Shown: piece by piece, positions 1 through 64,000 of the stretch
How positions within the stretch are numbered: position 1 is the stretch's first letter
How the letters are laid out: each line of letters opens with the position of its first letter
Assembly (NCBI RefSeq): GCF_008831285.2
Contig: NC_045139.1
Location: 2,364,704-2,428,703, forward strand
Length of the DNA: 64,000 nucleotides
Direction: 5' to 3'
Origin: Nymphaea colorata
Lineage: Eukaryota > Streptophyta > Magnoliopsida > Nymphaeales > Nymphaeaceae
The notes under the pieces: model-generated
What the model saw: only the letters and a program-made list of their open reading frames with translations
The model's database searches: none
What the model was told of the DNA's origin: nothing
Translations under genes and position numbers: made by a program

Positions 1-23
1 AGAGAGAGAGAGAGAGAGAGAGA
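1..23. repeat. (AG)n microsatellite, cut by window edge
   Basis: A pure AG dinucleotide run starts at the first base. It is one of many AG/CT tracts in the window. Confidence 0.9.
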
Positions 24-356
24 AACTGATACATATTCTCATGATTTGATATAAGTTCAAGATTTTGTTCTTTGATTTTCAATCCTAATAGAGTTTGCGT
101 CCCTTATGAGTTAGCAATTATATTTGTAGGTTAGATTGTAAAAGGTTTTTTTATTGCGAAGGTCGAATTTTGTGAACTTGTATAATTCAATCTAGATATC
201 TTGAAGAATAGACACATGATTTCAGGATAGAGTTTGATGTTTTTATGTTGTTAATAAATCTGGACGAACAGGGCAGCCGATTTGTTTAACCCACTTTAAT
301 TTTTTCGCTTTCACTTAACCCAAACTGGGGATCTCCGTTCAGTCACGAAGTCGCCC

Positions 357-465
357 ACCCACACGTAAGCGTAGGCACTGGGCTAGCCGGCGAGTACCAG
401 GTACCTGACCCGAGCCTGAAAAAAAGAGCATTGGGCGTGGGTTCGATAACAGTTTTTAATATATA

Positions 466-501
<36 letters not shown>

Positions 502-660
502 TATATTTTATTATGATTTTTAATATTTATATATTATTTTATATTAAAAATATGTATTTTGTATTTTAATTGGGCCGGGCCCGGGCTTTGGATGTAGGAC
601 TGAACCGAGCTCGACTTCTTATCGGGCCGGGCTGGCTCGATGCCCAGGCTTACTCGTAGG
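357..660. mobile_element. Possible MITE-like repeat with GC-rich arms and AT-rich core
   Basis: The arms contain words such as GGGCCGGGCCCGGGC and CCCGAGCC. They flank an AT core of about 150 bp. A similar arrangement recurs at 1700-2130, and a shorter piece lies at about 60505-60610. I could not define exact ends or a target-site duplication, so the class is open. Confidence 0.35.
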
Positions 661-1449
661 CACAGCTTCCACAGCAAAACCACGTGAATCAAAGCAGACT
701 CTTCAAGATAGATTACCCGTATAACTTAGTTGGTGAGGTTAAGGGCTCGTGAAAATGCGTCTCTTGTGAGCATTAGCTTATGTTTTTTAAGCATAACATC
801 ATTGTACTAAGTTGAATGGTGTACCGCTGTCCTCGGAACTCTGTAGACTGTAAAGGGAATAGGGGTTTCAAGTTTTATTAATTTTCAAAGTGGTGGGTTG
901 TTGACTTCCTTCTCAAGATAGATAACAACATATAAAACTATAAAAAGTCTAATACTTTGCACGCTTGTTTTAATTTTTTTTGTTTAGATTTTTTTTCTGT
1001 TTAGCCGTAAAAGCAAATAAATTACCATGGGTTTTTATTTTGCCAAAATTTGATTGTGTGCTTGTAAAATTGTCAATTAAATGGGAGGATGTCCTAAATA
1101 GTAAATCCTGTTCGGATTTGAAAGCAGATCGAATTACTTAAAAAAGTTTTTACATCTCTTAAGAGAAAAGACTCTATTCAAATTGGGTTCGTATTCAAAG
1201 TTAAATATATCTGATTATATGTGGATTCAGATTTAGGTTAAAAAAGTGTTCTTATATGCCTTCTTTTTCAAAGTCGGATGTTAACATATTGTAATGCGAT
1301 TCTGATTGGATCAAAAGGCTAAACTTGAATTCCGATTTAAAAATTGGATTCCAATCGGACTTAAATTGGTGAACTCACATTTGAGTATAATATAGACATA
1401 ACTGCATTCTTATTCAAATTGGTCCAATTTGAAGAATTGATAATGCAGA

Positions 1450-1507
1450 TATAAGGTACAGTAAGAGATTGTTGGTAATATAAGGTACAGTAAGAGATTG
1501 TTGGTAA
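1450..1507. repeat. 29-bp perfect tandem duplication
   Basis: Two identical 29-bp units (1450-1478 and 1479-1507) start TATAAGGTACAG and end GTTGGTAA. It is non-coding. Confidence 0.9.
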
Positions 1508-1699
1508 TAGTAATATTATGTTATTGTCGTATAAAAATGAAACAAATTTATACGCGATAATAAATGTGTCATGAATACACTTACATCATTTTAATTTTTT
1601 TTAAAGTAAATTTATGTTATAGTAACAATATGTTAATGTTGCTAAATCGCCAATAAAGCCAATTCAAATCCGATGAATTAACACTCGCGTTGGGTTGTA

Positions 1700-2130
1700 G
1701 TTGATTTGGCCGAGAGACAAGCTGTATGTAGCCGAGCTTGACTGTACCCTTAACCCTGACTCATTCAGGGGCTGGGCCCCAGCTATGCCGAGTCTGCTGG
1801 CGAGTAAGGATTGACATCGGGCTAAGCCGCCTTGGTAAGAACCGGGTTTGGGCCCACTGGATCTCTGAAACTTAGACTCAATATCCGAAACCCGGATTCA
1901 GGTTTGGCTCGGCCAGTTATAATAAAAAAATAAAAATTTAAAGATAAAAATATATTTTTAATAATAAAATATATATTATTATTAATAAAAAATATTTTTT
2001 AAAACCAAATCGAGTGGATGGAGTCGATCCGAGCTGGGTTTTTCGGGCTTGAACTCAGGTTCTTACCGGGTCGGGTACTGGACACCCGCTAACGATCCGA
2101 CCCGGTGCCCACCCATACCCGCGAGTGGCT
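1700..2130. mobile_element. Second copy-like GC-arm/AT-core repeat
   Basis: Arms rich in CCGGGT, GGGCCC and GACCCGG flank an AT core at about 1920-2000, as at 357-660. The two are related in composition and layout rather than by long identity. The right arm ends roughly 180 bp before the MENG start codon, so it may overlap the promoter. Confidence 0.35.
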
Positions 2131-2308
2131 CCTGTGTGCCGGTGGGGTCGACGAAAATGTGCTTTAGTTATTCTGTGCGCTTATCATAAGAATCTGACGA
2201 TTCAGATTGTAGATCTCTTCTGAAATGTGATTTGAGATATGACACGATCCCGCCATTTAAGAGGGGGAATAGGAGCTTCCTGTTGGCGCAAACACAACCC
2301 GCGCTAGG

Positions 2309-2833
2309 ATGTCTGTGCTTTCTGCTTCTGTTCCTTCTCCGGCAGTATCCGGCCGGCGATGCCGACGCCTTCCCTCAGTTGGACCTCCGCGCAGCGAATG
2401 GACGTCGTCCGACCGCCAGATTCTCTTCAATCGCATTGCCCCCGTATACGACCACGTAGACTCTTCGACTCTGTTTTTTCCGGTTTCTTCGTGTTGAATG
2501 GGAAACGGAAGAGGGATTTCTAGACCTTGATTCGTGTTTTTTTGGCTCAGTTGAACGATTTGCTGACGGTAGGGCAGCACCGCGTCTGGAAAAGGATGTC
2601 CGTGTCCTGGAGCGGGTAGGGATACCCGTCAGATCTTTGCTCGTGGCTTTTTCTTCTTCGGATGGTCCGCCGGTGGTCATTTCTTCACCTGAAAAATTCT
2701 CCGGTTAAATCTTTTTAGGGCGAAGAAGGGGGATTCGGTGCTTGATTTGTGCTGCGGGAGTGGAGATCTCGCGTTCCTCTTATCCGACAAGGTTGGGCCG
2801 CACGGAAAGGTTATTCTCTTTCTCTCTCTCGCG

Positions 2834-2887
<54 letters not shown>

Positions 2888-5800
2888 TTCTCTCTCTTTC
2901 GATTAAGTTAGTTGATCAGCTCAAGCATCAAGTCGACCGATTAATTCTTTTGGAGATTTTGCATTCTAAGGGGCACATATTACCCGAAATTCTGAATATG
3001 AGCCTCAAGTTTGTCATTTTTCTGAAATGAGCCTCTGTTTTCCTGAACGGTTCACATTTTGGATACAAGGAGAATTCTGGGTCGCTAGAGAAACAGAAGC
3101 GTCATATGGAGCCAAGCCAATGAGCATTTCCTTATTCGAACAGTTTAACATGCATTTAGATCGTGTCTACTGCTATGTTAAGCTATATGAAGTTATGCTG
3201 CGTCTCCAATTTTTTATTCCTATCTTCAATTGCATTGGAGTTTCTGACAATTTTGAGGATCTTCAAGAACGCGTTTATAAAGTGAAGCCACCTTTTCTCT
3301 GTTGGCATTTGCAGGTGACTGCTGTTGATTTTTCAAAGGACCAATTGTCGATTGCGTCAACCAAACAACAATTATTTTGGAAGGCATGCTACCAAAATAT
3401 TGAGTGAGCACTGCTTATATCCGCTCTACCTTTCTTTCCACAGTCTCATTCTTTAACTAGAATTCTGAATCAATAGTGGAGGCACCGAAATTAGTCTTAC
3501 TGGTACAAGCTAAAAATATATAGCAGAAACAAAAGTAGGGAAGTGGAGAAGATTACTTGGATCTTCCCTTGTTCTTTCTGCCCATATATGCATTGCGTCC
3601 TTTATATTTAGGTGGCTGATACTTTTGTACGACTTGTTTCCTCATATTGTTATATTCTCTTATTCTCCCATTGTTATTTTTCTCTTTTCAGTTTGACATG
3701 CAGGATGGTCCATATTTTCAAATTTGTTGTCCAAAGATAAGTTTATAGGACATGAGTCGTTAGTTTTCACTTTTCAGTGAACAAGGCACAGATTTCTCAA
3801 AGGGAAAGACTGAATGTGCGGACATTTTCTAAAATTATACCGGTTCCGAAGCTGAGCCTAAGCTGCTATTGTTTCTGGTACCGTAGAGTTAATAGAATTT
3901 GTACAGAATGTACCTACCAGGTTTAGCGGATGATAAGAATTTAATGAGAATGTTAGTAAGTCCTACATAATTTTCCTCTAAAGAAATTATTGGAGTTCAT
4001 GTGAATATGTAAATTTTCCAGGAAATTGGTTGTTGGTTCAATTAATTTTTTTTATTGGATTATATAACTAGAAACTTGTGCACACCTTGCAAATTTTTTC
4101 CCAAAGGAGTATGTATAATTTTTAAGTATAAGTGGAAGTCACTTGGTAGGCTGGAAAGTAACATTTTGAATCCAAGCAGGAACTGGAGTACTGCAGTAGA
4201 ATATCCTTGGACACCCTTACTGGGATAGAATTCATGTAGGCCATGACCTTTAGACGATTTTCTGTGATCTCCAAGCATTCTTCTTTCTGAAAGGTATTCC
4301 TATGCAGCAGAAGAATTATTATTTTTTTCTACTATTTCCGACATTCCATCTGCCTGTTTGCCTTTGTGATACTCAAGTGAAATTTGTGTTTCTATTTGTC
4401 TTCTGGAATAACTCATGGAAGCCATGTCTATTTCTTAGGCGTAATGCCAAGTGAACAAACACATCCACTGAAAGACTTCACGACCCCTAACGACAGTAGG
4501 CCTGCTCATACCGGCTTCCACCCTGTTAATGGCAACTTAAGTAGTTGAATAACGTCATAAAGAAGCTTAGACCAGGCTGTGGATATCTGTCTTAGTGTTT
4601 TCTTTTTAAGGCCCAATAAGTTCATATGAAATTAATAAATTTGCATCAGTATTATCAAATACTCTGTTCTTACATCAGCATCTTTTTCATGTGATGGTGT
4701 AATCTTTTTGTGCATTTAATACCTTTTATTCTTTAATAAGATGTAAGAAGTTGCACTTTTCCGACCATCTGCTTTCTGGTAGGTGGATTGAAGGTGATGC
4801 GCTGGATCTCCCATTTGAAGATGCAACTTTCGATGCTGTTACAATGGGCTTTGGACTTCGTAATCTGGTTGACAGATATAGAGCATTCAATGAAATTTAC
4901 AGGGTGTTGAAAGAAGGTTGTTCCATCTCTTTCCGTTAACTTTTCTGATTATTTTATTAATGACCCTAAGCCATCGTCGTGAATAATGAGTTATTTGCAT
5001 TTTGCAGGTTCCAGGGTATCCATTTTAGATTTTAACAAGAGCACTGATTCATCCGTTGATTTTCTTCAGGTTTCTAGCCTATTTCTTCCCTTTTACTCAA
5101 GTCTAATAAAATCTAATTGCTATATTTTGTAGTAAAATATGTCTTCGTTGGTTTCCTTCAGGTGACTCGTCTATACCGTCCCTTTCAATGGAATTTAGCT
5201 TATGGTTTTTTATCTAATTGATAACATTTAAAAATACTTTACCGATGGCAAAAGAAGAAAATGGTATCATGTTTATATCTCATTGGCACATCTTACATTG
5301 CATGATTGCCTCCCTTATTTTGTGGGCTGATCTTTCTGGGAAAGATGTGAAGTTAAGATGGACATCTTGATGAAAAATTTGGTTTAGGCATACAATTTGG
5401 GGCTGGCTTACTCTCTAGGGCTTACCAATGTACAGGCCTAAATAAGGGCCGAATCCTAGGCGAATCTCTATTTCTCTCTCCCTGTCTCAAGTCTTTCTAC
5501 CTTCTTTCAAAATTTCAGGAAACAATTTATATCAGTCGAAGTAAATTAAACTTTAACCGACTTTTAAGGACAAAATTGCTCACCTAGAATTTTCTTTCTT
5601 ATTAATGTAGGGGTGGATCATAGACAACGTTGTTGTGCCTGCCGGAAATGCCTATGGACTTAGCAAGGAATATGCGTACTTGAGAAGCTCCATTGCAGAG
5701 TTCTTAACAGGTTGGCTTTGCCATTTAAATGGTTTCTTATTGCCTTCTCCTCTTGAAATCAACCATATAAGATCATAACAATTTTAGACCTAAGAAGTGG

Positions 5801-6036
5801 CCCAATAATATTTGAAAACTATTGTTGTCTGATGTTTCTCTTGGTAGCTTCTTTCCTTGTGTTGAAATGATTCTTGTGGCAGTAAATTTATGTCTTCAAT
5901 GCTTATGGATAAGCAATTTAAAATTTTGTTAACAGGAAAAGAACAAGAGAAAATGGCAGAGGAAGTTGGATTTTCAAATGTCAGGCATTACGAAATTGCT
6001 GGAGGTCTCATGGGAAATTTGGTGGCCTCTCGCTAA
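2309..6036 (+). CDS. MENG: 2-phytyl-1,4-naphthoquinone methyltransferase, chloroplastic (MENG)
   Basis: Predicted to methylate demethylphylloquinone with S-adenosylmethionine, the last ring methylation of phylloquinone (vitamin K1, the photosystem I cofactor) synthesis in plastids. Eight exons: 2309-2455, 2551-2615, 2719-2809, 3315-3403, 4783-4916, 5008-5069, 5611-5710, 5936-6036, all with GT-AG introns. Joined they give 789 nt, 262 aa, ending at TAA 6034-6036. The first ~30 residues are Ser/Arg-rich without acid residues, like a transit peptide. FNRIAPVYD starts the conserved UbiE/COQ5-type fold. VLDLCCGSGDLAF is the SAM-binding motif I, DAVTMGFGLRN is the UbiE signature region, and MGNLVASR is the C-terminus. 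Length matches the plant MENG family, which is shorter than mitochondrial COQ5; the lack of a COQ5-like N-terminus also favours MENG. The gene looks intact. Confidence 0.93.
2835..2878. repeat. (CT)n microsatellite in MENG intron 3
   Basis: A long CT run begins about 25 nt after the donor of MENG intron 3 (donor at 2810). The whole 5' part of the intron is pyrimidine-rich. Confidence 0.9.
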
Positions 6037-7704
6037 CTGTAAAGCACAAAGAACAGAACTGATGATTTTTTCCATTGATCAGTACAAAGTTTTGTTTCTC
6101 TTTTGAAGAAAAGAAGAACTGCTACCCAGAGAGTAAATGGGCAGTCTATGAGTTTAGTGTTATATTGGCTTCTTTGGCTGTACCAATGTTGCCCGCATTT
6201 GATTTTTTAAGTGTATTCGAAAAGCTTTTCTTGGCAGCAAATGGCCCCTTATCTCCCTACATTTGCAGGTACATAGTACGCCTGGTCAGGTTCGGTCCAT
6301 TTTGCATTAGAAGCCGACCTGAAATCAGCTTGTGGCTCACGTTGAAGCGGTTCAAGTTCAATCTGGGTTCGTGCAAGAGGATCATGACCCAAGCCCGCAA
6401 GCTCATTCAGAAAAGAACAATAACTCCGCCCTGTCCTCTGGCGGATTCCGGCCATTTATATGAGCGGCGCTGAGCTGAAGACTGGCTCGGGCCATTTTCG
6501 GATGCGTGCCAGAAGCTGGCAACCATGCAGCGACCTATTTTTAACCCAAGTTTTGTTGCATGTGCTCGAACCACCACCTTCCTCTGCCCGGGACTCCCGC
6601 GCTGATGCTGATCTCCAATAGCTAAATCTGCCCATCCACCGTCACCTCGCTGGTATATCCATCAAACTGCTTTCCCACCATCCAGATCCAATAAGCTCAT
6701 ACCCGATCCGATCCACCAAGAATTTGGATAAGCTCCAAAGCTTGTTCAACGGCATGTCATCAAGATCCAATTGATGCTTTACCACACCTCGATACCAACA
6801 GGATCTGCATTTGTCAGACTGGTACATGTAAATTCGGCACAGAAAAGTGAGAATATGACAGATTTGAAGAAGAAGCATGAAGGTGGTATTGAATTTGGAA
6901 TTTATGTGCACATTACAGTGGAATCAATGGGGATGTATCTAAACTTATCCAGATCCGAGTCTAAACTGAGTCTGGTAGAGATGGATCCTTACTGATCTCC
7001 TCGAGTAACAGCTGCCTGCACAAACGCCGATGCAGTGAATCCGGAGAGGAATCATCGGTGTACCGGAGCATGTGTGAGAGGAACCGAATTCCTCCGGCCA
7101 GCCGGAGAAATCCACCCCACTTGCCGGTATTTGAGAGCTCCCATTCCAAGTATGACCCATGGCTTGAAAATCTACCAAGATTAGAATATCAAATTCTTTG
7201 AGAATTGAGCCAAACCCAGCTCAAATATGCTAATATGATATCATCATTTTACTTTAGAAATTCAACTCAGATCGAAACCCAAGAACTGGCCCGACCCATT
7301 AGCTTGTGCCCGTCCTAGATTTTAGATTTAAGATACTGAACTCGGGTCGAACTATTACAGCTCAGATCAATTTCAGGTATCAGCCGAGTAATGCATTAAA
7401 CCTAAACAATAAAATCATTGCATATAGAGAATTTTAGAAAATTGAGAAACAGATTTTCTGCTAAAGGCAGCAGATGATCAGAGTGCCAGATTATATGATC
7501 TGCTCCCCTCAAGTCCAACTGTCGATCCAAGCTGTTATGGTCCGTTGACAACAAACCGACCCAAATCCAGGTCCATTCCTCCTACCAAAAAACCACCAAT
7601 GCCCAATAACTGCAAACCAGAAGAGGAGGAGGAAGACGATGGAGAAGGAGAGAGAGAAGAGAGGACCCCCTAACAAGAACGAAGGTCTTCGCCTTCACTC
7701 CTGA
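6037..7704. other. Intergenic region between MENG and the CRK cluster
   Basis: Holds the MENG 3' flank and the upstream region of the first CRK gene. A GC-richer patch at about 6250-7180 has short open frames on both strands. The minus frame at 7149-6961 (62 aa, with GGFLRLAGGIRF) looks protein-like by composition, but I do not recognise it and see no gene around it. The last ~90 bases before 7705 are a GAGGA-rich likely 5' leader. Confidence 0.5.
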
Positions 7705-10700
7705 ATGGCACGGGCCTTTGTTTCACGCTCCACCTGCCTCTCCTTCCTCGCCTTCATCGTCCTCTTCGCACCCATCCACTTCATTTTCGAAGTCCTTCCT
7801 CGTTTCTACTCACCGGAAAAGGTGGTCTCCTCCATCTGCGGCAGCACCCCTTCTTCCGGCCTCTTGTCCTATCTCGACAACCTCGACGATGCCCTCAACC
7901 TTCTAGGCAACCTGATGGAGAACTCCTCCTTCGGCGTCGCCCAGTTCGGTCACGGCCCTGGCGCCGTCTACGTCCTCGCGCAGTGCGCCGGCTACCTCGA
8001 CCGCGTCGGCTGCTTTTCGTGCCATGAGAAGAGCCGCAGCTTCCTTTGGTCCTCCTGCCATCCTCCCGTCGGCCGGTTTTTCCTCGACAGCTGCTTCCTC
8101 CGCGCAGACAGCTACCGGTTCTTCAACGAGACGGTCTCGGCGGGTGACGCGAGCTCCTGCGGCGGCACCAGGTTGGACTCCGGGCTCGGCGAGTTCGTCC
8201 GCGGGAAGGTCACCGGCGTGGTGAACCGGGCCGTGCAGGGTGGCGGGTATGCGTTCGAGTCTGGGCAGTCGTCCGAAGGGGGAACGATATTCGTGATGGC
8301 GCAGTGCTGGAGGAGCCTGGACGAGGCGGGGTGCCGCGAGTGCCTCGCGGGAGCTGTGGCGAAGGCTGACGGCTGCATTCCGTCGACGGAGTTCAGGGTG
8401 ACGAGCGCCGGTTGCGTCTTGCGGTATTCTAGTTCGGACTTCTCGAAGCAGGACGTCTTGTTGTCCCGGGCCTGGCTCCAAGTGCAATACAGTAAGTAAG
8501 TAAGGCCTGTGTCTGCTGGCTGGCCATGACTGGATTCTGAGAGAAGGATATTACTCTAGTTTGCTTCGTCATAACCTAGATTGTAGGATGAATTTGAGTC
8601 GTCATGGCAAAGATTGAACTTTGTGGAATAATTTGTCAGAAAAAGCAAAGTGTATATCAACAAATAAATGTGACTTGTTTGTTTCGGGATTATAGATGTT
8701 GGAGTTCGAGTGAAATTTTCTCTATTTACTAGAAAGTGGTAGGCTATGTATCGTACTGGTAATATAGCAGAACACTGCTCTTTTGTGCTTTCGTGGAAAG
8801 GTTTTCTCTAACTTGTTATTTCTATGATGCAGTTGAAAACATGTTCGCCTCGGTTGCTTTGTTCTTCTTCCTCTTTCTCTACATCGTCGCACTGGCTCTA
8901 CTGGGCAAACACCTCTATGTGACTTGCTGTCGTAAAACAATTAAGTGGGTGAGCAAAGGGAAAGGTGAGAGGATCACACCTGAATAATGAAATAGGGAGG
9001 CCATTTAGTTTGTTGACTATTGTTTTGGTTCTGTAACAATTGGACTTTTGTGTATTTTGCAGGCAATGCAATGTCACAAGGAATTGATCTATCTATTGTC
9101 GCAAAGGACTTGATGTTCAAACAGTCCGTGCTTGTGAAAGCAACCGACTCATTCAGCAAAGCAAACAAACTTGGTCAAGGAGGATTTGGTGATGTTTACA
9201 AGGTGAGGTTCTCTCAGTCAAAAATGCAAAGCTTTAATTGCTGGAACTTTTAATCATGCCAATTAACTAAGTCTGTGTCCAAATTGGTTTAAACTTTAAA
9301 TGACTTTGGTAAGGTTCGGAACTACTGGTTGTTTGGTGTTTGACAAACATACTGGCTTCAATTTTAGCCTGAATTTAACTATTGCATTCTTACAGAATTT
9401 TGTTCCGCTGATGTACTCCCTTGCATGCTAAATCAGGGACGCTTGCCTGATGGGAGAGAAGTTGCAGTAAAAAGACTTTTTGTAAGGGCAAATGGTCGAG
9501 GTCAGGAAATTTACAATGAAATAAGCATTATAAGTCGTGCCCAACACAAGAACCTTGTTAGCTTCCTGGGATACAGCCTTTCTGGTGATGAGAGCCTTCT
9601 TGTCTATGAATTCCTTCCCAACACAAGCCTCGACAGAATACTTTTTGGTATGCATTATAAAATGCTTCATCGCATGTAATTAGTCCCTTATGCCTTATCT
9701 CGATGTGTTCTTTTGTTTTGTTTCTTGTGGACTCCTTTGTTCTCTGATTATGCCTTCACTATCTGGTTTTTATCCGTACAAATAGTTTCGAGGAACTAAA
9801 TCACTAGTTCCTGTTGAGATTGTCTTTGGTGCAAAATCCTTGATACCAAGACTTATGACTCTAGGTGCCTAGATGTCACTAGCTCGTTGTTCATGACCAC
9901 CTACATGTAAAAACATTGACATGGCAGCTCCGATGAGCTTGGCTTTGCGCTTTATACACTCGAGTGCTTGAAAAAAATCACAAAATGAAGTGATTGTGTA
10001 ATGATTTTCTTAGATAACACTATTCGTTATTCAATTATCAGATTAGTTGTTTTGCCACATCTGTCTTTACCTACGTTTGTGGAATTTGATCTGCAGATAC
10101 AGAGAAGAAAAAAGAGCTAACCTGGAAGAAGAGGCAGGAGATAGTCCTCGGTACAGCTGAAGGACTAGAATACCTCCATAAAAGATGTGAATATAAGATA
10201 ATTCATAGGGACATAAAGGCAAGCAATATTTTGTTGGATGAAAATCTAAGGCCCAAGATAGCAGATTTTGGCTTAGCACGCCTCTTCTCTTCTGATAATT
10301 CTCATATCAGCACTTCAATTGCTGGAACACTGTAAGGAGTTTTTCTTTGTTTTGTTTTCTGTTAAATTAAACAACTTCTGCAATAGGATCTCTAAGATTG
10401 GATTGCGTTCAGTGCAATAAAATTTGTTAAACCTGGTTAGCTTCATTTTCCAGAGGATATATGGCTCCAGAGTACATTGGTCACGGACAATTATCAGAGA
10501 AAGTTGATGTTTACAGCTTTGGAGTTCTTGTGCTAGAAATTATTAGTGGTACAAGAAACAACAGCTTTGACAGGCTAGATGGCGATACTTTAGTTTCAAA
10601 GGTGCGTTCATTACTATCAATCTGCATATAATCATTTTTTCTTCACATAAATTTTAGTTTAGATCTTTTTCAAATGTCAGAAAACTAACTGTGGATCTTG

Positions 10701-11229
10701 ACAAAACAAAAGGTTTGGTAGCATTTTCATGACCTTAGTTATCAATTTGACAAATCCTCGTTACATTTTTTCAACACTAAATCCATGTCGTAACTAGTAG
10801 GAAAATTTAGACAAATGTTCAGATATTCAATCCTAATTTTTTTAATATCATGTTTTCTTCCAGGCATGGAATTTGTATCGGTCTGCGTTACTACCACAAC
10901 TTATTGATGAAAGTGTGGAAAGTAGCAATCCAGATGAGGTGTCGCGGCTGGCGATAGTTGGCCTTCTTTGCACTCAGGAAGTACCAGCTCTACGGCCATG
11001 TATGAGTCTGTTAGTTGGAATGCTAAGATATAAAGACTTTCATCTCCCAACACCTTCAAAGCCTCCATTTGTGCATAGCTTCAGCATAGGAGACGTGTCT
11101 GAACAGTCCGATACCCCATTTAATCCAAATGGCTTCAGCATAGGAGACGTGTGTGAAAAGTCCGATACCCCATTGAATCCAAACGTTTCCTTTTCTTCCC
11201 TTGATTGTAGTGAGATGTATCCTAGATGA
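7705..11229 (+). CDS. Cysteine-rich receptor-like protein kinase (CRK, two DUF26), unit 1, intact
   Basis: Plasma-membrane receptor kinase with an apoplastic DUF26 (Gnk2-like) pair and a cytosolic Ser/Thr kinase. Seven exons: 7705-8491, 8833-8964, 9063-9202, 9437-9647, 10097-10331, 10454-10601, 10864-11229; joined 2019 nt, 672 aa. Signal peptide about 1-30. The DUF26 C-x8-C-x2-C motifs are C94/C103/C106 and C201/C210/C213. The transmembrane helix is at the start of exon 2. Kinase motifs are complete: [10 protein letters not shown] (344-353), the VAVK lysine, HRD 460-462 (RD kinase), DFG 480-482 and MAPEY. The extracellular half resembles the CRK2/CRK3 branch, but I would not fix the orthologue. 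The frame would stop at 8497-8499 if exon 1 were not spliced; the GTAAGTAAG donor at 8492 and in-frame continuation argue for splicing. Oddity: an 18-residue tail repeat (see 11080-11187). Tail-to-tail with a (-) relic. Confidence 0.9.
11080..11187 (+). repeat. 54-bp in-frame tandem duplication in the CRK C-terminal tail
   Basis: Units 11080-11133 and 11134-11187 each encode 18 residues beginning FSIGDV and ending in NPN plus one residue, with a few substitutions between them. The homologous relic near 26080-26150 carries a single copy. Confidence 0.92.
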
Positions 11230-11613
11230 TCCATTTTGTTGCTTCCTCTCTTTCACTCTCATATTGAGGTTTGTAAGAGCAGTGTGCGTTCTGCCTTTGC
11301 ATGCATCTCCATGTGTGCATGCAGTGATGCTGCATGGAACGACTATGGAGTTCTACACTCCAAAACCCAGTTCCTCAACCAACGCTAAATTCATGAAATT
11401 CTGCATGCTGATGATGCCAACTGATTGACAGTTGAAGCTGAGCAGGTTGCACCCGTTTTTTTTTCCCAGTCTGGGGCTGAAGTTTCCAGAAAACCATTGA
11501 GCGGTGACTATGATAACTGGAAGGTTTTCCAATGAAAAGTGGGTTTTCAAAAGGGGGAAAAGGAATATTTGAACGCATTGGTGTAGCAGGAAGGGCTGGG
11601 CTGTCACACTTCC

Positions 11614-12510
11614 ATGGACTCCTTAAGTTGGAAAGCACCGTGGGGTCTTCATTTGTACTCCCAGAGATTCAGGATGAGATTTTCAGCACCATGGCCGATC
11701 TCTAGACCGTATGCACGAAGCGTCGAAGCAAAAGAGAAGATGAATATCCAGGTAATTCTGACACAGCATAAGAATCGAACAATGCTTGGACCACCTGAAT
11801 TGTCAAAGCAAAAGAGAACGTGGATATTCATGATAGATTTGATGTAGTAATAGGCATCTAAGAATGATCTTAGATCAACTGAATTGCTGAAACATTTAAG
11901 ACTGTCACAGTCAATGCCACATGCTGTACGAACTAATATTTGTACCCAATGTCTTTTACAAAGGAATCAAATGGCAAATTTTGTCTTTTTTGGTGTTAAA
12001 CTAACTTCAAAATCTGTTCTCAAGGCAAGCTCAAAGGTTGCAAGGACTCAAACACACTTTCGCTTCTTTAGCTTACGATGATTAAATCATGTCCCAGATT
12101 CATGGAGCATGGTTTCGCAGTAATCTTTTCTGCCATATATGTAACTGCATACAATAGCATTCAAATCCTACAAGGCCGACATGCTTCAACTCACATCAAC
12201 CACAGTAATTGGCAACCTACTTTGTGAATATGAAGATTCACCGGCGGTCCGGCAGAGCCTTCTAGAAGAAATGCACTAGGTAGAATAAGAATAAAATATA
12301 CAATGGTTATGCACTAAACACGAATAAGAATTGCATTTTAAGAAGTAAAATATACGATGGTTGATTTCAAATTTAATCAAGCTTAGGATATGGATGTTAC
12401 CATTTGTAAAGATAGCCCAACTGTTGTATGAAATAATCGTCCCCCATCCCAGTTACCATATTCGATTATATGCACCCCATAGCTGTATTTTTCTTGTTTA
12501 TTGTACTTTT
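11614..12510 (-). pseudogene. Relic 3' end of a minus-strand CRK gene (unit 1 partner)
   Basis: Bases 11614-12270 match, in order, the 3' flank of the two minus-strand CRK genes (about 15510-16240 and 26640-27470), for example the CTTAAGYTGG..GGTCTTC stretch and the ACTCACATCAACCACAGTAATTG stretch. Bases 12290-12500 match intron 6 and exon 6 of the 16262-19138 gene (on plus, the CCCAGTTAC...CCATAGCTGTA stretch encoding the kinase YSFG region). No upstream exons follow; the body is gone. It shows that unit 1 once had a convergent partner like units 2 and 3. Confidence 0.7.
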
Positions 12511-12851
12511 CCTCTTTTTGAGCTAATTGAAAGATTCTAATTGAAGTAATACGTATTCTGCTTTAAATTCCTTCTTGGATTTTGTTCCTCGTGTTCAACC
12601 CAGACCCACTGCTTTGTGGAGACCAGTTTCTAAATTTTATTTTTAATGATATGCAATTTCCATTACTTTTTGTTAAAATTATTAATTTTGGAAGTCATAT
12701 AGTAGAATCTGCGTCAAAAATAACACTATTTATTTGTTTAATTATCATGCAGTGATACTCGGTACAACTGAAGGATGATAGTACCTGACCATAAAAGATG
12801 TGAAAAGATCATTCATGGGGACATAATTAAAGGCGAACAACATTCTTCTTA

Positions 12852-12852
<1 letters not shown>

Positions 12853-12898
<46 letters not shown>
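12853..12898. repeat. (TA)n microsatellite inside the CRK relic
   Basis: About 46 bp of pure TA interrupts the exon 5 relic. Confidence 0.92.
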
Positions 12899-12901
<3 letters not shown>

Positions 12902-13082
12902 CCTCACTGAAGCCACACTTGCATGTTTGGCACACGAAATGTCCAAAATGACCCTCCATTTTGAAAAGGAGATACCTCCACCTCTATAAGCAACATGGAA
13001 ACAAAAAACTATTTCTTTTTAAGAAGTGACCCAAATACCTTCCTGTTTTATAAAATAACCAAAATACAGGTCACACAAGTAA

Positions 13083-13532
13083 AAATGTTCAATGAGTCGA
13101 GCTAGCTTACGCTCAACTCGAACTCACTCGGTTAAGCTCGAAGCTCGACTCGAGCTCTACTCGTAAGTGCAACAAGTCGAGTTCGAACTTAACCGATAAC
13201 TTGAGTTTGTAAACAAGTCGAGTTCGAATTGGATGAACTTGACTGATTAACTCGATTAGATACACTAATACTTATTTTGTAATTTCAAAAACTTAAAATG
13301 ACTTAAATAAAAATGTAGAAATTTTAAACATAAAATATATATTAAAGGACACGAGGCTAAGCGAGTCGAGCTCAAGCTCGTACTCGGTTAAGCGAGTCGA
13401 GCTCAAGCTCGTACTCGGTTAAGCGAGTCGAGCTCGAGCTCACCTCATAAAGCTTGAGCCAAGTTATATGTGAGTTGAGTCAAGTTTGAGCTGGCCGAGC
13501 ATGAGCTCGGCTCGCGGGTTGAACATCCTTAC
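13083..13532. mobile_element. MITE-like element with GAGCTCGAGCT-rich ends
   Basis: About 450 bp starting near AATGTTCAATGAGTCGAGCT and ending near GCTCGCGGGTTGAACATCC. Both arms are dense in CGAGCTCGAGCT-type words and the centre is AT-rich. The outer ends are inverted (ATGTTCA.. against ..TGAACAT). Related copies lie at 19676-20131 and 32247-32600. It is inserted in the unit 2 CRK relic. Confidence 0.55.
13359..13451. repeat. 31-bp tandem repeat, about 3 copies, in the MITE right arm
   Basis: Units start AAGCGAGTCGAGCTC at 13359, 13390 and 13421. The first two are identical and the third diverges after about 20 bases. Confidence 0.88.
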
Positions 13533-14760
13533 ACACAAGGCTGTGTGAAGAAGGGTCGAACATGTGCATTGTGTTCCTTTGGCTTAGAGCACCTCTTGGC
13601 TTATAATTCTCATATTAGTACCTCAATTGCTGGGACACTGTAAGGAGTTTTTCTTTGTTTTGGTTTCTGTTAATTAGACAACTTCCGCATTGGGATCTCT
13701 AATCTTGGATTAAGTTCAGTTCTAAGAAGGTTCTTCTCTCTTTGTAATATATATGTCATCCAAGAGAGAAAATTTATTAACATGGGGGCGGTGGAGCAAA
13801 GAGCTTGTGGGATCAGAGGGGTTGTAGCTCTTTAGATTTCAGATTTTCAAGGGGCACATTAGTGTAAATGGAAAAAAGCAGCTTGAAGTATCAATAGATA
13901 CATAAGCATTTTGTGGTGTCTGTGTGGGCAATCGCCCACACAAGATCACACTAACTCCACTGTTGTAACATGGTGGGGTTTTCATTTTGGAGAGGAGATG
14001 TGGCTCCAGAGTACAAAGCGAGTTGATGTTAATTAACAGCTTTGGAGTTTGGACTTATTGTGCTATATCATTGTAACAAATATTGTTTTCGGATTTTAAA
14101 CCACAAGGCTTTTGTTGGAAAAATCTGGGCAGGTTTTAAAAAAATGAAAAAAATAAAATAAAATATGAAAAATGTGAAAATAAAAAAAACCTGGTAACTA
14201 AAAAACGAAAAAAGCGCGTGTTTTTTATTTAGCGTTAAAAAACACATTTTCCCTCATGTTTTGACCTGTCTTTAAGTTTTTTTTGCGATTTTTTCAAAAA
14301 AACGAGTATTCTTTCGATAAACAATAGCTTCTACAGACAGGACGGTAATACATTAGGTTCAAATAAATTAAGGTGAGCTCACTTCGATAGGCTAGACGGC
14401 AATACATTAGGTTCAAATAAATTGAGGTGAGTTCATTACTATCAATCTGCATGTAATCATATTTTCTTTACATAATTTTCTTTGTTGTGTCTGACGCGTG
14501 ATGTGTGTACCCATTTAGCTTAGTCCGAAAGATTGATTATGGCTGCTAAGCAGGATGGAAAAATATTTCAGGTGGCTGCCGCAGTTTCCAGTTAATGGTT
14601 TGCTTGAAGGAAAAAAAAGAGTTCGCAAAAAATTCTACAAGCCGACAATGAGTATTGAATGAAAGTTGAAACTCATCAAGTTGCGGCCATTTGGTTCCGG
14701 TATGGACTGAAGTTTACAGAAAAGCATTGAGTAATCAATGTGATTTGGGAGCATAGTCAC

Positions 14761-15450
14761 GTTTTGTTCCCAAATAAATGCGAAAAAAAACGCGACCAAT
14801 AAATTTGCCGTTTAAAAATTGTGTTTCTTCATCTTTGTGCGTGCATTCTTTTTCTTTCTTTTTTTTCATGTTATTCATAATGACAAATTGTATTTTTATT
14901 TTCTAATTTTTATTTGTTGCAAATCCACTTATTCTTTATATTTGTATTATTAGTTTCTTACCTATTTATTTTTCTTTTATTGTAGTTTTTTTTAAGTTTT
15001 TTTAAAAATTTACCATATTTTTTTGCAAGCTCACCCTATTATACCTTTAAAAAACCTATGGGATAATTTTTTTTATAACCATGCATTGGCGTGGTGGATG
15101 GGCTGCGCTGTCAAACAAGGGCAGAGACATGTGTGGACACCCTGTAGGCAGTTGCCCACACGGATCCACAAAAGTGTCTATTTTTATTTTAAGAAAAATT
15201 TTCTTTGTACCTTTTAAAAATTTGAATTTTTTTAACTAGTATAGTATCCCTTAAAATTTTACAATAAACACAGTGTGGGAACCCTGTAGGCAATCTCCCA
15301 CACTGCCCACACGGACCCATAAAAAAGTTTTATTTTTATATTAATATTTAAGGGAAATTTTCTTCATTTAGTACCTTTTAAAATTTTAAAATTTCATAAC
15401 TAGTATCGGTTCATTTGAAATTTTATTATTAAGTATCCGTTACCCGAAAT
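14761..15450. repeat. AT-rich stretch with a tandemly repeated GTAGGCAGTTGCCCACAC block
   Basis: No gene. Two roughly 145-155-bp blocks, from about 15125 and about 15270, each begin with ACCCTGTAGGCAatctcCCACAC-type sequence, run through ACGGAYCCA and end in an AT stretch with ACTAGTAT. The palindromic GGGCAGTTGCCCACAC motif also occurs near 13930 and 33010 and probably marks ends of an old DNA transposon family. Confidence 0.5.
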
Positions 15451-16261
15451 TTTCTTGCTCTGCCCCTATGGTTCAAGTTCAACTTCCATGGCCATCTCTC
15501 CTATACAAATCGAAGTTGCTGGGGCGAACTCCTTAAGCTGGAGAATGGAAAGAACCCTATGGTCTTCGTTGCTAGCTATTCCAAAGGATTCAGGAAAAGG
15601 TTTTGTTCTTCAACTATTAGAATTCATAAATTTTTGCAGAAAATCCAGATTAGATTCATATTCAACCATGAACTCGTCACGGTGACGTGAACCCTTTTGG
15701 CTGCATACAGGAAATTTTCGAGGCAGTGTAAGCATCGAACAGTGCTTGGAACAACCGGAAAAGCAAAACGAACACGAATATTCAGGATAAACTTTCATGT
15801 AACCATGGGCATAGGAGAATAATTTCGAATAAACTGAATTGCTGGAAATACTTAAGAGACAGTGGCATAGCTTGTCAATGCCACATGTTACACAAACTAT
15901 AACTGTAACCAATATCTTTTACAAAGAATGTAGGTGGCAATTCCTCCTCCTCCGAGTTAAGCAGACTTCGAAAAAGGTTTCTCCAAGCTAGCTCAAAGGC
16001 CGGGAGCAGTCAAACTGCATTTGCTTCACTACTCACATGCTTGAATCATATGTCAGATTCGTGAAGCATGATTTATCTCTAATCTTTTGTGCTATGAAAC
16101 TGCACAGTCTATTGCATTCAAATCCTAGAAGACTAAGATTCGTTTCACCTCACATCAACAATAGTAATTGTCAAGCTGCTTTGTGAACTGTAAAGATCCA
16201 CATGTAGAGCCTTCTTGGAGAAGTGCATTGGTTGGAGAGAAGAATTTCTTGGTTTATCACA

Positions 16262-19138
16262 TCAGAGATCAAATGGAGCTGGATGCGGTGGGGGAGGGAT
16301 GGCGCAATTTCCATCAGTAAGCATCTTCACTACTTTGGACATTGGTGGACGGAGTTCATCTGATGCTTGAGCACAAACAAGTCCAATGTTAAGCACACGA
16401 AGTGCATCCCGTTTCGGAAACTTTCCCCTTAGCTTTGGATCCACGCATTCAGCTAGATTGTCCGACAGATAAAAGCTCCAAATCTGACAAGAAAGCTCAC
16501 CTTTAGTTATGAACTACATAATAACAAGAATCGCAGTCTCAAAAGTAAAATATGAAATGTTCCATTTCAAAGTTAATCAAGCTTAGAATATGAATGTTAC
16601 CGTCTGCAGAGAACACCCGACGTTCCGAAGGAAAGGAGCGGTTCCTTTCCCAGTTACTATATCAATTATAAGCATCCCAAAGCTGTAAATGTCTGCCTTT
16701 TCTGTTGAATTTCCACGGATATGACGCTCTGGGGCCAGGTATCCCCTACCAAAATGAAATCAATAAGTATCTTAAGTATTCATTAATTTCATTCACCAAA
16801 TAAGTTGGTCTATGTACATGTTCTTGGAATAAGTCGGTCTATGTACTCCTAGATCCATCTGAATGAAAGACCAGGGACATTCAAAACACATTAGTATTTT
16901 ATCTATTATTGTTTCTGATCTGACACAGTGGGACAGAAAATTTCTATGGTTCAATAACTTCTGCCCATGGATTCTAACATTTACTAGACAAGCCAACTAC
17001 TTTGAAGCAAGAAAGCTTACAGATTTCTGCCATCAGCAGTACCAACACGAGTGCCACCTTCTTGGAAGAATCTAGCAAGACCAAAATCTGCAACTTTCGC
17101 TGTGAAGTTCTCATCAAGAAGTATGTTCCTCTGTTTAATGTCTCCATGTATGATTGATTCCTGATGAAGATAAGCCAAACCTTTTGCAGTTCCCACGATG
17201 ATATTTTTCCTCATATCCCAACTTAGTATTGGTTTGTTGGCAATACCTGTGTTGAAATGAATTTAGGAATGTTAATGAAAAAAATATTTAGATATTAAAC
17301 AAAATTGCAATGAAATAGAGTGTAACCTAGGAAATGATCAAGGCTTTCGTTGGGAACATATTCATAAACAAGGAGAATTTCTGAGCCTTTAATACTGTAA
17401 CCCAGCAATTGGACAAGATTTGGATGTTGAATGCCACTGATCAAATCGACATCTTTCAAGACTGCATCCATTGATTGCATTGGATTGTTAGATAGTCGCT
17501 TTATGGCTACAGTCGTCCCATCTGATAGTACAGCCTGTTAAAAATGCACTTCCATTAATTCATGAGTCACTACATTCATAAATAAAAATTATGATGACAG
17601 AGATTGACCTTGTATGCAGATCCTGATTCTCCTAGGCCCAGTTTATTGGACTGATCAAAGTAATTGGTGGCACTTTCAAGTTCTTCATACTCAAAGTTAG
17701 GTATAGATTCATTGGCAGATGCACTCGGCCCCCCATTGTGCTTTTCTGCAATAAAAATAAACTTCAGCAAGAAAGGACCAGTCAGAGAAGAGAGTTCATG
17801 AAAGAAATCTGACCTTTTCGTTTCTCTTTGACATTTTTTGCTGCAAAGCATGAAGCTCCAAGTACAGAAACGCCCAGAATGGAAAGCGGCACAGAAACCA
17901 TAGTTGCAGGTTTTTGAGAACCTGATAAGATCCAAGTTCAGAAGTCACAATATATATATATATATATAACGAAAAAAAAAACAAAAGGTCTACGATCAAG
18001 GTACAGATAGAACTAATAAGATAATTATTCAAGGGCTGATAGGGAAAAGGAACAAGAATGACAAGCCTTTGTCTGTAGCAAGAAAATAAAAAGAGCTAAA
18101 AAATGGCTCAGAGTACTCTGTAACTTGTAGTTTTGCCAATGCTGCATAGCTTATTTTGTTTTTCCATATCTCTTAATAATCTGGATATCGTTATTAGTAT
18201 TCAAACTTTTATACTGGAAAACGTTGTAGATAACAAAAACAGTCTGAAGTATTTGCTTTCTTTCGTTGAGTTCATTTGCAGAATCCCTTTTTGAATAATA
18301 ATTTCCAAGTCTATATTGTAGAAATTTCTGAAGCTATTCTATAGATACGTGGTTTAGACACATAACTATTGCTACACCTTCAAAATGCTTATACTCGAGG
18401 ATCAAGGCACTGATACTATGTTACATCTGAATAGAGAATCAAGAAGAATGTGATTTTCAAACCAAACCAAGCACGTACAACAGAATGTAAGAGGATATGG
18501 TATCAATTAGCTTGAGATATAACGATCACTTTCACGATCTGACAAGTGCCGATGGTGATAAACGGAATTACTAAAACTAACATAATTCAACTGTGGCCAA
18601 GGGACCCTAAACTACCACCGTCACTGCTAGAAGAATGAAAGCGTAAACTACAATGAGAAGAAACAATTATACAATTTTGTATCAGGATAAAAGAAAAGGA
18701 GTTTGATAGTCTACCTCCAGAGGATCCACTTGTGTAAGATGAACCATTGTAGAACTTGTGATTTGAATACTTCAAGTAACAACCTGACCTCATAACCCTG
18801 CCTTCCGTAGCAGGAAGGCAAGAACTGATGGAGGAAACTGCTGCATCCAGGCAAGTCTTGCAGGAGCTCACATTCAATGTCTTCGAACAATGGCCGATTG
18901 CATAAACCGTTGAATTCCCTCCTCTAACAGAGCCACCCCAAAACCCATTGTTGAAAACTACCTGAGCACTCAAATTTCCCATAACTCTTACTGCATTAAC
19001 GACAAAATGATTTTGGTTGCTCTTGTTGGCTGCACTAACAGTACCACACACCAAGTCTACTTGGGTGCTTCGTGGGTCAGAGAGTACCAGAGGGAAAAAG
19101 AAGGCTGAGAAGAGGAAGATAAGCATTGAAGACGCCAT
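16262..19138 (-). CDS. CRK-like receptor kinase with a single DUF26 and degenerate kinase motifs, unit 2
   Basis: Seven exons in transcript order: 19138-18715, 17921-17814, 17745-17609, 17534-17327, 17246-17021, 16745-16601, 16483-16262; joined 1470 nt, 489 aa, no stop or frameshift. Signal peptide 1-20, then one DUF26 (C-x8-C-x2-C in the [11 protein letters not shown] region), TM in exon 2, kinase in exons 3-7. Compared with the paralogue at 27438-31031, the whole first DUF26 is missing: the protein jumps from the first cysteine motif straight to the second domain. Kinase changes are: glycine-rich loop [10 protein letters not shown] (V to A), alpha-C Glu to Asp, catalytic HRD to HGD at 326-328, and ADGRNL where AGTLGY-type sequence is expected. 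The VAIK lysine and DFG (346-348) remain. Likely a non-RD or weakly active kinase, or an early pseudogene that is still open. Confidence 0.82.
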
Positions 19139-19675
19139 GAATGTGGGAGAGATAGAGAGAGAGGTCTAGCTGCGTGGTTCAGCTCAGTATAAGCTTACAT
19201 CTACCACAAAAAAGCTCACTGTGATAATGTTGTGAGGGGAAGAACACCAATATATACATGTGCATGCGTATCGTCAGGATATTGACCATCATAACTACCG
19301 TTTAGATTATGGATTGACAATCTCAAGGTTCTGCTCTTGTGTTCAAGGAAATTGCTTTTTCTTTCTTTATCATTTTCAGCAGTTCGTTCATTTGTTTGGA
19401 CGGTAGATTGACGTAGTTATTGGAGAATCTGTTTCTACCATCTTCATTTTTTCTTCTTATTTTCATTTTCCATATTAGCAAGATACAAGGTCCTTTGAAA
19501 TATGTTGGAGATCGAGCTCCACTTACCATTTTCACATCCCTTGAATCTGCTCTCCGTGAAGCGAAGCAAGTTATATGCACCACTCGTACATGTACATGGT
19601 TTTAGTATACTGAAGGCACGAAATGACCATAATAGCCCTAACCCATCACAAAGAAAGATACCCCTTGCAAGTAGG

Positions 19676-20131
19676 GATGTTAGCGAGTTCCAGTGAGCCG
19701 GCTTGATTGCCTACGGCTCAACTAACTGAGCTCGAGCTCATTGGCTCAAGCTTGGCTCGGTCAAGCTTGGCTTGGTCTGAGTTTAAGAGATTTGAACTTG
19801 CCTCAGTTAAGCTCGAGGTGAGATCCAGCTTCAGCTTACAAGCAAAGCCGTCCATTAGAAAGGCGGAACCTGGAAAGGCGGAAACCCATTGCAGCGCCTT
19901 CTCTTTTGTGATAATACTATGATACGAATTTTATATATTCTATTCCCACGAGTTTAATAGAGTTTAATGAGCCATGCTTCCCTAGCTTGGGTTGAACTCA
20001 TTTTCTTAACCAAGTTAATTTCTTAACTCGAGCTCGAATCTTTCTTCAAAAGAGACGAGCTCGTTCGAGCTCAAACGAGCTAATTCGAGTCTAGACCAAG
20101 TTGGCTCGACTTTGTCCACATCCTTGCTTAT
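19676..20131. mobile_element. MITE-like element, GAGCTCGAGCT family
   Basis: Starts near AGGGATGTTAGCGAG and ends near GTCCACATCCTTG; the inverted GGATGT/ACATCC words give the ends. Arms are full of GAGCTCGAGCTC and CTCGAGCTCG. It shares layout and words with 13083-13532 and 32247-32600. Confidence 0.5.
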
Positions 20132-20640
20132 AAGCGTAAAAGATGAAAAGTGGAAAAATAAAATCTCGAAATTATCTATTCTCTTGCAGAAATAGCTAAA
20201 ATGCTCCTCATTTCTCTTTTGGTACAAAAGGGTGGTGCATGCAACTAGATCTAAGGCTCCTCTATCATCGAGCTGGTTGCATGATCACTACATTTGTTAG
20301 GGTGTCTGAAATTACTTTCATGTCCCCAGGAACAAGAGAGAGAAAGATATATATATATATATATATGTTAGTGGTTCATTTTCTCATTATGCATGATGAG
20401 GAGCAATGTGGTGCGTTACTAGGTGTCGAGCACACTACTCCAAACACGCACCACTAAGTCGCTCAGTCATTGTCAAATTGAGCCTCTCCCCCAGGCCGAG
20501 TTAGTTTGGATCAAATGAATTGAAATGGAAGCTTGCCTAAAAGTTTTGTAGAAATGTTTGCAATCCATGAGTCCAAATTGCTTGGCTTGGTAACCAATGC
20601 TTTTTCAGACTCAAAGTAGCTAGTGATAATCAATTTTGAA

Positions 20641-21008
20641 GGGGGTGTTTGGATGACAAAACAAAACCAGGTTTTGAGAGACAAAACTTCTCATAAAGCC
20701 TGGTTTTGCTCCAAAACACCATTTCGAAAGTGTTTGGATGACGCTGAAACTGAGTTCTTCTAAAACCAGGTTTTGGCAAAACTTGGAAACTGAGTTCTGC
20801 TAAAACCAGGTTTTGGCAAAACTTGGATTTCGTAAAGTGCCTGAAAAGAAAGATTATTTTTTGTTTTTAAACCAAGTTTGTCATCCAAACATCCAAACCA
20901 AGTTTACAAAACTGGGTTCTTAACCCAGTTTTTATCACAAAACCAGGTTTTTAACCTGGTTTTTATCACAAAACCAAGCTTTTTGAGGGTGTCATCCAAA
21001 CACTCCCC
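20641..21008. mobile_element. 368-bp MITE with GTGTTTGGATGACA inverted ends
   Basis: The left end GGGGGTGTTTGGATGACA (20641-20658) is inverted at the right end as TGTCATCCAAACACTCCCC (to 21008). The inside is packed with the palindrome AAAACCAGGTTTT. Flanks (TTTTGAA and AAGTATT) show no clear target duplication, so the superfamily is not settled. Confidence 0.75.
20746..20825. repeat. 40-bp tandem duplication inside the MITE
   Basis: Two 40-bp units (20746-20785 and 20786-20825) begin GAAACTGAGTTCT and differ at one base (T/G). Each carries one AAAACCAGGTTTTGG palindrome. Confidence 0.92.
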
Positions 21009-23038
21009 AAGTATTTAGCTTTATTGAGAAAAACCCAGTTTGCTGCGACAGGCGAGGACTGATAATATCGCAAATGTAGAACTGGTATATTCTCAACTTG
21101 ACTTAGAATATCCATCAAGAGAAATTGTATCCATGTAAGTCAGCCTGCTGTTGGTGCTGTGGTTCAAGTACTAAGGTTCATCATACAACACTTTTATTAA
21201 ATCTGTTTTTTAAATGTTCACATATTCTAATTTAAATTCAGATTGAAATATATATATATATATATATAAATCAAATCCAAATCTGATTTCACAATCTTAA
21301 TCCGAGGTGAATCAGATTTTTGCATTCATGTCTGTCTAAATCCAAATTTTGAACTGAATCTGACCGATTTTCAAAACATAAGAGTATTGGATATAATATT
21401 TATCCGATCGAAATCTGAAATTAAATCTGAGCAAATATTTATGTACATTAAAATCCGATAAGATGCAATTTCTTAAATTCAATCAGATTTCTTAATAAGA
21501 TATTATTTTTTATATCTGATTTTTTTAAAAATGGTTCAGTCAAATCTTCGATCCCAATCAGATATATTGACATCCCTAATTTTTATCCTTTTTTGGCATC
21601 TGCAATGTCCAATCTTTAACAAGGAACCACGAAAGTGCTTTGTGAACCCAAGGGTTTTTGCATCCTGCCGGATCTGAATATGAAAAGGCATACAAAATAT
21701 ACTTTTGGTTGTTTAGGGCTGGCGCACTATGGAAATCCAACCATTCATTTTGCAATACAATGTTGGGTCAGTAAACAAGTTATCCGATTGAATTTCTTGC
21801 AGCATTTTTTAGGTCATGGGAGTGTTGGACAGCTTACTCTCCATCATTTTTGCGTTTCCAAGATGTCTTTCACGTACTCTGTTTGACACTAAAATCAACC
21901 ACATCAATGCTAGAAAAATTCTAGATACATACAAGATCTTATAAGAAATTTTTTGAATATTGACAACAATTTCTTGAAAAATGAGGAACAGTTGCCATTA
22001 AGAACTATATCATCTATATAGGAGCAAAGCCAAAAACTTTTTTTTTTTATGGAAAACTGAATAAATCAGTTGGTCTTGAGGTCTCATGAGACTGTCCCAT
22101 GTAACTGGACTCAGGTCCACTGAGATAAGTTCGCCATACGAAGCCCCCATGCGCTTATCTCCTTCCCTGCATCTACATAAACAAGAAGAATCCATGTTCT
22201 GGAATCTTTTGAAAGACAAACTGAATCCGCGACGCTAGAATTAGATCCAACATAAGGGCTGTCTCATGTCTCATTTTTGAACTATGGCAATGGAAGGAAC
22301 AATCTTAAAATGTTTCAAAAAAGTTAATTATGCAACAAGAGGGGGCCTTCAATTTATCCAACGAACCATCGCATTTTAGTTTGCCCTTGAAAATCCATAT
22401 TGAACCCATGGAGCCAAAGATTTGCGAGTGTGCTTATGAAAAGTGATGAGCTCAGTCGGACGACGTCGTTCACCTTCGCCCCAGCCGTCCTCGGTCCTGT
22501 TCTCGCCATCATCGGAGCTGCCATCAGGTCGCTTTCTCGTTGCTCTTGCCGGCGTCCTGACAGCGCCCATCTCTGCTTCAACAATGCCACCTCCTTATCC
22601 ATCTCGAGGGCGCCCAGGCCAGTGCAGCTAGGGTTGCTGCGTTGTTGAGGAAAACATTGACAACCACTAGTCCGAGGGGAATCATAAGTTGGATGTTTTC
22701 TAATACTCTTCTGAGATGGTGAATACATGTTTGGAGAAGATGAAGGTCGCGGGGTAATGAGGAAGATGGCAGTACTAAGAATTAAAAAAGAAAAAAAAAA
22801 TCCTTAGGAAGACATGCATAGAAAAGCACGGTACTTCCAAGTCCACTGAGCTCTCAGCCAAACGATTTGGTTCTAATGGGGCAAGAAAACTATCGACTGA
22901 AGAGAATTGAGGAGTAGAAAATTTACCCTTGCCGTCGGACTGAAACATTAGCTTTTTTGACACAACCGTCACTCGACAAACTAGTGAAATAAACAGAACT
23001 GAGAACATTAAAAAAATTAGATTGATATTACAACTGGG

Positions 23039-24198
23039 CAGTGGCGGAGCCAAAAAAGTTTTCTGGAGGGGGCACCCATTCATAGATTTTCACATAGAAG
23101 GGGCACTCACATATAGGACAAAGCAAATATTTGAAGATACTAATGTAAAAATAAACAAACATTGAGAGATGTTTGGCGAAGCTTTGATCTCCTCATTCGT
23201 CAAGCGCGATTCAGATCGCCAAACAAAAATCCTTCATAAATTAGACAAATTTGAAAACTGAGATTCACTACTGAAAAAATCATATACGTTAAGTGCTATC
23301 AGATTCACCGTTTCCTCTTAAGTTCCTACAAATAGTTAAGAAAAGAAACAAAGAAGCATAGCAGAAGGCAGGTGCAGCAAAGGCAAAGGAGACGGAAGCG
23401 AAGAGTTGCGCCGAAAAAGAGAGATTAATTTAGTGAAAGCGGGCTAGAGGCAGAGGAAAGTGGTGGGGCGCAACCCAAGTGGAAGGTATCGGGTTCTATC
23501 GAACTCGTCCTCATGAAAGAGTAGAAGCAAAGCATGTGCTGTTGAGCACAGAGAACACATCAGAAGACAGAGATTAACATGACATGCCTTTTCAGATGCA
23601 GAGTCGAGATCTTTTTCTTTTTCTCTTATGAAAGTAATCGTAGATTCATAAATAAATAAGTGGCGAACTCAGAAAATTTTTTGTTGTAGAGCACTAATAT
23701 ATACTGATTCAAATTTTAGATCATGGAAATTAAAGATCTTATAGTCGAGATTCGAGAGGCACCAACATGTAACAAACTAAATCAAGTGATTGTTCTAATA
23801 TGTAAATGACTGTTCTAATATGTAAATGGACTAAGTTCTAATATGTAAATGGACTAAATGCTTGGCTCCTTCACTGTCATAAATGGTGTTCACGTTTTCT
23901 TAGTTAACCTGTATTGTAAATCTAAAATTTGAAATAGATCTTGAAAATTAAATTAGGCACGATTAAGGCATCTAAAGCTTGACATGAGAACAACAAAAGC
24001 ATATTGAAAAAAAAAAAGACTAAGTAATGCGTAAACGAATATAAAGAAAATTATATAAAGAGCAAAAAATAATTAGAACAATTGAACAAACATAAAATAA
24101 AACTAGTGAAATTCAAACATATATATGAATCTATATATATCTATCTTGGGCTGGCTTGGGCAAGCACCCACGCCAGCCCCACGCTGGCTCCGCCACTG
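23039..24198. mobile_element. Non-autonomous hAT-type element, 1160 bp, with 8-bp TSD
   Basis: Terminal inverted repeats are CAGTGGCGGAGCCA at 23039-23052 and its exact complement at 24185-24198. The flanking 8-bp direct repeat CAACTGGG is perfect (23031-23038 and 24199-24206). An 8-bp duplication and CAGTGG termini fit the hAT superfamily. No transposase frame is present inside; the interior is AT-rich with many stops, so it must be mobilised in trans. Near 23658 a GTGGCGAACTCAGAAAATT stretch resembles the terminus again and may be an older nested end. Confidence 0.88.
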
Positions 24199-24289
24199 CA
24201 ACTGGGAATACAACCATGTAAATATGCTACAATTTTCAATTAAAAAAAACATGAAACTTGTATCCAAGATTGGAATTGTTGGCGGCTGG

Positions 24290-26193
24290 TGTGAGGAGCG
24301 GTTCTTCTCTCATTGTGATATACATGTTATCAAAGAGGAAGAAAATTTGTTAAACTTGCGAGGTTTCATTTTCCATAGGATGTATGGCTCCTGAGTGCAA
24401 AGAAAGTTGATGTTTACGGCTTTGTAGTTATTGTGATAGAAAATTATTAGTGGTACAGGAAGCAATAGCTTGCACAGGCTAGATATAGTACTTTACTTTC
24501 ACGGGTGCTTTCGTTACTACGAATGTGCCTGTAATCATGTTTCCTTCACATAAATTTTACTTAAGATCTTTTTAATTATCAGCGAACCTTCTTTAGATGA
24601 TAATACTTTACTTTGACAGGTGCTTTCATTACTAGGAATGTGCCTATTGTCATGTTTGCTTCACATAAATTTTGGTTAAGATTTTTTTAATTATCAGCGA
24701 ACCTTCTTTACCCTCATGAATTACCACGTCTAATGCTGAAGCTAAAGAATATGTTGAACAAAATCTGAGGGTCAAAGTGAAACAAAGACATTAATCCACA
24801 AAAGAAAACAACTAACATGCAGCCACCTTAAACAAAAATTTCAAAGAAAAAGCTCATATCCCCCTTAATATGCGGCCAGATTTCTCAAGCTCTTGCTTTG
24901 CCTTCTACCAAGAGTTGGTCACCTGTGCATCCCCTAATTCTCGCGCCCATCCAATTGAGCCGACTGCACGCAGATTACATTTCATGGCCAATTTAAGAGT
25001 GAGCCTGCCCAGATTCTAATTAATTTTTAATATTTCTTGAAATTTTTATTAACCACATATTTTCACTTATTTTCAACAAATATTTGAAAACCAAACTCCT
25101 ATTCGATCCAAGCGAACCAGCAATTCGGAGATTGCTGCAAGCAGAGGAGTTGAACAACAACATGACGATGGCGAGGTGAGCAACCAGCAAACTGAGCAAG
25201 GAGAAATGCCAGAAAACAAGCAACAAAGCAGGTGAATCATGGATTTTTTGATGAAACTGGAAAAATTTGGGAAGCAATGACAGAGTTGAGGAACCTTTTT
25301 TCTTCTTCACCTCTTCTGTCAGCGACAATCAGTCGATTGTGATGGATGCTTGACATCAGTGCATGCTGCAATCGCGAGGGCCATAGGGACGAGCGGAAGG
25401 TGGATTTTCACCAGAAAGGGGGCGAGGGATTGGCTTTATTGTCACAAGTAACACGTGTTTTTTACGTTTGAGATTTAGGAAAGGATCTACAAACCGATCC
25501 TAATGGCTCGATCCTAATTCCAGTTTCCAACATTTGTTGTAGTGAGTACTCACCGGTGGAAACCATGATGGATCGGGAGGGAAGAAAGAGAGAGATAATG
25601 TAGAGGCAGAGAGAGAGGCGATGCATTAGAGGCGATTTGGTCTAAGATCCTAAAAAGCAAGAAGGAAGTTGATATGGAAGAGCAATCAACACACACGAGG
25701 GTAGCACAAGAGAAATCCAACAGACATAATCTGCCCTTTTGTCCAAACAAGAATCTGAAGCCTCCAATTGATGTGATTATAGAAAACAGGAACTTTTCAA
25801 CTGCATATCCAACTAACCTTTCTGGAGTACTAGAAGGCGCTAGTAAAAAGAAAGACGCCGTAGCGGGACGAAGAGGAGCAAAACGCGATCATTCCGACCT
25901 CTCTGTTTTGTCATGCATTCAATTTTTTGTTGTTTAAAAGAATTACCACGTCTAAGATTTTTTTAATTATCAGCGAACCTTCTTTACCCTTAGGCCATGT
26001 TCAAGCCTGTCAATTGAAATGCTAAGACATAGAGCTTCCATCTCGCAACACCTCCAATACCTCCATTTGTGTATGGCTCCAACTTAGGAGACGTGTGTGA
26101 AAAGTCGGATGCGCCACTGAGTCCAAATATTTGTTCTTCTCTTGACTAGATGATTGTGATGGGACCTATCCTAGCTTCTTTTTGTTTCTCTCC

Positions 26194-26226
<33 letters not shown>

Positions 26227-26460
26227 CATGTTGAGGTTTGTAAGGGCAGTGTCTGTTGTGCCTTTTGCATGCATCTCCAAATACGTGTGTGTACACACAC
26301 ATACTCTATCGAACTACACTGATACTTCACTGAACGGCCATGGTGTTCTATGCACCAAAATCCACTTGCTCAGCCAAAGATAAATTTATGAAATGCTGCA
26401 TGCTGAAGATGCCAACTGATTGAAAGTTGAAACTCAGTAGGTTGCCCAGTCCAGGTGAAG
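24290..26460 (+). pseudogene. Decayed plus-strand CRK gene (unit 3 partner)
   Basis: Bases 24363-24500 match exon 6 of the intact 7705-11229 gene (ATGTATGGCTCCTGAGTGC, TTGATGTTTACGGCTTTG, AAATTATTAGTGGTACAGG) with frame-breaking changes. Bases 25990-26145 match exon 7 and its tail (AGGAGACGTGTGTGAAAAGT) with one copy of the tail repeat. Bases 26225-26450 match its 3' flank. Between them, 24489-24711 is a tandem duplication (~112 bp) of intron 6 sequence, and 24735-25940 is about 1.2 kb of unrelated sequence flanked by copies of ATTACCACGTCTAA. No exons 1-5 were found. Confidence 0.75.
26199..26236. repeat. (CT)n microsatellite
   Basis: A CT run in the 3' flank of the unit 3 CRK relic, at the place where the intact gene's 3' flank reads CTTCCTCTCTTTCACTCTC (about 11245); the expansion is local. 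Confidence 0.9.
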
Positions 26461-27437
26461 TTTATAGAAAATCAATGAGTTATGTGATTTGACAGGTTTT
26501 TCATTAAAAAAAAAAAGAAAATTGGCCCTCAAAAGGAAAAATGGGAGTTTAAATTCCTAAACGGAGTAGGACGAACCGGGCTGTTACACAGGGAATCATG
26601 CTTCATCTTCCTTGGGCATCATAGTACAAATCAAAGCTGTATGAAGTGTACCTCCTGAGGTTGGGAAGCACCTGCAGGGTCTTCATTGCTGTTCCCAGAG
26701 GCTTCAGGATAAGATTTTCTACTTCAACTAATTAAATTAAAAATCAGCAGAAAAATCCTGATTAGATTATTTTTCTGCCATGAACTTGTCACTGTTGACT
26801 GATCTCTATACTGTGTGCATCAACTGTTGAAGCAAAAGAGAGCATGGTTATTCAGGATAAAGCTTGAGGCAGCATAATTGCTGAAGCTGATGCTCGAATC
26901 AATTGAATTGCTGAAGCAAAAGCAAATGTGGATAATTCAGGATAGGTCTTCATGCAGCATAAGCATCACAAACTGACATTGAATCAACTGAATTGCTGGA
27001 AACTTCTAAAAGACAAACAGCTTAATATGCAGCATAAACTGATATGTATATCCAATATCTTTTACAAAGAATTAGTTACACTGAGCATGTAAGAGGCGTT
27101 AGATTTTGTCATACAATAATGCAAATAACATGACAAAAAAATTCTCGTGTGTGTGAACGAAATAACTTTTCACTTTGAGGTACAAGAAAAAATGCTTTTC
27201 TGATGATAGAGCCATCTTCTGGATTGCAGTTTCTCCTAATTGAGTTAACCTCACTTCGGAAAGAGTTCTCAAGGGTAGCTCAAGGTCTGCAAGCAGTCGA
27301 ACTCAGATTTGCTTCACTAGTTCAAGATGCTTGAATCATATGTCTTTGTGGGGCATGATTGAGCAGTAACCTTTTGTGCTCCAAAGCAACATGTCTTACC
27401 CTCTCTCCAAACACAGATAATTGTTTGCCAAGCTACT

Positions 27438-31031
<3,594 letters not shown>

Positions 31032-34000
31032 GACAGAGAGAGAGAGAGAGAGTTGCAGAGGAAATGGAAATGGAGAGGTGGGAGATGGGGAGGTGAATAA
31101 CGGAGGTAGCAAATATAGTAGTGCTGTAGGAGTTGACCGTTGCGTGCCGCCGAAATTTTTTTCAAGTATTCAAAGAATCGAAGGTCAAAGGCTTAAGCAA
31201 TATGAACTACTGTGGCCGTTTTTCTGAAAAACTCAAAATGCAAAATTAAGGATATCTCTAACTTTTAAGCATAGTTAAAAACTTGAACAATAAAAGATAT
31301 TTGATTTATTTTATTTTAATATAAATTTTCGTTTCTCCTTTTTATTCCTTCATAAAATTTATGTTAGCATTTTCAGAATGGAGTCACTGTCCTTCATAAA
31401 ATTTATGTAAAATGAAAATAATTTATACCGGTGCATGTCCATATTATTGCGTCAATGAAGTTCTGTTCACTTTTTCTGCAAGGTTGGACTTAAAAGACAT
31501 TAAATAAATTTAAGAGTTCATTTGAAACTCCTGCAAAGTCAGCTTCTCTGAAGTAACGAACAAGAAAAATTTCGTTAACATACTTGTACTTTGCTATAAT
31601 CCAAATACAGACCTCGCAGTTCTAGTTATCTTCAATCCGGCCTTGCTTTAGCTAACAACTGCTAAAAATGAACCCACAAGCTAAATGATAACAGATACAA
31701 ATTACAATCACATACAATTTATACTTTAAGCTAAAAATTTTTCTCTTCCACTTCCGTACAATAATAATAGTTATAATCGTCATTTATTTTGTTATTGCTC
31801 ATATTCTAGGTAGAACTAAGCAGCAATGGTAGTCGTGGAACTTCATTTGGTAGTTATCAGTATCATTGAGTCCTATAATAAGAAAATCAGAAACATAATG
31901 GCCCGTGTCTAATATTATAGACAAAATGCAGTCTCTTACATGAAATTTTTCTTCATTGAATGTAATAAAATATAAATGTCAAAATACAAGTCCGTGTGTT
32001 AAGGAAAGAATGATATTTTTCGTCAGTACGCGCTCTTCAAACCTTATTTCTGCATTTCAAAGGAAATAAACGTTTTAGAGGTATAAACTAGGTTGCAAAC
32101 TCGCATACGAGTCCGCTCATATCTCTTAACTATTTTATTAAAAAAAGAAAAGTACGGTTTGTCTTATAAAATATAAAAGTTCCACTCGAGATCATTTTTT
32201 CTATTTGATGGGGAGCTATCAATGGTAGAAACGCCTCATATATTTTGACTAGGGCTGTACAATAGGGGCGAGCTCGAGCTTGAACTCTACTAGTTATAAG
32301 GTGAACTCAAGCTCAACTTACATAACCAAGTCTGAACTCGAGCTCGATTCGTGTTCCTTAATATATATTTTATACTTAAAAATTTTTATATTTTTATTTA
32401 GGCCATTTTAAGTTTTTGAAATTATAAAAATCAGTATTCGTGTTAAAAGAGCTTAATCGAGATTAATTGAGTCGAGTTCATCCAACTTGAACTCGCTTCA
32501 TTCACAAACTCAAGTTATCAGTTAAACTCGAACTTGAATCGTTTAACTTACAAGTCAAGCTCGAGTTGGTTTGACTCTCTCAACATTCTTAACTTTGACA
32601 TCTTTAATTTTACATGCATAAATTATCAAAAATGTTCTTTCGCCACTTGTAGAATTTTCAAAAAAATATTTTGGCCCTTTTGATAGTGCAATTCTTGACT
32701 GTTCAGCCTCTGCAAGTTAAAAATTCTTGCCCTGCCACCGTCTTGAGGTGAGAGGAAGAAAGGAGAGCTTTGGTTCTTTGTCCCTAGTAAACATATATTA
32801 AGTGAAAATTTGCTCCAAAAGAAATTCACCAAGCCGTAAAACACACCAAAACCCATTGTTGCTTTCTTCAATTTGAAGGTTTTAAGTTGTCTCATCTGAA
32901 GAACTGTGTGGAGACAGTCCACCACCACATGCCGCTGCATTCATGGAGTCCAGGGTGCCGTGCATCTTCTAGTATAGCCTCAGGGGCGCAGCTACATATA
33001 AGCATGTGTGGGCAGTTGCCTACACAGTCCCACACCCTTTTTCATTTATTTTTCAAATTTGTGGTCTCCAACAATTGGTTTATCTATATATTATGTCTCA
33101 CTTAATCATTTGAGCGGTGCCCCTTAATCATTTTCTTGTATCTAATTTTTTTTTTTAAGTGAATGCCCCTTCGCCAAAAATTTCTGTCTTCATTCCTAAT
33201 TATAATGGCTTTGGTTTTGTTCTTTTGCATCTTAATATTGTGATTTTGGCACTAATTGCACTCTTTGCTACGGAATGACATATAAACAGCAATGGCAAAT
33301 GCTCGTCTAAAAAAAGAGGCAACAATGGTTTGACATCAGCTAACAATTCTAAAGTATGCAATTACTCCAAACAGCCCAAGTTGCCCTAAATGCAAGATGC
33401 ATGACATGAAATTTGACGATGTATCTTGTGCACCCTAGTTTCACCGCGAGCTACATCCGGTAGCTTTTAATTGGCAAATTTCGGCTATCTTTCGTTTCTG
33501 GTTTCAGCAGAGATTACGATTTCCAATCATGACGCTACCGATCTTTCCCACCTCAACAACTCTGTAAAAGATTTGATATGAGTAGAAAAAGATTGTCCTT
33601 TACTGTTAATATGACTTTTTGTGTATTCAATTTGATCAATGAACAAAGTCTGACCCCTTTATACTTTCTACGCAGTGGGGCCAAAAGATAGACAGAATGC
33701 CAATATGAGCATTTTCCACTCGAACCAGAAAAGCGGCTTCGCCAGCAGAGAGATCTGTAAAGTAAGCAAATCCATTGTGGCCCAGCCACTTATGAATTGC
33801 TCATGCATACCAACCGCATCGGTAAAGCGGAGTTCCGTGAATGGTAGAAGAGTCCACCGTACTGTTCCAACCGCATGGTGGGAACAGAAATAAACCAGCT
33901 TGAAAATTTTTCCGATGCAATCATCTTGGAAATTTTTCAAACACAAAGTCACAAACGACTCATATACGGTTGCTTGTGTCCCTCTTGTTTAGCATTGTTG

Positions 34001-34200
34001 GACAAAGTCAAGCACTACTTCATTCCCACGTTCACCGACCGTTGACATCTTTTCTCTCTCAAAAGAGTCGGAAACGGTTCAACTTCAACCACATCTTTTA
34101 CCACAAGTGTACTTAACGTTGTTAAGAAAGAAGAAAGAGACTTACCATCGGAAAGAGGTCCTACTCGGCTGGACGGTGCGGCGCCCCAAGAAGCTGACTC
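31032..34200. other. Intergenic region between CRK unit 3 and HFM1
   Basis: Starts with a GA-rich leader of the CRK gene (GA run about 31033-31052). The rest is AT-rich, with a MITE-like element at 32247-32600 and a possible transposon end at about 32981 (CAGGGGCGCAGCTAC, then TGTGGGCAGTTGCC). Short frames at 33553-33952 are not recognisable. Confidence 0.55.
32247..32600. mobile_element. MITE-like element, GAGCTCGAGCT family
   Basis: Begins near AGGGCTGTACAATAGGGGCGAGCTCGAGC and ends near CTCTCAACATTCTTAAC. It carries CTCGAGCTCG-type words in both arms and an AT core containing ATATATTTTATACTTAAAAAT, as in the 13083-13532 copy in inverse orientation. Confidence 0.5.
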
Positions 34201-37200
34201 TCAAAGAAATGAGAAGATGCTCCGACAACCAAGGAAACTCACATCAAAAGCCGAGCCAGCAGAGCCGGAGCACGGCTGCTCGACTCGCGCCTCGGTAACA
34301 TCCTTCACTTCCAGAATCTCGACATCTCTGGTTGAACCTTCAAGCTTCTCCTGCTCCACGCAATTCTCTGAGTTTTCCTCCGCCGGAAATGCTCTCTCCG
34401 GCACTTGACGGCTGCTCTTGCTGGAGAACTCGATCAACTCTTTGTTCTCCTTGACCGGCTGACCAAGACAACCATGAGCCCTTTGAGGACTTATGGCTCG
34501 TCCTCTACCCGCATCGTCAGAGTTGCTTTGCTGATTGAATGAGGAAACGTCTCTCCAATTGTAAATGCTTTCAACCGTGTTATTAATGTCGTCAGAAAGA
34601 ACACAACTCAAATCTTCAGCCGAGCTGGAGTCGGAATCCAATAGAATGATGGTTTCTCTATCGTTTTCGCCTGCATTTGGTATCCCAATGATCTGATTCA
34701 TGTAGCAAGCTCCAAATTGCTGCTCTGGATGTCGTTCTCTGTTCATGGTCATGAATGTTTCAAAGGGCAGGAAAGTTTTGGCCTTTTTACGGATATGTTC
34801 GAAAATTCTGTCATTGTTAAGGCTTTCACCTACAGGCTTGTTGATTTCGACAACGGCAGCATCTTTAAAGTGTGAACGAAAATTTCAGTGACCATCATGA
34901 TACTCATCCGTGGAGTACATTGAACGGAAAAGAGGCCTGTGATTATTACCTTCGTTTGTGTCAGTCAGGACACTTTCGACTTCTTCATCAGCCTGTAAGA
35001 GCTCGAAGCTTGGTCTATAGCAAGAAGTTTGTAAGATCATTACTATATTCGACATGCAAACTCATCAAATGTCAAATGGAACTCTAAGTTAATCTTTAGT
35101 AAAGAAAGCAAGGCGAAGTAGTTGTGAAGAAAGGCAAGGGATTGGTACAATTGGTGGGGAACCATGGTTATTAGGCAGAAATCATGGATTAAAACTTCAT
35201 TTTTTGCTTCTTATCAGTGTTACAGCACTTGCCTGGGTAAAGGTTCAAACGATCAAGGAGGCCACAGGTAGAGCAGATGAAACCAGTGATCTTTCAACGT
35301 GCCACAGGAGAGAAAATGGACAACTATATAATGGGCACGTTCCTTTCATGAATGTAATTAGAGATAAACTTGCAGAGATCAAATGTGTGACTTTCTGTGA
35401 CTGCAAATATGAGCAGAAAAAGTTGAAAGAAATGATCACCAGAGTAATTGAGATGCAATGCTATAGTCCACAGAACCATCAAGTTCATGTGAAATTGTAG
35501 CGCACGACATCACAAAAATGCTACTCAGAAAGCTGAATCAACTCTGCCAAAATTTGAACGGGTGTTCTTCTAACTGGAGACTTGGTTCCAGAATAGTCTA
35601 AGTGAAATGTTCGGAATAGTAAAGTTCTGTAGTAAAATCACAATTTCTAAGTACGTCTTTGTTGATTTCTTGGAATTACAAATATCAGATTTTGTTTGAC
35701 ATAGTTTTCAGAGGCAAAAGAACTACTTTCAGAGATTAGGTTGGATCCACATTTTCTTGATAATCTCTCATTCTTTTGATTGTCTTTCTTGGATCTTGGG
35801 TTTACTTTCTGTTATAGGCCATATGACTAAAAAAACATTGTGAAACCTAGAAGCTAGCTTATGGTTACCTGAAAGAATGGTCACAGAAAAAGCTTACATG
35901 GAAGAGAAGGCATTATTTAGTTGATCCGTCACATCTGTTCCTTCTGCTGGGGGCTGACAATTCCTTTCGGCGTCATCTTCCACCACATAAATCTCTTCAG
36001 GTAATGAATAAGCCGAAGGTAGATCCCTCTTGGCTTTCTCCTGGTTCAAACTTGATCCTTTGCTTCTTGCTAGCACAAGTTTCTCATGGATATCACGACC
36101 AACTATTAAAGTTGCAGAGTTCATCAGAGGGTTGCAAGGCAGATGCAAAAGGAACATTCATCTGAGGCAAATTAATGGGGTAAGATGGCTACCGTATTCT
36201 TCGGAGATAAGATGAGCACTCACAGTCAGTTTATTATTCTGGGGTGAAGTGATGAAGATGGTTACTGTATATGGACTGCAAATGCAGCAAAGCTACAAGA
36301 GTTAGTAGAAAAGAGAACAGAGAAATGACAACCAATTCTTCCAAGCGAAATACAAGCTGTGGAGGAAGTCTTGGAATGAGCAATAATGATTCGGAAGCCA
36401 GACAACATAAGAATGCATGAACTGTTAGCTGGAAGATGAGGTTTCATAATATAAAATTTTCACTCTCAATAGCATCTCTGATGCCTAACAACAATAAATA
36501 GGTAAAGCAGGATAACAATTATAAAGCAAATTCAAAGTGGAAACGTTAACTTCAATATAACGAGTTAAGGGAAGTATAAGCCAGCAAAAGAAGATATATC
36601 AAGAAGATTAGATCTCCGTCTCCTGAAGAGTGTGTGTGACAATTAACACACACAGTAGAGGGTTTAGCTCTCTTCTTTAATTAGTTTCCGTGCAAGGACG
36701 GATTAACTACTTGGTTACTTTTATATTGAGTTCTACGTCCGTCATTTACGGAGGAATTCAATTATGAATTACCCCTAAATGAACTTTCCTTTCTTTGAAG
36801 AATCCTTTGGATAGATACACACCTTTACTCCGTTTACACCAGTTGTTATGTCTAGGATAATTATAAGGATATCAATGACAGTGGGATACCCAAACTTTCA
36901 TGCATTAATAGGAAGAGTTTGACCTGTCAATAGTTACCTCGAATATTCATTTAATCTGTCAAAAAATAACAGATAGTAAGTTAAGTGAATTAGGTAAAAG
37001 CTCATTAATATATTTACCATGACAAATATATTAACAAGGAATAACCTTATTTTTTCATGGTAAACGATCTGATTATCTTCTTCTGAACCTACAACCTGCA
37101 GAACCATTCAAATGTGTGATGTCAGAGGCTTAGTCAATGTGCCTTTTGTTTTTCATATTTATGAAAGTGGATAGTATCAGGTTATATGTTTAGAGACCTA

Positions 37201-40200
37201 AAATAGGCAGTATCTACAAAAGAGAGAAGACGGAGAAGACAAGGCATGTTCCTTAGTTGAACCGATCACTTCCCAACCTACACGGCGTGCAAGTATTTCA
37301 GATAGAAATACCTTGCAGAGGTTTCCACACAATGTACCGTACAAATGCTCCCACATGTAGTATAACTAAAATTATAAATTGGAACCCATATTTTTTAATA
37401 TAATATGATGCGAAATAGATTTCATTTTCCTCCCTCATCAATCTATGCGTAGCCTTATTTCATGTCCCCTGTGTCTTACGCTCTTACTTGACCAGTTATA
37501 TGGCAAAAGTATGAGCACAGACAATTATCAAGCTTGAAGCTTCACATTCAGTAGAAGGTTTCTGACTATGAAGATCTATCCCCTGAATAAAATAACATAT
37601 GACATCTTATGCCCTCATGTTTATCGTAAAATTTTGTGAAAGAACACGACTGCAAAAGTACCAGGTCTCCACAAGGCCTTGCTGGTGAGGGGCTGAATGA
37701 TGATATCCTTGTCAATGTGATGTGCAATTTGGCATCTCCTTGCCTTCTTGTTTCAACTTCCTCCATTTTCACATCAACCTTCGGGGGAATTGATAGCAGG
37801 GATTCCTTGATCTGGTTCCCGAAAGGGTACTTTCTGCCAGTAATTATTTCTATTCTCCTCGGGTCTGCACTTTCCAATGTGTCAAAAGAATGGACACCCA
37901 CTGAATGCAGTGCCTATGTCAAAATTCATTACTCAGTCAAAATCTACTTATTCATAAAAACATCTGTAAAAGAAAGAGGTCAATCACATGGAACAAGCAC
38001 TAGACCTTGGCAGTAACCAGGCCAATGCCAACCAGTTGTTTCAGCAAGTACTGACTGTCATCCCACAGTCTATGGTGTAGGCATTTTGCAAGAATACTGG
38101 CATGCAAAGCTCCTTTGTATTCTTTCCTGAAAATGAAGCACTCTTTCATGCACTTGGCCACTCTGGTTCCACTTGAGCAAATTGCATTGACATCCTGTAA
38201 AAGGAAGCAACTTTAAAAGTCAAACAATATCGAGATTCAGCAGTAATAACTGATTGCCATAGCTTACCTGATTCAGGGACAAGTCATGAATCATTGGATC
38301 ACCAGTCAGGCAGTCATTTATCAAAACAAATATCTTCTCCTCCCTTGATTGAACGCGTTTCTTCCTTTTTGCGTTTGCACTAAGGATATGATATCTGAGG
38401 CGACCATCTTTATCGGAGTTTATATCATTTAACAGTTTCTTCTCATTACGTCGCAGCTGTATCCCTTCATTACCATGATAGAAACTACAATATGAACCTG
38501 AAATGAAGAGTAGAGGTCAAAAGATGTATGTTAAAAATCCTTACAGCTAGTCTCTTCTGAACGGCAAATCACATGAAGTAATTCTTCCAAACTGCATTTT
38601 CCAGAAGTCAGCAGAACTTGTTTCATGGTACCAAACTTCAAATAATATTTTGCCATCAATTTTCCAGGCTCTGCAAAGGAAAACGAGAAAGCTTCATAAA
38701 TAAATGATGATTATATTCTGCATACAAAATTAATCATAAAAGACAACCATACTCGTAAAATTACATTAAAGACCATCAAAATCGTATCAAATTAAATCTA
38801 TGTTTAATAAGATGTTGTATTCGAGTAGCTATTATTTCATGGAACATCTAATTCACTTCCTCGAGAACATCTCTACTGAGGAAAAAGTTTCTTCTGAATC
38901 GACATAATAGGAACCCACTAATATTAAAGTCATTTCGGAGGGTTAGGAAAGAAACAATGACAATGACTAGATAGAGATGGATTGAATCACCCTGAATTTC
39001 CACACGTTCAGACATCTATTGGCCCATAAGAGCGTTACAAGCAAAAACTTACAGGTTTAGGAATGATGATGAAGCAATCCTTCGGTCTTAACTCCTTATA
39101 TTTCTTTATTCATGAACATTCTTACACTTGCAGAGCAAAATGCCTTTCGAGAATTTGTATCCAACGACCCCTTTTCTCCTTTTCCTCTTTTGTCTTAATA
39201 TTTCTATGAGCTCTCATGCTCGAGTTTTTTCCCACGTAGCAATCAACGCTTTGTTTTTGTTGTTTTCCTCTATTTCTGGCCTTTGAGGCTCCTCTCTTTA
39301 ATTCCATCGCAGATTTTTTTTTGTATAAATTGGAAATACCAAGAGGGTGTTTTTATGCCTTCTCAAAACTAGTTTTCAGCAATCATTCTGTTATGATAGG
39401 TTTGACCATTTGTAATTTTGTACATGCCATTATGCCATGCCAGTATAAGGTTAATATGATTCTAGAATCTAAATTGTTGTTCAATATCATCAACAGATAA
39501 GAAGATACCTAACGGTTTCAGAAGGAATCCATATTCATCCGTCCATACCAGACCATATTTTGATAACTCGTTGACCTGCTGTACACACAAATCTGATGTA
39601 GACTAGTTAGTAAACTTGATGATAATAAAAACACAATGGAGATATTATAAGCAAGCTATCAACAGGGTACCTTTCATATGCTTTTCTAATTGTTCAAAAT
39701 GAATCCCTTTTTTAACTCCATAATGGTCGGGGTTCTGCAGATCAAGATTATAAACGTTGTGACTACGATATGGAAAAGAAGAAAAGATGGACGCTAGCAA
39801 TATAACATGCCTTCTTTAACCGCACATATAAATATGAGCACTTCAGCCACTCTATTGCCAAGCTTATGTCAGACACGGTTAGCTGCACTATTTCTGCATT
39901 TAGATGCTCCGTCATGCAAGAAAGCAATCTATTATGACAATGACCCTGTGTCAGAACATCCGAAATTCACATCGAATATAAGGTAAGTATTCAAGTTCAT
40001 ACTGGGATTCCACCATCTCACAGCCATTTAAAAGATTTTCATATAAGTGCACCTGAAAGAAGATAACCAATCAATTTTCTGCTTGCTTTTTCCCTTGAAA
40101 AAGCAACTACACTTTTTTCAAGAGTCAAGATACAAATAAGCGTACACGATCCATATGGTAAAAAGTAATAGTTAATTGCCTAATTCTATTTCCTTATCTA

Positions 40201-43200
40201 GTCAATGTATCTGATAATGACACAACTTCCAAACAGAAAAGAACTTTCAACACGCATGCACCGTTTCCCTCCTTGTCATGATGATAACCATGCCAGTATC
40301 ATCAAATGGTGGCCGTCCAGCTCTTCCGCACATCTGCATTTGAAAAGAGTATAAAGGTTATTCTGAAAAATGGCATGTCCAAAAACTTCAAAAGATGGCA
40401 TCCTTGTTGCTTTCCATACCTGAATTTAGAGTTTTAGTTGTTTATTTCCTCAAGATAGCAATAAGCATCAAAAGGAGCAGAACGTGGTAAAAGGAGTCCA
40501 ACAGAAAACATTGCTTAGATTCTCCTCCTTTTATGTATTCTCCTAAGTTCCTTGGGAACTAAAACGTTTTCAAGAGTAAAGTGACAAACAACAACAAAAA
40601 AGCTGGATAACATGAAAGATTTCTTGTCGCTGATTTTCAGTTAACATGTAAACCCTGTTGTCAAACCGGAAGCACTAGACTGTTGTCAGTTATTTTGCAG
40701 ATTCTGTCCAAAGTTTTCTTTGAAATCCTGGTAGTACTGAGCTTGCTACTTCTTAGATCATGTGTTGACCATTCGAGATACTTGCAGTAGATGGGAATGG
40801 AATCAGCATTCATTCAAGAACAAAAAGCCAGACAATTCTCTTCTGAACGTTGCAAAATTCAATCCAGGTGGAAGGGCACTACGCTGGGACAATGTAACTG
40901 TGACAAGTGGCTTTTGTTTGCCTTTTCCTTTTGGGGTTGAACTTTCTGATTACCACAAAGACATTATACTTTTAAGTTGCTTATAGGGGGAAATCAGAGC
41001 ACTTATTGAATACGTTTTATTTAAGCAGGTAGAGGCCTTTTGTTGGTGTGGATGCAACTTTGCTTGATCATGGTTGTTGAGAATCAAGGAGTTGGTTGCT
41101 GCAGGGATGCTTTTGACGCAAAATATTAGATTTCCTTCTGGAGAGGTTTGACTATCAGTTTATTCTATTTTTTAAAAAAGTTTAAGAATAATTACTGATT
41201 ATAACCAGAACACAACAGTTGCTACCTTCCGACAAGGCAATTATTTAACTATCCAGAAAAGAGAGTGAATATAAAATATAGAAAAGAAAAACTGCAGGGA
41301 CCAAAATAACGGACCTGAAGTACAGTGGACCGGTCGTATTCCGTATACAGACCCTTTTCCTTGTTGCTGAGAGAAAAAAAAGATCAGCAAACGATAGCGG
41401 TGAGAAACAAACACCTTTTGCTAGAAGGAAATGAAAATTCAACTAGCTGGACAATGTCTTCAGGAACATACAAGTACTGAGTTGATTTGATCACAACTGT
41501 ATGAGCCGGTAGGTTGATTCCATGTGCAAGGGTGTTTGTCGTGCACAGGATTTGAAGATCACCATTGAGAAAAAGACCCTCAACCAGACTGCGATCTTTC
41601 TGGCAAAGTCCACCGTTGTGATAACCAACTGAAATAAGATTTAAGTTCATATTTCACTTGAGAAAAGCTTCTCAGATAGAAGGTTGCTTAAATTTGTGCC
41701 ACCGTGTCCTTCTTTAATCATCAGAGGGGAGAAAAGTTATCGCCTTCTTACTGGACCTTAAACGTTTTGCTAGGATAGGTCGAGGAAAAAACACAACATC
41801 ACTGTTTGCACATTGGCAAACCTCTGCCAGCTAAACCCCTTCAGAGGGCGTCCCTTCAGCGTTAAAGCAAGGGATGACCACTATGAATTTTGTACTTAGT
41901 ATCTCCTCAACTTGGTGGCATCACAAGATGCTCCTACCAGATAAGCAAAGCATTGAAAACAAGGAACTTAAACTCTAACTAGTTCCAAAATAAAGTTATT
42001 ACCACCATAGGGAATACATGTTTGCATGTTCTTGTCGCTAAATGACAGTGCAGCAGACTTCAACCTCTCCCGCTGTTCGTGGGACTTAATGAAGGGGTTC
42101 GAATAACCAAGGGCAATTGCAGACTGACAGATACGTTGTGCAGCTCCTTGTGCTCCTTTTCTAGTAGAACAGAAAACAAGTGCAGATCTGCCTCTAGAAT
42201 ATTGCATGAGAATATCTGTTCCAACCAATATAATATCAGGATATTTGACATCACAACACACGGATACATGAAAATGTGAACGAAGGCAGCTGACATGGAC
42301 ATGTATTGGTGATTTTGCTGTTCATTTGCTTACCAAAAATGAAGTTCTGAAGGCGCTGAAAAAAAATACCAAAAAGAACACAGGATATAAACTGTTAAAC
42401 TTCCAAGATGAAAAAGTAACCGAGTATCTTTAGAACATGAACATAGCCCCGAAATGGCTAATAATAGGTAAATACCTGCTCAAATAAAAAGTCATTCTTC
42501 GCAGGAGCATAACCTGTAAGCAAGGGAAAAGGGCCAGCGTCATATTTCCCAACCGTTAGCTACAATTAGAAAATGAAAGAGAGAGAGAGAGAGAGAGAGA
42601 TGTGGGGGCAGGAGAAGACAGTCATTTGACTCCTTTCTTCTAGCCATGGTGATGGGGCTCATGAAGTTTCTCGTTGGGTTAACCTCGAATTTTAACGTGG
42701 GTACCCACGGATTCGAAACACTAACCTGGACAAATTCTATTGAAGCTGGTGGAATTTCCTTTTTTTTTTTTGTATTATTGCCTTGACGATGAATTTATGA
42801 CAATTCCATTCCTGAAGCAGTATTCAGAGGAGTGATGTGATGTGAGCTTCGGTGGCTATTCTGCATGTCCACTAGTCGGCTTCAGTTGGCCCATATTCAA
42901 GATTCATGAGCTAATGAATTACGATATTCTTCCGTATGAAATATTTTAAATGTGCATCCTGAATCAAGATGAAGCTTGCATTCATGGATTCTGAAGAATT
43001 CGGCAGGATTTTGTATTATGATTGAGAAAAGGTTCGTGGTGGAGGTACAGTACAAAAGAAGTTAGCTGTATTTTTAGTACAAATATCACGTGATTCTGCT
43101 ACAGAAAAGCACCAATTCATTTTCAGGAAATGCTTAAAGAAGTGGCACAATGGAAGCATACCAAAGACCTTGGTTGTCAGCTTTACAGGCCTCATTTCTT

Positions 43201-45578
43201 CTCCAAACCTGGAAAAACGGACAGTTCCTAATTAGAGCAAGTACTTTGGCAATCATGCAGATGAGGAGATCTAAAACGAAAAGGATTCATGTAAACCTTC
43301 TCACTCCTTCTGCAGGAACCATCAGCCATTCAGCTGTAAAAGCCAATGGATCATAAGAAATTGGTTACAAGAAGAAATATACTGCAAACCTGCGACACAC
43401 TCCACAGCCAGATATTGAGAATAGAACCAAACAAAGACAAAACCTTGGATCAAGCAATAGCAGCCTTATTATGTTACAAACCTTCCAGGTTTTCTCTTTA
43501 GCTTAATGACAATTGGCAACTGATAGCAATGGAATAACTTTCTAGGTTGGCATTTTGTTAAACTATCGTAGGTTGAACAGGCAAAAATAAACCGAAAACA
43601 TAGGTCAGACTTGCACCATCATGTAATTCGATAAACCTAAGTTGTTTAAGATGCAGGAGAAAGGATTTTGTTGAACCAACGAGTGAACAGGACCTGGACG
43701 TTGCATACAAGCGTCAAGATTTTGAGAGCAGATGCTGTTTTTCAAGGATCATTGCCAGTCTATTATTAAGTTCAATGACAATCAGTTGTCTATTGTCAGA
43801 GAAAGTGTTGATCCCATCTGAGAACGCAAGTTGTACGTTTTTCCTTTTTACGGCTCTTTGGTTGATGGAAAACGTTTTGCAGTAAACAAATTCTTGCCTA
43901 AGCAAAATTTGCATTTTAGATAAAACTTTTGCCTTTCTTAAGGAAAATTTCTTTTTACCTCAAAAAAGCAAAAATTAAATCGAAAACAAGACCTTGGCAA
44001 AAGTTTTCCCAAGCCAACTCGTATTTCTCAGTATTAAGCAAAATCAGTGGGTCCTACCATTCTTAGAACAGTTTTTTGCCTCCAGAACTTTTGCCTTCAG
44101 TCAAATTGCCCCACAACAAGCACACAGTACTTATAATCACATGAGAATCAGGATTCTGATAAGATGCAGCAGTATATAGGCGAAAACCGTGGGATAGACA
44201 TGTTTCAACTTTCCAGATGGATACAGGTTAAAAAAATTCCTACAGACTTGAGTTGGAACACCTACCAAGGTCTTCAATGTTTGGAATTGTAGCAGAAACT
44301 GCAACCATACGTACATGAGCGAGGGGGCTTGAACTCATTTTGGGGTTGCGAGCAAGCATCTTTATCCTGCTAACTATAGCTTCCAGAACTGCTCCCCGTG
44401 TATCACTTAGAAGGTGAACTTCATCAATAAGTAGAAGAGAAATATCCCCAAAGAACCCGAGTCCACCATCCCATATACGTTGCCGGGTAACAGCATCAAA
44501 TTTCTACAGCAGCCAGATTATCTTGGCTGAATTTTACAATTTAAGCCTAGAAACCACCACAAAGTGCAAGATATATAGCTTTCTAAAACATATATATGTG
44601 CAGGATAACCTATGATAGCTTCCATAAAGCAAAAAAAGAATAAACTAAAAGCAGGTGTAGCAACCTCTGGCGTGGTTAATATAATGTCAGCTTCTTGTAG
44701 ATGTCGAACATTATATGATTCATTGTCTCCTGTCAGCTCCAAGCAACTGATTCCCAGAGAACCAAATTTCTGGTTCCAATCTCGGAGCTTCTCTTGTACT
44801 AAGGCTTTAGATGGAGCTACATAGACCTGCCAAACATTTGTTGGAAATGGAACAATTCAAAACCTGTCATTAACATGAGCATGATTATTCTAGTACAATT
44901 TTTAGTCTTCATCAAATGCCTGCTCTGTAGAGCAAGAAGACCACAAAATTCAATTAAGGAAAGCTACACAAATACAGCGAGACAAACTGAGGAAGAAGCC
45001 TACGGTTTTAAAAGTTCCTTTCATTTGGTTGAATTTTCCTTCTTCTGTTAGAAACCTGGAGAGAACTCTCAAGATGCACAGCTCAAACAGTACAGTTTTA
45101 CCACTCCCAGTTGGTGCGGATATAGTAGCATTTGTATCTGAGAGATAACACAGAGGAAAACACTCACTCTGCAAAGAGTTGAAATATCTGCATATAAAAA
45201 AAGGGATGTGTTATGTTTTCACTGATGATCTATATGCAGTAAATTTTTCACCTTCCAAATTATTGAATCGGATCTACGATTAGAAACAATTCAATTGTAA
45301 GGGCCACTAGTATGAATGTTGAAAAAGCCTAAGATGTTTTATGACCACTCAAGATGCCAACACTGTTTTCATGATAAGACATTATGCTGCAGAACCTGTA
45401 TAGGTACAGAACTGCGTGCAGGTTGATGCTAATCAGACATGCCGACTAGATGAATCAACCTTGGTAAGGAAGCGAAAGGATTTGTGGAGTTGCTCTGTGA
45501 TTATTCATACCTGAAGTTAAAAGTCGGCCTGAAAGGTGGTGGTAGGTCGGAGACAGATTTCAGGCTGTATGGATCCAT
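34201..45578 (-). CDS. HFM1: HFM1/MER3-type ATP-dependent DNA helicase (meiotic crossover, ROCK-N-ROLLERS)
   Basis: A ZMM-pathway helicase that unwinds recombination intermediates and promotes interference-sensitive crossovers in meiotic nuclei. 24 exons in transcript order: 45578-45511, 45187-45004, 44826-44665, 44503-44266, 43333-43297, 43208-43162, 42513-42476, 42355-42334, 42215-42006, 41628-41478, 41366-41315, 40333-40262, 40052-40003, 39928-39811, 39734-39671, 39592-39509, 38670-38545, 38464-38268, 38194-38006, 37913-37567, 36275-36193, 36102-35898, 35014-34950, 34862-34201. Joined 3471 nt, 1156 aa, in frame throughout. Walker A APTGSGKT at 47-54, DEVH at 165-168, SATIPN motif III, GINLPA, and motif VI QMCGRAGRP about 403-411; then a winged-helix region and a Sec63-type domain ending in the LLKQLVGIGLVTAK / ADPRRIE helix-hairpin region; acidic, Ser-rich C-terminus. 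All introns are GT-AG except intron 14 (GC-AG). The gene looks intact. Confidence 0.93.
42578..42600. repeat. (GA)n microsatellite in HFM1 intron 6
   Basis: A short GA run between exons 6 and 7 of HFM1. Confidence 0.85.
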
Positions 45579-45698
45579 AACTGGACTTATTCACCGTGCA
45601 AAACAGAATGAGCTAAAATATTCCAAATGGAACCAGATTAGACAATTGCAACAGTAAAACAGAATATCCTTGTTCAATTTCACTGAGATCTTGTATTT

Positions 45699-45756
45699 GT
45701 GTGTGCGTGCGTGCGTGCGTGTGTGTGTAAGAGAGAGAGAGAGAGAGAGAGAGAAA
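45699..45756. repeat. (GT/GCGT)n and (GA)n compound microsatellite
   Basis: TGTGTGTGCGTGCGTGCGTG passes into a GA run, upstream of the HFM1 start codon. Confidence 0.85.
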
Positions 45757-46383
45757 GAAAGATTCCAGTCAAAATTTTAGGTCATGATCGTGCGTAAATA
45801 TGTACTTAACAAGTTTATGTGAGTACTTGTTGCTGGAAGTCCAAACAGATAATTCTGTGAGTACACCTGAGGACACACCTTTTACTTGCGGCAGTTCTTC
45901 AATTTTCTACATGCACCAGAGGAGACTCAGATCTGCACAAGAGTTTCCACGGAGGTAAGTTTAACACAAATTATTCACAATTTCACCAAAAAATAGGTAA
46001 AGCATATCCAGAACTAGGAAAATTCACATGGAAACAAAGTGATCGCTGCTGAAGGAGCATCACTGCATCAGGGCTCCGTCAAACGCAAGGTTAGAAAATA
46101 GACGGTTTCAAATTTATAAAGAGAATCATCAGCTACTTTTCTCTGCTGAATTCCCGGTTACTATGCTAGAACAGTAAGTTCATCCGATGAGATCGTACAA
46201 TCTGAATTCTGAAGTTCAACCTGAATCTAAGCCTCTTTCTAGGATCGAACGGCGCGCAACTTAAGCATTCTTTTCCAGAATTTGTGATCCAAATGAGGAA
46301 AAGTCCAAATTGAGTAAAAAAGATGCTTACATTTCCCAAAGCTTAGGTTTGCTGCAACAGATTCCCAGGTTGAGTAGAAAAAT

Positions 46384-46385
<2 letters not shown>

Positions 46386-46414
<29 letters not shown>
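46386..46414. repeat. (GA)n microsatellite
   Basis: A GA run between HFM1 and the NLR block. The open frame spanning it (46310-46597) is repeat-driven and was not called as a gene. Confidence 0.88.
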
Positions 46415-46416
<2 letters not shown>

Positions 46417-47557
46417 AGCCGAGAAGGAAACAGAAAATATGTGGAGGCAGCGGTTTAAACGAGGATTGGCGCGTAAAAACTTGAGCGCGAAGATTCGAAA
46501 TGGATCGGGATTTAAAACCCGACTCACTTCTTACCAGGACAAGCATGGATCTCAGAATCAGATCCAAATCTGTTACCGCTTTGGGTTTGAAGTTTGAACT
46601 CAATCAATACGACTTCACATATTAGTGTTTGATCGGATCATCTTCATTCATAACCCTTTTCGGGTCAGAAGCAAACTTATTCTATCTTGACATTTCGAGA
46701 TGACACATTCAACCATATGGGTAAGTGCATATTATTTTACTTGCAAATGAGTATGAATGGTCATTTTCAAGTACTTTAAAATCAAAATTCATTTAACAAG
46801 AGATTCTTGGGACTTGTGGAGAAGATGAGGCTCATGCGACAAGACATGTAACAAAGAGATTACATATATAAATTGTCTATATTCCAATCAGTCTATTCAG
46901 AAAGCCATTAGAAAGCTGCTTATAACAGATTTCAGTCGCCTAATGTCGTTCATCCAACTGCGGAATGACGTCGAAACGAAGGAGGAGATTGGATCTGCCC
47001 AATGCCACCAAAACAGTTCATCTTGGCCGTTCATTTTCTTCTGTGTATGGTGGTCATTAGTCATGGTAAAGGTTGTCAAAGGGTGAGAGGTTTTTTTGGA
47101 TATAATATAGACTTGAATAATAAGGGAAAAAACAGAAAAGGACGATATTTTAAAAAAAAATTAAAAATAAGAAAAATAAAATAAGTGAGAAAATAATAAC
47201 ACAATAATATTTGCAACAAATAAAAAATAAAAAAGACCGTTTGGCATTAAAAAATCAAAAAAATCAAAAAAATTCGTTGTTCATGTTTTTTTTTCAAAAA
47301 AAACTCGTTTTTTAAAGTTTTAAACAGTTCATTTTCTCATGTTATTTTTTACGTTTTTTTTTTCAAAAATAAGTAGTCTTTTGTGTGACTATGCTTCATA
47401 GCAATACATATGGTAATTAAACCAACCCCATCAAACATGCACATGTCAAGACTATGTAGCAGAGTTTGTAAAACACGGTGACTAATCTTATTTGATCGAA
47501 ATCATAGCATTGGTGTACATTATTTGGCTGGTCAACGCGTTTCTATTGCAAGTTCAA

Positions 47558-48230
47558 TCTAACGCTTTGTTTTGTTTGAATGGAGAGAAAAAAAAAAGAA
47601 AAGGGAGGGATAAAAAGAGAAGTGAATGGAAAAACAAGAGAATAAAAAAAAAAGTGATTATAAAGTTTTTTTGAATAGAAAAGTTTGTTTGGGCTATATA
47701 AAGAAAATGAAAGAATATAATTTGTAATACGTTACAATAATACCTTTAACATTAAAAAATTTATCATTTAAATAAAAAATTTATTTAATTTGATTTTCTA
47801 ATTCAATAAAAGAGTAACCACACTTACACTCACATTTCATTCTATATTAATAAATATTATAATAATTTACATCGATCATACAAAATGCCATTTTCAAGTA
47901 CATTACTTGGATGACATAAACATGGTAAAGGGCTCATTATAAAATATCATCCAAGTCTCAAGTAGTGGCCGGAAAGGAGAGAAACAGATAGGCTGGGCGC
48001 TCGTTGGGCTCTTGACCAATGGCAAGGAAGGAGAGAAAGAGTCACGCAAGTCAGTTGAAAGTGTATACACGTTTGTATTTACATTAGAGCTTCATTTCCT
48101 TTTCTTTTCTTTTCTTTTCATCCATTTGCAAGCAAACAAATTTTTTACTTTTTTTAATTAATCAACCAAACAAATAAGAATTGATTGTTTTTCCTTTTAT
48201 TTCCCTCCATTCAAATAGAGCATACATAGC
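47558..48230. mobile_element. Possible MITE with TTTGAATGGAGRGAAA ends
   Basis: TTTGAATGGAGAGAAAA near 47574 is inverted as TTTCCCTCCATTCAAA near 48200. The inside is AT-rich with purine tracts and no coding frame. The target duplication is not clear. Confidence 0.45.
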
Positions 48231-48804
48231 ATCACTAGGGACTTACTAGTAATTAAATGAAAGGAATGCGTGAGCAACATGACAAGCAAAAATTGAGAAG
48301 CAAATGTCTTCTAAAAATACTACAATGAGATTAGACGATGATCATCAGGAGACTGTGAGGAGCAAATTCTAGAAAAAGGAAAGTAGGATTCTAGCACTAC
48401 GGTTTACAAAACCACTTCTTAGTAGCCAGAGTGACTTCATCAAGACAACCAAATCTAGAACAATACCGATGGAAGGACTTGTAAATGCGACCATATGTTG
48501 GTCATGGGGTCACCCATGTTCTTATAGTCTTTCTAGTTAGCTCTCTTTGGCAGGAGAAATGACTTACTGTGCCTGATGTGGTGGGGTGCGCGGGCGGTCG
48601 AGTGCTCCTTCTCCTGGAGCATTCTTGATGGCAGACGATTAGGAAAAAGAAAGAAAAAAAAGAGAAAAAAAAAAAACTTGATAGTTTCTTTATTCAAGCG
48701 ACCCAATCTATCATCGTGCGCAGAACCGTCTAAGCTACAAATTCTTGTTTGCGATTAATACTAACAAAATCATCTATGCCTTTTGATTTGCATTCATTTG
48801 GCAG

Positions 48805-51800
48805 GCAACTGGAGAGGATTTTCGAAGTCATTGTCAAGCGGATTCTACGTGAACTACCATCACCGCTAATGCTTCCCGAGAACCTGGTTGGCCTTGCTCA
48901 CCACATGTTGGAATTGTTGACATTGAGGCTGACTATGTTCGAATTATTGGAATAGCTGGCATAGGCGGCTTGGGCAAGACTGTTAGGAACAACACAGAAT
49001 AAACTCTCCTCTCGCACTCTCAAGAGGAGGTTAGAAGCAACAAGGAAGAAGACAACGATTTACGTGGTTCGGAGCAATAATCTCCTATGTCCACGGTCGC
49101 ACAGATCTCACACACTCAAGCGGCGGCCATCCTCTAAACATAAGGATTAGGGCAAACCCGCATTGTACAAAATGACATATATGCCCTTACATAAAGACCC
49201 GCGGTATTGCAAATGAGTGTCCAGTATGGATGGCCAACAACCCTCGCGGTGGCCGTCTCCTACAACTATCATGCCTCCTCTTTCATTTCAGATGTCAGAG
49301 AATTGTCAAGAGAATACAATGGATTCATCAGACTTCAAAGGCATCTCGTCCAGGACGTCTTAAAAGATGAGAGCGCGCACATAAGTGAAGTGAATGAGGG
49401 GATCAGCATCATCAGGAGAAGAGTTCAGGGAAAGAGGGTTCTTATTGTTCTCGACGACGTTGATCGCACCGAACAACTTCAGGCACTGGCTTGTCGGCGG
49501 GAGTGGTTTACGGGAGGGAGCCGGATAATTATTACAACAAGAGATGAACGTGTTCTACGTCTCAGTGCAGTCCGAGAACATGAGATTTGCCGGCTTGGAG
49601 AATTGAATTCAAAGGATGCACTTCAACTGTTCTACTATCATGCCTTTCGGGGGAATACACGCTCCTATGCGAGCAGGTTGCGTCCAATTGTGGGGGCCTG
49701 CCTTTGGCGATCCGGGTGCTTGCGTCACTTTTCTCTGACTTGGAAAGTCTTGAAGAGTGGAAATTCATGTTGGAGAAGCTGAATGTGTCTCCAGGCAGCT
49801 CTCTTTTCGACAAATTGAAGGTAAGCTTTGATGCACTTGATATTAACGAGAAGGAGATTTTTTTGGATGTTGCGAGCTTTTTCCTTGGAAATGGCAAAGA
49901 TAATGCATGTTACATGTGGGAGGACCGCGGCCTTTTTCCATCAGCAGCAACTAGAGTCCTTGTCGATAAATCCCTCGTTCAGATCAACGATCAAAAGGAA
50001 TTTGAAATGCATCAGCTAATTCAAGGAATGGGAAAGGACATCATTCGACGAGAAAGTCCCTTGAAGCCTTGAGGACGGAGCCGGTTGTCAGATGCTGATG
50101 ACATATTGGACATCTTGCAAACCAGAAAAGTAAGTGCTAACTTTACATGCTCCTCGGATTCAAAATTTTGCTACTTGAACTTGATCTCGCTTGTATCTGC
50201 AACTCGAGTTTAGGATAATTATTAATTGATAATGGGTTTCAAGTTCCCTTTTTTTTTCGAACTTGAATCACAAACCTTATATGTTCATTTACTTGGGAAT
50301 CTTATGAGTTGGTCAGTCAAGGTTTCAAATTCATCCACTTCATTTAGGACACTGAAATGATCCAAATTTCTGATGGGTTAAAAATGGTTTCAGCTATACA
50401 TGAATGTGGAACACGAATTTCTGGAATGTATGTGACGCGTCTTCCTATTTATAGGATATGTTTTTAGAACCTGCAGATTGTTTGCAGCCTCTACAATTGA
50501 GCTCTGCTTGTTGAGGCGAATCCTGACCAGCTCACTCAAATGTGCATGACTCTGCATGCTTTCTAAGGATAAAATAGCGCTAAAATGAACTTAGGTTTTA
50601 TTATGTGATACTAAAAGGTTAATCATTGTTTTTAATTTCAGGGAACTGAAAAAGTCAAAGGTCTTTCTCTCAACATGGAAAATTTTGAAGAGGAGGAGCG
50701 GCCATGTTTGGAGGCGGAGGCTTTTGGTGACATGCCAAATCTGGAACTTCTGCGACTCAATTCTGTTGAGATCGGTGGCGATTATCGGCATTTCCCTAAA
50801 GGCCTAAGATGGTTTGAGTGGAAAGGATGCTCATTGAATTCACTTCCGGATGAACTTGATCTTCAGAACTTAGTCACCCTTGACCTATCAAACAGCATGA
50901 TCAAGGAGCTTTCGTTAAAGAAGGTAAACCATAGGAAAAACTGAGCCCTAGCTTTTATTTATTTTGAAGGAAGAAATAAAATGACATTTACGTAATGGTG
51001 GACAGGTTCACGGTCGTTTACTAGTTCTCAATCTCAGCGGCTGCAATTGTTTATCGGCGATTCCTGAGTTTTCGCATTTTCCGTGGCTGAAGAAATTGGC
51101 ACTTGATGGATGTGGAAGCTTGACCCACCTTCACGATCCTATTTGGTTCGCAAAGAATTTGATTCACTTGAGTCTGAGAGAGTGCAGCATGCTTAAGCAT
51201 CTTCACGAGAACCTTGGTGAATTGCAGTCACTTGAAACTCTTAGACTCAAAGGTTGCTCCAGAGTCCAGACTTTCCTATTTGCCAAACTCCATAGGTGAT
51301 ATTGGAACTCTAAAGGAGCTTGAACTGGATTCCACCAAGATAACAACGCTACCATCTTCCATCGGGTGCTTGGAGAACCTAAGATTGTTGTCTCTGAAAG
51401 GATGCAACTATCTCACGGCATTGCCTGATAATATTGGCAGTTTGATATCGTTGACGCAACTTGTCCTTGATTTCACCCGCTTAAGTGCGTTGCCCGACTC
51501 AATGGGGTCCTTAGCTGAACTCAGATTGTTCTCACTGGAAGGGTGCACGAATCTGGTGGCCTTGCCTGATAGTATTGGCGGTTTGATATCATTGATGGAT
51601 CTCGTCCTTGATTTCACTCTCATAAAGGAGATTCCTCACTCCGTCGCCAACCTGAAGAAACTTCAACGGGTATCTCTTATAGTGTGCTTGAAAGAACTGC
51701 ACGATTCAGTCAGGGAAATGGATTGGTTTGCATCACTGGCAGGTAAAATTTTGATCGCCGATTCCAAAACAAAGCCACCCGCTGATTCTCCAGTATCTTC

Positions 51801-51876
51801 AAGTTCGTTCTCACAGAAGCGCCGCCAAAAGAAAAGAAGAAGATTCTCTAAAAAAAGAATATCAGAACCTGAACAA
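48805..51876 (+). pseudogene. Broken NB-ARC-LRR disease-resistance gene (TIR-NLR class), 5' half of the NLR complex
   Basis: Exons recognisable as 48805-50129 (NB-ARC), 50642-50923 (first LRR exon) and 51006 onward (LRR). Motifs seen: P-loop GIGGLGKT, kinase-2 VLIVLDDVDR, RNBS-B GGSRIIITTRD, GLPL region GGLPLAIRVL, RNBS-D EIFLDVASFF, MHQ in place of MHD, then leucine-rich repeats of the LPxSIGxLxxL type. An aspartate ending kinase-2 and the RNBS-D form place it in the TNL class. Lesions: a missing base at about 48918, a 259-bp insertion in the P-loop (48981-49239), a one-base shift at the G-run 49649-49653, TGA at 50070-50072, and a 7-bp duplication at 51264-51270. No upstream TIR exon was found. 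After 51271 the LRR frame is open and continues into the next TIR domain. Confidence 0.85.
48981..49239. mobile_element. Solo-LTR/TRIM-like insertion inside the NB-ARC P-loop
   Basis: The sequence between the GKT codons and TLAVAV is foreign. It begins TGTTAGGAAC and ends GGCCAACA (TG..CA). It carries TTTACGTGGTTCGG and a TATGTCCACGG partner, words I know from plant TRIM/LTR sequences. I could not see a clean 5-bp target duplication, so boundaries may be off by a few bases. Confidence 0.6.
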
Positions 51877-52175
51877 ATGACTTCATTTTCATCATCATTG
51901 CAAGAACCACTGGAACATCCTCAAGTGAGCAAGCTAGGTGCGTCGTCATCCCATCTGCCGAAACAATTCAAGTATGACGTATACTTGAGCTTTAAACGTG
52001 AAGATGCTGGCAATGCCTTTGCAATCAATCTCTCCCGAGCCCTCGAGCAGCACGGTGTGGCTGCGTTCCTAGACAATGGGACATTAAGCAAGCAAGACAA
52101 GCACTCAGACTTGCTGGATGCAATCGCCAATTCGACTGTGGCAATTCCAATTTTAACAGATTCATATGTCAAATC

Positions 52176-52726
52176 TGAAGAAAATAGAGGCGATATCAGT
52201 AAGGAAACTCTTGATCAAGAAAGAAAGGAGGAAAACAGAGGAAGTCAGCGTTACAATGCCAAAGAGGAAAACAGAGGAGTGAATGAAGAAACTCCAGCCA
52301 GCCGTGACAATGAAAACAGTAACGGCTGTAATCACTATAATGCCAACAAGGAAACACCAGCCCATCATGACGCTGGAGACAGTAACGATTATAATCGTTA
52401 CCATGGAAAGAAGGAAACATTGTCATCTGGCCAACCGTGTGAAGAAAGAAATACAAAGACAATGGCTGGCCAGGCAGCTCTCAAACAGAGAGACACAACT
52501 CAACAAAGAAATAACGACTGTAAATCAGATACAGTTTCCTTCTGTAAAGATTGATATAGATCTTGTAATTCAGGAAATAATGATGCTTGTAATTATATTA
52601 TAAATAGAAGAAAGAACCAGGCATATCGTCACCAAGAACGATAGCTGCCCTTGTGGATGTAGGTGTGATTTTACACCGAACCACGTTATATCAGGCGTTA
52701 GTCCCTTAAATCTCTGTTTTTCTTTA
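52176..52726 (+). repeat. 5' LTR of the copia element
   Basis: Begins TGAAGAAAATAG and ends TTTTTCTTTA; bounded by AAATC on the left and the primer-binding site on the right. An ATTATATTATAAATAG stretch near 52594-52609 is a plausible TATA region for the element's own promoter. Confidence 0.95.
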
Positions 52727-52738
52727 TGGTATCAGAGC
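52727..52738 (+). other. Primer-binding site (initiator tRNA-Met type)
   Basis: TGGTATCAGAGC directly follows the 5' LTR and fits the 3' end of plant initiator methionine tRNA, the usual copia primer. Confidence 0.9.
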
Positions 52739-52749
52739 AGGACAACCCT

Positions 52750-55700
52750 ATGGCGCAGAACAATTCTTCCTCAAGCATGGCGTCAGCTCCAAGCAAATAC
52801 CCTTACCCATACAATCTGAACGTTGCCAACTTTGTGTCGATCAAGCTCAATCAAGGAAATTTTCTGCTTTGGCAAACACAGATGATGGGGCTCATCGAGA
52901 GCCAAGATATGACTGGTTTCCTAGACGGAGAATACCAGCCGCCCGCACAGTTCCTCACTGCCTCTGCTGAAAATACAGTCACAGGACTGAATCCCGACTA
53001 TCTTGCTTGGCGAAAGTCGGATCGTCTTCTTAAAGGATGGATCACTGGGACTCTTGCAGAGGAAATCCTAGGCATTATCATCGGACAACAAACTGCCATG
53101 GAGGTATGGACTACTCTAACTCAGCATTTCGCTAATAAATCTAAGGAGCGAGAAATGTTTCTTATGCAAAAACTTCAAATGCATAAGAAAGGGAACTCGT
53201 CCATTGATGAATATGTTCGCAGCTTCAAGAAAATTTCCGATGAGCTCGCTGCTATTGGAAAGCCTATTACAGACGAAACTAAAGTCTTTTGGCTCCTCAC
53301 TGGCCTCGGAAAAGATTATGAATCTTTTCGAACAACCTTATTGACAACCATGCTGAAACCACCAGCACCCTCATATCTTGAGGTAGTTGCTCTTCTTCAA
53401 AATCATGAAACTATGAGGACGTTAGAAGAAGATTCTTCTAGCACCCACGTTACTTTTTTCAGCCACCGTCAACCTAATCAAAGGTACAAGGGAAGCAAAA
53501 ATCAAACCTTCAATTCTAAAGGACGTGGGTTTGTGCAAGCTAGCCAAAGTGGTTCATGGAACTCAGCCAACAAAAACAAAGATGGCAATATGAACCGATC
53601 AGCTCCAGAAAAAGGCATAATATGCCAAATATGCAGCAAAAGAAATCACACCGCTCTCAACTGCTGGCATAGGTTCAATCAAGTGTTTCAGTCACAAAAG
53701 GCCCCACAAGCTTTAACCATCACGAAAGCATCTGAAAATCAAGATCAACAATGGTTTCCTGACACCGGTGCATCGGCTCATGTGACGTCTAACGGAGGTA
53801 TACTCAGTTCTCTATCTAAATATTATGGGACAGATAAAATTATGGTTGGAAATGGAGAAAAATTGGATATTACTCATATAGGGCAGGCTACTATAGCTAA
53901 TGGGCAACAAAAACTGGTTCTTGATAATGTTTTAGTCGTCCCCAAGATCAAGAAAAACCTTATCTCTGTCAGTCAGTTAACGTCCGATCTTCCTTATGTT
54001 TTTGAATTTTCAACTAATGAATTTGCTGTGAAGGAAAAGATGACCAACAAAGTGATAATTACGGGGAAGAGGCATGAAGATCTTTATGCGGTTGAAAATA
54101 AGAGAGAAGGCAGCGACCAGATCCATGAAGTTCATTTCTCTACAAGATTTCAAGCAGCAACTAAAGAAGTTTGGCACCAACGTCTAGGTCACATTCATCG
54201 TGAGGTAGTAAATTTTCTTGCAAATAAAAAGGCCATTCGTGTGACAGGCCATAGTTCTTTAAACAGCATATGTTCTAGTTGTCAAATGGCAAAAATGTGT
54301 CATCTTCCTTTCTTACCAGTGGATGAGCATTGTGAAAAATTTCTTGATAAAGTTCATTGTGATTTATGGGGACCAGCCCCTGTTATTTCAGTTGCTAAAT
54401 TTCGATTCTATGCTGTTTTCATTGATGAAGCCACCCGGTTCACTTGGTTCTATCCCTTGCGTTACAAATCTGAGTTATACCAAGTGTTTACGATTTTCCA
54501 TAAATATGTTGAAAATCAGTTTGATACAAAAATTAAGATATTTCAAAGTGATGAAGGAGGTGAATTCAATAGTCTCAAACTTGCAGCGTATTTACAAGAA
54601 CATGGTATACATCATCACAAAGCTTGTCCTAAAACGCCACCCCAAAATGGAATGGCAGAACGGCGTCACAGGACCATTGTCGAACTCGGTTTGGCAATGA
54701 AGTTCAATGCTAATATACCAGCTCGATATTGGGTTGAAACATTTTCCACTGCAGTTTGGCTTATTAATAGACTACCCACTCCTACATTGAAGATGAAATC
54801 TCCTTTTGAATTGGTTTTTGGAAAAAGTCCGTCTTACTCTTGCTTGCGGACATTTGGGACTAGATGTTTTCCATATCTCAGAGATTACGCTCTCAACAAA
54901 CTTGAACCAAGATCCTTACCTTGTGTATTTTTGGGTTATAGTAATACACATAAGGGATACAAGTGCTTATATCCACCTACAGGGAAAATATATATTTCCC
55001 GACATGTTGTCTTTGATGAAAGTATCTTCCCTTATAAACAGCCTGGAGCACTCTTTTCTTCTACATCAACCAGCAACAGTGGGGTGACTTACAGTGATTG
55101 GATTGCATTAGATCAATGTTCAGATGGTAACAATGATAATTCATATCAAGTGGTTGATCATCATCTCTTGCATGATGGTTCATCAGACACTGCTTTTGTC
55201 CAAGAGCCGCCTAGCAGACACGACAATGTTTCAACACAAGAGACACATGATATAGGTGCAAATGATCTACTCTCACCAAACAATGAGGCTGGAAGTCAAC
55301 CACCTACAGAACAACGGCCGTTCCAAGGAACCTCCAATATTCATTCAATGGTAACTCGGGCTAAGGTTGGTACCTTAAAACCAAACCCTAAGTATTTTTT
55401 GGCCTTAACGGTACCACTTGAACCCAAAACTGTTAAGCAGGCCTTTAAAGATCCAGGTTGGGTCGCTGCTATGAAAGAAGAGTTACGTGCCTTGGAACAA
55501 TGCCACACTTGGACGTTGGTACCTCGCCAATCAGGTATGAACGTTGTTTCAACCCGATGGGTCTTTAAAACCAAACTCAAAAGTGATGGAACGGTTGAGC
55601 GACTCAAAGCTAGACTGGTTGCGCGCGGGTTCAACCAAGTGCCTGGCATTGACTTTCTAGAAACCTTCTCTCCTGTTATAAAGCCAGCAACTATTAGAAT

Positions 55701-56904
55701 TGTGCTTACTATAGCTCTTTCTCACAACTGGGATATTCGACAAATGGATGTCAAAAATGCCTTCTTGCATGGTGATTTGGATCAAACTGTATTTATTGAA
55801 CAACCACCAGGATTTCTTGATGATCAAAAACCAAATTATGTGTGCCAGTTACACAAAGCTCTCTATGGTTTACGTCAAGCTCCAAGAGCATGGTACGATC
55901 GGTTTGGAACTTATCTTCTCTCAAAAGGTTTCTTCTCCAGCATCTCTGATTCCTCGCTATTTATCTATAAAGAAGGTCGTGGTGTCATACTTTTATTATT
56001 GTATGTCGACGATATCATATTAACTGGCAGCAACCCTATGCTACTTGAAGACTTCATTCGAGATATTAGCAAGGAGTTTTCTATGAAGGATCTTGGTTAT
56101 CTTCATCACTTTCTTGGCATAGAAGTGATCAAATTTTCTGGAGGGCTCTTCCTCAATCAAAAGCGATATGCCTATAGCCTGCTGGAAAGAGCAAATATGA
56201 CATCGTGCAAACCGGCCGTCACTCCCTTGGTTCAAAATTACAAAAATCTGGTTGATGACATACCTTTTTCCGATCCGACACTCTTTCGAAGCTTGGTGGG
56301 AGGCCTCCAATACCTCACGTTCACGCGGCCTGACATCTCCTTCGCTGTGAACTTTATCAGCCAATACATGCAATCACCCATGGTCAGTCACTTTCAACTA
56401 CTTAAAAGACTCATTCGATATGTTAGTGGTTCCATTGATATCGGATGTCATATACATTCGCAAGCGCAACTCCAACTTCATGCCTTTTCTGACTCTGACT
56501 GGGCGGGATGCCAGGCAACACGTCGCTCAACTACTGGTTTTGTTACGTTTATTGGCACTAATCCTATTTCATGGACAGCAAAGAAGCAACCTACAGTGGC
56601 CAGATCTACCACCGAGGCTGAGTACCGATCAATGGCATCTGCTGCTGCCGAATTAACCTGGATTACATATATCCTCAAAGACATCGGACTCTATCTCCCA
56701 GAACCACCGGTCCTCTACTGTGACAACATGTCTGCACTTCAAGTCTCTATCAAACCGGTTTTTCACTCTCGCATGAAGCATGTCGAATTAGATTATCATT
56801 TTCTAAGGGAAAAGGTTGCACTTGGTCTTCTTACGACTCAATTTGTTCCAACGACCCAACAGGTGGCCGACATTTTCACCAAGGCTCTCTCGAACCACTT
56901 TTGA
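52750..56904 (+). CDS. Copia gag-pol polyprotein
   Basis: 1384 aa from the ATG at 52750 (MAQNNSS). An in-frame ATG at 52726 overlaps the primer site and is unlikely to be used. Order: Gag (UBN2-type), CCHC zinc knuckle at about residues 291-304, protease DTGA at 338, GAG-pre-integrase H..CC region (WHQRLGH), integrase D538, D601 and E637 (the last two 35 residues apart), reverse transcriptase with YVDD at 1085-1088, and RNase H from about 1248 (DSDWAGC). Integrase before RT defines copia rather than gypsy. The frame has no stop or shift and all catalytic residues listed are present. TGA at 56902-56904. Confidence 0.96.
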   Translation: MAQNNSSSSMASAPSKYPYPYNLNVANFVSIKLNQGNFLLWQTQMMGLIESQDMTGFLDGEYQPPAQFLTASAENTVTGLNPDYLAWRKSDRLLKGWITGTLAEEILGIIIGQQTAMEVWTTLTQHFANKSKEREMFLMQKLQMHKKGNSSIDEYVRSFKKISDELAAIGKPITDETKVFWLLTGLGKDYESFRTTLLTTMLKPPAPSYLEVVALLQNHETMRTLEEDSSSTHVTFFSHRQPNQRYKGSKNQTFNSKGRGFVQASQSGSWNSANKNKDGNMNRSAPEKGIICQICSKRNHTALNCWHRFNQVFQSQKAPQALTITKASENQDQQWFPDTGASAHVTSNGGILSSLSKYYGTDKIMVGNGEKLDITHIGQATIANGQQKLVLDNVLVVPKIKKNLISVSQLTSDLPYVFEFSTNEFAVKEKMTNKVIITGKRHEDLYAVENKREGSDQIHEVHFSTRFQAATKEVWHQRLGHIHREVVNFLANKKAIRVTGHSSLNSICSSCQMAKMCHLPFLPVDEHCEKFLDKVHCDLWGPAPVISVAKFRFYAVFIDEATRFTWFYPLRYKSELYQVFTIFHKYVENQFDTKIKIFQSDEGGEFNSLKLAAYLQEHGIHHHKACPKTPPQNGMAERRHRTIVELGLAMKFNANIPARYWVETFSTAVWLINRLPTPTLKMKSPFELVFGKSPSYSCLRTFGTRCFPYLRDYALNKLEPRSLPCVFLGYSNTHKGYKCLYPPTGKIYISRHVVFDESIFPYKQPGALFSSTSTSNSGVTYSDWIALDQCSDGNNDNSYQVVDHHLLHDGSSDTAFVQEPPSRHDNVSTQETHDIGANDLLSPNNEAGSQPPTEQRPFQGTSNIHSMVTRAKVGTLKPNPKYFLALTVPLEPKTVKQAFKDPGWVAAMKEELRALEQCHTWTLVPRQSGMNVVSTRWVFKTKLKSDGTVERLKARLVARGFNQVPGIDFLETFSPVIKPATIRIVLTIALSHNWDIRQMDVKNAFLHGDLDQTVFIEQPPGFLDDQKPNYVCQLHKALYGLRQAPRAWYDRFGTYLLSKGFFSSISDSSLFIYKEGRGVILLLLYVDDIILTGSNPMLLEDFIRDISKEFSMKDLGYLHHFLGIEVIKFSGGLFLNQKRYAYSLLERANMTSCKPAVTPLVQNYKNLVDDIPFSDPTLFRSLVGGLQYLTFTRPDISFAVNFISQYMQSPMVSHFQLLKRLIRYVSGSIDIGCHIHSQAQLQLHAFSDSDWAGCQATRRSTTGFVTFIGTNPISWTAKKQPTVARSTTEAEYRSMASAAAELTWITYILKDIGLYLPEPPVLYCDNMSALQVSIKPVFHSRMKHVELDYHFLREKVALGLLTTQFVPTTQQVADIFTKALSNHF

Positions 56905-56948
56905 ATTTTTAAGAGGCAAACTAGCGCTTTCCATACTGCCGCCTAGCT

Positions 56949-56958
56949 TGAGGGAGGC
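56949..56958 (+). other. Polypurine tract
   Basis: TGAGGGAGGC sits immediately upstream of the 3' LTR start TGAAG, where plus-strand DNA synthesis is primed. Confidence 0.75.
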
Positions 56959-57509
56959 TGAAGAAAATAGAGGCGATATCAGTAAGGAAACTCTTGATCA
57001 AGAAAGAAAGGAGGAAAACAAAGGAAGTCAGCGTTATAATGCCAAAGAGGAAAACAGAGGAGTGAATGAAGAAACTCCAGCCAGCCGTGACAATGAAAAC
57101 AGTAACGGCTGTAATCACTATAATGCCAACAAGGAAACACCAGCCCATCATGACGCTGGAGACAGTAACGATTATAATCGTTACCATGGAAAGAAGGAAA
57201 CATTGTCATCTGGCCAACCGTGTGAAGAAAGAAATACAAAGACAATGGCTGGCCAGGCAGCTCTCAAACAGAGAGACACAACTCAACAAAGAAATAACGA
57301 CTGTAAATCAGATACAGTTTCCTTCTGTAAAGATTGATATAGATCTTGTAATTCAGGAAATAATGATGCTTGTAATTATATTATAAATAGAAGAAAGAAC
57401 CAGGCATATCGTCACCAAGAACGATAGCTGCCCTTGTGGATGTAGGTGTGATTTTACACCGAACCACGTTATATCAGGCGTTAGTCCCTTAAATCTCTGT
57501 TTTTCTTTA
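56959..57509 (+). repeat. 3' LTR of the copia element
   Basis: Same 551 bp as the 5' LTR except CAGAGG to CAAAGG and TTACAAT to TTATAAT near its start. Followed directly by the second AAATC and by the rest of the TIR exon. Confidence 0.95.
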
Positions 57510-57742
57510 AAATCAAGATGGTGCCTTCTAGAGGTCGCCAATGCCGTAGAATGCTGCAGGATAGTCCTTCCTGTGTTCATCTATCATGACCCGATACATG
57601 TAAAGGAGCAGAGCGGACCTCTAGCGCTTGTCTTCCAATATCATAAGGAGAACGCCCCGCCGGAAGAACTTGATCACTGGAGAGAAGCACTGTCGGAAGT
57701 GGGAAATGCTTCAGGATACCATCTTCATCATGACGCAGATGG

Positions 57743-57762
57743 GTAAGGCCATTGCCTGTCTC

Positions 57763-57811
<49 letters not shown>

Positions 57812-59076
57812 CTCCTCCTCCTCCAGGTAGGTTTATTTTCTTGAATTTTTTATTTAATAACATAATGAATTAATAAGTGAATGCTAAATATTTTCCGATA
57901 ATCTTACAATTTAGAAGTGAAGACAACTTCGCAGAAGAGTTCTCCACTTTTGTCAATCAGAGTTCTACTGACAGTTTGTAGACGGACTCCTTTGTTTGTC
58001 CCAGTTTCCCTTCATTTATTTTTCTGAAGCTAAAAAAAGAAAATATGTCTTACATTATGTGAATAACATTGGGCGCGTGGGGGGAGGTTGGAACGAGGTT
58101 TTGCCTTGTAATCACTGGCTGTAAGAACAAAGAGACACTTAAAAGCAAAAATTGATTCGTTAACTTGACAAACAGGAACAGGGCACGCCATCCTCACTTC
58201 ACAAATCAGTTTTGTAACTGAACCGGTGTAAGTATAACCACACTTCTAACAACTTGTAATCAAAATTTTGTCTGCTAGACTATTTTCTTTATCGTGCGCT
58301 TCTTGCAAAAGTCACCATTACTTTTCACATGTCCTGCGGGGCACATCTTTCATTGGAAAAACTCTAGCACCGCATAGACCTCTATGCTTTCAATGGTTTG
58401 AGTTATTGGCAGTCTGACGAAGTGCATAAACCAAGCTATATTTGCTCCCATCCTCTTTTGCATTTTTCTTATGAGAAAAAAGTAGTGGCAAAATTTTTCT
58501 CAACTTTGTTTAATGATGTGGTGCACATCTTATCCTGATGAAGAATATCAATGTCATAGATACACAGATGTTTTCTGAACCAACGCATTTATGAAACAAT
58601 TTCAGCACGTATTTAGAGCTCTGAAACAGACCTTGACTCTGTGCACATTGCAGCACAGCAGTATTAGCTTGTTGTTTAGTTGATCCTTCAATAACCATGA
58701 TTTACCTGCTATTGAATTTTCCATTTTCTAACAGTTTCTCCTGAATTCCATTTCACTGCTCTCCATTTGCAACTTCAGCTAACGGCAATTTGGTAGTTCC
58801 AAAACTAGCTTGTCAAACGAAGTACTTCATTCTGTCTGCTTAAACTGCTTTTAATGACAAATTTCTATCAGTGGGTGTCTGAAGGATCCCATGCCCTTAG
58901 ATCAAACAGGATCATCCGTTTATTGACTGACACAAGCTCGACTAGTCTCTTGCTCCATCACACTGCTCATAGTTTCCTTGAGCTGAAAATTATCATTCTA
59001 TTGCACCTACATCGATAATCAGTACCACACATTATGGGAATTTTCTGTTCATGGTTTATGTGGTTTTTTTTGGCAG
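57743..59076 (+). other. Intron between TIR and NB-ARC exons
   Basis: A 1334-nt GT-AG intron (GTAAGG donor, TTTTTTGGCAG acceptor). Joining GG at the end of the TIR exon to A at 59077 keeps frame. Nothing else coding is visible inside it. Confidence 0.6.
57764..57809. repeat. (CT)n microsatellite in the NLR intron
   Basis: A CT run starts 21 nt after the GTAAGG donor that ends the TIR exon (donor at 57743), then CCTCCTCCTCCTCC. Confidence 0.9.
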
Positions 59077-60504
59077 AGATGAGGTCCGGCTGGTTCAACT
59101 AGTCGTCAAAAGGGTCTTAAGTTTACTAAATCGGACTCAATGCCATCCTTTTCCATACACCATCGGGATGAAAGCACGGATAGATGATTGCATGAAGCTG
59201 TTGAACATTGAGTCAGGCGATGTTCGCAGGGTTGGAATTGTTGGTGTTGGTGGAATTGGTAAGACTACCCTTGCAAAGGCTCTTTTCAGTAGAATATCCA
59301 ACTGCTACGAACTACGAAGCCAGCTGCTTCATTTCCAACTGGAGGACAAAGGCGATGGAACAACCCAATGCACTTGTCTTTCTGCAAAATGAACTGATTC
59401 GTGGCATATTCAAGGACAAAGTTAAACCAGTGAACGATGTGGATGAAGGGATGGATGTGATCAGGAGCAAAATCCAAAGCAAAAGACTTCTTCTTATTCT
59501 GGATGATGCTGATCAAACAAATCTTATAAGTGCATGGGCTGGAGAACGGTATTCCTTTCATCCCGGTAGCAGAATTATCATTGTGTCCAAAGATGTTGAA
59601 GTACTTGGGAAGAACAAGGTCTATGAGCGGGAGATCTGCCAGTTACAGAAGCTAAGTGAGGACGAATTTGTGGAGCTCTTCAACTTTTATGCCTTCGGGA
59701 GAGATCAACCCCATAAGCAATACCAAGAGATGTCAAAGAGAATTGCATCGTCTGTGGGTGGTCTGCCCTTAAATCTTAAAGTGTTTGGGTCATTCTTCTC
59801 AGATTGCAGGAATATAAGCAGATGGGAAGAGGTGCTAGAAAAGTTGACCTTCCATGGTAACGCACAGGAGGACTCAATTCAGAGCACCAATTTGGGCCAG
59901 AATGTAGGACCAATTGCTGAACAAGCCTTCGGCTCTACCTCTTCTCCAAGCAGAGACGGAGAGTCAAGGCAAAATTTGGAGACACCCATGCGACCATCCA
60001 TGGCTCCTGACTCTTCTTCAAACAGGGATGCAAACACAGGCAGGACATTGGACCCAACTGGAGGCCCGACCTCCGATGGAGATTATGACTCGGATCGAAA
60101 TCCAGATGATCCAGATCGGCTTGAAAAAATTATTGACAAACTGGATGCAACTGCTAGGGAGATATTTCTTGATATAGCATGTTTCTTTATTGGAATGAAT
60201 AGAGAAAACGCAATGCATATCTGGAGAGGTTGTGAATTTTCAGGAGGTACAAACCCTGACAAGGCAATTCAAGAGCTGCTAAGAGTGCAGCTTGTGAGTA
60301 TAAATATAAAAGATGATACATTTTATATGGACGAAAAGACAAAAGAGATGGGAAGGAAAATGGTCGAAAGGGAGGATGAGGAGCTTGGAAGACGTAGCAG
60401 ATTGTGGGAGCATGAGAAGAGCTTGCATGTACTCAACAATAAGAAAAGTAAGGCCCAAATTATAGTGCATCTTTCCAATTTAAATTGTTTGCGTAGATTG
60501 TATT

Positions 60505-60610
60505 AAGCCTGGTCATCGGGCCCGAGTGCCGGAGCCTGATTTGTCTTTATTTATTTTTTTATATTATTTTTATTTAATACTAATATATATTATTATTAAA
60601 AATATTTTTT
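60505..60610. mobile_element. Short GC-arm/AT-core repeat fragment in the NLR
   Basis: TCATCGGGCCCGAGTGCCGGAGCCTG followed by an AT-rich tract recalls the arms and core of the elements at 357-660 and 1700-2130. It lies where the first LRR exon of the NLR should be, and may have helped to remove it. Confidence 0.35.
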
Positions 60611-62228
60611 ACTTTTCTAGAGAAAACTTCAAGCTTGCACCACAATGCACAATTATCCTCAAGTTTAGATAAAATTACATATATTTTAGGCTTTACAGTT
60701 ATTATGCGAGATGGATCATCGATAGTTTTTTGGTAACAAATATCATTATTTTCTGCTCACATAAATCTATTTCATGATCAATAGGCTATGCAGTGGATGA
60801 AATCCCTTACTTGTTCTTCTTCTGCAAAAGAGGTGAGATGTGCTTCTAACTGCGTCACTGTGAGATCATATACACGTGACCGCTTTCTAATGTGGAACTT
60901 ATATTTCAACGAGCAGGATTTTGAGAACTTGAAAGTTCTTGAGCTAAAGAGCAGCGAGAACCAAACTGCATTTCCTGATTTGTCTAGCTTCCCATGCCTA
61001 GTGAAATTGACACTTGATGACTGCTGTCGCTTGGCCGAAGTTCGCACATCTATTGAGCGTCAGCGGGAGTTGACTTACTTGAAAATTAGGAACTGTTCCA
61101 TCTTACAGAGTTTGCCTGCCAATTTTTCATCTTTGCTTTCTTTTAAGATTCTTGACCTTTCTGGGTGCTCCAGCCTTTCAGATTTGCCGGGTGAAGTTGG
61201 AAACTTACAGTCACTGATGGAGCTTCTACTTTCTGGAACTTCTGTAAAAGTTATACCTGATTCCATAAATCAGCTAAGGAAACTGGAGCGACTGTTGTTG
61301 GATAATTGCAAGGCACTTACTAAATTGCCTGGGTCCCTGGAAGGATTGAAGTCCCTGCAAGAACTAAATGCCAAGAAGTGCACATTACTGGCTACACTGC
61401 CGACTTCAATTGTTAATGTTTCAAATTTAACCCATCTGCTTCTAGATGGCACAAAGATCGAAGAGCTTCCGTCTTCGTTGACCAAGCTTCTTTGTTACGA
61501 TTGCACTGCTTTAGAGAGATTAGAAGACGTTTCGAACTTGGAGAATTTAATCGAGCTCAATCTCACTGGCTGCACAAGACTTGTTGAGATCAATGGCATA
61601 GACAGTTTGGCAGCCCTGAGACGCTTTCACATGAGCGGATGCAGGAGGCTTAGTAATGCTTCCAGAAACCAACTTGTCCAGGTTTGTGATTTTTCTCTCT
61701 CATATGACATTGTTCTGCAGTTCACCTGGGTATTTACTCATGACCAACGATTTGTCACAGAAAATTTTTGAACACCTTGAAAGTTTCTCCATCCTGGGAG
61801 GCGAGATTCCCAACGCGTTCACCAATCGACAGCTATCCTATGAAGTGCCAGTCTCGCTTGACGTCCGGGAGGGAATGGAATTGCTTCTATGCCTGGTGGT
61901 TGCCGTCGAAGAGCAAGCAGGATGCTGGGAACCAAACATTAAAGTCGAAACAGAGGCAGAAGGGGAGAAGATTGTGAAGTTGCCGGGAGTTGCGTTATCC
62001 AGCAAAGACGACAACCTTTGCTTGTGGCATTACAAGGAGGCTGACCGGGTGTTCCCTCGTGGAAACGTGAAGATCACACTAGTGCACCATGAGTGGATAA
62101 AAGACGAGGTGAGGAATGGTGGCCTTTGTGAGCCCGAAAGGGAAGTAGAAGCAGCAAACCAGGATGGGCAACAAGCTTCTGTCTTTGAATGCATCGCACG
62201 CTGTTGCAGGACAAGCAATACAGCTTGA

Positions 62229-64000
62229 TGGAATTCAATCTATTGGCACAAAGGTGCAGGATTGTGCCTGACCCCAAATTGGCGATCAAAGGGGAAGGAA
62301 AAGGGCAGAAGTGGAACTAGCACTAGATTGCGTTGGAACTGCACGGTGAAGGTCGCGAAATACTAAACTTGTAGATACTATTCATGTAGCGCTAGAGAAT
62401 ACTTAGCGTTTGCAGTAAAATGATTGCAAATGCATAATCACATTTTCTCTGTGTTCTTAGCGTCCATATTCTTTTTCTTTCTTTAGGCAGCATTTCACTG
62501 TTTTTCCTGATTTGGATGGGAAATTTCACTAGGAGAAAGTTCAGTTGATAAAAGAACGAAAGAGGGGGAACTTCACCTCATACTAAAATGAGGTGTGTTT
62601 GATCAACTAGAAAAAGTTAAATTGGAGAAATTTATTGAGGTTTGATGGCTAGGTGTGGAGAGGAAAAAAAACAGTTATAACCACCAATTACAAATTTTAT
62701 CATTTTTAATTTGTATTTCAATAAGCCACATGATTTAGGGACCTAGCAATTTCTCAGCAGAAAATAGATTCAGGAACTTACCATTGAAACAAGAATATTG
62801 AACTGAAGATCAAATGGAAAATAGAAGGATAGATAACCTTTTAAAACATAAAAAAAAAAACTAGATAGATTAGGGAAGAAGCAGTAAAAAAAACAATATA
62901 TAGAACAGATTCCCACGATGAATGCACGTACTGCAGGTTATGTTTCGGGCCAGTTTGAGAATATACTCAAAGATGGTACATGCACCAAATTTATGCTACT
63001 GCATTTTGGAAATCGATGTTTTAGTTGTTGGACCTCCTCATAATCATTTTAACAAACATTTAATCCACAATCTGCACGTGAACTTGTAACATGTAAAACT
63101 AGGAAAAATGAAATAGGGGGAAAGCAGGCGCACAGACAACCGCACGTCCTTCGGCTTTGGGAGGGAGAGAGAGAGAGAGAGAGCAAATCTAATACTGAAT
63201 GGGCAAGAGAGGATCATATCTTACACAGAGCTACTTACCAATTTAGAGAGAGAGAGCAAATCTAATACTGAAGGAGCAAGAGAGAATCATATCTTACACA
63301 GAGCTATTCAACAATTTATATAGAGAGAGAGCAAATCTAATACTGAAGGAGCAAGAGAATCATATCTTACACAGAGATATTTACCAATTTATAGAGGGAG
63401 AGAGAGCAAATCTACATGTGCAACAGTGCAAGCATCTCATGCGGATGAGGCTTTAGTACTTTGCGTTGCTGTTGACATCTGCTATCTTAATTGACATGGC
63501 ATATGCTAAATGCAGTTATTTTCCCTTCAAAACTTTGGCCAAATAAGATGTAATGTCCTTCTACAGTTATTTGTGGTACTGATCACAATAGTTTTTGTCA
63601 CAGAATGCTATTCTCAACAAGATTTTGCCACAACCTGAGCGTCTTCTATGCCCGCAACTAAATGCTATGTGTCGTTCATTGTGCACAACCATTCCATATC
63701 CTTCATATTCTCCCATGCATCTGAAGTTTTTTTTATCTTCACTCGTGATTGGAACAGCCAACGTCAGTTACACTGTCAGTGGAAATTGAATTTCTATTCT
63801 CCTAAAGAATTTCACATGTTTGCAGCATTTTCGTTTTTTCTACTTTCACATATTATTTCATTTCCACAGCAAGCAGAAAGTCATGATCCCGTTCATTGTC
63901 CATAGCTCCCCTATGTTGTGAGCTACCTACAGTTGCATTTTCTTTAAAAATATTTGGTCTGCAGAATCGAGCTATCTGGTTAGGCTTTGCACGTTCAAGA
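62229..64000. other. Intergenic region downstream of the NLR complex
   Basis: NLR 3' flank, then AT-rich DNA with a GA run (about 63164-63183) and the minisatellite at 63181-63410. The open frames at 63567-63905 on both strands are short and unrecognised. Confidence 0.6.
63181..63410. repeat. 73-75-bp minisatellite, three full units plus a partial
   Basis: Units starting GAGCAAATCTA begin at 63181, 63254, 63329 and 63404 (partial). Each carries CATATCTTACACAGAG and a GA-rich end, with small indels between units. Confidence 0.9.

Follow-up and report, generated by a model that had tools for sequence, protein, structure and literature searches.

The window analysed here is a stretch of 64,000 nucleotides of Nymphaea colorata DNA, and our verdict on it was based on the window sequence, profile libraries, PDB sequences and published papers. 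Pieces of two TNL-type genes lie in tandem on its + strand, and are called here A for the upstream one and B for the downstream one. Half A survives as a remnant. Exon 2 of A (48805..50129, +) was delimited by Pfam, three-frame translation and splice-like borders and retains NB-ARC (9.2e-12) and WHD_ROQ1 (7.3e-18) matches, but is damaged by apparent frameshifts at about 48915-48945 and 49655-49690 and by a stop codon at 50070-50072. In addition, reading of the sequence revealed an insertion of approximately 250 bp (48982..49236, borders approximate, no strand assigned) that splits the P-loop directly after GGLGKT; it is TE-like in appearance. Exon 3 of A (50642..50923, +; GTEKVKGLSL...), in which the LRR region starts, was placed by splice-like borders and translation, its LRR matches lying below the Pfam cut-offs. 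The LRR exon (51006..51720, +), identified from ORFs, Pfam and translation, contains a further frameshift at about 51262-51274. No TIR domain for A was matched up to an E value of 1 in the three + strand frames of 45200-48903. Helicase-like pieces of the DEAD/DEAH-box type adjoin the TNL remnants at 44240-45210 on the - strand, with a PF00270 match (3e-7) for 44240-44503. Elsewhere in the window, pieces of cysteine-rich receptor-like proteins with Pfam matches to the Stress-antifung domain occur at 7705-8499 (+) and 18587-19165 (-), another such piece, judged by sequence appearance only, lies at 30093-31169 (-), and 63172-63414 holds a block of tandem-like repeats whose units, about 73 bp long, are 88-90% identical.

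Half B follows the usual TNL order of TIR, NB-ARC/WHD, LRR and a presumed post-LRR exon. The 5' part of its TIR exon (51877..52175, +) begins at a candidate start methionine, Met 51877, from which a serine-rich leader of 32 residues precedes the sequence YDVYLSF; leaders of such a kind are usual at the start of a TNL. The TIR assignment is based on a Pfam match of 2.8e-9, obtained for the whole ORF, and on PDB matches to four distinct sequences, the best being Roq1 (4.2e-5). These matches begin at chain position 4 in Roq1, position 2 in ADR2 and position 31 in L6, and since these positions differ, known TNL leaders vary in length. Judged from the sequence, Met 51877 would give an ordinary TNL amino terminus and is a plausible native start. 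The 3' part of the TIR exon (57513..57742, +), which carries the WCLxE motif and ends at a GTAAGG donor, falls within an ORF at 57387-57746 that resumes the TIR model PF01582 at positions 68-143 (6.5e-12); its PDB matches comprised 14 distinct sequences, with RPV1 as the best (6.4e-12). After an intron at about 57743-59076, the NB-ARC/WHD exon (59077..60447, +) gave NB-ARC (4.2e-16) and WHD_ROQ1 (1.3e-6) matches and is frameshifted at about 59300-59320. At about 59870-60135 this exon also includes a stop-free, low-complexity stretch of approximately 85 residues, rich in Ser, Pro and Asp, between ARC and WHD. The LRR exon (60870..61681, +, start approximate) matched LRR_14 at 2e-22. When exon 3 of A was compared with 57001-63500 by tblastn, no counterpart was matched in 60448-60870. 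The last segment (61761..62228, +), delimited by an ORF and a splice-like acceptor, ends in a stop codon. Since the only Pfam match of the 197-residue ORF at 61635-62228 was to an unrelated family and below the cut-off (0.026), its description as a post-LRR exon is based on position and splice-like borders. Thus, of the earlier note's statement that the TIR is followed by its own NB-ARC, LRR and post-LRR exons, the first two are borne out by profile matches and the third is a positional label. With a retrotransposon in the TIR exon, a frameshift near 59310 and exon 3 not found in 60448-60870, B has no intact reading frame.

The element that interrupts the TIR exon is a copia LTR retrotransposon (52176..57509, +), recognised from its ORFs, comparison of its LTRs, its target site duplication and Pfam. 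The two LTRs (52176-52726 and 56959-57509) are each 551 nt long and differ at two positions, an identical 5-bp target duplication flanks the element (52171-52175 and 57510-57514), and gag-pol is a single ORF of 1400 residues (52702-56904) with an RVT_2 match of 9.7e-74 along with integrase and gag matches, so that the LTR pair, target duplication and RVT_2-bearing gag-pol expected of a copia element are all present. The LTRs start with TG and end with TA, the usual ends being TG...CA, and TGGTATCAGAGC, which we presume to resemble a primer site, directly follows the LTR. The insertion site lies inside the TIR, just ahead of the WCLxE motif. When the element was removed in silico the frame of the empty site met no stop codon in the remainder of the TIR exon, and the exon was therefore probably open when copia landed. 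With only two differences in 551 positions (0.36%) the insertion is recent; a plant substitution rate of about 1.3e-8 per site per year would put its age at roughly 0.1-0.2 million years.

The central observation at this locus concerns the boundary between the two halves. The earlier note had claimed that the LRR frame enters the TIR domain without a stop, and this was confirmed. A stop-free + strand frame spans 51178-52554 and contains, by ORF listing and Pfam, LRRs (LRR_14 1.2e-18, LRR_8 5.1e-8), then a 52-codon linker and finally the 5' portion of a TIR domain, matched at positions 1-73 of the 179 in PF01582. Three-frame translation likewise showed 51274-52175 to be open with the LRR joined in frame to the TIR, and no stop occurs in the last 149 LRR codons or, without the copia insertion, in the TIR exon. 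In a PDB sequence search with 51178-52551, the top stretch was always the LRR part among the best 60 of 116 distinct sequences, which makes this search uninformative about the junction. A scan of viral contigs with the LRR-linker-TIR piece 51577-52173 returned 12 pattern matches and no confirmed relatives, as expected for a plant gene. The observation is real but narrow, and the proposal made for it is only partly confirmed. The LRRs at 50985-51299 are read in a different frame from the TIR, the shift occurring at about 51255-51275, and it is because of this frameshift that the open frame described earlier begins only at about 51271. That a single frame connects the NB-LRR part of A with the TIR was consequently not confirmed: together with the other apparent frameshifts near 48930, 49670 and 59310 and the stop at 50070, the lesion near 51265 leaves no continuous frame from the first NB-ARC to the second LRR. 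The frameshifts at 51255-51275 and 59300-59320 both coincide with short duplication-like repeats of similar length, which may have been left behind by excised elements or by repair.

A second claim, that the boundary leaves no room for a normal 3' end and promoter, agrees with the little space observed. The last recognisable LRR ends at about 51720, the linker (51721..51876, +) then runs open for 156 nt up to Met 51877, and neither TATAWA nor AATAAA occurs on the + strand of 51001-51880; a donor-like site, CAG|GTAAAA, lies within the linker at 51742/51743. The order NB-LRR-TIR-NB-LRR on one strand, which had led to the description of a TIR in the middle of a protein, was likewise found, although the TIR is most simply the leading domain of a second TNL. 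One way to account for this arrangement is that B remained an independent gene until copia and other lesions struck it, transcription starting inside A's LRR and the open linker frame being only B's 5' leader. Met 51877 and the ordinary border between exon 1 and intron 1 agree with such a gene; however, copia splits exon 1 and the NB-ARC is frameshifted, so that no full TNL is possible now, and the missing TATAWA also counts against it. We regard this account as very unlikely.

For a stretch as long as the linker (156 nt), the probability of containing no stop in a given frame was 0.157 under a model of the linker's own composition and 0.038 under a noncoding model, and 4.9% of 3716 noncoding windows in the region, which overlap one another, were open. 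Being in the same frame as the TIR would, by reasoning, lower this probability about threefold again. With a single case observed, the likelihood of chance opening is modest, yet it should not be neglected. The few per cent that chance provides for a linker that is open and in phase with both LRR and TIR count against a collapse of two separate genes, as does the lack of stops in the last 149 LRR codons and in the TIR exon without its insertion. The GC3 of the linker (0.31) lies below that of all 11 coding segments tested (0.42-0.55), which leans against its being coding sequence. Codon scores were calculated in two runs with slightly different training segments and with overlapping windows that are not independent. 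The codon score of the linker was reached or exceeded in 55.2% of the 181 noncoding windows that are open, and 37.2% of 215 coding windows lay at or below it, so that coding is not rejected. The forward-frame gap was no larger than the linker's in 17.2% of the coding windows (n = 215) and reached the linker's value in 58.0% of the 181 open noncoding ones, so that at this length codon scores fail to separate coding from open noncoding windows. In one run a reverse-strand frame outscored the linker's own frame. The six-frame gap was as low as the linker's in 4.2% of coding windows, while all 181 open noncoding windows were at least as high; it fits neither class and was given little weight. Because of the low GC3 and these codon-score results, we tentatively regard the linker as a former 5' leader.

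The same measurements bear on whether A and B were once a single (TIR-)NB-LRR-TIR-NB-LRR gene, its halves connected by a basic, serine-rich linker so as to act as a fused pair, before frameshifts and copia disrupted it. The in-phase linker without a stop, the little space for a 3' end and promoter, and published TNLTNL, NLTNL and LTNL arrangements from grape, Brassica/Arabidopsis and sunflower are in keeping with this ancestral fusion. Against it, A's frame shifts before the junction, the GC3 of the linker is unlike that of the coding segments, B possesses a native-type start methionine, and no TIR was found for A in the frames searched. Taken together, these points make an ancestral fusion rather unlikely. 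A more specific form, in which the locus would be what is left of a formerly functional receptor pair, fused covalently through this linker from two divergent old TNL lineages, with intact alleles persisting in the population, we consider quite improbable.

A and B share only 38.7% identity over 137 NB-ARC residues, which identifies them as old paralogues rather than the product of a fresh duplication slip. This divergence also bears on the assembly. Arrays of tandem NLRs pose difficulties for assembly, and the junction or the small frameshifts might in principle come from a mis-assembled array. However, such strongly different halves make an assembler collapse at the junction unlikely, and the copia element has a clean target site duplication and an in-frame empty site; we give an artefact of this kind hardly any credence.

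The best-fitting of the two readings offered by the earlier note is therefore the collapsed tandem array, to which we assign a probability of about 0.78. According to this reading, a deletion running from A's LRR exon to B's leader would have joined two tandem TNL-type genes, with the loss of A's 3' end and of B's promoter side, so that A's LRR coding sequence now abuts what would be the 5' leader of B, followed by the start codon of its TIR exon. The junction, its open frame, the lesions of A and B and the copia insertion with its target duplication are directly visible, and from them we infer the deletion as cause, its direction and its timing; decay would have proceeded both before and after the collapse, and copia would have arrived recently. 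The locus would then be the pseudogenised, decayed remnant of a gene cluster that yields no double receptor from the present copy. Broken resistance-gene remnants are ordinary in resistance-gene clusters. The alternative put forward originally, a single fused polypeptide, was not upheld for the present copy: both halves are broken, A's NB-ARC and earlier LRRs are out of the TIR frame, and no fused TNL-TNL protein can be produced from it.

Compared with TNL genes of the RPV1, L6, RPP1 and Roq1 type, the window has TIR, NB-ARC, WHD_ROQ1 and LRR in the usual order, but both copies are broken, A having no TIR that was found and B containing copia and lacking a detected exon 3. Tandem NLRs are also on record. 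A review lists TNLTNL in grape and both TNLT and TNLTN in grape and poplar (PMC3782705), a Brassica/Arabidopsis survey gives NLTNL, TNLTNL and LTNL (PMC4008172), and a sunflower survey counts one TNLTNL (PMC6115920). TNLTNL, NLTNL, LTNL and TNLT share with the window the NB-LRR-TIR-NB-LRR order, one strand and an open LRR-TIR junction, whereas the window contains no single intact frame and the published cases, as far as these sources describe them, are listed as gene models. RPP2a (TNTNL) likewise has a TIR-NB unit after another NB but, going by its letters, no LRR between the halves, unlike the window; according to the review, the functional analysis of RPP2a suggests that proteins of this type can function in resistance (PMC3782705). 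The term "TNL-TNL" in PMC8784597 refers to duplication pairs and not to fusion. Integrated domains are reported in Melaleuca NLRs (PMC10720953) and, as context only, a recent expansion of the TNL class, chiefly through tandem duplication, is described for Eucalyptus grandis (PMC4709456). Since TNLTNL-type arrangements are already in print, even a true fusion here would only add a member to a kind already known. An intact fused allele, if there is one, would allow covalently linked receptor pairs to be tested in a natural setting. If the locus is only a collapsed array, it provides a clear example of the decay of an NLR cluster and shows how automatic annotation could produce a false TNLTNL model.
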